A stretch of DNA of 64,000 bases from Legionella busanensis. Lineage in GTDB: Bacteria > Pseudomonadota > Gammaproteobacteria > Legionellales > Legionellaceae. The notes beneath the pieces are model-generated. The model ran no database searches. It was given only the letters and a program-made list of their open reading frames with translations, and was not told the DNA's origin. The stretch lies in NCBI RefSeq assembly GCF_900461525.1, contig NZ_UGOD01000001.1:1953001-2017000 (forward strand). Direction: 5' to 3'. The position numbers and the translations under genes were made by a program. Below, piece by piece: positions 1-64,000 of the stretch; within the stretch, counting starts at the first letter, position 1, and every line of letters starts with the position of its first letter.

Positions 1-225
1 TGCGCCTCCAGGAAAATCTGCACCCGGAACGATAGGTCCTAATAATTTTGCACACTCAGGAAAATTAAGAGCTAATATGCCGCAGCCTAAAGTATCCATT
101 AGACAAAAGCGCGCCGTTTCATAAGCCGTGACACTGTCAATCTGATAATTTAAAACATAGTCAACAATATCGACAATAACCTGATCATACTCAGGCTTAA
201 TATTATCTTCAACATAGGTATTCAT
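1..225 (-). CDS. prpD: 2-methylcitrate dehydratase PrpD, N-terminal part (cut by window edge)
   Basis: The first 75 codons are present; the rest lies outside the window. The start is the ATG whose complement is at 223-225, directly abutting the prpC stop, so translation is probably coupled. The translation begins [15 protein letters not shown] and continues through [14 protein letters not shown] and KLLGPIVPG, the N-terminal signature of MmgE/PrpD proteins. PrpD dehydrates 2-methylcitrate to 2-methyl-cis-aconitate in propionate catabolism. It follows prpB and prpC in the same direction, so the order prpB-prpC-prpD is an operon. Confidence 0.92.
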
Positions 226-1344
226 TTATTCTCTATCCTTAATAGCTACAAAAGGACGTGGTGCAGGGCCTGTATATTCTGAACTTGGCCTAATCAAACG
301 ATTATCTGCTCGTTGTTCAAAAACGTGGGCTGCCCAACCTGTAATTCGTGACATAACAAAAATAGGTGTAAATAAGGGCGTCGGTATATCTCCATAATGG
401 TAAGCAGAAGCACTATAAAAATCTAAATTAGGAAATAATTTCTTTTCTCGACGCATAACTAATTCAACGTGTTCAGAAATTTCAAATAATAAAGTATCTT
501 TTTTGGCTTGTGCTAATTTTTTTGACCAAGCCTTAATAATATCAGAGCGTGGATCAGAGTCTTTATATACCCGATGTCCAAATCCCATAATTTTTGCTTT
601 GTTAGCTAACATAAGCATTAATTTTTCTTCAGCGTCATCTGGCGATTTAAATTGTTCTAATAATTCCATAGCAGCCTCATTTGCTCCGCCATGTAAAGGT
701 CCTCGTAGGGTGCCTATTGCTGAAGTAATTGCAGAATAAAAATCAGCCAAAGTAGCAGCCGTTACTCTAGCTGCAAAAGTAGATGCATTAAACTCATGCT
801 CAGCATATAAAATCAAAGAAACATCCATCATTTGCCGCTCAAGCTCAGTCGGCTCTCGACCGTGGAGTAATGAAAGAAAATGACCTCCAACCGTTTTTTC
901 CTCACTTAAACCATTAATTTCTTTACCATGAAAATGGTAGATATACCAAAAACACATAATCCCAGGAAATAACGCAAGTAACCTGTCAGCAATATCATAC
1001 TGTTGAGAAAACTCTTGCTCTGGTTCTAATGTGCCTAAAACTGAGCAGGCAGTGCGGAGTACATCCATAGGATGAGCTTGCTTTGGAATAAGCTTTAACA
1101 CATTTATTAAAATAGTTGGTATATGCCTTAAGCCAATAAGCTTTTCCGTATAAGTATTTAATTCATTTTGATTGGGCAGGCGACCATAATGGAGTAAGTA
1201 TGCTACCTCTTCAAAAGAAGCTCGTTCAGCTAAATCATCAATAGAATATCCACGATAATTTAGGCCACTTCCTTCTTGCCCTACAGTAGCAATAGCTGAT
1301 TGTCCAACAATAACGCCAGCCAATCCGGCTGTATTATTTACCAT
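226..1344 (-). CDS. prpC: 2-methylcitrate synthase (citrate synthase family)
   Basis: This 372-residue cytosolic enzyme would condense propionyl-CoA with oxaloacetate to 2-methylcitrate. Citrate synthase active-site motifs are visible: GPLHGGANE with His218, [13 protein letters not shown] with His257, and LDFYSA with Asp308. The length fits the short PrpC/type II citrate synthases rather than the roughly 430-residue GltA type. The position between prpB and prpD settles the methylcitrate assignment. The start overlaps the end of prpB by 11 bases, which suggests translational coupling. Activity with acetyl-CoA as a side reaction is common in this family. Confidence 0.93.
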
Positions 1345-2218
1345 CTTGTTCCTCCATTAATTGATCTAACTGCCTTTCATAATTATGGTAACCTAATACT
1401 TCATAGAGTTCATTCCTTGTCTGCATAGCCTCAAGCATTTTTACTTGCGTCCCGTCAGCTAATAATGTTTTATAAACTGCTAGAGCAGCTTTAGACATGG
1501 CTCGAAAAGCACTTAAAGGATAAAGAATTAATTTTATACCTACTTCAGCTAACTCTTGGGTAGTAAACATCGGCGTTTTACCAAACTCAGTAATATTTGC
1601 TAAAACGGGTACCCTAACAGCTTGGGTAAACTGCCGATAATCTGCTAAAGAGGTAATCGCTTCAGCAAAAATCATATCCGCACCTATTTCAGCATAATAC
1701 TGGGCTCTCTCAATTGCGGCATTTAACCCCTCCATTGCACAGGCATCGGTTCTAGCCATAATAACAAAATTTTCATCTATGCGTGCATCGACTGCAGCTT
1801 TAATTCGGTTGCCCATTTCAGTTTTCGAAACCACTTCTTTATTAGGCCTATGTCCGCAACGTTTAGCAAGCACTTGATCTTCAATATGAATAGCAGCTAC
1901 ACCAGCGCTTTCCATAAGCTTTATCGTACGCGCAATATTAAAAGCATGTCCCCAGCCTGTATCAACATCAACTAATAATGGCAAAGAAGACGCTTGAACA
2001 ATACGTCGCACATCTTCCAAAACATCTGTTAAATTTGTCATACCTAAATCAGGTAGGCCATAAGAGGCATTAGCAACACCTGCGCCTGAGAGATAAATTG
2101 CCTGACACCCAGCCTGCTCAGCTAACATGGCACAATATGCGTTAATAGTTCCTACAATTTGCAAGGGAGGTTGTTTTGCAACTAACTCACGAAAGACCCG
2201 TCCTTTTGAACTAACCAT
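1334..2218 (-). CDS. prpB: methylisocitrate lyase
   Basis: This 294-residue member of the isocitrate lyase/PEP mutase superfamily cleaves 2-methylisocitrate to pyruvate and succinate, the last step of the methylcitrate cycle. Visible motifs are [10 protein letters not shown] (Mg-binding Asp near 84-86), HIEDQ near 111-115, and the family signature KRCGH with catalytic Cys121. It is the first gene of the prpBCD operon. The promoter should lie in the 221-base AT-rich spacer upstream (2219-2439); I could not assign boxes there. No prpR regulator is in view. Confidence 0.94.
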
Positions 2219-2399
2219 TACCTAGTTCCTTTTAGTCAGTAAATGAACTTTTTATCATGACATTAAACTGATGGCAACTTAAAGTTATGGCAGCATAATT
2301 TAAGAAATAAATCTGATGCTAAGATAAGATTTTAAATCTAGACCAAGCTATTTGAATTGAAGTAAAAATCAGGCAACAGGAAAATTTTTACATTGAATT

Positions 2400-2429
2400 A
2401 AATAAGAGGCATAAAAATGCCTCTTATTT
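2400..2429 (-). terminator. hairpin terminator of the small Trp-rich gene
   Basis: A perfect 13-bp stem (AAATAAGAGGCAT with its complement) and a 4-base loop lie 10 bases after the stop codon at 2440. The 3' arm and the following bases on the minus strand are U-rich. It could also stop readthrough towards prpB. Confidence 0.75.
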
Positions 2430-2439
2430 GCTAAGCCTA

Positions 2440-2685
2440 TTACTTGGGTGAAACTTCTTTCCACCAACTTGTTTTAGTCTCAGTAGCCCAATGCTGGTCA
2501 CGCATACGTGAAACAAATGCTTCAGTTTTCTCAGGTGTAGAAGAGTCTTGATTAAGTTTAATACACCAATCCCAATCACCCATAGTGGACCACATTTTTT
2601 CTACGCCGTCCCATTTTGCCATAGCATTTATTTCAGACCAAGGCTTATTTGTTTTCATAAAAATTACGCTATTCCATGCTTTCAT
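2440..2685 (-). CDS. small tryptophan-rich protein, possibly Lrp/AsnC RAM-like fold
   Basis: I chose the ATG at 2685 (81 residues) rather than the ATG at 2697, because TGAGGA sits 5 bases before it and no ribosome site precedes the upstream ATG. Nine tryptophans occur in 81 residues, including GDWDWC and SWWKEV. The layout (a strand with VIFMKTN, a helix, a TMGDWDW strand, a helix, then TxTSWWKEV) resembles the dimeric ferredoxin-like ligand-binding domain of Lrp/AsnC regulators without the DNA-binding part. That fold is an inference. No signal peptide or membrane segment is visible. A terminator follows and a palindrome lies in its leader, so it is probably a single-gene transcript. Confidence 0.75.
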   Translation of the reverse strand: MKAWNSVIFMKTNKPWSEINAMAKWDGVEKMWSTMGDWDWCIKLNQDSSTPEKTEAFVSRMRDQHWATETKTSWWKEVSPK

Positions 2686-2711
2686 TTTAGTCCTCATTAA
2701 AAAATTAATAA

Positions 2712-2739
2712 AAGCTGAAGTTATATATAACTTCAGCTT
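2712..2739. promoter_or_regulatory. perfect 28-nt palindrome in the leader of the Trp-rich gene
   Basis: AAGCTGAAGTTATA is followed immediately by its exact reverse complement. It lies about 27 bases upstream of the chosen start at 2685 and 117 bases upstream of the divergent gene at 2856. It could be an operator for a dimeric regulator or an RNA hairpin in the leader. No T-tract follows in a position that clearly favours a terminator. Confidence 0.5.
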
Positions 2740-2855
2740 ATTTAGCTTAGTCTAATTCTTTAAATCTTGCTAAATTTTAGTAAGGCTTATTTCACTTGCA
2801 TAAGAAATTAAATTTATTCAAAATTAGAGGCTAACTAATTTGCTAGTATTTATTA

Positions 2856-3524
2856 ATGAAAAAAGGATTTTTTCTAGCTTGTGCTGCATGGCTCCTACCC
2901 TTGACCTCTTTTGCTGCTCAAACTGAAGTAGCTAAAAGTTGGAATACTGTAACTTTTAATATAAAGCACAATAACTACCGCTTTTATTTAGAGCCACAAT
3001 TACGTATTCAAGATGCACCAAATAAATTAGATCAAGTACTAAATAATGTAGGGTTAGGCTATCTTATTACTCCGACACTAACCTTATGGGCAGGAACAAC
3101 ATCACTGATTATTGGTTCATTATCTGATGAGATACCGCATAGTAGAGAGTTTAGAATTTGGCAGCAAATAAGCACATCACATAAAATTCAACAATACGAT
3201 TTACAATGGCGGACAAGGCTTGAAGAACGTAAACGAGAACACTTTTCTGATTTAAATTATCGTCTGCGCACTCGATTAACTGTTGAGCACCCTTTCTATA
3301 AAGTCTTTAGCGTAGTCTGGTATGATGAATTTTTTATCAATTTAAATAGACCTATTTGGATTACTAGCAAAAGGGCCGATCAAAATCGATTCTTTATTGG
3401 CATGGATTATCAAGCTACTAAAACTTGGACAGTAGGATTGGGCTATTTGAATCAATACATTTTTACTAAGCTACCTATAATAGGCCATGTTGCTTCACTT
3501 CATCTTAAGTGGGAAAATAATTAA
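2856..3524 (+). CDS. DUF2490-family outer membrane-like protein
   Basis: This is a 222-residue protein with a signal peptide (MKKGFFLACAAWLLPLTSFA, cleavage near residues 20-22). The mature part alternates hydrophobic and polar residues in short amphipathic strands, with repeated aromatics (YRFYLEPQLRIQD, RTRLEERKR, YRLRTRLTVEHPF). This matches DUF2490 proteins, predicted outer membrane beta-barrels of unknown function. It ends in WENN rather than a classical terminal Phe. It is a single gene, convergent with phzF (15 bases between stops). Confidence 0.8.
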   Translation: MKKGFFLACAAWLLPLTSFAAQTEVAKSWNTVTFNIKHNNYRFYLEPQLRIQDAPNKLDQVLNNVGLGYLITPTLTLWAGTTSLIIGSLSDEIPHSREFRIWQQISTSHKIQQYDLQWRTRLEERKREHFSDLNYRLRTRLTVEHPFYKVFSVVWYDEFFINLNRPIWITSKRADQNRFFIGMDYQATKTWTVGLGYLNQYIFTKLPIIGHVASLHLKWENN

Positions 3525-3539
3525 GCAAAAAAATCTGTC

Positions 3540-4325
3540 TTAAATGACAAGTTGGCCTTTTAGATACCACCTACAATAGCCTGACATATAAACTCGTTTA
3601 TCTTTTACCTCACAAAAAATATCTCCTTTACGCTCTAAACCTTGTATGGCATGTAACTGGCTTTTACCTAGTCGGTTTGACCAATAAGGTGCTAATACAC
3701 AATGCGCGGAGCCTGTAACTGGATCTTCAGCAATATTATGTTTAGGATAAAAGCATCGTGAATAAAAATCCGCTTCACTACTTACACTAGATAAAATTAA
3801 TCCGCGTTTAGGTAAATTAGATAATATAATTAAGTTAACTTGTGCCTGCGTAACATGCCCTTCTTCGGCAAAAATGGCTAAATAGTCTAATTCACTTTCA
3901 TATAATTCAATGATTGGTTGATCTACGACCGACTTAATTAGCTCTGCATCTTTAGAATGTTGATAAGTAAGACGTGGAAAGTCTAATGTATAGAGTGCAC
4001 CTCGCTTTTCTACGCTAATAGCACCACTTAAACTAGAAAACTCAATAGTATCTTTTACAGTTTTACCTAACTCAAACAAAACAAATCCTGCCGCCAACGT
4101 TGCATGCCCACATAAACTAACCTCACCTTTAGGAGTAAACCAACGAATAGATAGGCCAAAAGGATCCTCTATAATAAAAGCGGTTTCAGAAAGATTATTT
4201 TCAGAAGCAATAGCCTGCATTAATTCATCGTTAAGCCACTGATCAAGAAGACATACAGCTGCAGGATTACCATGAAATATTTTATCGGTAAATGCATCTA
4301 TTTGAAAAATTTCAATACAGTCCAT
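3540..4325 (-). CDS. PhzF-family isomerase/epimerase
   Basis: This 261-residue protein has the PhzF two-domain signature: QIDAFTDKIFHGNPAAV at the N-terminus, LSETAF with Glu47 (equivalent to the PhzF catalytic Glu), SLCGHATLAAGF, and near the C-terminus DPVTGSAHCVLAPYW. PhzF isomerises trans-2,3-dihydro-3-hydroxyanthranilate in phenazine producers. No other phenazine gene is here, so this is one of the widespread relatives with unknown substrate. It is slightly shorter than typical members (about 270-300). It stands alone; the 355 bases upstream hold a hairpin element and a degraded coding remnant. Confidence 0.9.
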   Translation of the reverse strand: MDCIEIFQIDAFTDKIFHGNPAAVCLLDQWLNDELMQAIASENNLSETAFIIEDPFGLSIRWFTPKGEVSLCGHATLAAGFVLFELGKTVKDTIEFSSLSGAISVEKRGALYTLDFPRLTYQHSKDAELIKSVVDQPIIELYESELDYLAIFAEEGHVTQAQVNLIILSNLPKRGLILSSVSSEADFYSRCFYPKHNIAEDPVTGSAHCVLAPYWSNRLGKSQLHAIQGLERKGDIFCEVKDKRVYMSGYCRWYLKGQLVI

Positions 4326-4340
4326 GACTGACCTCTAAAA

Positions 4341-4489
4341 TTGAACTTTAGAGTTCTAACTTAACTTGTAAATTTTACTTTAGCGTAAATCATAAATATT
4401 TCAACAAGAAGCGGAGTTTGTATAGCGTGGGAGCACCGCTGCACTAAAGTAAAGAGACAAGTTAGACAAGAACTCTTTTAAAGAATGAG
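4341..4489. repeat. long imperfect inverted repeat (hairpin element)
   Basis: The arms at about 4350-4383 and 4444-4476 match with few mismatches (shared blocks AGAGTTCT, TAACTTGT and TTTACTTTAG) and weaker pairing extends outward to 4341 and 4489. An inner stem, AGCGG at 4410-4414 with CCGCT at 4436-4440, closes the loop. Size and shape fit a small non-autonomous mobile element or a structured RNA. I saw no target-site duplication. Confidence 0.55.
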
Positions 4490-4492
4490 GGT

Positions 4493-4609
4493 GAAGATTA
4501 CCTATCTCAACTTAAATTATCAAGTTCATTAAAAAATAAAACAAGAGAAATGATAGATAACTATTATGTCAAAGAATTAAATAAATTTTTTAAAATAGAA
4601 TTCTCTTAA
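4493..4609 (+). pseudogene. C-terminal remnant of a coding sequence, perhaps a sulfotransferase
   Basis: An open frame without a usable start reads EDYLSQLKLSSSLKNKTREM and then IDNYYVKELNKFFKIEFS before TAA at 4607-4609. The frame is closed upstream by TAG inside the inverted repeat. The pattern (helix, KTRE, YY, KEL, KFF) resembles C-terminal ends of sulfotransferase-like proteins, but the match is from memory and weak. The neighbouring hairpin element may have disrupted the original gene. The rest of the 4326-4680 spacer shows nothing else. Confidence 0.35.
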
Positions 4610-4680
4610 AATGCGTTGCAAGGCGCTATTTAGTCTCAAGTTGTAATAGATTTTACAACTAGACTTAATAAATAATTAAG

Positions 4681-5640
4681 CTATAAAGAATTACGATTTA
4701 CATTATTAATATATGTAAATTGTATACCCTTAACATAGCTCTGGTTTGCTTCTTTCTGAATTAAGGAATCAATTAATGTGCTTAATTCTATCATCTCTAT
4801 CTTAGAATTATTATGCTCTTTGCTTTCAACACTATGTCTTAAAAATGGCGAACATTTTTTTACAGTCTGCATAATTTTCTTATTTAAAATAGGTAAATCT
4901 AAACTCGACAGATCTTGAAATAGGCTCTTAAATAAACGTAATAACTCAATAAAATTGTCTTCCCGGGTCATAGAAAAAGGTTTTTTATCCTCTTTAAAAT
5001 CAGCATTATGTATTACATTAATAACTTGATTGTAAGCAGCTTGAAGTTGTTCTACTAATGCTTGTTCGAATTCTTTTTTTGAAAAAAGACTAGCTTGATA
5101 AGCCATATTTAGACAACCCTCTTGTCTATAATAGGTTATTAATTCTTTCTTAGTTGAGCGTTTTAAATTTAAAGAAGAAACCATTAATCTGAATTGATCA
5201 TGGAGATGGGCACTATTTATAATGTTTACAGCTTTATTTATATCAATACCACTGCTAAGTAACTCACAGGTCTTAAAAAAAAGTTTTTGTTTTTCTATAT
5301 CTTGGCTCATTCGAGAAATATCTTTAATTATGGCCTTTCTTACTGCTTCGCATAAATAGCCATCAGCTACCTCTTTAGCTGAAAAAAACCCGTAATGATA
5401 ACCCCAAGAAAAAGCTTCATTATTAATTAATTCATCAAGGACTGGTTTTAAAACTTGATAGATTATTTCTAATATATTTGTTTGAATAGGAAAATTAATT
5501 TCCATGGTAGGAAGCGTTAATTTTTTAGCTAAGTGGCCTACTTCTATAAGCTCATTTTCTTGGGTAGAAAAAGGCCTAGAGGGGTTTAATTGGCCCTCCC
5601 TTAATTGCTCGAGATACTGCGCCAATGTCCATATTTTCAT
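4681..5640 (-). CDS. hypothetical helical protein
   Basis: I do not recognise this 319-residue protein. It has no signal peptide and no membrane segment. It is rich in predicted helix, Lys, Glu and Leu, with short motifs EAFSWGYHYGFFSAKEVADG near residues 95-115 and repeated LxxLFxxL stretches in the second half. It reads as a soluble cytoplasmic protein or a secreted effector; the Lys/Asn-rich C-terminus gives no clear secretion signal. ATG at 5640 has only a weak upstream site (GGGAG 4-8 bases away, from the ctccc at 5647-5651). The downstream spacer is degraded, which suggests an accessory locus. Confidence 0.7.
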   Translation of the reverse strand: MKIWTLAQYLEQLREGQLNPSRPFSTQENELIEVGHLAKKLTLPTMEINFPIQTNILEIIYQVLKPVLDELINNEAFSWGYHYGFFSAKEVADGYLCEAVRKAIIKDISRMSQDIEKQKLFFKTCELLSSGIDINKAVNIINSAHLHDQFRLMVSSLNLKRSTKKELITYYRQEGCLNMAYQASLFSKKEFEQALVEQLQAAYNQVINVIHNADFKEDKKPFSMTREDNFIELLRLFKSLFQDLSSLDLPILNKKIMQTVKKCSPFLRHSVESKEHNNSKIEMIELSTLIDSLIQKEANQSYVKGIQFTYINNVNRNSL

Positions 5641-5759
5641 AATATACTCCCTTCATATCCTATCTTTAAAGTATAGAACATTGATTTTAGACGTTATAAA
5701 AGAACTGAATACAAAGGAAACTGATATAGATGGATTATTTTTGTTTAATTTTCAATAAC

Positions 5760-7769
5760 TTATTTTTTATCGCTTAAATTTGCTGAATGTTTTACTATAT
5801 CTTTAAGTAAAAATCGAGCCGGTGATAAAAAGCGAATAAACGAAGAAGGTAAAGCAAATGGTTGTCGAGTAATTAGAGCACTTAACCAATCAGCGCATAA
5901 TGGTATAGTTGTTAAACCTCGAGAACCAAAACCTGTAAACGCATATAAACCTTGATAGACATCACTGGTTATTGGTAACCATCGTTTTGGATCTTTAGCT
6001 AAGGGAGAAAAAAGGTCTTTAAAAACATACTCCTTAGGTATGGGCCCTACTATAGGAAAATAATCTGGCGTTGTAGTACGTACTCCCATCCAGTGGCCAA
6101 CAACCGCTTTAGATCTTTTGCAACTAGGCAATAAGATATTTAACTTAGCCAAATTTTTGTCATCTTCGGTGTGTAAATCCTCTAGATTTGTTTTATTCGG
6201 ATGATAAGTAGCACCAATAGCATGCTTATTATTTAAATTAGGTAAAATATGACCTTGGCCACAAATAGGGATAGCTAGTTTTGCTAACTCAGAATTAGTC
6301 TTAATAAAGGTAACCAGTCCACTTGTAGGTATAAGCGGCAAAAAAGAAGACTCATCAAATTGATTCGCTTGATAACCATTAGCAAGTATGACTGCATCTG
6401 CAGAAATCTCATTACAAAACCAGGTCTTATCATCGTAATATAAGGAATTAATTTCACAATTAGAGATATGATATATTTGCGAATCTGACAGTAACATTTT
6501 GCAAAGCTCTTTAGAGTTTATCCAACCAGATAAAGGTAAAAATAAAGCGTCATATGCCATTTCTAAATTGGCATATAATTTTACGTCTTCTGCAGAAATG
6601 AACTGTCCTAACTCAGGATAATGCGCAAAAATATGTGTATTAATTTTCTCTATTAATTTTTGCTCGTGACTATTATAAGCAAGCTGTAAAATACCTTTTA
6701 ATTCACCAATAGGATGACCTAATAAAGCTTGTTTGTAAAAGGAATAAGCATATAAATAAGCAGTTAACATAAACTGCGATATAGGCGATTGATAAGCGGA
6801 AAACTGAGGATATAAAATAGCTTGCGGATTGCCAGAGGCGCCACTTGCTAATTCTTCTTGATTATCGATTAAGAAAACCTCACACCCTTTTTTAGCCAAA
6901 AAATGTGCCATAGTACATCCTGCTAATCCGCCCCCAATTACTATTGCTTTACCTACATGTTCGATTTTAATTGGAGGCAGATACCAAGGTGTTTTTTTTA
7001 TCTTAAGAGATTGAGATACCTTATTAAATTGAGCATAAAAAATTTGTTCCTTATAATTTAAACAACTTTTCTTTTTAATTTTAAAACCGACATTTTGCAA
7101 AGCAGCTTGCACTTCTTTCGGCATCGCTATAGCAGTTAATGTGGCTTTAGGAGAAGATAAGAGCGCAATCTTAGTAAAAAATTCCTGACTTTTTAAAAGA
7201 TTATGAAAACTATATTTTTTAAGCAACCAAGCATCAATACTAAATTGCCTTAATTTATACTCTAAATCTTTTGTACCGCAAATAATTAATTCCTGAAGAT
7301 TGGAATCTAAATCGCCTAACATTAAAATTAAATTAATTCTACCTTGCTCAAAGCTTAGATAATGAAAACCTGGAGTTAAAATAGGATATTGCTCTACTAA
7401 TAAAGTTGCTTGCAATTCTAATTTTGGAAATACTTTTAAAATCCTAACTAAATCCTCTTTTTTTAAAGGCTCGCTCTCACACGAAAAATAATAAAGAGAT
7501 GCTTTTTCTGGCGCATATTTTAGCCAATTTTGCCAACTTAATAAGAAAGTTAAACCCGCTTTAAATTGGGTATCAGCTAAGGTGAAGTGATTATATTGAC
7601 TAGTGGGTTGTTGCCATTGTTTGATAAGTTTATTGCTGATAATACAAGCTTCTGTAAACTCTAACTGGGTATCAAAAGGCAAATAGAGATTATCGGTCGC
7701 GATGGAATAAGGCAAATCATCACCCCATTCCAATTCCATCGTTTTTACTGGACTAAATATATGGCTCAA
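5760..7769 (-). CDS. mnmC: MnmC tRNA wobble-uridine modification protein, degenerate methyltransferase half
   Basis: This 669-residue two-domain protein matches MnmC in length. The C-terminal FAD-dependent oxidoreductase domain (about 270-660) is intact in appearance, with GGGLAG at 279-284, SGASGNPQAILYPQ near 309-322 and GFGSRGLTT near the end; it would convert cmnm5U34 to nm5U34. The N-terminal domain should methylate nm5U to mnm5U, but its SAM motif (normally GFGTGLNFL) reads TQFKAGLTFL at 67-76. The normal DGFAP reads KKYSF at 184-188, so the catalytic Asp is Lys184. This half may be inactive. The start is TTG, chosen by family length; the next ATG is codon 11. It is 12 bases after the POT transporter gene, probably co-transcribed. 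Confidence 0.87.
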   Translation of the reverse strand: MSHIFSPVKTMELEWGDDLPYSIATDNLYLPFDTQLEFTEACIISNKLIKQWQQPTSQYNHFTLADTQFKAGLTFLLSWQNWLKYAPEKASLYYFSCESEPLKKEDLVRILKVFPKLELQATLLVEQYPILTPGFHYLSFEQGRINLILMLGDLDSNLQELIICGTKDLEYKLRQFSIDAWLLKKYSFHNLLKSQEFFTKIALLSSPKATLTAIAMPKEVQAALQNVGFKIKKKSCLNYKEQIFYAQFNKVSQSLKIKKTPWYLPPIKIEHVGKAIVIGGGLAGCTMAHFLAKKGCEVFLIDNQEELASGASGNPQAILYPQFSAYQSPISQFMLTAYLYAYSFYKQALLGHPIGELKGILQLAYNSHEQKLIEKINTHIFAHYPELGQFISAEDVKLYANLEMAYDALFLPLSGWINSKELCKMLLSDSQIYHISNCEINSLYYDDKTWFCNEISADAVILANGYQANQFDESSFLPLIPTSGLVTFIKTNSELAKLAIPICGQGHILPNLNNKHAIGATYHPNKTNLEDLHTEDDKNLAKLNILLPSCKRSKAVVGHWMGVRTTTPDYFPIVGPIPKEYVFKDLFSPLAKDPKRWLPITSDVYQGLYAFTGFGSRGLTTIPLCADWLSALITRQPFALPSSFIRFLSPARFLLKDIVKHSANLSDKK

Positions 7770-7781
7770 CTAAAACTCTAA

Positions 7782-9287
7782 CTAAGCAGCTATTAAAGAA
7801 ATATCATCTTTAGCGACTTGGCTTTTGTCATTCATCCATCTTTTTACAGTAGGTGATAAAAGGAATAAGGAAATACTTGCGGCAATTGCTATACAACCTA
7901 GAATTAAAAAGACATGACTATAACCAGCGTTCGTTATCAATGGGTTAACTGTATTATGGCCTACAGTCATCCAATTAGAACTATAACTTGATAAAGTTGC
8001 ACCTACACCAGTTGAAAGCATCCAAATACCCATCATTACACCTTGCAATGAACTTGGTGCTAAAGCACCAACCATAGCATAACCAATTGGAGAAATAAGT
8101 AATTCGCCAGCGCTTTGTAAAATAAAACTCATAACTATCCATTCTGGCCCTACTAATCCTTTATCATTGGCACTAGCAATACCTATAGGTAAAATAGCAA
8201 AGGCAGCACCAATTAAAAACAAGGCAAAAGCAAATTGCATTGGGATATTAATATAAATCCCACGGGCACGCATACGATTAAATAATAAGCTTAACAAAGG
8301 ACCACCTATAACAATACAAATGGTATTAATGTTTTGAAACCACTGTGGCGGAATAGTTAACATCAACCAATGGCGTTGTACATTGTGATCAATAAAATGA
8401 GTTAGACCCATTGGGCCAATTTGGTAAAGCATCCAAAAAACAATACCTATTATCATTAATATGCCAAATGCAAAGATTTTTTCGCGGGCTTCTTGCTCTG
8501 GTTGCTTAAATGCCAACCAATATATAACGCCAACCATGGCAATTCCGGTAAAAAGTACTAACTTATTAGCTAAATCTGCAAAATGCAGTAAAGGACTTAA
8601 AATGAAAGGAAGGCAACAAACCATTAGCAAGCCTTTTAAAGAAGAGCGAATTTGTTTACTTTTATCGAGCTGCGCATAAAGACTGTATTTATCGGCCAAA
8701 GCATGCCAGTAATATAAACAAATTAAGAGAGCCGCCAAATTACCAATACTGCTTAATAAAAATAAACGATGATAATTGTTTAATAATTGGAAATAACCAC
8801 TTAAACTAAAGCCAGCAAAAAAACCAATATTCATACCAGCATAATTATAAAGAAAAGCACTTTCGCGTCTTATATCTTCTGGCTTAAATCGCTGGGTTAG
8901 CATGCAATTTAGGCAAGTTACATTTAATCCAGCACCTGTTAAAAAAGCAGCCAATCCATAATATAAGTAATCTAATTTAACAAAAGCAAGTAACAAACAA
9001 CCTACAATTTGTGCTAACATTCCTACACAAAATAAAGCCCGATAAGATAAAAAGCGTCCGCCCCAATACCCACCTAATAGATGTAATGCAAAATTGAATG
9101 CTACAAAGACACCCATAATGCTATTAGCATATTGGGCTGCTAAGTGTAAAGGGCCGGTCATATAAAGAACTAAGGTTGAATATAAAACGCTAAAACTTAA
9201 GGTAGAGAAAATTTGAATACAAAAAAGTGCAAAAATACTTTGAGAAAAAAAACCACCCAGTGATTTATTGCTATCTTTCATGGACAT
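7782..9287 (-). CDS. POT-family (peptide) MFS transporter
   Basis: This 501-residue inner membrane protein has about 12-14 hydrophobic segments. The N-terminal half carries family-like motifs (GVFVAFNFALHLLGGYWGG near 60-78, and a following short loop with RFLSYR). Proton-dependent oligopeptide transporters import di- and tripeptides; in an amino-acid-using organism this is a plausible role, but the substrate cannot be read from sequence. The ATG at 9287 is followed closely by a second ATG two codons later. It is transcribed divergently from pta and lies just upstream of mnmC. Confidence 0.87.
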   Translation of the reverse strand: MSMKDSNKSLGGFFSQSIFALFCIQIFSTLSFSVLYSTLVLYMTGPLHLAAQYANSIMGVFVAFNFALHLLGGYWGGRFLSYRALFCVGMLAQIVGCLLLAFVKLDYLYYGLAAFLTGAGLNVTCLNCMLTQRFKPEDIRRESAFLYNYAGMNIGFFAGFSLSGYFQLLNNYHRLFLLSSIGNLAALLICLYYWHALADKYSLYAQLDKSKQIRSSLKGLLMVCCLPFILSPLLHFADLANKLVLFTGIAMVGVIYWLAFKQPEQEAREKIFAFGILMIIGIVFWMLYQIGPMGLTHFIDHNVQRHWLMLTIPPQWFQNINTICIVIGGPLLSLLFNRMRARGIYINIPMQFAFALFLIGAAFAILPIGIASANDKGLVGPEWIVMSFILQSAGELLISPIGYAMVGALAPSSLQGVMMGIWMLSTGVGATLSSYSSNWMTVGHNTVNPLITNAGYSHVFLILGCIAIAASISLFLLSPTVKRWMNDKSQVAKDDISLIAA

Positions 9288-9393
9288 TTAATATTTCCTC
9301 TAATTACCCTAATCTTTGACTATGCCATGCAATTTTTTAACTGTCTATGTTCACTTTCAAGGAAAACTCTAAACTGCATTATCTTTTAACAAT

Positions 9394-9423
9394 AAATATC
9401 ATTTTATTTACAAAATGATATTT
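9394..9423. promoter_or_regulatory. perfect 12-bp inverted repeat in the divergent POT/pta spacer
   Basis: AAATATCATTTT at 9394-9405 is followed by a 6-base loop and its exact complement at 9412-9423. It lies in the 291-base spacer between two divergent genes, 107 bases from the POT start and 156 bases from the pta start, so an operator is more likely than a terminator. The rest of the spacer is AT-rich; I could not assign promoters with confidence. Confidence 0.45.
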
Positions 9424-9578
9424 TTAACGCACATCGATATATTTTGAACAAAAAATTATCTATACTTCTTGCCAATAAAAAAAGTCTGAAGACAGCAACG
9501 ACATTTAGGTAAGTATAGTTATTCCCTAAATTTCTTTGACTTTCTGCTAAAGTATATTATGAATAAAAAGGTTACCAA

Positions 9579-11642
9579 ATGCATAGAAAAATTTATTTAT
9601 CAGGCATTGAAAAAAGGCCTGGAAAATCATTCATTTCATTAGGAATTGTCACTATTTTACAAAAGCATTATTTGCTGCACTGCGTCAAGTTATTTAAAGA
9701 ACTTGATAATAATCAAACCGCCCTATTACAAAGCTTAACACATCATTTTATATCGCCAACTATGTCTATTGATCAAGCTATTAATCTAATGCGTGAAGAA
9801 CCAGATATTTTATTTTCCACAATTTTTGAAATGATTAATGGGGACAAAGATTATGAAATCACTTATATAGAAGGAAGCGATTTTGAAAGCGATAATGATG
9901 TTTTTGAATACGAATTTAATTTAACGTTGGCGGCACAACTAAATTGTGAAGTTATTCTTACTATTTCAGCTAAAGATAGATCGTTAAATCATATGCTGTC
10001 TATTATTGCAACTGCACTAGAAATTAGTAAACGCAATCACGCCCAAGTTATTGGAATTATCGTTAATCGTGTGCCGCTTAAAGATGAATTTAAAGCTTAT
10101 GAGCTTTTTAAAAATCAATTTCCATTCTTAACATTTATTATCATTCCGGAATTTGAAAATTTAGCAAATCCCTCTATGCAAGAAATTGCTAATAAATTAA
10201 ATGCTATTGTCTTATGCGGGAAAGATGAGTTGCATCGTAGTGCGAAACAATTTACGGTCGCTGCTAAAACAATTGGTAATTTTCTTGAATCCAGGCTTAA
10301 ACGGGACGGTATGTTAATTATTACTCCTGATGATCGTATCGATATTTTATTAGGTTCATTGTTAGCCGATCAATCAAGCTCTTATCCAAAAATTGCAGGT
10401 ATTGTGCTCACAGGCGGTGAAATGCTCGGTAAAACAATACGAGAAATTATTTCTGGCTTAGAGCGCCCTTTTCCAGTCCTATTAACATCTCATCACACGT
10501 ACGAGACAGCCACTTCATTATTTACTGCTAAGTTTGGTCTAAGTAAAGATAATTCTACAAAAGTAAAAGCAGCCATTGATGCCATGGAAACTTATCTTTC
10601 TCCACCTATTTTAAAATTAATTAACCAAACTAAAAAAAGCTCAGATTTAACACCTGCAATTTTTTTGCATGAATTAGTTAATAAAGCACGCTCTAGTAAG
10701 CGTCATATTGTTTTACCAGAAGGAACTGACTCTCGGATTTTAATTGCGGCTGACTATCTTTTGAAACGTAATATAGTCAAAATTACTATACTCGGTAATA
10801 AAGAGAAAATTAAACTTCTAGAAAAAAGGATGCAGCTAGATTTAAGTCATGCCAAAATTATTGATGTTAACGAATCAGAAAAAAAAGTGAGCTATGCAAA
10901 ACAATATTGGCAGCTTCGGCAACATAAAAATGTAAATTTACCTATAGCACTTGAGCGAATGGCTGATGTTAACTATTTCGCTGCCATGATGGTTTATTGT
11001 GGTGATGCTGATGGTATGGTATCAGGTGCTGAACATACTACAGCCAGTACTGTTAGACCTGCTTTAGAAATTATAAAAACTAAGCCTGGTGTAACTAAAG
11101 TTTCCTCCATTTTTATAATGTGTTTACCTACCAGAGTCTTAATTTATGGTGATTGTGCAATAAACCCTGACCCAGATAGTCCAACGTTAGCTGAAATTAC
11201 CCTACAAGCTGTAGAGATTGCTAAACATCTAGGTATTGAGCCTAAGGCTGCACTTTTATCTTATTCCTCTGGCACGTCTGGAAGTGGCAAAAGCGTAGAT
11301 AAAGTTATTAAAGCAGTTGAGATTATTCATCGAGACTTCCCCGAAATATCTGTTGAAGGACCAATGCAATATGATGCTGCTGTAGATGATGAAGTAGCTG
11401 CGAAAAAGCTTCCCGGCTCAAAAATTGCAGGCAAAGCCAATGTGTTAATTTTTCCCGATTTAAATACAGGTAATAACACCTATAAAGCGGTACAACGAGA
11501 AACAGGCGCTCTAGCCATTGGTCCTATTTTATTAGGTTTAAATAAACCTGTTAATGACTTAAGCCGTGGTTGTACGCCACAAGATATAATCAATACTATT
11601 TTAGTTACAGCATTACAAGCAGAGGATAATCATGAGCATTAA
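9579..11642 (+). CDS. pta: phosphate acetyltransferase
   Basis: This 687-residue long-form Pta converts acetyl-CoA and phosphate to acetyl phosphate. The domain order is an N-terminal P-loop-like domain (1-200), a DRTGG domain (about 212-340) and the catalytic PTA_PTB domain (about 358-685), with HIVLPEGTD near 376-384 and SYSSGTSGSGKS near 565-580. The N-terminal nucleotide loop is atypical (GIEKRPGKSF instead of a PTGTxVG-type loop), so regulation by that domain may differ. AAAAGG lies 8 bases before the ATG. It overlaps ackA by 11 bases; together they form the acetate overflow/acetyl-phosphate operon. Confidence 0.95.
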   Translation: MHRKIYLSGIEKRPGKSFISLGIVTILQKHYLLHCVKLFKELDNNQTALLQSLTHHFISPTMSIDQAINLMREEPDILFSTIFEMINGDKDYEITYIEGSDFESDNDVFEYEFNLTLAAQLNCEVILTISAKDRSLNHMLSIIATALEISKRNHAQVIGIIVNRVPLKDEFKAYELFKNQFPFLTFIIIPEFENLANPSMQEIANKLNAIVLCGKDELHRSAKQFTVAAKTIGNFLESRLKRDGMLIITPDDRIDILLGSLLADQSSSYPKIAGIVLTGGEMLGKTIREIISGLERPFPVLLTSHHTYETATSLFTAKFGLSKDNSTKVKAAIDAMETYLSPPILKLINQTKKSSDLTPAIFLHELVNKARSSKRHIVLPEGTDSRILIAADYLLKRNIVKITILGNKEKIKLLEKRMQLDLSHAKIIDVNESEKKVSYAKQYWQLRQHKNVNLPIALERMADVNYFAAMMVYCGDADGMVSGAEHTTASTVRPALEIIKTKPGVTKVSSIFIMCLPTRVLIYGDCAINPDPDSPTLAEITLQAVEIAKHLGIEPKAALLSYSSGTSGSGKSVDKVIKAVEIIHRDFPEISVEGPMQYDAAVDDEVAAKKLPGSKIAGKANVLIFPDLNTGNNTYKAVQRETGALAIGPILLGLNKPVNDLSRGCTPQDIINTILVTALQAEDNHEH

Positions 11643-12840
11643 TCAGATAACTAACCAAGATTGTATTCTAACAATTAATGCTGGTAGTTCATCCATTAAA
11701 TACAAAGTATTTAGTCAACAAAACGATTATCAAATTATCCCTTTATTATCTGGACTCATTGAAGGCATTACTGAAGAATCAGGACTTTGGCATCATTATA
11801 CGAAGAAAAAAGAGCAGCGCGCTCATTATTTTGTTAATCATGAAGAAGCATTTGCTGCATTAGCTAAGCAGCTTCAACTCGATTTAGTTAATAAAAAAAT
11901 TGTTGGTGTTGGCCATCGAGTCGTTCATGGTGGACCCAATCTATGCCAACCAACAATTATAACGTCAAAGATATTGCAAGAAATTAAAGCCTTAGCAAAA
12001 TTAGCACCGCTACATAATCCTATCAATGCCGCAGGTATTGAATACGCTCAAACATACTTTAAAGAAGCAATACATGTGGCTATTTTTGATACAGGTTTTC
12101 ACCATAACATGCCTAAGCATATTCATTCTTATGCCATCGATGCTCGCCTAGCCCAACAACTTAATATTAGGCGCTATGGTTTTCATGGGATTAATCATGA
12201 ATATGTAAGTAATAAGGCGGCTAAATTTTTAAATAAACCTATGCCCGAGTGTAATTTTATTTCCTTACACTTGGGAAATGGGGCAAGTGCTTGTCTAATT
12301 AAAAATGGAAAATCCTTCGATACCTCAATGGGCATGACACCTTTAGCTGGATTAATAATGGGAACTCGTTGCGGCGATATTGATCCAGCCATTCCTATTT
12401 ATCTTCAAGAGCAAGGATTAGAGTTATCTACAGTCAATACTGTACTTAATAAGCAAAGTGGTCTAAAGGGAATTGCGAATAATAATGATATGCGAGCTGT
12501 TTTGGAAAATTATCATGCTGGCGATGAAGATGCTATTCTTGCTATAGAAATGTATGTTTATGCCATTCAAAAATTCATTGGCGCTTACCTAACTCAAATA
12601 AATAAGCTAAACGCTTTAATTTTTACTGGAGGCATAGGCGAAAACTCAGCTTTTATCCGCGCAAAAATTATATCTTCTCTAAAGCATTTAGGTTTTATTC
12701 TAGATAATGATTTAAATCAAAAAAATAAACAAAAAGAGTGTTCTGTAATATCAAAAGGCGAAGTACCTATTTTGATAATACCGAGCGATGAAGAAGGTTG
12801 GATAATGCAAAAAGTCTTTGAAAAACTAGACTGTAATTAA
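11632..12840 (+). CDS. ackA: acetate kinase
   Basis: This 402-residue enzyme interconverts acetyl phosphate plus ADP and acetate plus ATP. The ASKHA-fold signatures are present: TINAGSSSIKYKVF at the N-terminus, VGHRVVHGG near 97-105, GFHGINHEYVS, HLGNGASACLI, DTSMGMTPLAGLIMGTRCGDIDP, and TGGIGENS near the C-terminus. The length is normal for the family. The start lies inside pta, so expression should be coupled. No hairpin terminator was obvious in the 130 bases after it, which separate it from a convergent gene. Confidence 0.96.
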   Translation: MSINQITNQDCILTINAGSSSIKYKVFSQQNDYQIIPLLSGLIEGITEESGLWHHYTKKKEQRAHYFVNHEEAFAALAKQLQLDLVNKKIVGVGHRVVHGGPNLCQPTIITSKILQEIKALAKLAPLHNPINAAGIEYAQTYFKEAIHVAIFDTGFHHNMPKHIHSYAIDARLAQQLNIRRYGFHGINHEYVSNKAAKFLNKPMPECNFISLHLGNGASACLIKNGKSFDTSMGMTPLAGLIMGTRCGDIDPAIPIYLQEQGLELSTVNTVLNKQSGLKGIANNNDMRAVLENYHAGDEDAILAIEMYVYAIQKFIGAYLTQINKLNALIFTGGIGENSAFIRAKIISSLKHLGFILDNDLNQKNKQKECSVISKGEVPILIIPSDEEGWIMQKVFEKLDCN

Positions 12841-12970
12841 TACTTAGACTCATGCAAATAATATTAATACATTCGATTTTTCAGTTCCGTTGCTTTTACT
12901 AAAACTTATTTACACTACTAATTTCATTTTGGCAAAATTACTCAAACTTTTTAGCAAAAATAAGTTTAAA

Positions 12971-13789
12971 CTAATTATGCTCATTCTGGTAAGAATAACT
13001 TATATCTTCTTGAGGTGATTGAGATTCGCTAAGCGTTTGCGCTACAAAAAAGGTATTTCTTTGATTACTAGTATTAGAGTAAAAAGTCATTGACGTATTT
13101 TCTTGTTTTGTACTATTTATTAGCTTATATTCTGCAAGGAATTTATTACAATTTATTCGGATTAACTTCGATTTACTATCGATGTCCATATAGGTTTCTT
13201 GAACTAAGTTTTTTCTATAGTTGCCAGAAATACCTGGTTTACCGTTATTACTTTTAACATCACCAAGGCAAGCAACTAAATCCAACCCTTGCGGGAATTC
13301 TTTTTCTTCTTTACTAAAAGATTCTGCTAATTTTAAAATAAAATACTCAGCAAAACTCATTTGACCATATTTAAATCTTTCTTTGCTGCCCGTTATACTT
13401 AAACGCTCTGCTAAAGTTTTTTTATCACTTTCTATAGGAGGAAGACCTGATTTACAAGCATATAAGTTTAGTCTTTTAATAGTTGGGCAATGAATTAATA
13501 TATCTTTAAATTTTTCAATAAGAATATGGTTAGAGGTGTTATAAAAATGATACATAGTCATTGTATGTTCCATATAAACACCATGACCAACTTTAGTTAA
13601 AATTTTTGGATTTATTGGAAATAAATCCTCCTCATGATTACCAACTTTAATAATTTTAGCACCATTTTTTTCTCTTTTTTTAACCCAGTTTTCTTCAAAT
13701 TTATCTGCTTCCTCACTCATTAAAATTATTTCTTCTTCCATACCGTGGGTATTAATATCTTGTACTTGCGCATTATTTTTGGATGGCAT
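12971..13789 (-). CDS. hypothetical protein with a caspase-fold (C80/C11-like) His-Cys pattern
   Basis: I do not recognise this 272-residue protein by name. A hydrophobic strand ending in KVGHG (His69), followed 43 residues later by a second strand ending LNLYACKSG (Cys112), is the arrangement of catalytic His and Cys in clan CD peptidases such as clostripain, gingipain and the RTX autoprocessing C80 domain. A further strand LDLVACLGD (169-177) and NNGKPG follow. No signal peptide or membrane segment is seen. The N-terminus is acidic and the C-terminus is Ser/Gln/Asn/Glu-rich. It is a single gene with an AT-rich leader. The enzymatic assignment is an inference from the motif only. Confidence 0.72.
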   Translation of the reverse strand: MPSKNNAQVQDINTHGMEEEIILMSEEADKFEENWVKKREKNGAKIIKVGNHEEDLFPINPKILTKVGHGVYMEHTMTMYHFYNTSNHILIEKFKDILIHCPTIKRLNLYACKSGLPPIESDKKTLAERLSITGSKERFKYGQMSFAEYFILKLAESFSKEEKEFPQGLDLVACLGDVKSNNGKPGISGNYRKNLVQETYMDIDSKSKLIRINCNKFLAEYKLINSTKQENTSMTFYSNTSNQRNTFFVAQTLSESQSPQEDISYSYQNEHN

Positions 13790-13983
13790 AAATTTTTAAA
13801 TAAAATTGTTAAATAAGGGCCAGCATGATAACAACAAATAAGCAGATGATCAGCAAAAATTGCTAAAATTACCCACATATTATTAAATTAGCACCAATAA
13901 CGCATAAGTACACGCTTAGAGAATTTTTATTAAGAATAAAGCAATTGGCGCACTATTAATTAAGCGCCAACTGCTATGTTATT

Positions 13984-15150
13984 TTACTGCTGACTGACAC
14001 CGCTTAACTCAGCTGCCCAATAGGTAGCACCTGGTAGAGTATCCCACGGATTGGGCAATGCATCAGGTGTAATATAAACCCAACCGGCATGCCGTTGTTT
14101 AGTTAAACTTATAGCATTCGTTAAAGAACTATACGGTGTAGCATACAATAAATGCCAAAAACGAGAGGCAGGATATTTTGTTTCCCAGCCACTAGGACGC
14201 CAATTAAGATAAGCGTTATAGTTTGATTCAAAAGTGACTAAAATATCCGTCGTGTTAATGTAACATTCTGGTGTACTAGTACCAAAATTCACAATTGTAA
14301 TCGCCTTACCACCTTTGGCTTTTACATAGTTATTTAAATTTTGGTAATAGGTAAATTTGGTACAATTTTCAGAAAAACCTTCGTCAAAAAAAATACCATC
14401 AACTTGATACCAGTTATAATATCTATTGATATCAGCTCGAATAGCAGTAAGACTACGCTGACCATAGCTTGTATAAACATAACCTAATACTGATTGACCT
14501 GCGTTATGACTTCTTACCACTTGCGCTGCATAGGCAGGATCTTTTGTTGAACCAGGGCCATTAAATGGATTTATTAAAGCGATATTAGCAGTTGGTGCGC
14601 CTTTTATTAATTGGTCCCAGTAGCAATTGGCTGTCCCAGTACATGGATAAAAATAAGAAGGAACAGCAATCTTTTGTGAGGTATCATTACAATTTGAATT
14701 AGCAGGATAAGAAAGCGTCATTTTAGTCAGAGAAGATATACCCGCAGGTGATTCTACTTGATAAAGATAATCTAAGCTTCCTGCACAATTTTTATTAGGA
14801 AGGATATCTTCCCGTTGGATAACCCATGTTTTAACATTCCCTGAGGTTACAGAAACAGCTTTAACAGGCGTCCAATTCCAACCAGGTCCTACATATTTAT
14901 AAAGCGTTTGGTTCTCAATGAGGTAATTGGCCATTAATCCGCCTTGCGGAAAACCATTATCTCCTTTTGGTTGAACATCAATATAAACTCGATAAAAATC
15001 CTGCGTAGTGGTTACTTCATAAGAAAAGGTTATTACATTAGCATCTGCACTTGCCTTAGGATTAATAATTAAATTATCAGGCAAAGGCGATGACCATAAC
15101 GAACTAACATACAAAAACAGAAAAATTACACTGATTTTTTTTAAACTCAT
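13984..15150 (-). CDS. secreted spherulation-specific family 4 (spherulin-4-like) protein
   Basis: This 388-residue protein has a signal peptide (hydrophobic core VIFLFLYVSSLW, cleavage near residues 20-22). Residues 30-150 form a beta-rich N-terminal region. Residues 160-385 match the spherulin-4 family, a TIM-barrel group related to GH114-type glycosidases: AVPSYFYPCTG, NIALINPFNGPG, VLGYVYTSYG, and VDGIFFDEGF with Asp251 and Glu257 at a likely active site. Six cysteines in the mature part suggest disulfides and export from the cytoplasm. The substrate is unknown, possibly a galactosamine-containing polysaccharide by analogy. It is a single gene. Confidence 0.88.
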   Translation of the reverse strand: MSLKKISVIFLFLYVSSLWSSPLPDNLIINPKASADANVITFSYEVTTTQDFYRVYIDVQPKGDNGFPQGGLMANYLIENQTLYKYVGPGWNWTPVKAVSVTSGNVKTWVIQREDILPNKNCAGSLDYLYQVESPAGISSLTKMTLSYPANSNCNDTSQKIAVPSYFYPCTGTANCYWDQLIKGAPTANIALINPFNGPGSTKDPAYAAQVVRSHNAGQSVLGYVYTSYGQRSLTAIRADINRYYNWYQVDGIFFDEGFSENCTKFTYYQNLNNYVKAKGGKAITIVNFGTSTPECYINTTDILVTFESNYNAYLNWRPSGWETKYPASRFWHLLYATPYSSLTNAISLTKQRHAGWVYITPDALPNPWDTLPGATYWAAELSGVSQQ

Positions 15151-15276
15151 TTTATATCCTTATTTTGTTTTAAATTCCTTTAAAAAATAATTTTTTTAAA
15201 GTTTTTTTTAACCAAAAGATCAGTATAAATGAGGTAGGATGATTTACTAAAGAAATCTTTTAAAATTTAAAAAAAT

Positions 15277-15323
15277 AAAATTTATATCAAAGATAAAATT
15301 CACTTATTTTTGATATAAATTTT
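15277..15323 (-). terminator. AT-only hairpin downstream of hemL, probable terminator
   Basis: A perfect 15-bp inverted repeat (AAAATTTATATCAAA at 15277-15291 with its complement at 15309-15323) has a 17-base loop. It starts about 20 bases after the hemL stop and is followed on the minus strand by a T-rich run. The stem holds only one G:C pair, so efficiency is uncertain. Confidence 0.5.
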
Positions 15324-15343
15324 TTAATAATTTATTGATTAAA

Positions 15344-16633
15344 TTAATTTTTTTTTAAATCACTAAAAACTTTTTCTGCTGCTTCAATAGTTAATCGAAT
15401 TTCATCTTGCTTATGTGCACTAGATAAAAAGCCTGCTTCATACATAGACGGAGCAAAGTAAATTCCTCGTTCCAGCATCTTGTGATAGAAGCGCTTGAAT
15501 AAAGCTTCATCTGAAGCAGCAACATCTTGATAACTCCATACTTGTGAATTTTGCGTAAAGCAAAAACCAAACATGCCCCCTATGGATGCCTGACAAAAAG
15601 GGATAGAAAAAGCTTGTGCTAATTCAGCTAAGCTAGTCATTAATAATTGAGTATAGGAAGCTAATTGCTCATAAAATCCTGGTTTTTCTATTTCACTTAA
15701 CGTCGCTAATCCAGCTGCCATAGCTAAGGGATTTCCTGATAAAGTACCTGCCTGATACACGCTACCTTCAGGTGCTAAATAAGACATAATATCAGCACGA
15801 CCACCCACAGCACCTACAGGCATACCGCCCCCAATAACTTTCCCAAGCGTAGTTATATCAGGTGTCACATTATAAAGCGCTTGTGCGCCGCCTAATCCAA
15901 CCCTAAATCCAGTCATTACTTCATCAAAAATTAATAAAGTTTGATAAGTATCACATAATTTACGAAGCTCATTTAAAAAACCCAGCTTAGGTTGTACAAA
16001 ACCCATATTGCCTGCAATAGGTTCAATGATAATAGCAGCAATATCTTTAGGATACTGATCAAATAATGCTTCAACTTGCGCTAAGCTATTAAAATCAGCC
16101 GTTAAAGTATGTTCGGTAATACTTGGAGGAATACCAGGAGATGCGGGAATGCCCAATGTCAAAACTCCAGAGCCCGCTTTTACTAACAGACTATCATTAT
16201 GCCCATGATAGCAGCCATTAAACTTAATAATTTTATTTTTTTCCGTATAACCGCGCGCTAAACGGATAGCAGTCATCGTAGCCTCAGTACCAGAATTAAC
16301 CATCCTTATTTTTTCGATAGCAGGCATTAGGTGAATTATTTTTTGTGCTAATTTAATTTCAAGTTCAGTAGGAGCACCAAAACTCATACCTTGCTGTAAT
16401 ACCTCTTCCACTGCTTGAATAACCTTCGGATGACAGTGGCCTAAAATTAAAGGACCCCAAGAACCTACATAATCAATATACTGACGCTCATCAACATCCA
16501 CTAAGTAAGCGCCCTTGCCCTGTTTAAAAAAGACAGGATTTCCGCCTACGCCCTTAAAAGCACGTACTGGAGAATTTACACCTCCAGGAATTATAGATTG
16601 GGCTTGCGTGAATAACTGCTCAGATTTAATCAT
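15344..16633 (-). CDS. hemL: glutamate-1-semialdehyde 2,1-aminomutase
   Basis: This 429-residue PLP enzyme converts glutamate-1-semialdehyde to 5-aminolevulinate, the last step of the C5 route to haem. Signatures are [12 protein letters not shown] (15-26), [29 protein letters not shown] (113-128), [12 protein letters not shown] (233-244), and [10 protein letters not shown] with the PLP lysine Lys265. Length and all motifs are typical. It stands next to rubredoxin (divergent) and near hemJ, giving a loose haem neighbourhood. Confidence 0.97.
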
Positions 16634-16768
16634 TATGGCTTCCTTTAAACAAAATGCCCTCTATTTTACTTCATTTAAAGGCTCATAAGAAATACAAATT
16701 TATCATTTATCTTTACATTGAGAGTCTCTATCGGCAAAATTACTTTCTTTTTAAAGTTGAGATACAGA

Positions 16769-16945
16769 ATGCAAGATTATAAACGCTATATTTGTGTCAT
16801 TTGTGGTTTTATTTATGATGAAGCAGAAGGTTGGCCAGAAGATGGTATTGAACCAGGCACACGTTGGGAAGATGTACCAGAAAATTGGTTTTGCCCAGAT
16901 TGTGGCGCTGGTAAAGAGGATTTTGAAATGGTAGAAATAGAATAA
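16769..16945 (+). CDS. rubredoxin
   Basis: This 58-residue electron carrier has two CxxC pairs (CVIC and CPDC) that bind one iron, separated by the typical [26 protein letters not shown] stretch written here only as its ends: YDEAEG and PENWFCP. I chose ATG 16769 because family members start a few residues before YKRYICVIC; an in-frame upstream start at 16718 would add 17 residues with no family match. It is divergent from hemL and its stop is 2 bases from the convergent hemJ stop. Confidence 0.94.
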
Positions 16946-16947
16946 GC

Positions 16948-17370
16948 TTAGAAAGGCTTAGTCACTACTAGCAAAACAATACCAGTTAACAAAACCGTTG
17001 GGATCTCATTAAATATGCGAAAAAATACAACGGCTCTACAGTTAGAATCACTAGCAAAGCATCTTAGGAAATGTCCGCAACTTAAGTGATAGCACCATAC
17101 AATAATAACTAATGTAAGCTTGGCATGCATCCACGGTGCTTTTAAATAATAAGGATAATTAAAAGTAATAAGCCAGATTCCTAAAATAGTGGTTAATAAA
17201 GCAGCAGGCCAAGTAATTCCATAGTAAAGCCGGCGCTCCATCAACTTAAAGCGGGTATCACTTATTTTATCAGTTGTATCAGCATGATAAACAAATAAAC
17301 GTGGTAAATAGAATAAACCTGCAAACCAGGCAACCATGGCAATAATATGAAATGCTTTAATAACTAACAT
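16948..17370 (-). CDS. hemJ: protoporphyrinogen IX oxidase HemJ
   Basis: This 140-residue inner membrane protein has four hydrophobic segments. It matches HemJ (formerly UPF0093): KAFHIIAMVAWFAGLFYLPR at the N-terminus, RRLYYGITWPA, and the APWMHAKLTLV block. HemJ oxidises protoporphyrinogen IX to protoporphyrin IX in bacteria lacking HemG and HemY. The start ATG lies 2 bases after the stop of the upstream TerC gene (17373), so the two are probably co-transcribed. Confidence 0.93.
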   Translation of the reverse strand: MLVIKAFHIIAMVAWFAGLFYLPRLFVYHADTTDKISDTRFKLMERRLYYGITWPAALLTTILGIWLITFNYPYYLKAPWMHAKLTLVIIVWCYHLSCGHFLRCFASDSNCRAVVFFRIFNEIPTVLLTGIVLLVVTKPF

Positions 17371-17372
17371 AA

Positions 17373-18098
17373 CTACTTTTTCTTATTTTTTTGACGATTT
17401 TTTCGTGAGTGCTTAAGTAAGTTTAAACCTTCTACACTTAATGAAAAACCCATAGCGAAATAAATATAAGCCCGAGGAATATGGAATTTAAAGCTATCAG
17501 CTATTAAAACCATACCTATTAATATTAAAAAACTTAATGCTAGCATTTTTATAGTCGGATGTTTATCAATAAATCGACTTACGGGCTCACTAGCATAAAT
17601 CATCACTAAAATAGCACAGGTTATTGCTATTGCCATAACCCATAATCGAGTAGTTAAACCAATAGCGGTTAGAACACTATCAAGTGAAAAAACAATATCC
17701 ATAATACCGACTTGAATAACAACACTTCTAAACGTAACTAATTTCTTCTTTATCTCTCTAATTTCAACAATATCTTCATCTACTTCATGTCTTATTTCTT
17801 GTGTTGCTTTAACAATTAGAAAACCGCCTCCGGCAAATAAAAATATATCTCGAGCCGACAGAGCAAAATTACCAATTTCAATAAGGGGCGTTGTAAGTTT
17901 TACAAGCCATACTGCAGAAGCTAATAAAGCTAAGCGAGTCATCCAAGCAAAAGTAAGACCCCAACGTCTAGCACTACGACGTTGTTCAACTGGAAGTTTC
18001 TCGGTAAGTATCGATAAAAATACTAAGTTATCAATACCTAGAACAATTTCCAAAACAATTAGGGCGCTTAAACTTAATAATATATCTACAAATTCCAT
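17373..18098 (-). CDS. TerC/YgdQ-family membrane protein
   Basis: This 241-residue protein has seven predicted membrane segments. TerC signatures are LEIVLGIDNLVFLSIL near 16-31 and GIMDIVFSLDSVLTAIGL near 132-149, each with an acidic residue inside a membrane helix, and a Lys-rich cytoplasmic tail. TerC-family proteins have been linked to manganese export in some bacteria and to tellurium resistance in others; the role here is unproven. It lies two bases upstream of hemJ, in the same direction. The promoter should lie in the AT-rich spacer shared with pcnB. Confidence 0.9.
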   Translation of the reverse strand: MEFVDILLSLSALIVLEIVLGIDNLVFLSILTEKLPVEQRRSARRWGLTFAWMTRLALLASAVWLVKLTTPLIEIGNFALSARDIFLFAGGGFLIVKATQEIRHEVDEDIVEIREIKKKLVTFRSVVIQVGIMDIVFSLDSVLTAIGLTTRLWVMAIAITCAILVMIYASEPVSRFIDKHPTIKMLALSFLILIGMVLIADSFKFHIPRAYIYFAMGFSLSVEGLNLLKHSRKNRQKNKKK

Positions 18099-18279
18099 GT
18101 GTTGATCTCTGAATTAATTATCCATTAATTTCGCAATGGTAAAAGATTAACAATAACGCTATCTATATCTTTTATGCAATAAATTATTAATCTATAAAAA
18201 AATTCTAAAAGTTTTAAATTATTATAATTTTAGCTATAATGTGGTCCGTTATACCTATTAACTGTGAGTACTGGCAATA

Positions 18280-19617
18280 ATTAAATTAATTAAAAAGCTA
18301 TTACGTAAGTCTCGAGGCAAAAATACGCCTACAGTAGCTAATTATATAATTCCTCGTAATCAGCATAATATATCTAAGACTGATATTAGTACAAATGCGC
18401 TAAAAGTATTAAATCGTCTTAATAGTGCGGATTTTCAAGCCTATTTAGTTGGCGGAAGTGTAAGGGATTTACTATTGGGTAAATCACCTAAGGATTTTGA
18501 CGTTGCTACTAATGCTACGCCTAATGAGATTAAAGCTCTCTTTAGAAACAGCCGAATTATTGGTCGCCGTTTTAAATTAGTTCATATTATCTTTCACCGT
18601 GACATTATTGAAGTAGCTACCTTTCGCGGCAACAGTGAATTAGATAATAATCAAGTGCAATTAACCAATGAACGCGGTATGCTCATTCGTGATAATGTTT
18701 ATGGCACGATAGACGAGGATGCTTGGCGACGTGATTTTACAATCAATTCACTTTATTACAGTGTAAAAGATGCTGCAATTGTAGACTTTACTGGCGGTGT
18801 TAAAGACATTCACGATCAGACTTTACGTATTATTGGCAACCCAGAAATACGTTATCAAGAAGATCCAGTAAGAATGTTAAGAGCAATTCGCTTTAGCGCA
18901 AAACTTCATTTTAAACTTGCTCCTGAGACTGCTGAACCCTTAGAAAAACTTAGCTCGTTAATTTTGCACATTTCAAGTTCTCGTTTGTTTGATGAAATGA
19001 CCAAACTGTATCAATGCGGTGAATCAGAATCAGTACAACGTTTATTAATCCAATATGGCTTATTTCAACATCTATTCCCTCAGACATATGCCTTATTTGA
19101 TAGTTCTTATCCAGTAAAAGCTTTTTTAGGTGTTGCTTTAGAAAATACAGATGCACGCATTCGTGATAATAAACCCATTACGCCTGCTTTTTTATTTGCC
19201 GTATTACTTTGGTTTCCACTACTTAATCAGGCAGCCAATTATCAACGTGATGAACAATTACCGCCTTTACCCGCTTTAGAAAAGGCAATGTCTCAGGTTA
19301 TTGGTGAACAGAATAAAATTATTGGTATTCCGAAACGCTTTAGTCAAGTTATACGAGAAATTTGGCTATTACAATTTCGATTCCCTAAACGTTGGGGCGG
19401 TCGAGCAACTAATTTATTAAAACATCCTCGTTTTCGTGCTGCATATGATTTTTTATCGCTTAGAGCTTTAGCTGGCGATGAATCACTTGAATTAGCGCAG
19501 TGGTGGGCAGTTTTTCAAGAGACATCAGAAGAAGAGCAAACTCAAATGATTAGTAACCTTCCTACGCCGCCAGGGCGAAAATCAAGGCGTAGAAAAAAAC
19601 CACAAGCATCTTCATGA
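18280..19617 (+). CDS. pcnB: poly(A) polymerase I, probable ATT start
   Basis: PcnB adds 3' poly(A) tails to RNA and so promotes decay. The nucleotidyltransferase signature VGGSVRDLLLGKSPKDFDVATNATP, RRDFTINSLYY and RMLRAIRFSAK are all present, with a basic C-terminus. The reading frame is open and family-like well upstream of the first TTG (18475): it encodes YIIPRNQHNISKTDISTNAL, conserved in PcnB. Between the in-frame stop at 18265 and 18475 there is no ATG, GTG or TTG. ATT at 18280 (445 residues) fits best; ATA 18277 and CTG 18271 are alternatives. E. coli pcnB is known to start at AUU. It overlaps folK by 4 bases (ATGA). Confidence 0.93.
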   Translation: MKLIKKLLRKSRGKNTPTVANYIIPRNQHNISKTDISTNALKVLNRLNSADFQAYLVGGSVRDLLLGKSPKDFDVATNATPNEIKALFRNSRIIGRRFKLVHIIFHRDIIEVATFRGNSELDNNQVQLTNERGMLIRDNVYGTIDEDAWRRDFTINSLYYSVKDAAIVDFTGGVKDIHDQTLRIIGNPEIRYQEDPVRMLRAIRFSAKLHFKLAPETAEPLEKLSSLILHISSSRLFDEMTKLYQCGESESVQRLLIQYGLFQHLFPQTYALFDSSYPVKAFLGVALENTDARIRDNKPITPAFLFAVLLWFPLLNQAANYQRDEQLPPLPALEKAMSQVIGEQNKIIGIPKRFSQVIREIWLLQFRFPKRWGGRATNLLKHPRFRAAYDFLSLRALAGDESLELAQWWAVFQETSEEEQTQMISNLPTPPGRKSRRRKKPQASS

Positions 19618-20063
19618 TTAAATGTTATTTGGCTTTAGGTAGTAATTTAGCTTCACCTGAACGCCAACTTAGAATGGCGATCAAACGTTTACAAGCGCTA
19701 CCAAATAGTTATGTTATTAAGGTTGCTCCTTTTTATGCAAATGAAGCCTGGGGCAGAAAATCGCAACCCAAATTTTACAATACGGTTGTCGCTCTTTTAA
19801 CAACTCTGCCACCAGAAAAATTACTGATTGCATGTCAAGCAATAGAGAATAAACAAGGACGAGTTCGACGCGTTAAATGGGGCGCCAGAACCATAGATAT
19901 AGATATTTTACTCTATGATAAAAAAAATATTAAAAGGCCGTTTCTTACGGTCCCACATCCTTTTTTACTTTATAGGGATTTTGTTTTAAATCCTTTATTT
20001 AAAATTGCGCCCTTCGCCTGCTTACCAAATGGGCTACCCATTAGTAAAATTAAAAAAATCTAA
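19614..20063 (+). CDS. folK: 2-amino-4-hydroxy-6-hydroxymethyldihydropteridine pyrophosphokinase
   Basis: This 149-residue folate-pathway enzyme transfers pyrophosphate from ATP to the pterin. Motifs are YLALGSNLASPERQL at the N-terminus, SQPKFYNTVVALLT, and the family signature WGARTIDIDILLYD near residues 87-100. It is slightly shorter than E. coli FolK (159). Its ATG overlaps the pcnB stop, the classical pcnB-folK coupling. An all-AT 9-bp hairpin at 20080-20101 follows and could be a weak terminator. Confidence 0.95.
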   Translation: MIKCYLALGSNLASPERQLRMAIKRLQALPNSYVIKVAPFYANEAWGRKSQPKFYNTVVALLTTLPPEKLLIACQAIENKQGRVRRVKWGARTIDIDILLYDKKNIKRPFLTVPHPFLLYRDFVLNPLFKIAPFACLPNGLPISKIKKI

Positions 20064-20151
20064 ATCGTTCTATATAAATAATATAAAAAAACTTTTATAT
20101 TAAATATTGAGCCCGATTAAATTAACTTAGGCCACTTTAAGGAGAAAGACG

Positions 20152-20577
20152 TTGTATAAAACAATTTTGCATGCAACTGATTTAAGTGATAACCATTATA
20201 ATCTTTGTCAGCAAGCAGTAAGGTTAGCTCAATGTTTTAAGGCCGAACTTCATTTTATCCATGTCATTGAAACACCTGCTTCCCTTCAATGGGCACAAAG
20301 TCTTGGCTTTGCTGAATTAGCAACCCCCATTAAAGATGATGCCTTAACCACAATGGCTACTTTAGGTGAAGCACTTAATATTCCACTCGCTAACCAACAT
20401 GTGGAAATTGGCACTGCTTACAATCACATAATAGCGAAAGCAGGCGAATTAAACTGTGATTTAATTATTGTAGGTAGTCATCATTCAACTCATACTCTTC
20501 CATCGTTTTTAGGAAGTACCGCTGACGCTGTAGTACGTCATGCACCTTGTGCTGTCTTAACTTTAAGAGCGAGCTAA
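20152..20577 (+). CDS. universal stress protein, UspA family
   Basis: This 141-residue cytosolic protein has the Usp alpha/beta fold: YKTILHATDLSD at the N-terminus, then the C-terminal nucleotide-loop motif IIVGSHHSTHTLPSFLGSTADAVVRHAPC, close to the GxxGhhxGS consensus with GS at the loop end. The start codon is TTG at 20152, supported by AAGGAG with a 7-base gap. It may bind ATP; the physiological role is unknown. It is a single gene with its own AT-rich leader. Confidence 0.9.
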   Translation: MYKTILHATDLSDNHYNLCQQAVRLAQCFKAELHFIHVIETPASLQWAQSLGFAELATPIKDDALTTMATLGEALNIPLANQHVEIGTAYNHIIAKAGELNCDLIIVGSHHSTHTLPSFLGSTADAVVRHAPCAVLTLRAS

Positions 20578-20628
20578 TTGATTAATAGCAGCTTTAGGCT
20601 TGAATGCCGAAGGGAAAGCCAACTCAAA

Positions 20629-20847
20629 TTAGGCAACAAACCTGAAGTTTTTTACATAAACTGCCACATCTTAATTTTTTTTACAGATTTTTACATTTAA
20701 GCTGATCTGCCCCTCACCCGTGAAAGGAATTTGAATAATATTATGATGTTTTTCACGTGAGAGGGAGCAGGTCGGAGTAAATTCAAAAATCTATAAAAAC
20801 TTTAAGATGCGACAGTGTGTATAAAAAACTTTCAGGACTTTGTCTAA
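20629..20847. repeat. about 220-nt imperfect palindromic element ending at the der stop codon
   Basis: The left arm (about 20629-20725) and right arm (about 20751-20847) are inverted copies over nearly 97 bases, with a 25-base centre. Matching blocks include CCTGAA, GTTTTTTA, CATCTTAA, AGATTTTT, CTGCYCC and CGTGAAA. The outer ends read TTAGGCAAC on the left and TTAGACAAAG in reverse complement on the right; the latter contains the der stop codon. This is the architecture of a miniature inverted-repeat element. As RNA it would form one long hairpin that could end both the usp and der transcripts. Confidence 0.65.
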
Positions 20848-22229
20848 CGTTTCTTAACATGTTTCATCAAACGTTTTTTTCGTTTAAGCTGTCTTGGCGT
20901 TAATTTATTTTTTTTATCTTTAAACGGGTTAACGCTGCCTTTAAATTCTAACTTTAATGGTGTGCCGACAAGCCCTAACTGGGTAGTAAAATTATTGATT
21001 AAATATCGCTTATAACTATCTGGTAAAGAATCTAGCTGATTACCGTGAATTACAATAAGAGGTGGATTATGACCACCAACATGAGCGTAACGAAGTTTAA
21101 TTCTTCTTCCTTGTACTAAAGGCGGTTGATGCTGACTAACTAAATCTTGTAGTAACCGAGTTAACTTAGGGGTTGAGAAAGTCTGAATAGCACAGGCATA
21201 AGCTTCATCTATGTCCTTAAATAAAAGACCTACGCCACTACCATGCAAGGCTGAGATAAAACGCATCTTAGCAAAATTTGCAAATTGTAATCGGCGAGCT
21301 AATTCATTTTTTACATGTTCTTTATGCTCTTCTTCCAAACCATCCCATTTATTAACTGCAATCACTAACGCTTTACCAGATTCAATGATAAAACCTAATA
21401 AATGCATATCTTGTTCAGTTAACCCTTCTTTGGCATCTAGAAGCATTAAACAAACATGCGATTCTCGAATAGATTGTAATGTTTTAATAACGGAAAATTT
21501 TTCTATTTTCTCATCAATTCGGGCTCGACGCCTAATTCCTGCTGTATCAACAAGAATATATTGCTTTTCATTGCGACTAAATGGAATAGCAATACTATCA
21601 CGGGTTGTACCTGGCATGTCATAAACCACGACTCTTTCTTCACCTAAAATACGATTAACTAGAGTGGACTTGCCAACATTTGGACGACCAACGAAGGTAA
21701 TTTTGATTGCTTGGCTACTCGTCTCTGATTCAACATTTACATCAAACTCAGTAGTCAAAATTTTAAGGAAATGATCTATTCCTTGGCCATGCGCTGATGA
21801 AATAGAATATACATTATTAAAACCTAGGCGTTGAAATTCAGCACAAGCAATTTGTTCATCTAAACCTTCTGCTTTATTTACTAATAGAAAAACTAGCTTA
21901 TTTAATTTACGCAAGGCCTTTGCAATATTTTCATCAATACCTGTCAGACCAGCTCTACCATCTACTAAAAATAAAATAATATTGGCTTCATCAAGTGCTG
22001 CTGCAGATTGCTTAGACATCAATTCATCAACGGCAATATCATCAACACCAATACCACCCGTATCAACCACTATAAATGGTTTATCCTCAAATACTGCTTC
22101 ACCATATTGGCGATCACGCGTTAAGCCAGGAAAATCAGCAACCAATGCATTTTGTGTGCGAGTTAAACGGTTAAATAAGGTCGATTTACCTACATTGGGC
22201 CGACCTACTAAAGCTACAACAGGAATCAT
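20844..22229 (-). CDS. der: ribosome biogenesis GTPase Der (EngA)
   Basis: This 461-residue protein has two tandem GTPase domains and a C-terminal KH-like domain, and acts in 50S subunit assembly. Each G domain has GRPNVGKST (residues 8-16 and again near 181-189), a DxxG switch (DTGGI and DTAGI) and NKxD-like motifs (NKAEG, atypical Glu, and NKWDG). The C-terminus is strongly basic ([12 protein letters not shown]). The stop codon falls in the end of the palindromic element described separately. It is one base from bamB, at the end of the hisS-yfgM-bamB-der series. Confidence 0.97.
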
Positions 22230-22230
22230 A

Positions 22231-23403
22231 TTAACCTACAGTAAAATGACTTAATTTGCCATTGTTAGTCATAACATAAATATTATTACCAGAAACGCTA
22301 GGTGCTACATAAATAGCACTACCCAAATTTGTCCGCGAAATAAACTCACCAGTTTCAGTGGATAAAACATGTAAGATACCTGTTTTATCACCAACAATTA
22401 AATAATTACCCATTAAAACAGGTTCAGTTAAATGTCGCGCTTTTAAAGCATCTTGCTTCCATTCCACCCGGCCATTTGTCTTATTAAAAGCCCAAATCAC
22501 ATCATCACTATCGGTCATAAAGAGAGTTTTATTTTTAAGTGCTAGATTAGTATACGTTGAAGCAGGTTTACGCCAAAGAAACTGCCCATCCGATAATGAT
22601 AATGCACCCACATAACCTTGATAGCTTGCAAGTAAAGCAACATCACCTTGAACGATTGGATCAGCATCAATATCTACTAGGCGCTCAATATCACTAGAAC
22701 CACTTGCAAAAGCAATACTTCGCTGCCATAAAATTTGCCCTGTTTGAATATCTACAGCGTCCATTTTTCCATCTGAATAACCAACTAAAACGGTATTATT
22801 ATTAAGGATGACAGGTGATGAGCTAGCTTTTAAGATTAAATTAGGTGCGCCATGCTCAGATATCCAAAGCTTATTTCCCGTTTTTAGATCAAAGGCATAT
22901 AAATTACCATCAATTGTTTTAGCAATTACTTTATTTTGTGCAATAGCAGCCTGACCTAGCACATCACTTGAAACTTTACTATGCCATAGCTCTTCACCAT
23001 TTGCTTGATTTAAAGCAATAATACTTGAAGAATCTGTGCTAAGGATTAATAATCCTTGGGCAATTGTAGGACCACTAACTACACCGGTAGTTAATTTTTT
23101 AGACCAAATTACTTTACCAGTTCTTTTATCCACTGCTTCAACAGCGCCACTACTATCAGCCATATAGACTGTGTTTTCATAAATAACTGGCTTTAATTTT
23201 AAATAGGCTGTTTTATTTTTTTGGCCAGACCCTACTGAAACGGACCACTTTTCTTTTAATTGCGCTTTATCAGCAACGGGCTCTAAAGTCTGGGGCATAG
23301 GTGTATTATCTTTACCCAACATATAGTCATCAATTTTTGTGCAACCCAACAAAGAAAGAGACATAAGCAAAGAATAAAGCGTTGTTCTTTTCAGATTTAA
23401 CAT
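22231..23403 (-). CDS. bamB: outer membrane assembly lipoprotein BamB
   Basis: This 390-residue lipoprotein has a type II signal with lipobox LLGC (Cys21) and an eight-bladed PQQ-like beta-propeller. The recurring blade motifs GxVxAVDxxTGxxxW (for example [17 protein letters not shown] and [16 protein letters not shown]) are plain. BamB helps the BAM complex insert beta-barrels into the outer membrane. It lies between yfgM and der with one to eight bases of spacing, as in many gammaproteobacteria. Confidence 0.95.
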
Positions 23404-23411
23404 AAAACCTC

Positions 23412-24080
23412 TTACACTGTTTTAGAAACGTGATTATCTATAGTTTGAGCTAACGCAGCCAATTCATTAGTTTTCATTTCTAAATAAAGATTGCCCATAC
23501 CTTGCGTACGTACTTCCGAAATAGCTTTTTTATAATAGTTAATTGCTTGTTGATATTGGCCTGTCTCTGTATATATATCACCTTTAATTTCATTTACTAT
23601 GGGAATATAAGCTAAATCATCGACCCTGCCTAATTCAGCAAGCGCTTTATCATATGATTTTTGAGCAGTATAAACTCTGGCAATACGAATACGTGCTACA
23701 TCTTTAAGAGGCTTTACTGGACAATGATTAGCAACATAATCAAGTAATTGACTTGCTTTATTAAAGTTTTCCTTGGCAACATATAATTTTGCTAACGTCA
23801 ATCGTGCTGCATGCGCATAAACGGTATTACTATATTCCTTAATTAATTGATTAGCATATGTCTTAACATTTTTATCGTCCTGATTAGAAAAGGCTATCAT
23901 TAGGTGCTCATAAGCATTCGATGCCTCAGTAATCACTTTTTCTTTATGCCAATGCCAATACTTATAACCAGATAGACTAAGTAATAACACAGAAAGCAAA
24001 ATGGTAATTGGTGTACTATATTTATGCCACCATCTCTTAATTGCTTCCAACTGCTCTTCTTCTGTCATATATACTGACAT
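23412..24080 (-). CDS. YfgM-family ancillary SecYEG/periplasmic chaperone protein
   Basis: This 222-residue protein has a short cytoplasmic N-terminus (MTEEEQLEAIKRWWHKY), one membrane helix at about 22-42 (PITILLSVLLLSLSGYKYWHW) and a periplasmic TPR-like region. YfgM associates with SecYEG and PpiD and helps periplasmic folding in E. coli. The gene sits in its usual place before bamB. The 261-base gap to hisS is longer than elsewhere in this block and holds several short hairpins, so yfgM may have its own promoter. Confidence 0.9.
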   Translation of the reverse strand: MSVYMTEEEQLEAIKRWWHKYSTPITILLSVLLLSLSGYKYWHWHKEKVITEASNAYEHLMIAFSNQDDKNVKTYANQLIKEYSNTVYAHAARLTLAKLYVAKENFNKASQLLDYVANHCPVKPLKDVARIRIARVYTAQKSYDKALAELGRVDDLAYIPIVNEIKGDIYTETGQYQQAINYYKKAISEVRTQGMGNLYLEMKTNELAALAQTIDNHVSKTV

Positions 24081-24341
24081 GCTTTTTATCTCCCATAAAG
24101 GACTGTATAGCGCCCACTATTAAAATTAATAGTTAACGTTATACTTAGTTTTAAATCACGACAAATAGTATTTAACTAGGGGGCTATAGTTAATTCATTT
24201 TTAAATTACCTAAAATTCTATATAGCTAGCTTGTATAAAAATCCTTAACTTCCTAGATAGTACAAACAAGCTTAGCCCTATAGAGTGTATAGGGTAATTA
24301 TTAATAGTCCTAGCAAAAATCCATTTCAAACCAATCATGGT

Positions 24342-25619
24342 TTAAAATGTATAATTTTGTAAATAGTTAATTAATTCATTTTGCGAAATAGTGACTTGTT
24401 GGTCATTATTACGCAAGTTTTTAATACTAATTTGGTTATTATTTACCTCATCATCACCCAGAATAAGTGCTATATCCGCACCTGCTTTATCAGCTTTTTT
24501 AAACTGACTTTTAAAACTTCCCCCTGAAGTATTAGTAATGATTTGCCATGTTTTATTATAATTATGTAATTGCTCAGCAACAATAAGCGCTTGCTGCAAG
24601 CCATCATGATCTGTGGCTATTAAAAATAGGCTTAGTGGAGATTTAGAAGCTAAGCTAACATCTAGGGTTTCCATTAATAGCAATAATCGCTCCGCACCCA
24701 TGGCAAATCCCACAGCTGGTGTTGCATTGCCACCTAATTGATTAATTAAGGAGTCATAACGACCACCAGCACATACAGTTGCTTGGCTACCTAGCTTATC
24801 TGTAACCCACTCAAACACCGTATGACCATAATAATCTAAACCACGAACAAGAAGTGGGTTAATCTCGTAGTTTATACCCATTTTGTCTAAACCAGCGCAT
24901 AAACTCAAAAAATGTCCTTTACTATCTTTTCCTAAAGAGTCTATGAGTTTAGGCGCTTCCCTAAGCAAAGCCTGCATATCAGGATTTTTACTATCTAATA
25001 TTCGTAAAGGATTTTTTGTTAAACGTCGTTGGCTATCCTCATCTAATTCATTGTAATGCTTATTAAAAAAAGAAACCAACTGTTCTTTATAAGTTTGGCG
25101 CTCACTTAACTCACCTAAAGTATTAATTTGTAAACAAACTGCCTTATCTAACCCTAACTCTTGCCAAAGACGATTACAAATAGCAATTAATTCTAGCTCA
25201 ATCCCAACCCCTGCTATTCCTAATGCCTCAACGCCTAATTGATTAAATTGTCGATAACGCCCTTTTTGTGGCCGTTCATAACGAAACATAGGGCCAATAT
25301 ACCAAAGCTTTTGTTGTTGATTATATAAAAGGCCATGCTCCAGGCAAGCTCTAAGACAACCAGCTGTTCCCTCAGGACGTAATGTTATACTATCACCGTT
25401 TAAATCTTGAAAAGTGTACATTTCCTTTTCAACAATATCTGTTACTTCGCCAATCGTACGTTTAAATAAGGATGTATTTTCAAGAAAAGGGAAACGAATT
25501 TCTTGATAAGCATAACTGGTTAAGCAATTTATAAAAGTTTGCTCTAATAATCTCCATGCACCCGTTTCATGAGGTAAAATATCATTCATACCCCGTATCG
25601 CACGAATTTTCTCAACCAC
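24342..25619 (-). CDS. hisS: histidine-tRNA ligase
   Basis: This class II aminoacyl-tRNA synthetase is 425 residues when started at GTG 25619. The open frame reaches 25664, but GGAG 7 bases before this GTG and the family start VEKIRAIRGMNDILP favour the shorter form. Motif 2 (MFRYERPQKGRYRQFNQLG), the histidine motif LVRGLDYYGHTVFE, and AVGFAMGAERLLLLM are present, followed by the anticodon-binding domain. It overlaps the rodZ-like gene by 8 bases. A weak hairpin (24276-24294) and other short inverted repeats lie in the downstream gap. Confidence 0.96.
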   Translation of the reverse strand: MVEKIRAIRGMNDILPHETGAWRLLEQTFINCLTSYAYQEIRFPFLENTSLFKRTIGEVTDIVEKEMYTFQDLNGDSITLRPEGTAGCLRACLEHGLLYNQQQKLWYIGPMFRYERPQKGRYRQFNQLGVEALGIAGVGIELELIAICNRLWQELGLDKAVCLQINTLGELSERQTYKEQLVSFFNKHYNELDEDSQRRLTKNPLRILDSKNPDMQALLREAPKLIDSLGKDSKGHFLSLCAGLDKMGINYEINPLLVRGLDYYGHTVFEWVTDKLGSQATVCAGGRYDSLINQLGGNATPAVGFAMGAERLLLLMETLDVSLASKSPLSLFLIATDHDGLQQALIVAEQLHNYNKTWQIITNTSGGSFKSQFKKADKAGADIALILGDDEVNNNQISIKNLRNNDQQVTISQNELINYLQNYTF

Positions 25620-26196
25620 TCTGCTTCTCCACCACATCATCATTATCACTGTCGCTTGTAGCAAACATTGACTGCATTCTTGAAAGGGCTGTTAGTTTTG
25701 TTTCAGGCACTTCATTTTGTGCATTTATCGTAGGTTTGACTGGGTTTGCTGTTTCTTGATGCTTTGTAAACACAGGCTGCATACTATCTTTATTTTTCTG
25801 CCACCATAATCCAATGGCTACCATTGCTGCAATAGCTACAAGCCCTGTAAACCAACGCACGAAACGCTCACCTCTATTTGTTTCCCGCCTGCTTTGCCAT
25901 AATGCTTTTTCAGGTTTTCGTTCATAGATATAGCGACTATTAAAAATTTGTAGAAAAGGTTCAGGAGAGACCCCTAACAATTTCGCATAAGCACGCAAAT
26001 AACCCTTTATAAATACCGGCTCCGGCATATTGTCATAATCATCAGACTCGAGTAGTTCAATTACTTTAACTCTTAAATGCAATTTTCCTGCTACATACTC
26101 TTGGGTAAACCCCTTTTTTTCGCGAAGTCGTGCCAATTGTAAACCTGGACTGTCGGGCGTTTGATTCACCTCATCCATTATTGTTGTTGTACTCAT
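25612..26196 (-). CDS. RodZ-like helix-turn-helix membrane protein lacking the C-terminal DUF4115 domain
   Basis: This 194-residue protein has a Cro/CI-type helix-turn-helix near the N-terminus (LARLREKKGFTQEYVAGKL through PVFIKGYLRAYAKLLGV, about 21-78), one membrane helix near 109-128 (GLVAIAAMVAIGLWW) and a roughly 60-residue periplasmic tail without the conserved beta domain found in long RodZ. RodZ links MreB to the cell wall machinery. The reduced tail suggests a short family version. GGAG lies 6 bases before the ATG, inside the end of pilW (26-base overlap). Confidence 0.85.
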   Translation of the reverse strand: MSTTTIMDEVNQTPDSPGLQLARLREKKGFTQEYVAGKLHLRVKVIELLESDDYDNMPEPVFIKGYLRAYAKLLGVSPEPFLQIFNSRYIYERKPEKALWQSRRETNRGERFVRWFTGLVAIAAMVAIGLWWQKNKDSMQPVFTKHQETANPVKPTINAQNEVPETKLTALSRMQSMFATSDSDNDDVVEKQSG

Positions 26197-26962
26197 TTAT
26201 TACTCCAGAATTATTCGTTAAGTAAGATAGTCTACTTAACCGTAACTTATAATCGGCTTCTAAATCAGTTTTTCCTGCTTTATTTGCCACTTCTGCAGCC
26301 AAGCTTAATAAAGCCTGATCACTCAGTGATATTTCATGATATTTTTGCAAATAATTTAGAGCTTTGTCAGGCTTACTTTGCTTAAGTTGAATAGATACTA
26401 ATTCAACAAGTGACTGCTTACGCCCTGGATCTTGCTCTAAAGCTTTTAGAAAATAATTTTCGGCTTTCACATAATCAGGAATAGCAGCAGCACACAAACC
26501 TGCATTCTCATAAGCACCGGCTGTATGAATATACTTAACATCATTCACAGCTTTCAAAAAATAATTTTCTGCCTCTTGGTAAGAACCAATACGGCAAAGA
26601 AAAGTGCCATAATTATTTAACTGCACGCCACTTTCAGGCGCTAAAGCCAGTGCTTTCTTATAAAAAACTTTAGCTTCATTAATCTCACCTGTTTTTTCCA
26701 TATAAAATGCCATGGCTGCATTTGCTTCTGGCGATTTTGGTGATAATTCTAAGGCTTTAAGAAGTTTCTTTTTTGCCCTGGGACGGTTACCTTTCTGAAG
26801 ATAGCCTAAACCTAGCTGAATATTATAAGCTGCTGTATTATTACGTTTGGTAACTTGCAAAGCCTTTTCAGCCCTCTCTTCACTATTAATCTGGCATCCC
26901 TGTAAACCTAGTAAAATCAGTAAAAATAATAACTGTACTACTCTAAACAAAGTACTATCCAT
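26171..26962 (-). CDS. pilW: type IV pilus biogenesis/stability lipoprotein PilW (PilF)
   Basis: This 263-residue lipoprotein has lipobox LQGC (Cys23) and about six TPR repeats (for example YNIQLGLGYLQKGNRPRAKK and VQLNNYGTFLCRIGSYQEAE). PilF/PilW pilotins bring the PilQ secretin to the outer membrane and stabilise it. In related genomes this gene directly follows rlmN; here two extra genes (27135-29444) separate them, so pilW must rely on a promoter in the 172-base spacer upstream or on readthrough. Confidence 0.92.
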   Translation of the reverse strand: MDSTLFRVVQLLFLLILLGLQGCQINSEERAEKALQVTKRNNTAAYNIQLGLGYLQKGNRPRAKKKLLKALELSPKSPEANAAMAFYMEKTGEINEAKVFYKKALALAPESGVQLNNYGTFLCRIGSYQEAENYFLKAVNDVKYIHTAGAYENAGLCAAAIPDYVKAENYFLKALEQDPGRKQSLVELVSIQLKQSKPDKALNYLQKYHEISLSDQALLSLAAEVANKAGKTDLEADYKLRLSRLSYLTNNSGVINEYNNNNG

Positions 26963-27134
26963 CCTGCTTTATTATTAATTGGGCATTATAACCGCGAATG
27001 GTAAAATTAAAAAAGACTATTCTTAGTCAAAAACCTTCCCTATCACCATACCTATGGCCAATTAGCTAAATTGTAAATTTTATAATAAGTAAATAATTAA
27101 GAAACATCATTTTAAAATTATTTAGGCCCATATA

Positions 27135-27605
27135 TTAGGTCGTTCTCTTCTTTTCTAACAGCAAATGTGCCTTTTTCATTTGTTGATATTGATTATCATT
27201 TATCACTTTATGATAAACAGAAAGAAAAATTTGAGCTGATTGAGCTTTAGGAGAACTTTCAGAATGACTATCTTGCGCCTTTATTGTGCCGTCATTATTA
27301 TACTTACGTCCATCAGCATGATTGGCATATCGCCTTGAGCGTGTAAAGCCCATTTGCAGAAATTTCCTTGCCATATCCATGCCTACAAAATCATTTTTTT
27401 CACGATAATCTAAATATAACTCATAAATCGCCTCGGCAGATTTTTGCGCAATTTCTGGTGTTTTAAATCGCCAATGAGGGAGAATTTCACTTTTATAAGG
27501 CTCAGCAATTAATACACCCTGCTCACCTTTCCCAATAGTATAAAGCTCAGGATGCGCCCTGAAGTCTATATTACGATACTTATTAGCATAGGAAGTCTTA
27601 TCCAT
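27135..27605 (-). CDS. DUF4385-family protein
   Basis: This 156-residue protein has the strongly conserved DUF4385 core: YRNIDFRAHPELYTIGKGEQ, EPYKSEILPHWRFKTPEIA, and DMARKFLQMGFTRSRRYANH. The function of the family is unknown. No signal peptide or membrane segment is visible; the tail is Lys-rich. It lies with the ankyrin gene inside the otherwise conserved pilW-rlmN junction, so it is probably a later insertion. A 7-bp hairpin (27665-27691) lies between it and the ankyrin gene. Confidence 0.88.
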   Translation of the reverse strand: MDKTSYANKYRNIDFRAHPELYTIGKGEQGVLIAEPYKSEILPHWRFKTPEIAQKSAEAIYELYLDYREKNDFVGMDMARKFLQMGFTRSRRYANHADGRKYNNDGTIKAQDSHSESSPKAQSAQIFLSVYHKVINDNQYQQMKKAHLLLEKKRTT

Positions 27606-27815
27606 ATATTTTCAAATTTATTTAGTGATTAAAAATTTTTGCTGGTTTTAGCTAAAAGAACGGTGTCTATGATAAATTTTTTCACATAGACTAGCTATCG
27701 TTTCTAGCAAATTGAAGCAATCAAGATTATTAATATAGTATATTAAATAAAACCAAGGAAAAATTTACACTAATTTAAATTTACCCTGCCTTAACAACTA
27801 ATGATTTCGATACAA

Positions 27816-29444
27816 TCATGTTACTGAGCAACCTACCATAGGGTCTTCTAGCTCTGATAGCTCGTCTTTATCCTTATTAATCTTTTGAAAAAAAAATGGT
27901 ATTGTATTTGAACTTTGACTCCATAGTTTATGTAAACAAGAGTCAATTTTTCGGATATGCTTCTTAATTAAATCTGCCATCTTTTCATGCCCCATAATTT
28001 TAGCTATATCATAAGGAGCAATTAAAATCTCGGCAGTATCTTCTTTACCATTAAGGAATGAGTCTAGATATACTTTGTTGTAGGTTTTGTTCTGCAAGTT
28101 AGAGACAAATTCTTTAACTGTCATTTTTACTTGAATACTACAATCAGCATTAGCTTTTAATAGTAACTCTACAATAGGAAAATAACCATTTTGCGCCGCT
28201 ACAAAAACTGCTGTTGCACCTTGTATAGTCGCTCTATTAATAGCTGCACCGTACTTAATTAGTTTTTCTACAACTTCAAGATGCCCCTTGTAAGCTGCAA
28301 TAATGAGAGGGGTTATATTACCGCCATCAGCCCAAACCTCATCTAAATCTGCTTTACACTGAGCTAAAATTTCTACTATTTCTGTATCTCCATTTTGCGC
28401 AGCTAAATAAATTGGGGTTGAATTTTCATCATTCTTTTGATTTACATTAGCACCAGCTTTAGAAAGAATTTTAATTATCTCACCTCTTTTTAAACTAGTA
28501 GCCATATAAAGAGGCGTTCTTTTTTCAGCATCGACTTGATTTAAATTGGTGCCAGCTTTTATTAAAGAATCTACAATAGTAAAGTGGTTAGATAAAGCAG
28601 CATAATACAGTAAATTGACTGTTTTTGTTTGCCTTAGAGCTATCTCTTCTGTAATAAGATGACACTTTTTAAATTCTTCTAATTTTTTTTCTAGAAGTAA
28701 ACTACGTGGATCAGAACCAGTCAATACAAGTTGAGCATTAAAGGCTATAAATTCATTACTATTAGTAAAACCTCGCCTAATTTTTTCTAACACGGATGGA
28801 TATGGATAGCCTTCGGGTTTCTGAGATACACCTTCTAGCCACTCATTACTATCTCGATATATCCATCCACCGCCTGGTTTATAAATTAAAGCTACAGCAT
28901 GCCCTTCACCAGATAATAAAACGCCTATAAATTTTTTAGAAGATGGCTCTTCTGACGCTTTTTCTAACTGCTTACCTAAGTCACTCAAATAAGCTTTAAT
29001 TTCTTCATCATTAAGTATTAATGACTCTGAATAGGGCGCTTTTAATCCTCCTTGATATCGTATTGCTTCAGTAGAAGCTAAAGCACTTATATCGACAAAT
29101 TGATCTTGATTATCAAGTTTTTGATTAATTAAAAAGGACCATTTTTTTGGTTTAGTAAACAAAGCTACACTATCAAGAAAACTCAAAATCTCAAGTATTT
29201 TACGGTCTACTTGCGTTAGATTTTCACCCTTCTTTGCCTTAACATCATTAATGTCTTGTAACAAAGTTTCTAGCTTGTTTGAGGTTATAAGTTCCATTCG
29301 CTTTTCAAAGCATTGAAGTTCTTTATCACCCAATAAAGCAGCTTCTAACCAGCGCAACGAAAAAGCGTGGCATAAACCCTCCGCCTTAGGATAACGCAAG
29401 GCATTATATAAATTTAGTAAAGATTGATGAGGGTGATTTGGCAT
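27816..29444 (-). CDS. ankyrin-repeat protein with putative C58/YopT-like cysteine protease domain (effector candidate)
   Basis: This 542-residue soluble protein has two parts. Residues 15-245 contain GLCHAFSLRWLEA (Cys25), SGEGHAVALIY (His182) and WIYRDSNEWLEG (Asp198). The contexts and the 16-residue His-Asp spacing match YopT/AvrPphB papain-like proteases. Residues 275-437 form five ankyrin repeats (such as STPIYLAAQNGDTEIVEIL). The C-terminus is polar and acidic (KDELSELEDPMVGCSVT), a pattern seen in Dot/Icm substrates. Such proteins act inside a eukaryotic host, but the protease activity, host target and translocation are inferences. Codon usage looks like its neighbours. Confidence 0.85.
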   Translation of the reverse strand: MPNHPHQSLLNLYNALRYPKAEGLCHAFSLRWLEAALLGDKELQCFEKRMELITSNKLETLLQDINDVKAKKGENLTQVDRKILEILSFLDSVALFTKPKKWSFLINQKLDNQDQFVDISALASTEAIRYQGGLKAPYSESLILNDEEIKAYLSDLGKQLEKASEEPSSKKFIGVLLSGEGHAVALIYKPGGGWIYRDSNEWLEGVSQKPEGYPYPSVLEKIRRGFTNSNEFIAFNAQLVLTGSDPRSLLLEKKLEEFKKCHLITEEIALRQTKTVNLLYYAALSNHFTIVDSLIKAGTNLNQVDAEKRTPLYMATSLKRGEIIKILSKAGANVNQKNDENSTPIYLAAQNGDTEIVEILAQCKADLDEVWADGGNITPLIIAAYKGHLEVVEKLIKYGAAINRATIQGATAVFVAAQNGYFPIVELLLKANADCSIQVKMTVKEFVSNLQNKTYNKVYLDSFLNGKEDTAEILIAPYDIAKIMGHEKMADLIKKHIRKIDSCLHKLWSQSSNTIPFFFQKINKDKDELSELEDPMVGCSVT

Positions 29445-29544
29445 AATATTATTGTTTTTAAATTCTAAAGTAGCATAACTTAAATGGCTTAAGGGATTAT
29501 TAACTAAAAGTATTTATTTTAAACAAATAGTTATTGCAAGCAAC

Positions 29545-29643
29545 GTAGGTTAGGCTACACAAAGTGCAGCCCTAAAAATGATGAATATAATATACCCTTT
29601 GTGACTGAAATTGTTGGGTGGCGCTATATTTAGCCCAACCTAC
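29545..29643. repeat. inverted repeat pair with GTAGGTTRGGCTA ends
   Basis: GTAGGTTAGGCTA at 29545-29557 and TAGCCCAACCTAC at 29631-29643 are inverted copies with one mismatch, 73 bases apart, in the 222-base spacer between the ankyrin gene and rlmN. Sequences of this type are scattered in many bacterial genomes as palindromic intergenic repeats. Confidence 0.55.
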
Positions 29644-29666
29644 CAGATAGGATCTCATTAATACCC

Positions 29667-30788
29667 TTATTGTTCTTGTTTTGCAGTATCTAGGGGTTTG
29701 AAATGTAGTTTTTGCCATCTTGATGAGCGACTGGTTTTATCTTTAACAGAGCCGGCTAATTGACCGCAGGCTGCATCAATATCATCCCCTCGCGTTTTAC
29801 GAGTAATGGTATTAATGCCTTTAGCTATTAAAATATCTCGAAATTTATTAATTGTCGCTTCTGGGGAACGTTCATATTGAGTTAAAGGAAAAGGATTAAA
29901 TGGAATTAGATTAACCTTAGCAGGGATATTATGCAAAAGTTTAACTAACTGGAAAGCATGTTCCGGTTGATCATTAACGCCTTTGAGCATGACATATTCA
30001 AAGGTCACTTTGCGGCGTGGCTCATCTTTAAAATAACGTTTACAAAGTGCCATTAGTTCAGCCAAAGGATATTTTTTATTAATTGGAACTAGTTCATCAC
30101 GTAACTTATCATTTGGTGCATGCAGTGAAACAGCTAATGCAACCGGGCTTACTTCTCGTAAACGCTCTAAATCAGGTAACACACCTGATGTACTAAGTGT
30201 AACCCTGCGCTTAGATAGTCCATATGCGAAATCATCCATCATAATATCCATCGCAGTTACAACATTATCAAAATTAAGTAAGGGCTCGCCCATACCCATC
30301 ATAACTACATTAGTGACCTGTTTATCATGGACACCTTTACTTTTCGAAAGTTCGCGTACGGCTAACCATACTTGGCCAATAATCTCTGCTGTTGATAAAT
30401 TACGATTAAAACCTTGCTTTGCAGTCGAGCAAAAACTACAGTTCAACGCACAACCTACTTGAGAAGATACACAAAGGGTCCCACGGTTTTTTTCAGGAAT
30501 GAAAACTGTTTCAATACAATTATTGCATTCAAGTTTTAATAGCCACTTGTAGGTCCCATCATTTGATTTTTGCCAGGAAGTAATCTCTGGCAGACGAATT
30601 TCAGCAACTTCTGATAATTGTTCACGAAGCGATTTACCAAGGTTAGTCATTAGAGAGAAATCATCAAAACCATATTGATGAATCCATTGCATAACTTGTT
30701 GCGCGCGAAATGGTTTTTCACCTAATTGGTGAAAAAACTCTCGCATCTGTTGATAGTTAAAATTCAACAAGTTAATCTTATTACTCAT
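29667..30788 (-). CDS. rlmN: dual-specificity 23S rRNA/tRNA adenine C2-methyltransferase RlmN
   Basis: This 373-residue radical-SAM enzyme methylates A2503 of 23S rRNA and A37 of some tRNAs. The CxxxCxxC cluster motif (CALNCSFC, Cys113-117-120) is present, along with [16 protein letters not shown] and AVSLHAPND, and a catalytic Cys in the C-terminal [10 protein letters not shown] start it at ATG 30788, which has GAGG 6 bases upstream; an in-frame codon at 30800 is possible. It follows ndk after a 217-base spacer that holds a palindromic repeat copy. Confidence 0.96.
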
Positions 30789-30925
30789 AACCACCCTCAA
30801 AACCTACTACTTAACTTAAGTTTAGCAATTTATAATTAGTATCAACCAAATTGTATACAATGACCTGTTAATAATTATTTTATAGTCCTACCTAGTACGG
30901 CTAGCCATACCGTACAGAAAATCCG

Positions 30926-30950
30926 GATTCCGCGGACAAGCCGCAGAACA
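30926..30950. repeat. copy of the TTCCGCG-ACAAG-CGCGGAA palindromic repeat
   Basis: GATTCCGCGGACAAGCCGCAGAA contains a GCGG/CCGC stem around ACAAG. The same core recurs in spacers near 39.3, 47.7, 48.2 and 60.5-61.0 kb. It stands out as a GC-rich block in an AT-rich spacer. Confidence 0.6.
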
Positions 30951-31017
30951 TATACCTTTTGAAGTATTGACAATAAATTATTAACAACAGGTTTTACTAA
31001 TTATTATTACCTTTAGT

Positions 31018-31446
31018 TTACTGTCTTACACAAATTTCATGTGGTTCAAAAAAAAAGGCTATTTCTTGCGCCGCTGTTTCAGCGCTATCTGAACCATGTA
31101 CAGCGTTAGCATCAATGCTGTCAGCAAAATCCGCACGAATTGTTCCTTTAGCTGCTTCTTTTGGATTAGTAGCACCCATAATCTCACGATTTTTAGCAAT
31201 CGCATTTTCACCATGTAAGACTTGAATCATAACAGGGCCAGAAATCATAAACGTCACTAAATCATTAAAAAAAGGACGCTCTTTATGCACCGCATAAAAG
31301 CCTTCTGCTTGCTCACGTGACAATTGTGCCATTTTTGCAGCAACAATATTTAAGCCAGCCTTTTCAAAACGAGTATAAATTTCACCAATTACTGATTTTT
31401 TCACAGCGTCAGGCTTAATTATAGACAAAGTAAATTCAGCAGCCAT
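31018..31446 (-). CDS. ndk: nucleoside diphosphate kinase
   Basis: This 142-residue enzyme balances NTP pools by phosphate transfer through a phosphohistidine. The active-site signature NAVHGSDS holds His117; [12 protein letters not shown]-type N-terminus is present as [12 protein letters not shown], as is [14 protein letters not shown]. Length is normal. It is the first gene of the ndk-rlmN-pilW-rodZ-hisS series, with a 361-base upstream spacer (31447-31807) that contains one repeat copy and otherwise only AT-rich sequence. Confidence 0.97.
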
Positions 31447-31627
31447 TCATGTACTCCATGATTAATTAAAAGGCGCTATTATACATGATCAATTATCAAT
31501 GTGGATAATATTAATTCGCAGTCAGAGTAAAATCCTGTTTCAAAAATAAAAAATAGTTCAAGAAAATGAAATTTTTCTACTAGCATCTTGGTCATTTCCG
31601 CATAATATTAATTTACAAAAAGAATAG

Positions 31628-31688
31628 GTAGCCTGGGTGCAGGCCCAAAGGGCCGAAACCAGGGTTTCACTTCGCTTCACCTAGGCCA
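31628..31688. repeat. GTAGCCTGGGTGCA-type palindromic repeat, copy 1
   Basis: GTAGCCTGGGTGCA at 31628-31641 pairs with TTCACCTAGGCCAC at 31675-31688 (three mismatches), with AGGCC and GGGTTTCACTTCG blocks between. The same element occurs inverted at 60765-60824, where the arms are a perfect 14 bp. Confidence 0.7.
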
Positions 31689-31807
31689 CTATCTACAACT
31701 ATTTTTATTTTCAAAGCAACATTGCTACATGAGAATGATAAAAATATTGATTGCAAGCAAATAAGTACCTTTATAATCCTAAAACAAGATTATATTTAAT
31801 TAAATTA

Positions 31808-32692
31808 TTAATTAAATTCAGAATCACCTAATTTAGCATTAAAAAGTAGGGATTCTTTATTTGCTGCTTCTTGAGCTAAATCAAGTCGATAGTCAGGTAA
31901 TAAGTAAATAATTTCTTTCGCGCGTAAAATTAAATTATAAAAATTATCGCGAAATTCACGCAATCGCTTGCCAATGTAACTAACTTGCTCAGCAAAATCA
32001 GCAAGATTATTATCAAAATCTTCAGTGTAATTACCAAGATCACTAAGTTTATCAAGGATTTGATGCCTCAGTTCTTCATTAAGCGAGGTATTTAAAATTT
32101 TTTCAGTACGCTGCCACGCATCAGGTTTAGTTAGGGTATTTGCTTTAAAATTAAAATTACATAATAAAGCAGGAAGCGCTTGATTAATGATCTCTTCGTT
32201 TATGGAAATACCTCCTCTTTGCAAGCCTGCTCTAATCTCCCGAATAATAGCCATTAGCTTTTTATGCCAATCATTAGCTCTTTCTATTAACTTTGCTTGG
32301 CTGTTGGCAATTAATTTTTCATGTTCAAGTTCAAGTTCATGAAATTCTGTGTTTAAACTAACTAGAACCTGCCTTTCTTGTTCTAAATCATTCCTTGCCC
32401 CTTCGCCTGGTGTACCCTCTTCTCGGCTACTTTCACCAGATAACAAATAATCAATAATTAATTTCTGAGCATAAAGTTGGTAATCTTGCACTTGCTGTAA
32501 AATAATGCCATTAAAAACATGCCCTAGAGGCAATCTTAGTAATTGATGATAAAAAGTCTCTGGTGTTTTTAAGGCACACAGCAAATCTTCTTGATGTAAT
32601 TTTATTCTATAGCGCTCAAGAATACGCTGTGCAGTGATTAAGCCGTAGGTTGAAAACCATCCAGATAACTCATTTTCTGATTGTTCACTCAT
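31808..32692 (-). CDS. hypothetical coiled-coil protein
   Basis: I do not recognise this 294-residue soluble protein. The start is ATG 32692, preceded by GGAT; an in-frame TTG lies two codons upstream. The N-terminal 85 residues look like a small globular helical domain (LSGWFSTYGLITAQRILERY). A low-complexity linker (GESSREEGTPGEGARND) is followed by a long charged coiled coil (about 105-155) and a helical C-terminal half with LREFRDNFYNLILRAKEI. No signal peptide or membrane helix is seen. It is transcribed divergently from miaE with overlapping leaders. Confidence 0.72.
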   Translation of the reverse strand: MSEQSENELSGWFSTYGLITAQRILERYRIKLHQEDLLCALKTPETFYHQLLRLPLGHVFNGIILQQVQDYQLYAQKLIIDYLLSGESSREEGTPGEGARNDLEQERQVLVSLNTEFHELELEHEKLIANSQAKLIERANDWHKKLMAIIREIRAGLQRGGISINEEIINQALPALLCNFNFKANTLTKPDAWQRTEKILNTSLNEELRHQILDKLSDLGNYTEDFDNNLADFAEQVSYIGKRLREFRDNFYNLILRAKEIIYLLPDYRLDLAQEAANKESLLFNAKLGDSEFN

Positions 32693-32769
32693 TATCAATC
32701 CAACTTGATTTTACAATTATGTATGATATAACGCCGCCTATATTTCTTATTTTTTATTTTTTATTTTTT

Positions 32770-33399
32770 ATGTTTAGCGTACCTCTTCAAAGTATACCTG
32801 ATTTTTCTTCTTTTTTACGTGTACCTACACCACGAGCATGGCTAGAAATCGCCATAGCAAATATTCCCTTGTTGCTGCTAGATCATGCGCATTGCGAACG
32901 AAAGGCTGCTGCTAATGCCATAAATTTTATGAGTAAGTATCCAGCCTATCCAGAATTAGTCAATATGATGTCACCTTTAGCCCGGGAAGAATTACTTCAT
33001 TTTGAAAAGGTTCTAACTATTATGGCTGAACGAAATATTGGATTTGGCCCCTTACCGCCCTCAAATTATGCTCAACATCTACATTTGTTAGCCGCAAAGC
33101 AAAATACGCCTGAGCGTTTATGTGATTTATTACTAATTGGAGCCATCATTGAAGCCCGGTCTTGTGAACGCTTTAATGCCTTAGTTCCTAAACTGACTAA
33201 CGAACCTCAATTAGCCAGGTTTTATGCAACCCTGGTAAAAGCAGAAGCAAGACATTTTGAAGATTATTTAAAGCTTGCTCATTTATATGGCAAGCACACT
33301 GAAAAGCGTTTAGATTACTTTCTTAGCGTTGAAAATGAATTAATTGCAGGTTCAGATACAGTATTCCGCTTTCATAGCGGAATACCAGTTTTATCTTAG
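32770..33399 (+). CDS. miaE: tRNA-(ms2io6A) hydroxylase
   Basis: This 209-residue non-haem diiron enzyme hydroxylates the isopentenyl group of ms2i6A37 in tRNA. Expected metal ligands are visible: Glu43 (HCERKA), Glu73 and His77 (REELLHFEK), Glu128 (IIEARS), Glu159 and His162 (KAEARHFE). I start at ATG 32770 because the 40 extra residues of the longer frame do not resemble the family and cross the neighbour's leader; the preceding bases are T-rich with no clear ribosome site. Its stop overlaps the convergent gene by 4 bases. Confidence 0.9.
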   Translation: MFSVPLQSIPDFSSFLRVPTPRAWLEIAIANIPLLLLDHAHCERKAAANAINFMSKYPAYPELVNMMSPLAREELLHFEKVLTIMAERNIGFGPLPPSNYAQHLHLLAAKQNTPERLCDLLLIGAIIEARSCERFNALVPKLTNEPQLARFYATLVKAEARHFEDYLKLAHLYGKHTEKRLDYFLSVENELIAGSDTVFRFHSGIPVLS

Positions 33400-34166
33400 G
33401 AAGGAGACATTGAAGGAGGAGTTGGGCCCGTATCGAGCGCTTGATCAATTTTTAATTTATAGCTACCTGAAAAGAAAGCTTTAAGGCCTCTATCATCGTC
33501 TTTGTTAATTTCTTCAAACATTTGTGGCGTCATTACCTTGCCAGTTTTCTCATCCTTTATTACACCGTCTTTATCTATATCGAATCCCCGTTGTTTTAGC
33601 CAAGCTGAGACTCCTATGTCAAATTGCTGTTTAAATTCCCTTTCATTAGGGTTGTCTGGCGATATTAATATGTTATTTATGTAGACATCTGTGGTTAACA
33701 CGCCTTTATCATTGACAGTTAGCTTATAATCTACATGTTGTGATGGTGAACCAAATTTTGTACCAAATTGTAATGTAAAAAAATCTCTGACACCCCCTAA
33801 CGCGTCTTTTGTACTACTAGCTGCCTTCACAATAAGAGAAGGTGAATTGCCTTTTGCTTGGGAAAGAGTATACATAGCACCAAAAATATCCATTATCCCA
33901 GTGTGCCATTCTACATAAGAAGCTTGACCTGAAGGACTAGTAAATTCATGAGCCTTTTTTTTAACCTGCTCCCAATATGGAGTCATATTACCATGTTGAT
34001 CTAACCCAGCTGCTGCGAATCCTGCTTCATCTGCTGCAGCTCTTGCCAATTTATTCTCACCTCTGGCTTTCTGTCTAGCTATGATCTCTAATTGGAGGAG
34101 TACACTTGAATACTTCTTTTTAAATTCTTTATTTGCTTCTTCAGTTTGATTATCACCATTAGGCAT
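33396..34166 (-). CDS. hypothetical protein with an EF-hand-like calcium loop
   Basis: I do not recognise this 256-residue protein. ATG 34166 with AGAGAA upstream gives an N-terminus MPNGDNQTEEANKEF. Residues 195-207 read FDIDKDGVIKDEK, matching the DxDxDGxI loop of EF-hands or dockerins, although position 12 is Lys rather than Glu. The N-terminal half is helical and Ala-rich (KLARAAADEAGFAAAG). The tail is Pro/Ser-rich (GPTPPSMSPS). There is no signal peptide. It sits 10 bases downstream of lpxH and may be co-transcribed with minC-lpxH, though it looks accessory. Confidence 0.72.
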   Translation of the reverse strand: MPNGDNQTEEANKEFKKKYSSVLLQLEIIARQKARGENKLARAAADEAGFAAAGLDQHGNMTPYWEQVKKKAHEFTSPSGQASYVEWHTGIMDIFGAMYTLSQAKGNSPSLIVKAASSTKDALGGVRDFFTLQFGTKFGSPSQHVDYKLTVNDKGVLTTDVYINNILISPDNPNEREFKQQFDIGVSAWLKQRGFDIDKDGVIKDEKTGKVMTPQMFEEINKDDDRGLKAFFSGSYKLKIDQALDTGPTPPSMSPS

Positions 34167-34176
34167 CTTAAATTCT

Positions 34177-34902
34177 CTATAACAAAATTTGATTAAAATA
34201 AAAACCCTTTGCTTTATGATAACACAATATTTGCGGCTTGTCATCCCAGTCACTCAACACATATTGCTCAAATTGATCACCCTGAAATGTATGTTTTACT
34301 AAGCCAGGTTGGTGTGTGTGACCGTGAATAAGTGTCTTAACTTGATGTTGCTGCATATGACTTAACATAGCTTTAGGCTCAATAGCCATCATAGCTGTTG
34401 ATTTAGTACGATTATTCTGACTATGCTGCCTAACTCTATTAACCATCTTTTGTCTTATTCTTCTAGGTATAAAGGAGAATAAAGTAACAAATAAGTCATT
34501 ACGGGTTAATTTACGGAATCGCTGATGTGCTTTATCATAGATACAGTAACGATCACCATGTACTAATAAAACGGGTTTATCTACTAAGGTGATAATCGTA
34601 GGCTCTTTTAATAATGTCATACCCGCCTTAGCTGCAAATTGTCTCCCAACTAAAAAATCTCGATTACCATGCATGAAAAATACATTAATTCCTTGATTTA
34701 CTAGCGATTTAAGGGCAGCTGCAACAGCTATACTCCATTCCTCAAGCGTGTCATCACCAGCCCAAGCATGAAAAAAATCACCTAATATATACACAGTGCG
34801 TGTATTTATAGCCGCCCATCTAATAAAGGATTTAAATCTGTTATATATTAATTCTTCATTAGGGTGCAAATGTAAATCTGAAATAAATACAGCTTCTAAC
34901 AT
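34177..34902 (-). CDS. lpxH: UDP-2,3-diacylglucosamine diphosphatase
   Basis: This 241-residue peripheral membrane enzyme makes lipid X in lipid A synthesis. Calcineurin-like phosphoesterase motifs are complete: FISDLHLHP, LGDFFHAWAGDD, FFMHGNRDFL, LLVHGDRYC and LIHGHTHQP. Typical length. The start overlaps the end of minC by 7 bases. Confidence 0.95.
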   Translation of the reverse strand: MLEAVFISDLHLHPNEELIYNRFKSFIRWAAINTRTVYILGDFFHAWAGDDTLEEWSIAVAAALKSLVNQGINVFFMHGNRDFLVGRQFAAKAGMTLLKEPTIITLVDKPVLLVHGDRYCIYDKAHQRFRKLTRNDLFVTLFSFIPRRIRQKMVNRVRQHSQNNRTKSTAMMAIEPKAMLSHMQQHQVKTLIHGHTHQPGLVKHTFQGDQFEQYVLSDWDDKPQILCYHKAKGFYFNQILL

Positions 34903-35642
34903 AGTGGCTCAATTAAAATATGCTCATCTTGCAAGAAAATTTGGCAAGGCTTATCTTGTGGCTGAATTGCATCACTTAAGCGATAAAACCCTGCAATCGA
35001 AACAAGTTCTGCCTCCAACGATTGACAAAAAATACGGGCATTTTTATCACCTGATATACCAGCTAATGCTCGTCCACGAAGAGCACCATAGACGTGGATA
35101 TTACCATCGGCCAATAGCTCTGCTCCATGGCTTACCGAGGCAGTAATGATGAGATCGCCGCCCTTACTAACCACTTGTTGGCCTGATCGCACTGGGGTTG
35201 TTAATAATTTTGCCTTTGACTCATCAGAACTCACCGTCTGTGTTTCTCCACTTAGCATTTGTTCTGAAGGGGTATCATTCAAAGGCTTATCATGTGTAGA
35301 AGAAGCATACAAAACAGCCATCCCTTGTGATTGAGCTAATGTTGCAATAAATGAATTAGCGCCTTGAATACCAACTGGGAAAATACTATGCAGACGTAGA
35401 TATTGACAAAAAGAGTCTAAATCAAAGTCTTCATTTTGTAAGGCGCTACAATCAATCACAACAGGTGTTTTATTAAATAATTTAGGCGCTTGCGCTACCA
35501 CTTCATCTAATTGCTGAGCAAATAAATCCTTATCTGTGCTTAGCAATTGAAGGACCGTAAAGGTATATAATCTACCTTTAAGCTTAAATACTTGTGTTTT
35601 CAATGAATTATCTATCATGCTTACAATATCCATGGCCTCCAT
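34896..35642 (-). CDS. minC: septum site-determining protein MinC
   Basis: This 248-residue FtsZ inhibitor prevents division at the poles. The N-terminal FtsZ-binding domain (about 10-115) is followed by a linker rich in Ser, Thr and Glu, then the C-terminal beta-helix (about 148-248) with the MinD-binding pattern GGDLIITASVSHGAELLADGNIHVYG and RGRALAGISGDKNARIF. ATG 35642 is the first of several close Met codons. minD and minE are not adjacent: the next upstream gene is the divergent fadD, and lpxH follows. Confidence 0.93.
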   Translation of the reverse strand: MEAMDIVSMIDNSLKTQVFKLKGRLYTFTVLQLLSTDKDLFAQQLDEVVAQAPKLFNKTPVVIDCSALQNEDFDLDSFCQYLRLHSIFPVGIQGANSFIATLAQSQGMAVLYASSTHDKPLNDTPSEQMLSGETQTVSSDESKAKLLTTPVRSGQQVVSKGGDLIITASVSHGAELLADGNIHVYGALRGRALAGISGDKNARIFCQSLEAELVSIAGFYRLSDAIQPQDKPCQIFLQDEHILIEPLC

Positions 35643-35689
35643 TTTTGTTTATACTACCACGAGGGGATTCATAACAGAAGGACATCATC

Positions 35690-37342
35690 GTGGAGAAAAT
35701 TTGGTTAAAAAATTATCAGCAAGGCGTACCCCATGAAATTGATCCTAGTCAATATAGCTCGCTAGTCGAATTATTTGAGAAATCTTGTCACCAATTTGCT
35801 GATCGGGTTGCGTATGTTAATTTAGGTTATCAATTAACTTACGCGCAATTAGAAAAAAAGAGCAGGCAATTTGCGCATTTTTTGCAAAGCCTCGGATTAA
35901 AAAAAGGCTCGCGTGTTGCAATCATGATGCCTAATTTACTGCAATATCCCATTGCACTATTTGGTATCCTTAGAGCAGGACTAGTCGTTGTTAATACTAA
36001 TCCCTTATATACTGCGGATGAGGTTACTCATCAAATGAATGACTCTGGCGCAGAAGTCCTCATTGTTTTAGCAAATTTTGCCAAGACAATAGAAAAGGCA
36101 TTACCTCATACAACGCTTAAACATGTGATTATAACGGAGATTGGTGACGTTTTATCGCCTATAAAGCGAACAATTGTTAATATGGTCGTTAAATACATAA
36201 AAAAAATGGTTCCGGCTTATAAGTTACCACAAGCAATAAAATTTAATGCTGCCTTTAAGCATAAAACAGATAAACCTCTAACTACACCGCCACTTAGCCA
36301 CAAAGATATTGCCTTTTTACAATATACAGGTGGCACCACCGGTGTTGCTAAAGGGGCTATTTTAACTCATGGCAATATGGTAGCGAATGTTTTACAAGCT
36401 CATTCCTGGATCAATCCTTTAGACTTAGCTAAACAAGATATTATTGTCACTGCCTTGCCTCTCTATCATATTTTTTCTTTGACCGCTAATTGTTTAACTT
36501 TTATAAAAATAGGCGCTAAAAATATTTTAATAACAAATCCTCGCGATATCCCACGTTTTATCGATGAAATAAAAAACAGTAAATTTACCGCACTTACAGG
36601 CGTAAATACCCTATTTAATGCTTTATTAAATCATTCTAAATTTAAAGAAATTGATTTTTCCCATGTTAAGCTTACTCTCTCAGGTGGTATGGCTTTACAA
36701 AAAAGTGTGGCAAAAAAATGGCACGATGTGACTAAAACTCGTATTTTAGAAGCCTATGGCTTAACAGAGACTTGCCCCGCCGTAACTATTAATCCTATGT
36801 ACCTTGAAGATTATAATGGCAGTGTAGGCCTTCCCTTACCTTCAACAGAAATATCTATTCGTGATGATAGTGGAAAAGAGCTTGATATCAATGAAGTTGG
36901 TGAGCTTTGTATAAAGGGCCCGCAAGTCATGGCAGGTTACTGGCAACGCCCTGATGAAACAGCCCTCGTTATGACTGCAGATGGATTCTTAAAAACAGGC
37001 GATATTGCTAGGGTAGATGAAAATGGTTACGTTTATTTAGTAGATAGAAAGAAAGATTTAATTATTGTTTCAGGTTTTAACGTTTATCCCAATGAAGTTG
37101 AACAAGTCATAAGTCAACATCCTGGTGTCCTTGAAGTAGGCGTCATCGGTGTAAAAAATGATAAAATTGGCGAACGCGTTAAAGCATGTGTTGTAAAAAG
37201 AGATGAAAAACTAACATCAGAAGAACTTATTGCTCACTGCCGTGAACACCTGACTTCTTATAAAGTACCGAAAGAAATTGAATTTTACAAAGAATTACCT
37301 AAAACAAATGTAGGTAAAATCTTAAGGCGAGCTTTACATTAA
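35690..37342 (+). CDS. fadD: long-chain acyl-CoA synthetase
   Basis: This 550-residue ANL-superfamily enzyme activates fatty acids with ATP and CoA. Motifs are YTGGTTGVAKGAILTH (P-loop), EAYGLTETCPAVTINP, TGDIARVDENGYVYLVDRKKDLI and the acyl-CoA motif GFNVYPNEVEQV, with the C-terminal catalytic Lys region NVGKILRRAL. The start is GTG 35690, with GAAGGA 8 bases upstream. It is a single gene, transcribed away from minC. A hairpin at 37364-37404 follows. Confidence 0.94.
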   Translation: MEKIWLKNYQQGVPHEIDPSQYSSLVELFEKSCHQFADRVAYVNLGYQLTYAQLEKKSRQFAHFLQSLGLKKGSRVAIMMPNLLQYPIALFGILRAGLVVVNTNPLYTADEVTHQMNDSGAEVLIVLANFAKTIEKALPHTTLKHVIITEIGDVLSPIKRTIVNMVVKYIKKMVPAYKLPQAIKFNAAFKHKTDKPLTTPPLSHKDIAFLQYTGGTTGVAKGAILTHGNMVANVLQAHSWINPLDLAKQDIIVTALPLYHIFSLTANCLTFIKIGAKNILITNPRDIPRFIDEIKNSKFTALTGVNTLFNALLNHSKFKEIDFSHVKLTLSGGMALQKSVAKKWHDVTKTRILEAYGLTETCPAVTINPMYLEDYNGSVGLPLPSTEISIRDDSGKELDINEVGELCIKGPQVMAGYWQRPDETALVMTADGFLKTGDIARVDENGYVYLVDRKKDLIIVSGFNVYPNEVEQVISQHPGVLEVGVIGVKNDKIGERVKACVVKRDEKLTSEELIAHCREHLTSYKVPKEIEFYKELPKTNVGKILRRALH

Positions 37343-37363
37343 TAGCATTGATCATTCTACAAA

Positions 37364-37404
37364 AGAACAGCTGACTTAATACAATATATTAAACTAGCTG
37401 TTCT
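37364..37404 (+). terminator. possible fadD terminator hairpin
   Basis: AGAACAGCT at 37364-37372 pairs with AGCTGTTCT at 37396-37404, with partial pairing further in (TTAATA/TATTAA). It begins 22 bases after the fadD stop. The following ATAAATATT is AT-rich but not a pure T-run. Confidence 0.5.
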
Positions 37405-37469
37405 ATAAATATTAGCAAGCCTGATACGTGGTCGAAAAGAATAAATCTTGGTGAATAGTTGGGGGCAGG

Positions 37470-37543
37470 TTGTGAGAAAAATTAGTAAAAAAAGCGCAGT
37501 ATAGCTATCTAGGTAAGCAGTTTTTTACTAATTTTTCTTACAA
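37470..37543. repeat. 23-bp inverted repeat between fadD and the deacetylase gene
   Basis: The arms 37470-37492 and 37521-37543 are complementary over 23 bases with one mismatch (core AGAAAAATTAGTAAAAAA), around a 28-base loop containing GCGCAGTATAGC. It lies between two convergent genes, 41 bases from the deacetylase stop, so it may act as a bidirectional terminator or be a small mobile element. Confidence 0.6.
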
Positions 37544-37584
37544 GATGTTCCAAAGACAGCTGTTCGATGAGAAAGGCTGAATGA

Positions 37585-38508
37585 TTAAGATTGGAGTCCT
37601 TGCAAGTAGGCCTCCGTCGATCTTGCCAACGCCTCTAAGTGATATCCCCCTTCAAGTACTGAGATGATAGTATCATTTGCATACCTATTAGCAATTTCAC
37701 TTAATTTTTTACCTATCCAAAAGAAATCCTCTTCATCTAAATTTAAACCACCTATAGGATCTAAATGATGCGCATCAAAGCCCGCTGAAACAAATAAAAT
37801 TTCAGGTCTAAACTGTTCAAGACGTGACAGAAATATCTTTTCAAATTGCGTGCGATATTCTTTTCCTTCAGTAGCTGCTGCTAGTGGGAGATGAGTGATA
37901 ATAGGATGTTCAATAATGACGGGATCAAAAGGATAAAAAGGATGTTGGAAAGACGAACAAAATAATACATGTGAATTATTTTGTAAAATATTTTGTGTAC
38001 CATTACCATGATGCACATCAAAATCCACTATACCAATACGCTGCACTTGATATTTTTGTATAGCATACAAAACCCCACAAACGAGATTATTAAGAAAACA
38101 AAAACCCATTGCTTGTGCACGCATCGCATGATGACCAGGTGGCCTAACTAAACAAAATAATTTTTTAGCTCCATTTAGATAAATTTTATCAATTGCGTCA
38201 ATAACACTTCCTGCTGCATGCAGTGCTGCGGTTAGGGTTTTTGTATTCATAATAGCGTCTGAACCTACATGCATGTAACCCTCAATTGGAGCAGACAAAT
38301 CTAACATGTTTAAATAAGACGATGCATGAATGTTTTCTAGAAGTTGATAAGAAATAGCCTGTGAGACATGCCAGCTCAATGGCAATGCGGATGTTTTTAG
38401 CTCATCAATTATCGTACTAAGCCGTGCTGGTGATTCAGGGTGTTCAGGACCCATTTCATGCAAAAGACAGCTATTATGAGTGATTAAGTGAATTGTATCA
38501 TTAGCCAT
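37585..38508 (-). CDS. histone deacetylase family (class II-like) hydrolase
   Basis: This 307-residue zinc hydrolase belongs to the HDAC/AcuC/acetylpolyamine amidohydrolase family. Motifs are MGPEHPESPARL at the N-terminus, RPPGHHAM (proton-relay His pair), FCFLNNLVCG, IVDFDVHHGNGTQ (zinc Asp and His), SAGFDAHHLDPIGG and LEGGYHLEAL. Substrates may be acetylated proteins or polyamines; a eukaryotic histone target cannot be inferred from sequence alone. There is no signal peptide. Confidence 0.93.
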   Translation of the reverse strand: MANDTIHLITHNSCLLHEMGPEHPESPARLSTIIDELKTSALPLSWHVSQAISYQLLENIHASSYLNMLDLSAPIEGYMHVGSDAIMNTKTLTAALHAAGSVIDAIDKIYLNGAKKLFCLVRPPGHHAMRAQAMGFCFLNNLVCGVLYAIQKYQVQRIGIVDFDVHHGNGTQNILQNNSHVLFCSSFQHPFYPFDPVIIEHPIITHLPLAAATEGKEYRTQFEKIFLSRLEQFRPEILFVSAGFDAHHLDPIGGLNLDEEDFFWIGKKLSEIANRYANDTIISVLEGGYHLEALARSTEAYLQGLQS

Positions 38509-38565
38509 TGGTATCCAGAATAATCCTTTATTACATACACTATAGCAACTTAGCTCAAGTTAACT

Positions 38566-39066
38566 CTAAACTAGTGAATATTTATTTTTGCTTTCACACA
38601 ATTGCATCATAATACGTACTGTCGCACCCCATACGAAACGTGTTTCCTCGGTAAATTGATAAGATATAATTTTAAATCCGCGCCTTTCTACTTCTATTTT
38701 TTGATAATGATTTATGTTACAGACGCTATCGATTGGAATTCGCAATATATCGGTTACCTCTTCACTAAATTCATACGGTTCGATTGTTTCAATAGATGCT
38801 AACCATGGATAAATTAGATAGCCAGTTAAGGTCTGCTCTGGTGCCAAGGATTTTATTAATTTAACGCGATCTGCAGTTATTCCTAACTCTTCCTGAAGTT
38901 CTCTTAGTGCAGTAGCAAAAAGAGTTTCATCTTCCTCTTCCCATAGCCCGCCAGGAAAACATATTTCACCAGGATGGTTTTTTAATTGACTACTACGCTC
39001 AGTCAATATAATTGAATTAGTTAGCTTTTCATGCAAAACAAGTACAGCTGCATTACGACGTTGCAT
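38566..39066 (-). CDS. Nudix hydrolase, probable CoA pyrophosphatase
   Basis: This 166-residue protein has a canonical Nudix box (GGLWEEEDETLFATALREL followed by QEELGI), preceded by KNHPGEICFPGG as in the CoA/acyl-CoA pyrophosphatase subfamily (NudL/YeaB). It would cleave CoA to 3',5'-ADP and phosphopantetheine. It is slightly shorter than E. coli NudL (192). It is upstream of the deacetylase gene in the same direction with 57 bases between. Confidence 0.88.
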   Translation of the reverse strand: MQRRNAAVLVLHEKLTNSIILTERSSQLKNHPGEICFPGGLWEEEDETLFATALRELQEELGITADRVKLIKSLAPEQTLTGYLIYPWLASIETIEPYEFSEEVTDILRIPIDSVCNINHYQKIEVERRGFKIISYQFTEETRFVWGATVRIMMQLCESKNKYSLV

Positions 39067-39274
39067 GCCTTATCCTTGTAAACGCTCTTAATTAATTGAT
39101 TAAGCTTAAGTATAAGACAAAGTTAAAATTGAGAAACTATTAAATAGCCTTTTTATCTAAGACCAGTATCCTTTTTCTTTAGATATCTCTCACGCAAATC
39201 TGTTTTTTATTATCTATTACTTTTCTAACCATCCTTTGTGGTTTATCCGCAGACTCCAATCAAATAGCTAAATC

Positions 39275-39385
39275 CTAGATTCCGCGAACAGGTCGCGAAA
39301 CGTAGGCGGTGGAGTATTTCAATGCCTACCTTTTATTGACAAGGCAAATTTACGCCCACGTCCCGCGGCTTGTCCGCAAGATCCA
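39275..39385. repeat. paired inverted copies of the TTCCGCG/CGCGGAA repeat
   Basis: A forward copy (GATTCCGCGAACAGGTCGCG through AGGCGGTGG, 39275-39312) and an inverted copy (CCCACGTCCCGCGGCTTGTC through GATCC, 39355-39385) face each other across about 40 bases, in the 382-base spacer 39067-39448. The remainder of that spacer is AT-rich, with a truncated third copy near 39240 (GTTTATCCGCAGACTCC). Confidence 0.6.
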
Positions 39386-39448
39386 TTATGGCAATTAGCT
39401 CTTAATTTTCGCAATAAGTCACAAGTTTAAGTAAAAAGCCTCTATTAA

Positions 39449-40762
39449 TTATAAGCCTTTTAAAATAGCAGCAATTTTAGTGAAACATTCGTCATACTCA
39501 TCCTCACAAATTGAGTCAATAACAATAGCCCCCCCTGCAGCAAGGTAAAGTTCATTGTCCGCAGCAACAATAGTTCGAATGGCAATATTGGTATCAAATC
39601 GTCCGTGAGCAGAGAAGTAACCTATACTGCCACAGTAAACGCCACGACGATAAGGCTCAAGTTCTGCAATAACTTGCATAGCTTCACGCTTTGGTGTACC
39701 TGTAATTGAACCGCCGGGAAAACAATTAGCAAAGGCGGCCACAGGCGAAACAATGTCAACACACTCTGCTGTAATATGACTAACTAGATGATGTACAGCT
39801 TGATAACTTTCTACCTCACATAAGGCAGGTACTTTAACTGTACCAACTTTAGCAATTTTACCTAAGTCATTACGCATTAAATCAACAATCATCACATTTT
39901 CAGCTCGATTTTTAGGGCAGGTACTTAATGCTTGTTGCAACTGAATATCTTCTGCATTAGTTTTACCACGCGGTTTTGTCCCTTTAATGGGCGAGGCAAG
40001 TAACTGTCCATTTTCGAATTTAATAAACCGTTCTGGTGAAAAACTTAAAATAGTTACATTACCTATTTTCATAAAGGCGCCAAATGGCACAGGATTGCAA
40101 GCTCTTATTTTGCTATAAATTGCCCAAGGCTCGCCTTGAAAATAGGCTTTAAAAGGCTGTGTATAGTTAACTTGATAACAGCGTCCCTGTTGCAAGGCTT
40201 GATGGATATTGTCAAAAGCCTTTTGATATTGCGCTTTGGTAATTAAAGGCGAGAATGTTTTTTGCGGGACAATGCCTTTGGCCGTTAATGCCTGCCCATG
40301 CCATTTAAGTAAAACCTCTTGAACAATTGCTGGCGTTTCAGTTTGCGTATTAGCAGCAAAAAGAGAAATTTTTTTTAAATCATGATCAACGATAATCGCC
40401 CAATCATATAAACCGATTTGAGCGCTTGGCATATTGGCCAATGATTGTTGTTTCTTACAGGAAATTTCAGCTAACTCACAACCAAAATCATAAGAAAAAA
40501 ACCCGATTGCCCCACCCTGAAAGGGTAAATCTAATTGATAATCTACTAAAGGTATATTTCGTTGTAGTGCATCTAAAAAGGCATTAGCGGTGAAATGCTT
40601 AGTGGAGAGAATATTATAAGGATAAGCGCTTATAATATCATAACGACCTCGAGTAGAATCAGCGCTTTCTAATAAAATAAATCCAGGCAACTGGGTTAAC
40701 TTGGTATAATAGTCATTGACTTTATTAGGATAAGGAATATCAATTATTGAAAACTTCGTCAT
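39449..40762 (-). CDS. pabB: aminodeoxychorismate synthase component I
   Basis: This 437-residue chorismate-utilising enzyme makes 4-amino-4-deoxychorismate for folate. The C-terminal domain has YQVNYTQPF, SPERFIKFENGQ, SPIKGTKPRGK with the catalytic Lys region, ENVMIVDLMRNDLGKI and FPGGSITGTPKREAMQVI. The length suits PabB rather than TrpE (about 500). A lone pabB is normal: the amidotransferase partner PabA/TrpG is not in the window. Confidence 0.92.
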   Translation of the reverse strand: MTKFSIIDIPYPNKVNDYYTKLTQLPGFILLESADSTRGRYDIISAYPYNILSTKHFTANAFLDALQRNIPLVDYQLDLPFQGGAIGFFSYDFGCELAEISCKKQQSLANMPSAQIGLYDWAIIVDHDLKKISLFAANTQTETPAIVQEVLLKWHGQALTAKGIVPQKTFSPLITKAQYQKAFDNIHQALQQGRCYQVNYTQPFKAYFQGEPWAIYSKIRACNPVPFGAFMKIGNVTILSFSPERFIKFENGQLLASPIKGTKPRGKTNAEDIQLQQALSTCPKNRAENVMIVDLMRNDLGKIAKVGTVKVPALCEVESYQAVHHLVSHITAECVDIVSPVAAFANCFPGGSITGTPKREAMQVIAELEPYRRGVYCGSIGYFSAHGRFDTNIAIRTIVAADNELYLAAGGAIVIDSICEDEYDECFTKIAAILKGL

Positions 40763-41059
40763 AATTCTCTACCAAGACTACTTTATATTTTAATTCGCCA
40801 TGCAATGTTGCCTTTTTTTTTCACAAAAGTAAAAAAAAATTATAAAAGTCCTTTAGTAGCCAGTTCTACCTTTATATAGTTTGATTCCCTTAACTAGAGT
40901 TAGCTTTATAAGCCACAATCTAAGCAAAACTTTTTAAGCGAAATTCAAAAAAGTAAATGGCACAAATGATAGCAAAGATTTAAACCGAACGTCTAAAGAT
41001 GGTGTTTAGGAAAATTTATGAGTATTCTATAACCCTATGCTTAGAAAAGGAGATGTAGT

Positions 41060-42133
41060 GTGACAATAATCGCACATTTTGAAATAGCATTTAAACAATT
41101 TTTAGATGAACAAGGAAAGTTACATAATTCACTGCCTACTTGGGCAGAAGAAGGCTCTATTTTGCAGGAGCTCTACCGTATTATGGTGCGTACACGCACC
41201 TTTGATAAAAAAGCAATTGCATTGCAGCGTACGGGTAGAATGGGTACTTATGCGCCTATTAATGGCCAAGAAGCCATTTCTACTGCCATTGGCCATGTCA
41301 TGCACAAAGAAGATGTCTTAATTCCCTATTACCGTGATTATGCAGCCCAACTGCAACGCGGTGTTAAAATGGCTGAAATTTTAGCCTATTGGGGTGGTGA
41401 TGAAAGGGGTAGCCAATTTAGCTGCAATTCAGAAGATTTACCTATTTGCGTACCCATTGCCTCTCAGTGCCTTCATGCTACAGGTGTTGCATTTGCTTTT
41501 AAATATCGAAAAGAACCACGCGTTGCTGTTACCTGCATTGGCGAAGGCGGAACATCAGAAGGTGATTTTTATGAAGCAATTAATGTTGCTGGTGCCTGGC
41601 ATCTACCTGTAGTTTTTGTGGTTAACAATAATCGTTGGGCTATTTCTGTGCCGCTATCCAAACAAACTGCATGTAAAACAATTGCGCAAAAAGCCATTGC
41701 TGCTGGCTTTACAGGTATTCAAGTAGATGGTAATGATGTCATAGCTTGTCGCGATGTGGTTATGCAAGCTATTGAAAAAGCGCGTCAAGGTGGTGGCCCA
41801 ACTTTAATTGAAGCCCTTACTTATCGTTTATGTGATCATACAACCGCAGATGACGCGACACGCTACCAACCTGCTTGCGAAGTTGAAGAAGCACAATTGA
41901 AAGAGCCCATTGCCCGATTAAAAAATTTTCTAGTCGAAAGAAAATTATGGGATGATGAGCAAGAAAAAAAATTGATTGATGAAAGTAATGAATTTGTTCA
42001 ACAACAGGTTGATGAATACTTAAAGAGGACACCACAAACTGTCAATACAGTATTTGATTATCATTATGCAGAACTACCTGATTATTTAGTAGAACAGCGC
42101 GCAATAGCTATGGAGGAGGCCACAAATGCCTGA
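41060..42133 (+). CDS. 2-oxo acid dehydrogenase E1 component, alpha subunit
   Basis: This 357-residue thiamine-diphosphate subunit oxidatively decarboxylates a 2-oxo acid, either pyruvate or branched-chain keto acids. The TPP motif is GEGGTSEGDFYEAINVAGAW ending in VVNNNRWAIS. The sequence CNSEDLPICVPIASQCLHATG matches the PdhA/BkdA1 type. The start is GTG 41060, with AGGAG 7 bases upstream. A TTGATT/TTTATA pair (18-base spacing) at 40880-40910 could be its promoter. It overlaps the E1 beta gene by 8 bases. Confidence 0.9.
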   Translation: MTIIAHFEIAFKQFLDEQGKLHNSLPTWAEEGSILQELYRIMVRTRTFDKKAIALQRTGRMGTYAPINGQEAISTAIGHVMHKEDVLIPYYRDYAAQLQRGVKMAEILAYWGGDERGSQFSCNSEDLPICVPIASQCLHATGVAFAFKYRKEPRVAVTCIGEGGTSEGDFYEAINVAGAWHLPVVFVVNNNRWAISVPLSKQTACKTIAQKAIAAGFTGIQVDGNDVIACRDVVMQAIEKARQGGGPTLIEALTYRLCDHTTADDATRYQPACEVEEAQLKEPIARLKNFLVERKLWDDEQEKKLIDESNEFVQQQVDEYLKRTPQTVNTVFDYHYAELPDYLVEQRAIAMEEATNA

Positions 42134-43100
42134 TATTACCCTTGTTGAGGCAGTTACCCAAGCGCTAGCTTACGAATTAGCTCAAGATGAAAATGTTATC
42201 GTATTTGGTGAGGATGTTGGTAAAAACGGTGGCGTTTTTCGTGCAACTGTGGGCTTACAAGAGCGTTTTGGAGAACACCGTGTATTTGACTCCCCTTTAG
42301 CTGAATCAATGATTGGCGGGCTGGCAGTTGGCATGTCAATTCAAGGCTTAAAGCCGGTTGCTGAATTTCAATTTATGGGGTTTATTTACCCTGCTATGAA
42401 TCAAATTATTTCGCATGCTGCTAGAATGCGCAATCGTACCCGTGGCCGCTTACACTGTCCTTTAGTATTTCGTGCGCCTTTTGGCGGTGGTATACGAGCC
42501 CCAGAACATCACTCTGAAAGTACCGAGGCCTTATTCGCGCATATTCCTGGTTTACAAGTGGTTATTCCTTCATCGCCAAAGCGCGCTTATGGTTTACTTC
42601 TTGCGGCTATCAGAAATCCTGACCCAGTTATTTTTCTAGAACCTAAGCGTATTTATCGATTAGTCAAGCAGCCTGTAGAAGATAACGGTGAAGCATTACC
42701 CATCGGTAAGTGTTTTACTCTTATGCAAGGTGATGATGTAACACTGGTAAGCTGGGGCGCTAGTATTCATGAAACTATGCAGGCTGCCAAACAATTAAAT
42801 GAAGAAGGGTTATCGTGTGAAGTTATCGATGTGGCAACAATTAAACCTTTAGATATTGAAACCATCTTAAATTCAGTTGAAAAAACAGGCCGCTGTGTGA
42901 TTGTACATGAAGCGGCTAAAACAGGTGGTGTTGGCGCTGAAATTTCAGCTCTGTTGATGGAAAATTGTTTAGATAGTTTACTTGCACCTGTGCAACGAGT
43001 CACTGGGTATGATACGGTGATGCCTTATTTTCAACTAGAAAAATACTATATTCCTAGTGTTAAGCGAATCAAAGACACTGTTATCAGCATAATGGAGTAA
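42126..43100 (+). CDS. 2-oxo acid dehydrogenase E1 component, beta subunit
   Basis: This 324-residue partner completes the E1 heterotetramer. Recognisable blocks are LVEAVTQALAYELAQDENVIVFGEDVGKNGGVFRATVGL (only its ends quoted: LVEAVTQAL and GGVFRATVGL), the FDSPLAESMIGGLAVGMS stretch, HHSESTEALFAHIPGL and EPKRIYRLVKQ, with the transketolase C-terminal domain from about 200. It is between E1 alpha and E2 with a 2-base gap to the latter. Confidence 0.93.
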   Translation: MPDITLVEAVTQALAYELAQDENVIVFGEDVGKNGGVFRATVGLQERFGEHRVFDSPLAESMIGGLAVGMSIQGLKPVAEFQFMGFIYPAMNQIISHAARMRNRTRGRLHCPLVFRAPFGGGIRAPEHHSESTEALFAHIPGLQVVIPSSPKRAYGLLLAAIRNPDPVIFLEPKRIYRLVKQPVEDNGEALPIGKCFTLMQGDDVTLVSWGASIHETMQAAKQLNEEGLSCEVIDVATIKPLDIETILNSVEKTGRCVIVHEAAKTGGVGAEISALLMENCLDSLLAPVQRVTGYDTVMPYFQLEKYYIPSVKRIKDTVISIME

Positions 43101-43102
43101 TA

Positions 43103-44215
43103 ATGAATATTTTTAATTTACCTGATTTAGGTGAAGGTTTACCCGATGCAGAAATTCATGAATGGTTTGTCAAAGAAGGCGATACTGTTAAAGCTGATCA
43201 ACCATTAGTATCAATGGAAACCGCAAAAGCCGTGGTTGACGTTCCTTGCCCACAAGATGGTGTAATTGCCAAGCTTTATGGGAAACCGGGAGACGTATTA
43301 AAAACAGGTACACCGCTTGTCGCTTTTGAAGCAACTGCTGAAACAAAGGCTGATAAAGGAACAGTGGTTGGTAACTTGGAAGAAAGCCATGATGTAAGTG
43401 AGGATAATTTTACAATTGGTGCAAGTAAAACAAATACCACTCGCGCTAAAGCAACACCAGCAGTGCGCATGCTAGCAAAAAAACTAGGGGTTAACTTAGC
43501 CACTTTATTAGGAAGTGGCGAACATGGCATGATTACCCGTGAAGATGTGGAACGCGCGGCTTCTAATCAAACACAATTGCCAGAAGGTTTTGAAGCTTTA
43601 CGCGGTGTTAGAAGAACGATGCTAAATAGCATGATGCAATCTCATCGTGATGTCGTGCCCGTTACTATTTTTGATGAAGCAGATATTCATGCATGGACTG
43701 CAGAGAGTGATATTACCGTTCGTCTTATCGCAGCCCTCACCCAAGCATGTCAATTAGAACCTGCTTTAAATGCTTGGTTTGATACACTACATAATGCCCG
43801 CAAGTGTTTTAAAGAAATGCATTTAGGGTTAGCCATGGATACAGAAGATGGGCTTTTTGTACCTGTGATTCGTAATGCAAATACCTTATCAGCAACTGAC
43901 TTACGAAAGCAGATTGACGAATATAAGAAAACGGTCCGTGAGCGTTCAGTTCCTGCTGATAATTTAAAAGGTGCGACCATTACTTTATCTAATTTTGGTA
44001 AATTTGCTGGCCGTTTTGCCAGTCCTATTATCGTGCCACCGACAGTTGCGATTCTTGCCGTTGGTCGTTTGTACGAAGCGCCAGTAGTAGACAATGGAAA
44101 AGTTGTCGCCCATCGCATGCTACCTTTATCATTAAGTTTTGATCATCGTGCGGTGACTGGTGGTGAAGCGACCCGGTTTTTAGGGGCTGTAATTAAGGCG
44201 TTGCAACAAGCTTAA
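43103..44215 (+). CDS. 2-oxo acid dehydrogenase E2 component (dihydrolipoyl acyltransferase)
   Basis: This 370-residue core has one lipoyl domain (1-76, lipoyl Lys42 in METAKAV), an E3/E1-binding domain (about 113-150, ATPAVRMLAKKLGVNL) and the acyltransferase domain (about 160-370). The active-site motif is SFDHRAVTGGEATRF with His348; the usual HxxxDG Asp is Thr, a variant I recall from related gammaproteobacterial E2 proteins. E3 (lipoamide dehydrogenase) is not encoded here, so it is shared with other complexes. A strong terminator follows. Confidence 0.92.
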   Translation: MNIFNLPDLGEGLPDAEIHEWFVKEGDTVKADQPLVSMETAKAVVDVPCPQDGVIAKLYGKPGDVLKTGTPLVAFEATAETKADKGTVVGNLEESHDVSEDNFTIGASKTNTTRAKATPAVRMLAKKLGVNLATLLGSGEHGMITREDVERAASNQTQLPEGFEALRGVRRTMLNSMMQSHRDVVPVTIFDEADIHAWTAESDITVRLIAALTQACQLEPALNAWFDTLHNARKCFKEMHLGLAMDTEDGLFVPVIRNANTLSATDLRKQIDEYKKTVRERSVPADNLKGATITLSNFGKFAGRFASPIIVPPTVAILAVGRLYEAPVVDNGKVVAHRMLPLSLSFDHRAVTGGEATRFLGAVIKALQQA

Positions 44216-44232
44216 TAAGCTATATTTCAAAT

Positions 44233-44258
44233 AAAAACCCCGCTTTAGTCGGGGTTTA
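44233..44258 (+). terminator. intrinsic terminator of the E1-E2 operon
   Basis: AAACCCCG at 44235-44242, loop CTTTAGT, then CGGGGTTT at 44250-44257 form a GC-rich perfect stem 18 bases after the E2 stop, ending in a T-run and preceded by an A-run. Confidence 0.9.
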
Positions 44259-44332
44259 TACTAATATGACTAGCTTAGCAATTTTAGAAAAGTGTTTTAT
44301 CAAATATAAAATTTTTAACCATATTATTATTG

Positions 44333-45478
44333 CTAAAACAAATTTAAATCTACCCAACTACCTTTTTGCATTGCCAAATGTACGGTTCCTAAAAAACCCA
44401 TACCTCTCACACCTGCATCTAAATCTGGATAGTCTAATTCGCTTTCTTGCTTTCCTAAATTTTTGATAGCTAAATAAAATAAATAGTAATGATTAGCAAA
44501 AACTTCAATCATTCCTTCAGGATGACCGGCTGGTAGACGGCAGTTGGCTAAAGCTTCTTCTGATAGATAGGGATTGTTATTGCCTGCTTCATAAATTTGT
44601 ATTGGGGCATTTAAGTTGGCGTATTTTAATTGATGATGGTTAGTATGTTCCCATTGTAAGCTACCTTCTTCGCCTACTACCTGAATGATTAAATTGGCGC
44701 TATCACCAATGGTTATTTGAGAGGCAAGCAAACTACCTTTAGTACCATTGCTAAATCGTAATAAAATAGTGCCATCATCATCTAATAATCGATTAGGCAC
44801 GCAGGTATTAATTTCAGCAAAAAGGGACTCCGTTTGTAAGCCGGTAACATACTCTATTAAATGAAACGCATGAATGCCAATATCAGCCATTGTGCCTAAT
44901 GTCCCTGCATAATTAGGATTTTGCCGCCAACTTGCCTGTTTATTACTTGGCTCATTAAATTGACTTAACCAGCCTTGAGTAAAACTCACATGTACTTTTC
45001 TTACTGCACCTATTTTACCCATTCTAATTTGTTCACGCATTTCCTTAATCATAGGGTAACCAGCATAAGTGTATAAAACATAGCCCAAAAGATTTTTCTC
45101 TTTAGCTAAATCCCTTAAAATGATTGCTTCTTCTAAATTAAGGGTCATTGGTTTTTCTAAAATGATATGAAAGCCATTCTCTAGTGCAGATTTTGCAATA
45201 GGAAAATGGAGATGATTAGGTGTAACAATAGAAATAACCTCAATCCGTTGCTCTTGTGGTAAGCTTTTTTCTTTTTCTAACATTGTTTGGTAATCTGGAT
45301 AAATTCTTGATTCATTTAAGCCTAGGGTTTGCCCTAATTGTTTTGATTTATTAATATCTTGACTAAAGGAACCAGCAACTAAATCATATACATTATCTAA
45401 TCTCGCAGCATAACGATGGATTGGACCAATCATTGAACCCAACCCACCACCAATCATTCCCCAGCGCAGTTTTTTCAT
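44333..45478 (-). CDS. Gfo/Idh/MocA-family oxidoreductase
   Basis: This 381-residue NAD(P)-dependent dehydrogenase has an N-terminal Rossmann fold (GMIGGGLGSMIGPIHRYA), the EKPMTLNLEEA motif near 117-127 and the C-terminal dimerisation/substrate domain with GTMADIGIHAFHLIEYVTG. Such enzymes act on inositol, glucose or amino-sugar derivatives. The neighbouring ThuA-domain gene suggests a sugar pathway, since the two families often occur together; the actual substrate is unknown. It is divergent from the PAS/LuxR regulator with a 92-base spacer. Confidence 0.9.
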   Translation of the reverse strand: MKKLRWGMIGGGLGSMIGPIHRYAARLDNVYDLVAGSFSQDINKSKQLGQTLGLNESRIYPDYQTMLEKEKSLPQEQRIEVISIVTPNHLHFPIAKSALENGFHIILEKPMTLNLEEAIILRDLAKEKNLLGYVLYTYAGYPMIKEMREQIRMGKIGAVRKVHVSFTQGWLSQFNEPSNKQASWRQNPNYAGTLGTMADIGIHAFHLIEYVTGLQTESLFAEINTCVPNRLLDDDGTILLRFSNGTKGSLLASQITIGDSANLIIQVVGEEGSLQWEHTNHHQLKYANLNAPIQIYEAGNNNPYLSEEALANCRLPAGHPEGMIEVFANHYYLFYLAIKNLGKQESELDYPDLDAGVRGMGFLGTVHLAMQKGSWVDLNLF

Positions 45479-45570
45479 AGTATTTAAATTGTCCCTAGTA
45501 AAAATTATAATTATTATGAATAATTAGCTTAGCAAATTTAGCCTTACTTAAAATACAGGAAAATTACAGT

Positions 45571-46176
45571 ATGGAAACACTTAATCATTATCTTTTTAAG
45601 GATTTTTACCTTGTTAAACAAATTCCTGGATTTTTATTTATCAAAGATTTGCAAGGCCGAATCGTTAATGCAAGTTCTGACTTTATAGCAGCGACAGGTT
45701 ATAAAACCCTGCGTGATGTAAGCGGTAAAACTGATTTTGATTTACCCTGGGCTACTCATGCTTTGGAATATTTACGCTGGGATCAGGAAGTAGCTAAAGG
45801 TTATCTTTTAATGAATCATTTAGAACAGCATTGTCATGCAAACTCATCTTATTTCGAAGTAGTCGTTAATAAATCTCCCTTAACTAATGCTGCTGGAGAA
45901 ATTATAGGTATTATAGGTTTATACACTATGTCACCTCAGGTTAAAGCCAATGACCTCTTGGAAACGAATTTGCAAACAATCTATGGGCAACAAAAGAAAT
46001 GCCTTAAATATGTTATTCAAGGGTTATCAGCAAAAGAGATCGCGAAGAAGATGGACCTCTCTCACCGAACTATAGAGTATTATTTGCAAATTTTACGCAG
46101 GAAACTGGCTTGTCGAAATAAAGCTGAGCTAATTATCAAAGCGAGTCGTTTTCTGCAAACAAATGAATTTGAGTAG
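45571..46176 (+). CDS. PAS-domain LuxR-type transcriptional regulator
   Basis: This 201-residue regulator has an N-terminal PAS-like sensor (about 15-115: FLFIKDLQGRIVNASSDF, GKTDFDLPW, and AAGEIIGIIGLYT) and a C-terminal GerE/LuxR helix-turn-helix (about 138-200: LSAKEIAKKMDLSHRTIEYY and KAELIIKA). It lacks a phosphoacceptor receiver domain, so a small ligand or redox signal is likely sensed by the PAS domain. Its place between the Idh/MocA and ThuA genes suggests it controls them. Confidence 0.88.
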   Translation: METLNHYLFKDFYLVKQIPGFLFIKDLQGRIVNASSDFIAATGYKTLRDVSGKTDFDLPWATHALEYLRWDQEVAKGYLLMNHLEQHCHANSSYFEVVVNKSPLTNAAGEIIGIIGLYTMSPQVKANDLLETNLQTIYGQQKKCLKYVIQGLSAKEIAKKMDLSHRTIEYYLQILRRKLACRNKAELIIKASRFLQTNEFE

Positions 46177-46210
46177 CGGTAGTTTTATAGACCTCTTGTA
46201 ATGAAGTTCT

Positions 46211-46888
46211 TTAATGGTTAAAGCTTACCGTCCAATAAACGGAATTTATAATTAATCTTTGCATTTGTGGCATAAAATAAATTGGATAATCTTCATGGCC
46301 GGCGCGAATATAAACAATTTTGCCCTGATGAATTTGCCAAGTTAAAACTTCTCGACTTATTAGATTCTCATTCCATTTACCCTGCATGATGACTTCATCA
46401 GGTGGTGGCACTTCAAAAGGTTCTTCATAAATTTCTGTTTGTGGAATAGTAAAGTTAGTTATACCCGCAGCAATAGGATGATGCGGTAGAAGTATTTCAA
46501 TATGCTCAGGCTCTCCTGTGTCTCTGTAACTCTGCCATTGACCGCTAGTGTTGAGAATTTTTTTAAATGGTTTAGAAAAATGTGAGGAATGCAGAGCAAT
46601 AAAGCCCATGCCTCGTTCGACAGCCTCCCTAATTTGATTAGCTATTTCATCTGGTAAATCCTGATGTTTTTTATGGCCAAACCAAATTAATACATCCGCT
46701 TGTTTGAGCGTATCTTTTTTAATACCAAAGCTATCATCACTAAAGCTTATAGCTTGACTATCTATATCAGCTTTTTCTGCTAAAAAACTAGCAATATGAC
46801 CATTAATCCCCATAGGATATATTTCTTTTGGTTCTGTTCCTTCAGACCATACTAATACACTTAGCTTGTTTTTTAATCTCGCGGCCAT
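46211..46888 (-). CDS. ThuA-domain protein (trehalose utilisation-like)
   Basis: This 225-residue protein has the ThuA class I amidotransferase-like fold: LSVLVWSEGTEPKEIYPMGI at the N-terminus, VLIWFGHKKHQDLPDEIANQI, RGMGFIALHSSHFSKPFKKI, and VYIRAGHEDYPIYFMPQMQRLI near the end. ThuA proteins were linked to trehalose catabolism and are typical neighbours of Gfo/Idh/MocA dehydrogenases. It has no signal peptide. The exact reaction is unknown. Confidence 0.88.
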   Translation of the reverse strand: MAARLKNKLSVLVWSEGTEPKEIYPMGINGHIASFLAEKADIDSQAISFSDDSFGIKKDTLKQADVLIWFGHKKHQDLPDEIANQIREAVERGMGFIALHSSHFSKPFKKILNTSGQWQSYRDTGEPEHIEILLPHHPIAAGITNFTIPQTEIYEEPFEVPPPDEVIMQGKWNENLISREVLTWQIHQGKIVYIRAGHEDYPIYFMPQMQRLIINSVYWTVSFNH

Positions 46889-46980
46889 TCTACATCTCCC
46901 TTGTATTCTTAGATGATTATTAGAATAGAAAAAAGTAGTAAAAGTATCTATATCGTAAAACTACGTTATTTTATATTTTG

Positions 46981-47646
46981 TTAGATAAAAAAATAGTGTA
47001 GTAATAAATAAGCACAAAGTGGTAAGAATATGTTATCAAAACCTTTGCTACAAGCACCCTCTAGAAGCGTAAGAAAAATTGCAAGTAACAATGAATCAAT
47101 TAAAAGGAATGTAGAGTTAACTAAAAAAAAGGGAACAGCAATACAAAAGAAGCTTACTATCAGAAAAGCTACTGATCCCTCTAAAGATTTTTTACTTTTA
47201 AAGAACGAATATTGAATGCGGTGATATTTAACACCAATAATGCTTGCCGCAGCATCAGCAAGAGAAAGAATTAAAATAGGAATAGCAAAGAGTAAATAAT
47301 TATCTTTAGCTAAATAGAAAAGTAAAATGATACTGATTGGAAAATAGATTTCGCCTAAAGATAAGTGTCTTAAATTAAAAACTGAATTAAAAGTTTGTTT
47401 AAAATAAGGCAGACGCAATATTAAAAAAAATACAATAGTTAAACCCATAATTATGATAACAGATAAAATACTATTAAATAAAATGGGATAAGTAAGGCAA
47501 GTTAAACCACAAAGTATATGAATAAATTTTCTTGAATATTCTGGATGAATCTGGATAAATTTTTGTAATATGTATAAGCTTAGAAATATAGTTAAATAGA
47601 GAATGATAAAAAATAATATCGTAAATGGCCTGATTTCATTTAACAT
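46981..47646 (-). CDS. phytol/dolichol-kinase-like (CDP-alcohol phosphotransferase-related) membrane protein
   Basis: This 221-residue inner membrane protein has about seven hydrophobic helices. YSRKFIHILCG near 38-48 and LADAAASIIGVKYHRI near 129-144 followed by KSKKSLEGSVAFL match the SEC59/DGK1/VTE5 kinase family, whose members phosphorylate dolichol, diacylglycerol or phytol. The substrate in bacteria is unclear. It precedes a decayed region with no further genes until 48334. Confidence 0.8.
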   Translation of the reverse strand: MLNEIRPFTILFFIILYLTIFLSLYILQKFIQIHPEYSRKFIHILCGLTCLTYPILFNSILSVIIIMGLTIVFFLILRLPYFKQTFNSVFNLRHLSLGEIYFPISIILLFYLAKDNYLLFAIPILILSLADAAASIIGVKYHRIQYSFFKSKKSLEGSVAFLIVSFFCIAVPFFLVNSTFLLIDSLLLAIFLTLLEGACSKGFDNIFLPLCAYLLLHYFFI

Positions 47647-47720
47647 TAAACTCTCCAGTTCAATTGTCTCCTAATTCAACCAAAACTGTTTCTAAAACGT
47701 GCATATTATTACTTTGCCTT

Positions 47721-47758
47721 CACGACCTGCGTGCCTCGGCTTGTCCGAGGCATCCAGA
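47721..47758. repeat. palindromic repeat, left copy flanking the GIY-YIG remnant
   Basis: GTGCCTCGGCTTGTCCGAGGC forms a perfect 7-bp hairpin (GCCTCGG/CCGAGGC around CTTGT) and continues ATCCAGAGAAA. An inverted copy lies at 48209-48247. Confidence 0.65.
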
Positions 47759-47769
47759 GAAACATTCAA

Positions 47770-48056
47770 TTAAGAACAAATTTTATCATATAAATCTTCC
47801 CAGGCAGGATTTAATTCTTCGATCAAATTTAATTTCCATTGTCTAGGCCAGTTTTAAGCGTTTTTCACGTCTGGCTGCCACCACATAAGATTCATGTACT
47901 TCATAATAAACTAATATATGTACATTATATTTGGCTGTGAAGCCTAGTTACCAGTTATTTATGTTCCCAGATACGTTTAATAAGCTCTGATGTTGATCCA
48001 GTATATAAGGTACCATTACGCCTACTTGCCATGATATAAACATAGAATGATTTCAT
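47770..48056 (-). pseudogene. decayed GIY-YIG endonuclease (UPF0213-like) gene
   Basis: From ATG 48056 the frame reads MKSFYVYIMASRRNGTLYTG then STSELIKRIWEHK and stops at TAA after 33 codons. The remainder is recognisable in shifted frames: KYNVHILVYYEVHESY and EKRLK, then QWKLNLIEELNPAWEDLYDK to a TAA at 47770-47772. At least two frameshifts separate the blocks. Intact relatives are about 90-residue single-domain nucleases of unclear function. The remnant sits between inverted copies of a palindromic repeat, within a 687-base spacer (47647-48333) that holds nothing else. Confidence 0.88.
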
Positions 48057-48208
48057 TGCGGTTCCTTGTTATTGAGTTTGGACTCCATAAGAAAAATATC
48101 GTGTTACTGACTTTAATTACATAGGAAACCAACTATAACAACATGCAATCATTAATCTTAAGATTGTCTTTATCAATGAATTAGAGATTTATTAGCATGC
48201 AGGCATTT

Positions 48209-48247
48209 TCTAGACGCCTCGGACAAGCTGAGGCACATAGGCGGTGA
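48209..48247. repeat. palindromic repeat, right copy flanking the GIY-YIG remnant
   Basis: CTAGACGCCTCGGACAAGC followed by TGAGGCACATAGGCGGTGA is the reverse complement type of the copy at 47721-47758, with one stem mismatch. Its GGCGGTGA end recurs in the copies at 39.3 kb. Confidence 0.65.
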
Positions 48248-48333
48248 GTAACAATTTCAACCCCATGCATTTAGGTTGTGAGCAGCATTTTTAAGTTGAC
48301 ATATTTAGGTGGTGAGCGACCACCTTATCTTAC

Positions 48334-51300
48334 TTAAAATACTTTTAAGCTTAAATTGTTTTGCACCACACTATCCAATGCATGCTCTACAGCATCAACT
48401 TTTTGCATACGTTTAGTTTGCTGGAAGAAAAATGTAGCTTGATGAGTTTTTATTTTACTTACAGTAAGTTTAATAAGACTAAAAATATTTAATGCCGTAT
48501 TGGCCACTATTGGTTTCCATGCTTCCCTATGTTTACTTAACTTATCATCTTCACTGTGTAAAAGTGTTTTAAATTGTTCATGAAAAGAAAGAAGTAACTG
48601 TTTACGAACTATTCCCCCTTTTATCAGTTCATCTTCGTTTTTCACCATAAATTCATCTAAACTATTTTTTAAACGGGATGCTAAGTCTAAAGCAGTTTGA
48701 CCTGGGTTAATTTTGTTGCCTTTAAGATACTCGGCATCATTTATATCGATACCATACTTATGCATGCCTTCAATGTTGGTATATAAACTTTTTATTCCTA
48801 AAGCCAAGTCTTTTGTTTCATTATTATTAAACAATCTCTTTAAGACAGAGCTAGCATTCCTAAGATTAACAGCGGGTGCATAAATTTCTGAACTAAAATC
48901 GTCACTGTAATCGATAGGCAATGTTTTGTCGTAATCTCTAACAGCTAATATTAATCGATTCAATAAAGGCTGTAAGTGTTGGCCAGGAAAGTTTGATTTA
49001 TTAGTATTAATAAATTTTATTAATTTTTGGCTATTACCATCGTTAACGTAGTTGTCTAAAGCGTTTTTTAACCCTTCTTTTGTTGGAGAACCATTAATAA
49101 ATAACATCCGAGCTTGACTATCATGCCAAAGCAATGTGTCTTTGACACTAAATTTTTTTGTACGATTTACCAGATAATCATCTAACTCTTGTTTAAAGTG
49201 ACTAGCTAATATCATACGTGTTGCAATACGGCTTAGCGCGCTAAACGTACAACCTTCTTTAATAGCTAATTCATTTTTAACTCTATTACTGCTTTGTTCA
49301 GTATCTTCAATACTTCTAAGTATTTCTTGCCTTACAGCTAATTTATCTTCTGATAAAAAGGTTTTTAATTTCGTTATTTCAGAGCTAGCTCTTTTAATGA
49401 ATAAGTTGGCTTTCTCTAGGTCTTGTCTATAATTTTCATTAATATCTTCTCTATGCACATCGATAATATTAATAGTCACTCGATCGCTGTTTTCTTTAGC
49501 TTGATTAATTAAACTTTGAATTTGGTTTTGTAATTTTTTTACTAAAGACATAGTTAATTCAGTAGAATCAGCGGTTATTGCATCTAGTTTTTCTTGTAAA
49601 GAAAATTTTATAGGTTTCATTTGTTCGTCAATTTTTCTTACCGCTTTTTCTATATCCTTAAGCTTATTTAGTAGCGTATTAAAACCAGCAAAATTGGGTT
49701 CTGAATTTTGCTGATATATTTTTACCAATTGATTAAAGTTATCTTTCGCAATCTGTACTTTATTAATTTCTGTATCAAATAAGTTAACTATTTTTTTATG
49801 ATAAAAATTCTGAAGCTCAGTTAAATTATTTTGTAGTACTAAACAAAGATTATTTAGTTGCTTAAATTTGGCTTGATAGCTTTTAGAATCCACTAATTTT
49901 AATAATAAATTTAATTCTTGTAATTCTTTACTTATAACTTTTAAACTTACTTGAAAACCTTCAACTGCAGCTTGCTTGCTTTTAAGATTTTCGATTAAAT
50001 CGGGTGAGTCATCTAATTTATTTTTTAAATCATTAATTTCACTTCCCAAAAGTTGTATTTCTTCAGATAAAGTAATTAACTTATCTAAAATTTGAATTTC
50101 CTGCTGTAAAGTAAATAATTCTTTTTCTTTTTTTTCTACAACCTTAATTTCTTCCTGGAATTGTAATTCTTGCTGTAGAGTAGCAATATTTACATTATCC
50201 TCCGTAATTTCTTTATCAATATTTTTTAATTTACTAATTATTTCTTTTACAGGATTGACTATTGATAAAATCTTATGGGTATCTGCCGCTAATTTTTTTA
50301 GTCGCTCTAACTTTAATGCGTTATTTACCTTTGTCGATTCACTTTGAAAAATTGAAGGATTAAATATTTTTTTAAGGCGCTGATAAAATTCCTTCCAATG
50401 ATTAGGGTCGTTAACTTCTACATCTGGGCAAACAATATCAAAAAATAATTTTTTTATGTGCGGGTTATTAAATGCTTTCGTTTCTGCAAATAAACCTCCG
50501 ATTTGACTGAGAGGTAGATCCCTTTTAGCGGATGGAATCAGTTTTGTATCTATCCACGTGGCAATTTTGTCTAACTCAGTTAGTCCTTCATTTTTAATAT
50601 CATCTTCATAAATTTGCTCTAGTGTTTCAATATATTTTATGACGGCTAAGCGATCTGTGTCAGCTAATTGCTCTAAAACCTCAATAACTTCACCTCTCTT
50701 TTCTATGGTAATATTCTTAGCAAGGATAGCTAAAGATTTAGAGAAATCAGCCAGGCTTTCTTTGAAATCGAGTATGTTGTCACCAACTCTCTTTTGTAAA
50801 CTATTTATCCTGTCTTTTGGTTTTATTATTTGAGGCGATTTAAGTTCTTCTTGTTTTTTTAGTAAGTTTCCGGGTTTAAAATTTTTATGTAACTCATTTA
50901 GGGAGTGCAGTTTATTTTCCAATATATCCCTAAGTTCATTGACATTACCTTCACTCATTTTTCTTTCAAATTGCAATTTTTCATCTAGCTGCTTTAACAT
51001 GCTATCTTGTTCTATTAGTGTTTTTTCAATTTGCTTAATGACAGCCTTTATTTTAACTAACTGATCGTGTTCTGCTTCATATAACTGCTGAAACTCTTTT
51101 TGGATTTTCGTACCGAATAGAGCAACTAGATCTTCTGATATCGTTGCATTCACACTATGCTCTTTTAAATTTCTTTCTTGTAAATCTAATTCCTGATGTA
51201 AAGTTTGAACCACCTGGTTTTTACTATCTAACTCAATAAATTTTTTAGCAACATAGTCTAGTTTCAATTCTAAAGGATCAGGTAAAATGCCTATTTCAAA

Positions 51301-52842
51301 TCTAATCTGCTCTGCTTGTGTTTTTATTTCTTTACAGGAAGCACTTATCGCGGTCGTTGCCTTAAGATGCTCTTGTCTTTCTTCCTCTATCCACTTACGC
51401 CATAGTTCATTCATTTGTGCAACTATTTCTTTTTGAGTTTGGTTAAGTGGTTGTTCAATTTCAGTTTGAAAAGATTTAAAAATATTATCGATATACTCTT
51501 TAACGGTTGTTAAATGTGTTATAGAACCTGTATTAACAAACTTAGTTGTTAATAGTTCTGGCTGCATAGAAAGCGCAGCAAAACCAAGTCTTTGATACTT
51601 GACAAATAAAGAAGCTAGTTGGCCTTGAGATTCTTTAGTTACTTCGCTTAAAAGTGTTTTTGACTTCAACCTAGTAATTAAATCATTTTTAGATTGAATT
51701 AAATGCTCATGTGCAAGTAAATCAAGTTTCTCTAATTGCCTAAATTTATCAACCAAGTTAAATAAAGATTTTTTTGGATTTTCAGACTGGATAGGTCCGT
51801 CAACTGTCAAGCCCCTTATCTGTAAGGTTATCTCACTTAGCTTTGTTTTAAAGTCTTGAACTAAATAGCTAATCGTTTCCTGAATCAACTCAGCCTTTGC
51901 TTTTTCACTTTTTACTTTTGGCGTCTCAGCAAAGTCGCTAAAATAATTTGCAATTGTTATATCAATTAACTGGTAGCTTTGTGGGGCGTATTGTTTGTAC
52001 AATCCATTAATATCAAGCAATTCTTTCGTCTCACCGTCTTTAAATACAAAATTGCCTTGATGAATAATGAGTTTGCCTAGTAATTTTGAAGTATCCTCAA
52101 TTGCCATAGGATTTAAAAAAGAAACTAACTTTTGAAGATCATCTTTAGGAACAGTCGATAATAATTGAGATACATCAGCCACAATATCAAACATAATGGG
52201 ATGTTTAATTTGAAAAGCATAGCGTTGTAATAAGGAATTTAAATATAGGTGTTTAAAATTTTTTAAGAATGTCTGAGTAATATCACTTATAAGATTATTT
52301 TTATTTCTAATATAGTTTAACGTAAGAAAAGGAAAATTAATGTTTTTCAATAAATCTTCAATGATTGTTTCGACACCAAAGCTTTGTACAGTTGTATTTT
52401 TTAAAAGATTTGCTTTTATTTGTATCTTTAATTCATTTATCGTTCCTGCTAAATCCTGTTCATTCTGTGGAATTTCTCGTAAACTCTGTGCTACAGCTAT
52501 TTGAATGATATTAGCTAAATTCTTTTTAAGAAAACGATATAACTTATAAGTTGGACTTGTGTAATCTTTAGTTGAACTTTTTAAACTTATCAGTTTTGGA
52601 ATTACCAGTATGTCAGTTAAACCAGGCCCACTACCTTGATTGTAAATACCCATAACACTACGCAATTGATCGATTAGCTTTAACAATTTATTAATTTGGC
52701 TAGCCGTTTCTTTTGCCAATTCTGTTTTATCTGCTTTAAACTCTTTATTATTTTTGGCTAATTTAAGTCGCTCTTCTATTGATGAAAGTAATTGATTAAG
52801 GGGACTATCTGTTACATTTGTATAAGGCATAGTAAAGCTCAC
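48334..52842 (-). CDS. 1502-residue coiled-coil protein, effector candidate
   Basis: I do not recognise this giant protein. It has no signal peptide or transmembrane segment. Residues 1-90 look globular and helical; from about 330 to 1190 the sequence is dominated by long heptad-rich coiled coils (Glu, Lys, Leu, Gln), for example ELQELNLLLKLVDS and EKELFTLQQEIQIL. The last 300 residues are a more globular helical domain (LIKFINTNKSNFPGQHLQ) and the end is polar (SVVQNNLSLKVF). Very large coiled-coil proteins encoded singly are typical of Dot/Icm effectors, so this is a candidate; an internal structural protein is the alternative. It lies after tolB and an S1/P1 nuclease, and precedes a decayed region. 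Confidence 0.8.
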   Translation of the reverse strand: MSFTMPYTNVTDSPLNQLLSSIEERLKLAKNNKEFKADKTELAKETASQINKLLKLIDQLRSVMGIYNQGSGPGLTDILVIPKLISLKSSTKDYTSPTYKLYRFLKKNLANIIQIAVAQSLREIPQNEQDLAGTINELKIQIKANLLKNTTVQSFGVETIIEDLLKNINFPFLTLNYIRNKNNLISDITQTFLKNFKHLYLNSLLQRYAFQIKHPIMFDIVADVSQLLSTVPKDDLQKLVSFLNPMAIEDTSKLLGKLIIHQGNFVFKDGETKELLDINGLYKQYAPQSYQLIDITIANYFSDFAETPKVKSEKAKAELIQETISYLVQDFKTKLSEITLQIRGLTVDGPIQSENPKKSLFNLVDKFRQLEKLDLLAHEHLIQSKNDLITRLKSKTLLSEVTKESQGQLASLFVKYQRLGFAALSMQPELLTTKFVNTGSITHLTTVKEYIDNIFKSFQTEIEQPLNQTQKEIVAQMNELWRKWIEEERQEHLKATTAISASCKEIKTQAEQIRFEIGILPDPLELKLDYVAKKFIELDSKNQVVQTLHQELDLQERNLKEHSVNATISEDLVALFGTKIQKEFQQLYEAEHDQLVKIKAVIKQIEKTLIEQDSMLKQLDEKLQFERKMSEGNVNELRDILENKLHSLNELHKNFKPGNLLKKQEELKSPQIIKPKDRINSLQKRVGDNILDFKESLADFSKSLAILAKNITIEKRGEVIEVLEQLADTDRLAVIKYIETLEQIYEDDIKNEGLTELDKIATWIDTKLIPSAKRDLPLSQIGGLFAETKAFNNPHIKKLFFDIVCPDVEVNDPNHWKEFYQRLKKIFNPSIFQSESTKVNNALKLERLKKLAADTHKILSIVNPVKEIISKLKNIDKEITEDNVNIATLQQELQFQEEIKVVEKKEKELFTLQQEIQILDKLITLSEEIQLLGSEINDLKNKLDDSPDLIENLKSKQAAVEGFQVSLKVISKELQELNLLLKLVDSKSYQAKFKQLNNLCLVLQNNLTELQNFYHKKIVNLFDTEINKVQIAKDNFNQLVKIYQQNSEPNFAGFNTLLNKLKDIEKAVRKIDEQMKPIKFSLQEKLDAITADSTELTMSLVKKLQNQIQSLINQAKENSDRVTINIIDVHREDINENYRQDLEKANLFIKRASSEITKLKTFLSEDKLAVRQEILRSIEDTEQSSNRVKNELAIKEGCTFSALSRIATRMILASHFKQELDDYLVNRTKKFSVKDTLLWHDSQARMLFINGSPTKEGLKNALDNYVNDGNSQKLIKFINTNKSNFPGQHLQPLLNRLILAVRDYDKTLPIDYSDDFSSEIYAPAVNLRNASSVLKRLFNNNETKDLALGIKSLYTNIEGMHKYGIDINDAEYLKGNKINPGQTALDLASRLKNSLDEFMVKNEDELIKGGIVRKQLLLSFHEQFKTLLHSEDDKLSKHREAWKPIVANTALNIFSLIKLTVSKIKTHQATFFFQQTKRMQKVDAVEHALDSVVQNNLSLKVF

Positions 52843-52923
52843 AAAAATTTAATTGTTCTTCAATTAAAACGCGACAATTGTGAGCATTTTTTTTGCAAAA
52901 ATCAATAAAAATAGATGAATATG

Positions 52924-53754
52924 TTAATTTTTAGCAAGTTTATTTAATAAATTTCCAAGTCGGCACCCCGCTGTAGCTAACCGTTGCTTAACTGTCGTTT
53001 TGACAGAATGCTGGTATGCCTTAGATGGTTTATCGCCATTCTTTACTAAATAAGCCAACTCAACTGCTAACTGATGTGATTCTTCAGCCCACTGGCTTGG
53101 GTTTAATACTTCAACATTTGTTTCGCAAGGCCAGCGCTTTTCTAAATTACGAGCTTTTTTTACTATTTCCTGATAAGTAGATTGCTTCTTTAAATATCCA
53201 CCACCATTATCCCAAAAGGCATGTAAATTATTAGCTACCGAATTAGATGCTAACATAATCAAATTTCCGCCCTGGTCCCCGTTAGGGTAAGCTTTACTAA
53301 ATAAACTAACTGCATGCATTGGTTGATGAATATCCCCAATTACATGTAACAAAACACGCAAACTGAAACCCTTATCATAAGTAGTGGTTGTTTTATTTTT
53401 TAAAATAGCAGTGGCTTCATTGATAGCAAATATAGCATTAATTTTATCAGGCTCAGCAATAGGCGTTTTATCAATTGAATAAGGAATATCAACATAATGT
53501 AATGGCTGCAGCCACAGTTCATTTCGATAGCGTAAACGATCTAGCCAAGGTGCGGCGCTAACAAGTGATTTAGGACCATACACTTCATCAAGTGCATGGT
53601 TATATGAATTATAAATTTGTTTTGCCTGCGGCGTTAATTGATCGTAAGCAATTTGAGCAACAATACGATGACCTGTACTATTCCAAGCAAACGTACTTAC
53701 ACTAAATCCTAAACTTATCCCTAAACCTATTACGGAAACTTTTTTTTTCATCAT
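52924..53754 (-). CDS. secreted S1/P1-type nuclease
   Basis: This 276-residue zinc phospholipase C/P1 nuclease-fold enzyme has a signal peptide ending near Ala23, so the mature N-terminus is Trp24, the residue whose amino group binds zinc in this family. Metal-ligand motifs follow: GHRIVAQIA with His29, PLHYVDIPY, LLHVIGDIHQPMHAV, and NLHAFWDNG. Such enzymes cleave single-stranded nucleic acids and release 3'-nucleotides outside the cytoplasm. It starts directly after the tolB stop, so it may share the tol transcript in place of pal. Confidence 0.9.
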   Translation of the reverse strand: MMKKKVSVIGLGISLGFSVSTFAWNSTGHRIVAQIAYDQLTPQAKQIYNSYNHALDEVYGPKSLVSAAPWLDRLRYRNELWLQPLHYVDIPYSIDKTPIAEPDKINAIFAINEATAILKNKTTTTYDKGFSLRVLLHVIGDIHQPMHAVSLFSKAYPNGDQGGNLIMLASNSVANNLHAFWDNGGGYLKKQSTYQEIVKKARNLEKRWPCETNVEVLNPSQWAEESHQLAVELAYLVKNGDKPSKAYQHSVKTTVKQRLATAGCRLGNLLNKLAKN

Positions 53755-55020
53755 TTATCCTAAATATGGCGACCATGCGGGTTCTTGTACATCTCCTTCC
53801 CGAGTAGGAAGACGTACTTTAACGCGGCCATCAATTGAAACCATCCCTAATATACCTTTATCCTGATAGCGAGTTGCATATAAAATGAGTCGACCATTTG
53901 GTGAAACAGAAGGTGACTCAGCTACCGGCGAAAAGGTTAATTGATTTATATAATTTTTACCAATTTCCTGTACGGCAATGGTAAAGCGACTCGTATCATC
54001 GCGATGCAACATAACAATATGTTTTTGATCAGGCGTATAAGATGCGCGCGCATTATAATTACCTTCATAAGTTACCCGACTGATATTACCATCAGCAAGT
54101 GATAACTTATAAATTTGCGGTGAGCCCCCACGTCCAGAAGTAAAGAGTAAAGAACGATTATCAGGCGCAAACCTGGGTTCAGTGTCGATAGATTCCCCAA
54201 ACGTTAATTGTTTTAAACTACCATTGCTTAAATCAACGCTATATATTTTAGGGCTACCCCCTTTAGAAAGCACTACAGCAAGTTGTCGTCCATCAGGCGA
54301 CCAAGATGGAGCGCCATTTATACCCATAAAATCAGTGACTAATGTTCTTCGTCCAGTAGCAACATTGACGATAAAAACTTGGGCTTTTTTCTTTTCAAAA
54401 GAAACATAGGCAATCTGACGACCATCAGGAGACCATGAAGGTGACATAAGCGGCGCTGTTGATACAAGTAAACTTTGCGGATTATGGCCATCAACATCTG
54501 CCACTTCAAGGAAATATCTAGAACGTCCGCCTTGTCTTTGTACCAGTACATAGGCAATGCGAGTAGAAAAAACACCTTTTTCACCAGTTAGTTTCTCATA
54601 CACTAAGTCACTAATATGGTGAGCTAATGAACGCATCTCTTTAGCGCCCACTTGAAAGCTTTGCGTTAACAATACGCGGCCTTGTGCTACCGCATCAATG
54701 AGCTTGAAACTAACTTCATAATGATTAAATCCAGTTTTTATAACATGGCCTGTTAATAAGCTATCTGCCCCTGCCTGACGCCATACATTAAATGACACAT
54801 CTTCAGCTGAATTACTGGGTAGCGTAACTAGTTTAAAGCGACCCGAAAAACGTAAGTCATTATTAATTACATTAGTTAATTCTTGACTTACACTATCATA
54901 ACCAAACGAATTAATAGCAATTGGTAAAGCGGAATTAACACCTTGTGTTAGTTCCAAATCCAATGCAAACAAAGATTTTGCAAACACAATAAATAGTAGT
55001 GCTATAACTTTCTTAAGCAT
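53755..55020 (-). CDS. tolB: Tol-Pal system beta-propeller protein TolB
   Basis: This 421-residue periplasmic protein has a signal peptide ([17 protein letters not shown], cleavage near 19), an N-terminal domain, and a six-bladed propeller with recurring [11 protein letters not shown]-type motifs ([46 protein letters not shown]). TolB links Pal to the TolQRA motor in outer-membrane invagination at division. It lies 4 bases after tolA. Pal does not follow it here. Confidence 0.96.
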
Positions 55021-55024
55021 TTAC

Positions 55025-55987
55025 CTACCCCCTAACATTTTCAGGTCTTACGGTTAAACTAATATCGCGGAATAAATCAAAAGTGGTTGGGTCAGTTGGC
55101 ACAGGTAATGGTGATGCTTTATAAATAGCTGTTTGTGCTGAGCGATCAAGTATTGGATCACCACTACTGCGTATTAAACTTACTTCCAAAACCTCTCCAC
55201 TAGGAGCCAAACGAATCCTAAATTGACTGGATAAATTATCATTTACATTTTCAGGCAGAATCCATTGCTGGCTAATGGCATTAATAATCATCGCCTTATA
55301 TTTATTAACCTCGCCTGCAATCTTTGCTTTGTCTGCAGCCTCTTTAGCTGCTTGTTCTGCACGATATCGCTCTGCTTGCGCTTTTGCTTCCTTCTCAAGC
55401 TCTTCTTTTTCTTTTTTTTCTTGCTCTGCACGAGCTAAATTTATTTGTTCCTCTTGTTTAAGCAATGCAAGCTTTTCTGCCTCTTGGCGCTGTTTCTGCT
55501 CTAATTGCTTCTGTTTATTTTTGAGGTCCTCTAAACGCTTCGTTTCTTGCTCTCTTTGTAACGCCAATTGTTTTAAACGTTTTTGCTCTTCTTCTATTGC
55601 TTTCTTTTTAGCTAAAGCTAATTTAGCAGCCTCTTCCTTTAATTTAGCTAACCGCTGTTGCTCTTGCAAACGTGCCTTACGAGCAGCTTCAGCTTGTTTT
55701 TTTAATTCAAGTTGACGATCTTGCTCCGCTTTTTGTTGTTTAACTCGCTCTTCTTTTAAGTGATTTACCGTGTCCATGACTTCTTTACTGTCAACACTTA
55801 CTGCTTTTACAATCTCAGGCTTAGGCTGATCTGCTACCTCTGCAGTTATTATCTGGCCTGGCTTATTTTCAGTTTCTTTAACTAAAACAGGTCTACTGCT
55901 CATCGATTCAGTGAATAGTAAAATACCTAAAACAAGATGTAAAAAAAGAGCAATAAAAAATGATTTACGATAACTATTATCAATCAT
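55025..55987 (-). CDS. tolA: cell envelope integrity protein TolA
   Basis: This 320-residue protein has a short cytoplasmic N-terminus, one membrane helix (FFIALFLHLVLGILLF, 10-25), a long Lys/Glu/Ala-rich helical stalk (about 70-225) and a C-terminal domain (about 225-320, with LRLAPSGEVLEVSLIRSSGDP shape as RIRLAPSGEVLEV) that contacts TolB/Pal and outer-membrane proteins. It overlaps tolR by 4 bases. Confidence 0.93.
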   Translation of the reverse strand: MIDNSYRKSFFIALFLHLVLGILLFTESMSSRPVLVKETENKPGQIITAEVADQPKPEIVKAVSVDSKEVMDTVNHLKEERVKQQKAEQDRQLELKKQAEAARKARLQEQQRLAKLKEEAAKLALAKKKAIEEEQKRLKQLALQREQETKRLEDLKNKQKQLEQKQRQEAEKLALLKQEEQINLARAEQEKKEKEELEKEAKAQAERYRAEQAAKEAADKAKIAGEVNKYKAMIINAISQQWILPENVNDNLSSQFRIRLAPSGEVLEVSLIRSSGDPILDRSAQTAIYKASPLPVPTDPTTFDLFRDISLTVRPENVRG

Positions 55988-56442
55988 CCCTGATACTCCT
56001 GTGTTACATTTGCAGAATCTGTTAATAAGCCAACCTGCTCTGCTCCTGCTTGTTTAAGTAATCCCATAGCAGCAACAACTTTACCATAAGAAACACCTTG
56101 ATCACCTTTAACAAGGACGTTTAGAGCCTGGTGTGTTTGTTTTGCTAATTCTAATTCAGCAGCAACGCGTACCATAAGAGCATGTGGTTCAATAGGATTA
56201 TTAGGCTGGCTATGAATATTTAGAAAATAATCACCTTGCTGATTCACAGATACAATAATAGGCTCTCGGTCGCCAGATGCTAAGGACTCACTGGCAGCTT
56301 TAGGTAAGTCAACCGTCACGCCTTGTGTAAGTAGAGGTGCGGTAATCATAAAGATAACTAATAAAACAAGCATAACATCAATATAAGGCACCACATTTAT
56401 TTCAGCTACTGGACGTATACTAGTTCGCTTTTTTCTTAACAT
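55984..56442 (-). CDS. tolR: Tol-Pal system protein TolR
   Basis: This 152-residue proton-channel partner has one membrane helix with the conserved Asp (VVPYIDVMLVLLVIFMITAPL) and a periplasmic domain ending GADQVGLLT-like (AGAEQVGLLTDS). I start at ATG 56442, one base after the tolQ stop; an upstream in-frame ATG at 56478 lies inside tolQ and adds 12 residues unlike the family. Confidence 0.93.
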   Translation of the reverse strand: MLRKKRTSIRPVAEINVVPYIDVMLVLLVIFMITAPLLTQGVTVDLPKAASESLASGDREPIIVSVNQQGDYFLNIHSQPNNPIEPHALMVRVAAELELAKQTHQALNVLVKGDQGVSYGKVVAAMGLLKQAGAEQVGLLTDSANVTQEYQG

Positions 56443-56443
56443 A

Positions 56444-57118
56444 TTACCCTCTAACTGGCACTGCAGTTTGCTGTTCAATTAAAGCAACTAATTCATCTTG
56501 AAATAAATCGTACTGATTTAATAAATGATTTGCCCGAGTTGAATAACGATTATAAGCAATCACAGCAGGAATGGCGGTAAATAAGCCTAATGCTGTTGCT
56601 ACTAAAGCTTCTGAAATACCAGGCGCTACCATGCCAATCGTTGCCTGTTGAGCTTGGCCTAATGCTTGCAATGACGTCATTATTCCCCAAACTGTTCCAA
56701 ATAAACCAATATAAGGTGCAATAGATCCTACTGAGGCAAAATAAGGGAGGTGGCGCTCAAGTTTATTGGCTTCTTTAGTATGATTAATTTGCATTACGCG
56801 CTGAATAGGTTCAAGTATGACAGCACCATGTTTTCTAATCCGAATATACTCTTTAAAGCCTGCATGAAAAATTGAGGCTAATCCATGTTTTTCGCGGGGG
56901 CTACTATCGATGTCACTGTATAACTTACTTAAATCTGTGCTTTCCCAAAACCGCTTAGTAAAATCGTTATATTCGCGTCGTTTACGACTAAAATACCAAG
57001 CTCGTTGTAATATAAGTGTCCATGAAAAAATTGATGCAACAAGTAAAATCAACATTACAAGTTTTACAACAATACCTGCTTGTACAAAATAACCCAAAAC
57101 ACTGGCATGGCTACCCAT
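56444..57118 (-). CDS. tolQ: Tol-Pal system protein TolQ
   Basis: This 224-residue inner membrane protein of the ExbB/TolQ/MotA family forms the proton-driven motor with TolR. Membrane helices lie at about 18-38, 128-150 and 172-192. Signatures are SIFSWTLILQRAWYF, APYIGLFGTVWGIM and APGISEALVATALGLFTAIPAVIAYN. It follows ybgC, the classical ybgC-tolQRAB order. Confidence 0.95.
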   Translation of the reverse strand: MGSHASVLGYFVQAGIVVKLVMLILLVASIFSWTLILQRAWYFSRKRREYNDFTKRFWESTDLSKLYSDIDSSPREKHGLASIFHAGFKEYIRIRKHGAVILEPIQRVMQINHTKEANKLERHLPYFASVGSIAPYIGLFGTVWGIMTSLQALGQAQQATIGMVAPGISEALVATALGLFTAIPAVIAYNRYSTRANHLLNQYDLFQDELVALIEQQTAVPVRG

Positions 57119-57152
57119 GTTTTTATTCCTCCAATAATTAGGTATGTTAAAA

Positions 57153-57551
57153 TTAATTTAAAACGTTAGCTAAGTTATCTGGTAAACGCTTTGGTTTCAT
57201 TTCCTTATTTATACATACAACTTTAATAGTGCCCTGGCAGAGCAACTTTTCTTTAGCTTCCATTGTTTGTTCAAACAACAAACTACAGCTCGTTTTATCG
57301 CTAATAAAAGTGCTGATAGATAATACATCATCTAAGCGCGCAGGGTAATAGTAATGCAATTTAATATCTGAAATTGAAAAATAATAATCAAGCATTGCGA
57401 GCTTAGTTAAAGGTAAACCAGCCTGCCTTAACATTTCTGAACGTGCACGCTCAAAAAAGCGAAGATAATTAGCATGATAAACAATACCCATAGCATCGGT
57501 ATCTTCGATGTAGACGCGAAAGTTAGTTTGATAAGTTTCTTTAAGATTCAT
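57153..57551 (-). CDS. ybgC: acyl-CoA thioester hydrolase YbgC (Tol-Pal associated)
   Basis: This 132-residue hot-dog-fold thioesterase has the active-site Asp motif [26 protein letters not shown] near its N-terminus. It hydrolyses acyl-CoA or acyl-ACP esters and is usually linked to phospholipid turnover at the tol machinery. Two ATGs (57563, 57551) are possible; I chose 57551 because it puts about 11 residues before RVYIEDTD, as in E. coli. It overlaps the ruvB end by 11 bases. Confidence 0.92.
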
Positions 57552-58563
57552 CAACGGGCTCATGAGTGGGCGATACTATTCCCAAATGCTGATAGGCTAA
57601 CTCAGAGGCTACTCTACCTCGTGCCGTACGCATCAGAAAACCTTGTTGAATAAGATAAGGTTCAATAACATCTTCAATCGTTCCTTTTTCTTCACCAATA
57701 GCGGCAGCAATACTCTCAACACCTACAGGCCCCCCTGCAAATCGTTCAATTACGGCCATTAATAATTTTCTATCCATAATATCAAAACCATGTTGATCAA
57801 CCTCTAACATTTGTAAAGCAAGTTTTGCTATTTCTAAGGTTATGATACCTTTACCGCATACTTCAGCATAATCCCGTACTCGTCTTAAAAGGCGATTAGC
57901 AATTCGAGGCGTTCCTCGCGAACGTATTGCAATTTCACGTGCGCCTTCTTCATCTGTTGAAACTTTCAATAAACGAGCTGAGCGAGCTACAATTTTTGTG
58001 AGGGCATCTACGGAATAAAATTCTAAACGTTGTACAATGCCAAAGCGATCGCGCAAAGGTGAAGTTAAGGACCCTGCCCGAGTCGTAGCTCCAATTAAAG
58101 TAAAAGGTGGTAATTCAAGTTTAATAGAACGAGCTGATGGACCCTCACCAATCATAATATCTAATTTATAATCTTCCATCGCTGGGTAAAGTACTTCTTC
58201 AATGACTGGGTTTAAACGATGAATTTCGTCAATGAAAAGAACATCATTTTCTTCAAGATTAGTAAGAAGTGCAGCAATATCGCCAGCACGTTCCAACACA
58301 GGGCCGGAGGTTTGTTTTAAATTGACCCCAAGCTCATGAGCAATAATCCCTGCTAATGTTGTTTTTCCCAGTCCCGGCGGCCCAAAAACCAATACATGAT
58401 CAAGGGCGTCTTGCCTATTTTTGGCAGCATCAATAAAAATGCGCATTTGTTGGCGAACCGCATCTTGCCCAATATAATCTTCAAGACTTAAAGGACGAAT
58501 AGCTCGCTCAATAGCATCTTCTTGACCAGCGGTAGCACTTATGAGGCGATCACTTTGCAACAT
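57541..58563 (-). CDS. ruvB: Holliday junction branch migration helicase RuvB
   Basis: This 340-residue AAA+ ATPase drives branch migration with RuvA. Features are [10 protein letters not shown] at the N-terminus, Walker [13 protein letters not shown], Walker [11 protein letters not shown], the sensor region [21 protein letters not shown] and the C-terminal winged helix ([13 protein letters not shown] end). The start at 58563 follows the family pattern; a start 9 bases upstream is also possible. ruvA and ruvC are not directly upstream; the 190-base gap before it is AT-rich with nothing recognisable. Confidence 0.96.
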
Positions 58564-58762
58564 AATTTTCATTCTTATAATCTATTTTGCTGCATTCTAG
58601 CATACTTCTTTAGATAGGTTGATGGTCTTTTTGTATTTATATTGTGTAGGTTTATTTATACTTAAAAAGTTTTAAATATATTTGTTATTATTTATGATTG
58701 CCAGATTAAGCTGAATTCAAAATTAATTGAAATTAATATAATCACACTCTTAATTATTAATT

Positions 58763-59173
58763 TTAGTGTACCTTTTCAATTAATCTTAAAAGACGTTTTT
58801 TATCATGTGAAAGTTGGTCTGCAAAAATAACTATTACTTTACGTGTTGCATTGCTACGTAATTCCATTAAAAAGAAAAGGCCACAATCTAGAATAATGCG
58901 CATTTTTTCATATTTAAGCTCCAAACCAGAATTACCAGCTAAAATCCACTCATCTTTTAGAAAGATTAATTTTTTAAAATGTTTATAAGGGATGGGATTA
59001 TTGTAAACAGAAATAAAATTTAAAACTAAGCATAATATTAAACAAATGTTAATAGTCCATCCTAGGCGACTATTAACTAACATATAAGCTGCAAAACTAT
59101 AGATTACACAAGTAAGGCGCAGGTAAGACGTCGACTTATTTAACTCGATTATGCATCTGGATAAGTTCAACAA
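58763..59173 (-). CDS. YgfX-like membrane protein
   Basis: This 136-residue protein has two adjacent membrane helices (about 18-33 and 40-57: LTCVIYSFAAYMLV and INICLILCLVLNFISVY) and a C-terminal soluble domain with FFLMELRSNATRKVIVIFAD. It is encoded directly after sdhE with a 38-base overlap, the position of YgfX (CptA), which E. coli work relates to SdhE and to cytoskeletal effects. Sequence divergence from E. coli YgfX is large, so the call rests on context and topology. Confidence 0.75.
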   Translation of the reverse strand: MLNLSRCIIELNKSTSYLRLTCVIYSFAAYMLVNSRLGWTINICLILCLVLNFISVYNNPIPYKHFKKLIFLKDEWILAGNSGLELKYEKMRIILDCGLFFLMELRSNATRKVIVIFADQLSHDKKRLLRLIEKVH

Positions 59174-59390
59174 TGGCTAACATCTCCTTATCAGCTGGTT
59201 TTTCACTACCCATTAACCAACAGTATAATTCCGGGTCAGATGTATTAAGTAGCTGCTCAAATACACTGACTTGATTATCTTGTAGTTTATCTAATGATTG
59301 TTCAATAAATTGGTTAAGTAGTAAATCAAGCTCTAGCATTCCACGACGGCAGTGCCACTTTATTTTCGCTTTTCGAGTTTGATCAATCAT
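59136..59390 (-). CDS. sdhE: succinate dehydrogenase assembly factor SdhE
   Basis: This 84-residue SdhE/Sdh5 protein promotes covalent flavinylation of SdhA and FrdA. The family hallmark KWHCRRGMLELDLLL near residues 11-25 is present, as is LYCWLMG. It is divergent from ygfZ, sharing a short 72-base region of promoters, and it overlaps the ygfX-like gene. Confidence 0.94.
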   Translation of the reverse strand: MIDQTRKAKIKWHCRRGMLELDLLLNQFIEQSLDKLQDNQVSVFEQLLNTSDPELYCWLMGSEKPADKEMLAIVELIQMHNRVK

Positions 59391-59462
59391 TGTGTTTTAA
59401 TTGTCAAAAAAGGCGATATTACACTAAAATTTGTACTCATCGCAATTAAGGTTAATATAAAT

Positions 59463-60437
59463 ATGAACCAAGAGTCTTACGTCATCAATACACGCGTCTA
59501 TAACACGTTTCAAAATATCAATCAGGAACTTATTTTAAATAGTAATAAAAATTATCTTTTTGATTTATCCTATTTAGCAATATTAAGTATTGAAGGCAAC
59601 CAAGCTGAATCTTTTTTACAAGGACAATTAACTTGTGATGTGCGGGATATAAACCATACTACTATGCGTCAAGGCGCATTATGTAATTTAAAAGGACGCA
59701 TCCAAGCATTACTGGATATTGTTAAATCTACAACTTACCAGCTCATTTTACCCACCGATCTCATTGCAGATACACAAACAAGTTTGAGTAAAGTGGCTAT
59801 GTTATCGCGCGTGCAATTAAGTATTAAGAATAACTATAAAGTATATGGTTTTTATTTAGGTAACAAGCATGACAAATTACTACCTAAAACTCACTTACCC
59901 ACCGAAAAATATGGTTTATCTATAAATGAGAATGGTTATTGTTATTGTATTGACGGATCGCATTTTATAATTATTAGCTCTATAGCTAATCAAGATGCCT
60001 TAACAGCGCCATTTATAAGTAATCAACAATTTTGTGGCTCATTGGCTTGGCATTATCTACGAATCAAACAAGCAAAAGTAGAGATTTATCCTAATACGCG
60101 TGGTTTATTCTTACCTCATCGCCTTGAGCTTCATAATCAAGGCTATATCAATTTTAATAAGGGATGTTATAAAGGACAAGAAATTATTGCGCGTACTCAT
60201 TATCGAGCTAAACTCAAACATCACTTAGCAGTTTTTACAATTAAAATTGAGCAACCCTTCAATGCCGGGGATAAACTCTTTGATGAATCAGCTCAGCGCG
60301 AAGTAGGAGAAGTTATTGATTATTGCCCTTTATCAACAGATGGTGAATTTTTAATCGCAGCAAGTATTCTACACGACCATCCTAATAAAGTTATTATTGC
60401 AGGCCAACAACAACCTATTACATTAGAGAAAAGATAA
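59463..60437 (+). CDS. ygfZ: tRNA-modifying/Fe-S cluster folate-binding protein YgfZ
   Basis: This 324-residue aminomethyltransferase-like (GcvT-fold) protein acts with tetrahydrofolate in maintenance of Fe-S enzymes such as MiaB. The family motif KGCYKGQEIIARTHYRAK is complete. I start at ATG 59463 (MNQESYVINT), because AAGG lies before it and the longer frame covers the sdhE promoter. It is divergent from sdhE. Confidence 0.93.
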   Translation: MNQESYVINTRVYNTFQNINQELILNSNKNYLFDLSYLAILSIEGNQAESFLQGQLTCDVRDINHTTMRQGALCNLKGRIQALLDIVKSTTYQLILPTDLIADTQTSLSKVAMLSRVQLSIKNNYKVYGFYLGNKHDKLLPKTHLPTEKYGLSINENGYCYCIDGSHFIIISSIANQDALTAPFISNQQFCGSLAWHYLRIKQAKVEIYPNTRGLFLPHRLELHNQGYINFNKGCYKGQEIIARTHYRAKLKHHLAVFTIKIEQPFNAGDKLFDESAQREVGEVIDYCPLSTDGEFLIAASILHDHPNKVIIAGQQQPITLEKR

Positions 60438-60492
60438 CCTGGGTTGATTGCTTACATCTTGTGAATGATGAATGCTCTCTATGATTAAAATC

Positions 60493-60968
60493 CTCTGGAT
60501 TTTGCGAATAAGTCGCGGAACGTAGATAGTATTTAGAATGCTGTATAGGTGATGAAAGCAAAAAATAGGCAATGGTTAAAATGCACTGTAGATGATAGTT
60601 AGAGTAAGCCATAGGTAGGCCAAATGAAAAGTAAGAAGCACACAAAAATTCCGCTTCCCTTTATGCCTACGTCTCGCAGCTTGTCTGCCGGATCCAGTGT
60701 TAGAAGTGATTCCTGGATCCCAAGACAAGTTACGGAACATTGGCGAAAGTTTTATGTTTACAAGGTAGCCTGGGTGCACGAAGTGAAACCCGGGTTACGG
60801 CTAAAAGGCCTGCACCCAGGCTACTTCTTTAACGCATCACCTACGTCGAACTTAAACAATGGAATGTAAGCACTGTCTTCGCCCCCTATGTCCCGTGGCT
60901 TGTCCAAGGATCCAATAAGACTACTTATGTCTAGATTCCGCAAACAAGTCGCGGAATCTAAGCAATGG
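60493..60968. repeat. cluster of TTCCGCG/CGCGGAA palindromic repeats
   Basis: Within the 550-base spacer 60438-60987 there are at least five copies: TTTTGCGAATAAGTCGCGGAAC (60499-60520), inverted GTCTCGCAGCTTGTCTGCCGG (about 60671), a forward copy near 60711-60746, inverted GTCCCGTGGCTTGTCCAAGG (about 60890), and forward GATTCCGCAAACAAGTCGCGGAATC (60933-60957). They alternate in orientation, with the unrelated CCTGGGTGCA element between. I see no gene here; short open frames over them lack family features. Confidence 0.6.
60765..60824. repeat. GTAGCCTGGGTGCA-type palindromic repeat, copy 2
   Basis: GTAGCCTGGGTGCA at 60765-60778 pairs perfectly with TGCACCCAGGCTAC at 60811-60824 (14 bp). The centre contains GTGAAACCCGGGTTACGG and AAAAGGCC. 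It is the inverted counterpart of the copy at 31628-31688. Confidence 0.75.
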
Positions 60969-60987
60969 CTAAAGCAGAACAATTTAA

Positions 60988-63900
60988 CTATTTAACATCA
61001 ACAACCGTAGTATCTTTTTCAGCCATTTGTATAGTCGTTTGAGTAAGGGCTAATAATTCACGTATTGCAACAAAAAACATTGTATAGTTAAGGGTAGTTG
61101 AAGCACGTAAATCAGTTAAGATATGACGCCATCTATTAATCAATCCTGCATGCTGCTCTGACCATTCTCTAAAGCAGGTCATGTAGTCTCGTTTATTATC
61201 ACCTAACTTGATAATACCGGCAGTCAATTGGCGCTGTTGCCAATCCAAATCATCGCGCAGTGCTTCTCTTGATAATGACTCCCAATTATTTTCAGCTGGA
61301 TGAGCAATAACCTGGTTGCGTATCCAAGCTAAGTCTAAAAATTCACCAATACCAAAATAAACTTCAGCAACGCTTGTTACACTAATATCAAGTTGTTGTG
61401 AAACTTCAATGATATCCATGGCAGAAAATAAGGGTCGCGTTAAAGCTATTTCATGGGCTAAACTTGCTGGAATACCTAATTCTAAATACTGATTTAAATA
61501 TTCTTCATATTGAACACGATTATTTTCACCAAAAATAAGAGGGATTGCACCTTTTAACTCAAGCACACCAGGCGAATAATTTTTGATTGCTTTACCAATA
61601 TTTAAGCGCATGCGTTGATTACGTAAGAACCAGCGCGTAACACGTCTTAATAATCGGATATAAAGCATAATTAATTCCATTTGCTTTTCAGCCGTTACAC
61701 ACGATTCAATACTTTCAATTTGCTTCCAAATATTATCTACTTCAAGCACACGACGAGCGATGATATATGCACGTACAATAGCCGCTACTGATGCACCTGT
61801 TTCTTCTTGCATTCTAAATATAAAAACAAAGCTCATCTCATTTAAGATAATATTGCTTAATTTAGTAGCAATAATTTCTCTCTTTAGAGGATGATCTTGC
61901 ATTTCCTTACTAAACTTTTCTTGTAATGGTTTAGGGAAATAGTTAATTAACAAGGCTTTAAGGTAAGAATCTTCAGGTACGTCCGAAGCTAAAATTTGCT
62001 CTTTTAATATCATTTTGCTATAGCAAAGCAATACTGAAATAGTAGGAGTCGTTAGACCTTTACCCATTAGCTTTCGCTCTATCAATAACTTTTCAGTTGG
62101 TAAAAATTCAACTGCTCTATCAATCTTACCCGTACGCTCCAATTCATTAATATACCGATTATGCAATTCAAATGTACGTAGGCCCTGGCCTGCTGTCAGA
62201 CTAATAGCCCGTGTTTGCATAAAATTATCGGCAAGTACTAAAGAAGCCACTTCACCTGTCATTTCGCTTAATAATTCATTACGCTGTTTAAACGTTAAAT
62301 CGCCAGCTGTTACTATGCTATTAAGTAAAATTTTGATATTCACTTCTTTATCTGAACAACTTACCCCAGCAGAATTATCAATAAAGTCGGTATAAATAAG
62401 GCCATTATTTAAAGCATATTCAACTCGCGCTAACTGAGTTAAACCAAGATTACCCCCCTCTGCCACAACTTTACAACGTAACTGGTTAGCATTAATACGG
62501 GTAGCATCATTCGTTCTATCACCTACATCAATATGACTCTCATTTTGAGCTTTGACAAAGGTACCGATGCCAGCGCTCCAAAGTAAATCAACTCTTGCTT
62601 TTAAAATAACTTTAATTAGTTCATTAGGTTCAATTTCATTAACGGTAATATCAAATACTTGTTTCATTTCCTTACTAACAGGAATTGATTTTGCAGTTCG
62701 ATTAAAAACACCGCCACCTTTTGAAATTAATTTTTTCTGATAATCCATCCAAGTTGAGCGAGGTAGGTGAAATAGACGTGCGCGCTCTTGGAAACTCACC
62801 TCAGTATCAGGATGGGGATCAATAAAAATATGAACATGATTAAAGGCAGCAACTAACTTGATATGCTTAGAAAGCAGCATACCATTACCAAACACATCCC
62901 CTGACATATCACCAATGCCAACTACGGTAAAATCAGTTTTATTAATATCAACGTTCATTTCATAAAAATGACGCTTTACTGACTCCCAGGCGCCACGAGC
63001 GGTAATACCCATTTTCTTATGGTCATAACCTACTGATCCGCCTGATGCAAACGCATCACCCAACCAAAAGTTGTACTCTAAAGAAATAGCATTGGCTATA
63101 TCAGAAAAGGTTGCAGTTCCTTTATCAGCAGCAACAACTAAATAAGGATCATCTTCATCAAAACAGATAACTTGTGGTGGTTTAATAACTGTTCCTTCCC
63201 TGTAATTATCCGTAATATCAAGCAAACTACGTATAAATAATTGATAACAAGCAATCGCTTCAGCTTGTATATCCTCTCTATTACCTGTGCTAGGCAGCCG
63301 CTTAGGTACGAATCCTCCTTTAGCGCCCGAAGGTACAATAACGGCATTTTTAACTTGTTGGGCTTTCATTAGCCCTAATATTTCGGTACGGAAATCTTCA
63401 CGGCGATCTGACCAACGCAATCCACCTCGTGCCACTTTGCCGCCTCGTAAATGTACCCCCTCGAATCGAGGTGAATAAACAAAAATCTCAAACATTGGAT
63501 AAGGTTTAGGTAATCTCGGAATTAATTTGCTATTAAGTTTAATAGCAATACAGGACTTATGTTTACCTTGACTATCAACTTGGTAGAAATTAGTTCTTAC
63601 AGTTGCAGTAATAGCTTGAATATATTGCCTAATAATTTTATCTTCGTCTAAATTTGAGACATCATCTAATGACTTAAGAATTTGATTAAGCTGATCTGTA
63701 AACTGCATGTCGCGAGTAGTGGTTTCTTGAGGATTAAATCGAATCTCAAAAAGCTGAACCAATTTCCTCGCAATGGCTGCATTATTATTAAGGGCAGTTT
63801 CTATATATTCTTGGCTAAAGGTAAATCCAATTTGCTTGAAGTATTTTGCATAAGTACGAAGAATAGCCACCTGTCGCCAATTTAAGCCAGCACCAAGCAC

Positions 63901-64000
63901 TAATTGATTAAACCCATCATTATCTGCTTCGCCTGTCCATATATTGGCAAACGCATTTTGAAAAAGTTCCTTAATTTCATCAATATCAAAAGCCATTTGC
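60988..64000 (-). CDS. gdhB: large NAD-specific glutamate dehydrogenase, C-terminal part (cut by window edge)
   Basis: At least 1003 codons are present; the frame continues past the right edge, so the ATG at 63996 is internal. The protein matches the L180/L1600 class of NAD-glutamate dehydrogenases of about 1600 residues. Signatures include LRGGKVARGGLRWSDRREDF, the catalytic region GAKGGFVPK, VGIGDMSGDVFGNGML and KVVAEGGNLGLTQ. It deaminates glutamate to 2-oxoglutarate for entry to the TCA cycle, in line with amino-acid-based growth. The C-terminal third is the helical bacterial NAD-GDH domain. Confidence 0.94.
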   Translation of the reverse strand, partial: QMAFDIDEIKELFQNAFANIWTGEADNDGFNQLVLGAGLNWRQVAILRTYAKYFKQIGFTFSQEYIETALNNNAAIARKLVQLFEIRFNPQETTTRDMQFTDQLNQILKSLDDVSNLDEDKIIRQYIQAITATVRTNFYQVDSQGKHKSCIAIKLNSKLIPRLPKPYPMFEIFVYSPRFEGVHLRGGKVARGGLRWSDRREDFRTEILGLMKAQQVKNAVIVPSGAKGGFVPKRLPSTGNREDIQAEAIACYQLFIRSLLDITDNYREGTVIKPPQVICFDEDDPYLVVAADKGTATFSDIANAISLEYNFWLGDAFASGGSVGYDHKKMGITARGAWESVKRHFYEMNVDINKTDFTVVGIGDMSGDVFGNGMLLSKHIKLVAAFNHVHIFIDPHPDTEVSFQERARLFHLPRSTWMDYQKKLISKGGGVFNRTAKSIPVSKEMKQVFDITVNEIEPNELIKVILKARVDLLWSAGIGTFVKAQNESHIDVGDRTNDATRINANQLRCKVVAEGGNLGLTQLARVEYALNNGLIYTDFIDNSAGVSCSDKEVNIKILLNSIVTAGDLTFKQRNELLSEMTGEVASLVLADNFMQTRAISLTAGQGLRTFELHNRYINELERTGKIDRAVEFLPTEKLLIERKLMGKGLTTPTISVLLCYSKMILKEQILASDVPEDSYLKALLINYFPKPLQEKFSKEMQDHPLKREIIATKLSNIILNEMSFVFIFRMQEETGASVAAIVRAYIIARRVLEVDNIWKQIESIESCVTAEKQMELIMLYIRLLRRVTRWFLRNQRMRLNIGKAIKNYSPGVLELKGAIPLIFGENNRVQYEEYLNQYLELGIPASLAHEIALTRPLFSAMDIIEVSQQLDISVTSVAEVYFGIGEFLDLAWIRNQVIAHPAENNWESLSREALRDDLDWQQRQLTAGIIKLGDNKRDYMTCFREWSEQHAGLINRWRHILTDLRASTTLNYTMFFVAIRELLALTQTTIQMAEKDTTVVDVK

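What the first reader, a model, noticed from the sequence alone, without database searches (positions are those of the whole stretch)
18259..18477. pcnB has no ATG/GTG/TTG start for the full-length protein; ATT is the likely initiator
The frame from 18268 encodes residues conserved in PcnB (IPRNQH, DISTNAL, AYLVGGSVRDLLLG), but between the in-frame stop at 18265 and 18475 no standard start exists. The TTG at 18475 would delete the nucleotidyltransferase Gly-Gly loop. E. coli pcnB is established to start at AUU, and infC also uses AUU, which makes it sensitive to IF3. The same unusual choice here suggests a conserved low-translation control of polyadenylation. TGAG 8-11 bases before ATA/ATT is the only candidate ribosome site.
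Basis: partly seen in the sequence, partly recalled or inferred. Interest (0 to 1): 0.72.

Follow-up and report, generated by a model that had tools for sequence, protein, structure and literature searches.

The report
pcnB with an isoleucine-codon start
A bacterial gene for the enzyme that adds poly(A) tails to RNA seems to begin at an isoleucine-type codon instead of ATG, GTG or TTG, and many relatives share this, as if evolution keeps the enzyme deliberately scarce.

Summary
In a genome close to Legionella gresilensis the pcnB frame opens after TGA 18265-18267 and has no ATG/GTG/TTG before TTG 18475, inside the catalytic domain. Close relatives share this, so a sequencing error is unlikely. 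Of 129 aligned pcnB loci of the family, 61 have no ATG/GTG/TTG at or upstream of the first two Ile codons. In genus g26 (43 genomes) differences before the first Ile codon mostly change the amino acid; from it on, all are synonymous for nine codons. That codon is ATC 81, ATA 31, ATT 12, ATG 2, other 3 of 129. The same method recovers ATT (30 of 30) in a second family with the E. coli-type leader. The ribosome site is weak and its register disputed. E. coli pcnB is already known to start at AUU. New, as far as my searches show, are the family-wide conservation, the drift among AUC/AUA/AUU, and GTGs that look like part of the ribosome site. Initiation and low expression remain untested.

The parts
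18213..18240 (+). promoter-like pair TTTAAA / TATAAT (-10 box 18235-18240)
   Evidence: consensus match only: 1 found, shuffles gave a mean of 2.2; a TATAAT/TATACT box ends 33-36 nt before codon 0 in 86 of 129 family loci; 11 of 129 have none within 70 nt.
18247..18276 (+). inferred short mRNA leader
   Evidence: Inference from the -10 box; no transcript data; no unusual folding (z -0.60 and -0.83).
18265..18267 (+). in-frame TGA that closes the frame upstream
18264..18268 (+). weak Shine-Dalgarno-like GTGAG (core GAG 18266-18268)
   Evidence: best core anti-SD register -4.43 kcal/mol, gap 7 to 18277 (10 to 18280); with the full anti-SD a register at gap 12 scores better (-6.7); homologous G.GAG has no change on the tree in 43 g26 genomes.
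18277..18279 (+). proposed start codon ATA of pcnB
   Evidence: Homologous to the first codon under coding selection in g26; ATG at this place in G016 and G017.
   Evidence: ATT in 11 of 11 genomes of the window genus; longer core ribosome-site gap.
18277..19617 (+). pcnB, poly(A) polymerase I, 446 aa if started at ATA 18277
18451..18468 (+). GGSVRD nucleotidyltransferase motif, lost if translation began at TTG 18475
   Evidence: aligned with E. coli PAP I, 3aqm.
18475..18477 (+). first in-frame TTG; rejected as start
   Evidence: the homologous codon is TTG in 24 of 129 family loci.
19614..20063 (+). folK, overlaps the pcnB stop; ATG control gene
   Evidence: Named by the pcnB-folK order of E. 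coli and the LGSN motif (recalled).

Best explanation
pcnB of this Legionella is translated from a non-canonical isoleucine-type codon, most likely ATA at 18277, read by initiator tRNA so that residue 1 is still Met. A weak ribosome-binding GTGAG upstream (gap 7 in the core register) positions the codon. The third-position mismatch with the initiator tRNA makes initiation poor and open to rejection by IF3, which keeps poly(A) polymerase I scarce, as with AUU in E. coli. Shown here: no standard start; a coding-selection boundary at the homologous codon in relatives; a conserved upstream motif; ATH at that codon in 124 of 129 loci. Inferred: initiation at this codon in this strain, low yield, IF3 dependence, and selection against excess polyadenylation.
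For:: no ATG/GTG/TTG in G000, G001 and G004 before the domain; in g26 (43 genomes) the synonymous share of differing codon pairs is 0.05, 0.21 and 0.06 at codons -3 to -1 and 1.00 at codons 0 to +8 (codon +5 invariant). (changes on a FastTree tree, 76 loci without GTG/ATG at -3): amino-acid changes per codon changes are 30/37 at -2 and 29/35 at -1, then 4/16 at 0 and 0/15 at +1. G-13, G-11, A-10 and G-9 have no change in g26. G016 and G017 have ATG exactly at codon 0; in G120 and G123 a TAA sits directly before ATC ATT, so no in-frame start lies upstream; infC, ATT in 30 of 30 family loci read, has gap 7-8 in 29 of 30; pcnB in g26 has core gap 7 to codon 0 in 41 of 43, the window 7; in the 53 loci with GTG/ATG at -3 the site before codon 0 is strong (mean -11.17) with gap 8 in 51, while sites before the GTG itself are weak (mean -4.88) and scattered; the boundary method in a second family finds ATT in 30 of 30 behind an invariant GAGGTGT. 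E. coli RefSeq annotates pcnB at ATT behind GAGGTGTACT.
Against: In the window clade (3 genomes) there is too little variation to place the boundary, so the codon is inferred from other genera. ATT 18280 is invariant in 11 of 11 genomes of the window genus, while 18277 is ATA in 10 and ATC in 1. The site is weak: with the full anti-SD the best register lies at gap 12 to codon 0 in the window and in 35 of 43 g26 loci. With the core anti-SD alone the GTG-type loci give gap 5 to codon 0, thus 8 to codon 1, in 41 of 53. In those 53 loci an in-frame GTG (51) or ATG (2) three codons upstream could be the start; the coding signal at codons -2 and -1 there is intermediate (15/29 and 10/16). Two g26 genomes have TTG and two ATG five codons upstream in frame. 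The 16S tail used is recalled. No protein, ribosome-profiling or expression data were available.
Confidence: 0.7

Rival explanations
1. Translation starts at ATT 18280: a true AUU start like E. coli pcnB and infC.
For: ATT in 11 of 11 genomes of the window genus. E. coli and 30 of 30 loci of a second family have ATT. Some loci of g2 and g14 have a ribosome-like site better placed for this codon (by eye). In GTG-type loci the core-only scan gives gap 8 to this codon in 41 of 53.
Against: The coding boundary in g26 includes the codon before it. In the window the core gap is 10 against 7; of 35 window ATG ORFs with a core site (first ATG taken, starts not verified) none has gap 10 and four have gap 7. 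Across the family the homologous codon is ATC 74, ATT 44, ATA 9, TTT 2 of 129.
Confidence: 0.2
2. Translation starts upstream of 18277 at another near-cognate codon (CTG 18271 or GTA 18268), the relic of an ancestral GTG start still used by most of the genus.
For: 8 of 11 genomes of the window genus have GTG at the homologue of 18268. ATG stands there in G045 and G122. The coding signal between GTG and codon 0 is intermediate in GTG-type loci.
Against: The CTG is TCA in G001. The G before the GTG is invariant (53 of 53, no change on the tree), which a ribosome site explains and a start codon does not. AGGTGA persists with its GTG out of frame in G018, G113, G137, G120 and G123. Sites upstream of the GTG are weak and at scattered gaps.
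Confidence: 0.07
3. Only a shorter protein is made, from TTG 18475.
For: It is the first standard start codon, and the mechanical ORF list uses it.
Against: It removes GGSVRD and the IPR.H region that aligns with E. coli PAP I from residue 27 of P0001. The DNA upstream of it evolves as coding sequence in relatives. The homologous codon is TTG in only 24 of 129 loci, and TTA in G001 and G004.
Confidence: 0.01
4. Sequencing error or pseudogene.
For: None found.
Against: Shared by G001, G004 and L148 and by 39 of 43 genomes of g26; open frame of 449 aa with a strong family score.
Confidence: 0.01

Closest known systems
E. coli pcnB AUU start (Binns and Masters 2002, Mol Microbiol 44:1287; not read, seen only as cited in passages of PMC9764084, PMC12779154, PMC13009471 and PMC1780047)
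   Same: Same gene, non-canonical start for the full protein, ribosome site just upstream, Ile-type codon first.
   Different: The codon here is ATA (ATT is next to it). The site is GTGAG rather than GAGGTGT. In this family the third base drifts, while it is T in 30 of 30 loci of the E. coli-like family examined. No experiment here.
infC (IF3) AUU start
   Same: The window's own genome has infC opening with ATT behind GGAGG, gap 8; non-AUG start linked to IF3 (passage in PMC1780047).
   Different: infC is ATT in 30 of 30 family loci read, pcnB is not. infC autocontrol does not apply to pcnB.
S. aureus non-canonical starts: AUA of infC and ccpN, AUU of cvfC1 (PMC13009471, passages read)
   Same: Conserved AUA/AUU starts; for cvfC1 and ccpN shown to limit translation.
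   Different: Those have extended ribosome sites; here the site is weak, and gene and phylum differ.

Membership tests
TIGR01942 PcnB (poly(A) polymerase I) | score over the curated cut-off | tested here: met
   501.9 against 305.65 bits
TIGR01942 PcnB (poly(A) polymerase I) | similarity to solved E. coli PAP I over the catalytic region | tested here: met
   3aqm, residues 27-431 of P0001, E 8.1e-132
TIGR01942 PcnB (poly(A) polymerase I) | poly(A) rather than CCA addition | not testable with these tools
   A second match in the genome is far below the cut-off (84.6 bits); that it is the CCA enzyme is recalled, not tested
Non-AUG-limited pcnB (E. coli type) | no ATG/GTG/TTG for the full-length protein | tested here: met
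Non-AUG-limited pcnB (E. coli type) | AUU as the initiator | tested here: inconclusive
   ATA 18277 favoured, ATT 18280 possible
Non-AUG-limited pcnB (E. coli type) | ribosome site at productive distance | tested here: inconclusive
   weak GTGAG, core gap 7; the full anti-SD prefers gap 12
Non-AUG-limited pcnB (E. coli type) | expression rises when the codon is AUG; IF3 sensitivity | not testable with these tools
   needs bench work

The most novel reading that the evidence does not exclude
Avoidance of AUG at the pcnB start is an old, selected trait of Gammaproteobacteria. In Legionellaceae what is kept is 'any isoleucine codon, not AUG' (AUC, AUA and AUU interchange), so natural AUC and AUA initiation in one gene has persisted across a whole family as a way to cap polyadenylation. 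The GTG that gene callers would take as start in many of these genomes is part of the ribosome site.
Probability: 0.5. Interest if true: 0.65.

Novelty: new variant of a known kind. Interest (0 to 1): 0.5.

Why it matters
Natural AUC and AUA starts are rare in bacteria (recalled; no call measured it). A gene that keeps a poor start across a family, while the exact codon drifts, suggests selection on low initiation itself rather than on AUU. It gives a comparative test bed for how IF3 and start codons set enzyme dose in RNA decay, and it suggests that a caller limited to ATG/GTG/TTG would misplace the pcnB start in many of these genomes.

Tried and rejected
Rejected: TTG 18475 (loses GGSVRD; TTG in only 24 of 129 homologues); sequencing error (shared by relatives); CTG 18271 (TCA in G001); a 13-codon frame from the ATG that overlaps the -10 box (18239, stop ends at 18280; not conserved by eye and probably not transcribed). 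Leader folding gave nothing (z -0.60 and -0.83). The promoter scan is no better than shuffles.

Led nowhere: the order search returned the same 143 genomes as the family search; one search returned a single known genome. Searches listed no paper that holds both Legionella and pcnB with a start-codon term (library: open PMC only).

Rows dropped: of 143 family genomes, 133 had a match over the cut-off; 134 loci were read (G140 is cut off and was not taken; G049 below the cut-off was taken; G025 counts twice). Three without the core motif (G014, G033, G036) and two without the N-terminal motif (G055, G138) left 129. Class sample: 140 genomes, 133 over the cut-off (two of them of the window family), 90 loci read, 1 without core, 89 counted. 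Order of G250: 30 genomes, 28 with matches, 28 loci, 2 unread, 26 counted. Family of G285: 30 of 58 read (the best-scoring). infC: 30 of 56 matched genomes read (the best-scoring). Results against a simple ribosome-site reading: full anti-SD gap 12 in 38 of 129, core gap 5 in 41 of 53 GTG-type loci.

Full report
WHAT IS THERE. The window frame that encodes PcnB opens after TGA 18265-18267 and runs GTA CTG GCA ATA(18277) ATT(18280) AAA TTA ATT AAA AAG and on to the stop at 19617. No ATG, GTG or TTG occurs before TTG 18475. The frame is a full pcnB: 503.5 bits, open frame 449 aa, 501.9 bits to TIGR01942 with cut-off 305.65. It aligns with E. coli poly(A) polymerase I from residue 27 of P0001 (3aqm). 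The closest named genome found is Legionella gresilensis (97 percent); the window's own record is not named by the tools.

RELATIVES. The genome search family of the window has 143 genomes in 33 genera, 133 with a match over the cut-off. I read 134 upstream regions and could align 129 on the motif II.[LF]IKKLL. At the first Ile codon (codon 0; window 18277) the counts are ATC 81, ATA 31, ATT 12, ATG 2, other 3. At the second (window 18280): ATC 74, ATT 44, ATA 9, TTT 2. No ATG/GTG/TTG occurs at or upstream of the second Ile codon in 61 of 129, among them 39 of 43 genomes of genus g26 and 3 of 11 of the window genus. Among 46 named loci, 26 have none.

WHERE THE PROTEIN BEGINS. In g26 the synonymous share of differing codon pairs is 0.05, 0.21 and 0.06 at the three codons before codon 0, and 1.00 from codon 0 to +8 (codon +5 invariant). 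On a tree of the downstream DNA, 76 loci without GTG/ATG at codon -3 show amino-acid changes per codon changes of 30/37 at -2 and 29/35 at -1, then 4/16 at 0 and 0/15 at +1. Codon 0 is therefore the first codon under coding selection there. Two genomes (G016, G017) carry ATG exactly there, and two (G120, G123) have TAA directly before ATC ATT. In the window this codon is ATA 18277. The window clade itself (3 genomes) varies too little to show the boundary, and ATT 18280 is as conserved in the window genus (11 of 11) as 18277 (ATA 10, ATC 1).

THE RIBOSOME SITE. In g26 the bases G-13, G-11, A-10 and G-9 have no change on the tree. In the 53 loci with GTG (51) or ATG (2) at codon -3, GGTG is nearly fixed, including the G before the GTG (53 of 53). 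In five loci (G018, G113, G137, G120, G123) AGGTGA is kept with its GTG out of frame. In the 53 loci the full anti-SD site before codon 0 averages -11.17 kcal/mol with gap 8 in 51, while sites before the GTG average -4.88 at scattered gaps. I read AGGTGA as a ribosome site whose GTG is in frame by accident in many species. A GTG start is not excluded there: the coding signal between GTG and codon 0 is intermediate (15/29, 10/16), and G045 and G122 have ATG. The register is disputed. With the core anti-SD the gap to codon 0 is 7 in 41 of 43 g26 loci and in the window, but 5 in 41 of 53 GTG-type loci. With the full anti-SD it is 12 in 35 of 43 g26 loci and in the window. A -10 box ends 33-36 nt before codon 0 in 86 of 129.

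CONTROLS. infC of the window genome opens with ATT behind GGAGG. Of 56 family genomes with a match, 30 were read: ATT in 30, gap 7-8 in 29. In the 38 long loci folK has ATG in 38 and terC in 24 of 24 found, against 12 of 38 without a standard start in pcnB. The boundary method applied to a second, unnamed family with the E. coli-type leader (30 of 58 genomes read) gives ATT in 30 of 30, with GAGGTGT invariant, a variable codon -1, and an internal Ile codon that drifts (ATT 15, ATC 14, ATA 1); 10 of these 30 have an in-frame ATG/GTG/TTG 6-34 codons further upstream. E. coli K-12 itself is annotated at ATT behind GAGGTGTACT.

WIDER PICTURE. In a class-wide sample 11 of 89 pcnB loci have no standard start 30 or more codons upstream of the GG.VRD motif. 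In the order of G250, five of 26 readable loci carry a GAGGTGT site followed by ATT TTT, and two have no standard start 34 or more codons upstream of the motif. The other loci of both samples have at least one such codon, and in many it is an ATG. The rate in other genes of these genomes was not measured.

KNOWN AND NEW. The AUU start of E. coli pcnB is in print (Binns and Masters 2002, seen only as cited; PMC9764084 passage: AUU and a poor ribosome site keep PAP I low). AUA and AUU starts that limit translation are described in S. aureus (PMC13009471, passages). Paper searches listed no title on this family's pcnB (listings and abstract starts seen; passages of some); one search had no hit. 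New, to that extent: the conservation in this family, the drift among AUC/AUA/AUU, and ATA as the likely start in the window.

MECHANISM. Shown: no standard start, coding boundary in relatives, conserved upstream motif, ATH kept. Inferred: initiator tRNA reads AUA with a third-base mismatch, IF3 disfavours it, PAP I stays scarce, and selection keeps it so because excess polyadenylation speeds RNA decay.

Noticed in passing
L146 (infC of the window genome) and L284-L312: infC starts at ATT in 30 of 30 family loci read, with a ribosome site 7-8 nt upstream in 29.
   Followed up: yes
G137:C24:18541-19536, G125:C12:5410-6399, G131:C21:61582-62406, G122 (three places), G124:C1:1772587-1773483: Several genomes of genus g31 hold extra PcnB-like domains (110-211 bits) inside open frames of 922-1032 aa; role unknown.
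   Followed up: no
G115 and G116 (0.5 Mb genomes): Two very small genomes of the family show no pcnB over the cut-off, only one weak match each; infC is present.
   Followed up: no
L204, L221, L222, L234, L239, L253, L258, L260, L262, L271, L278: Eleven other gammaproteobacterial pcnB loci without a standard start in the N-terminal region; L239 has GGAGGTGCACG-ATT.
   Followed up: partly
window 18239-18280: A 13-codon frame starts at the ATG that overlaps the -10 box and ends in a TAA that overlaps ATA/ATT; not conserved by eye.
   Followed up: partly
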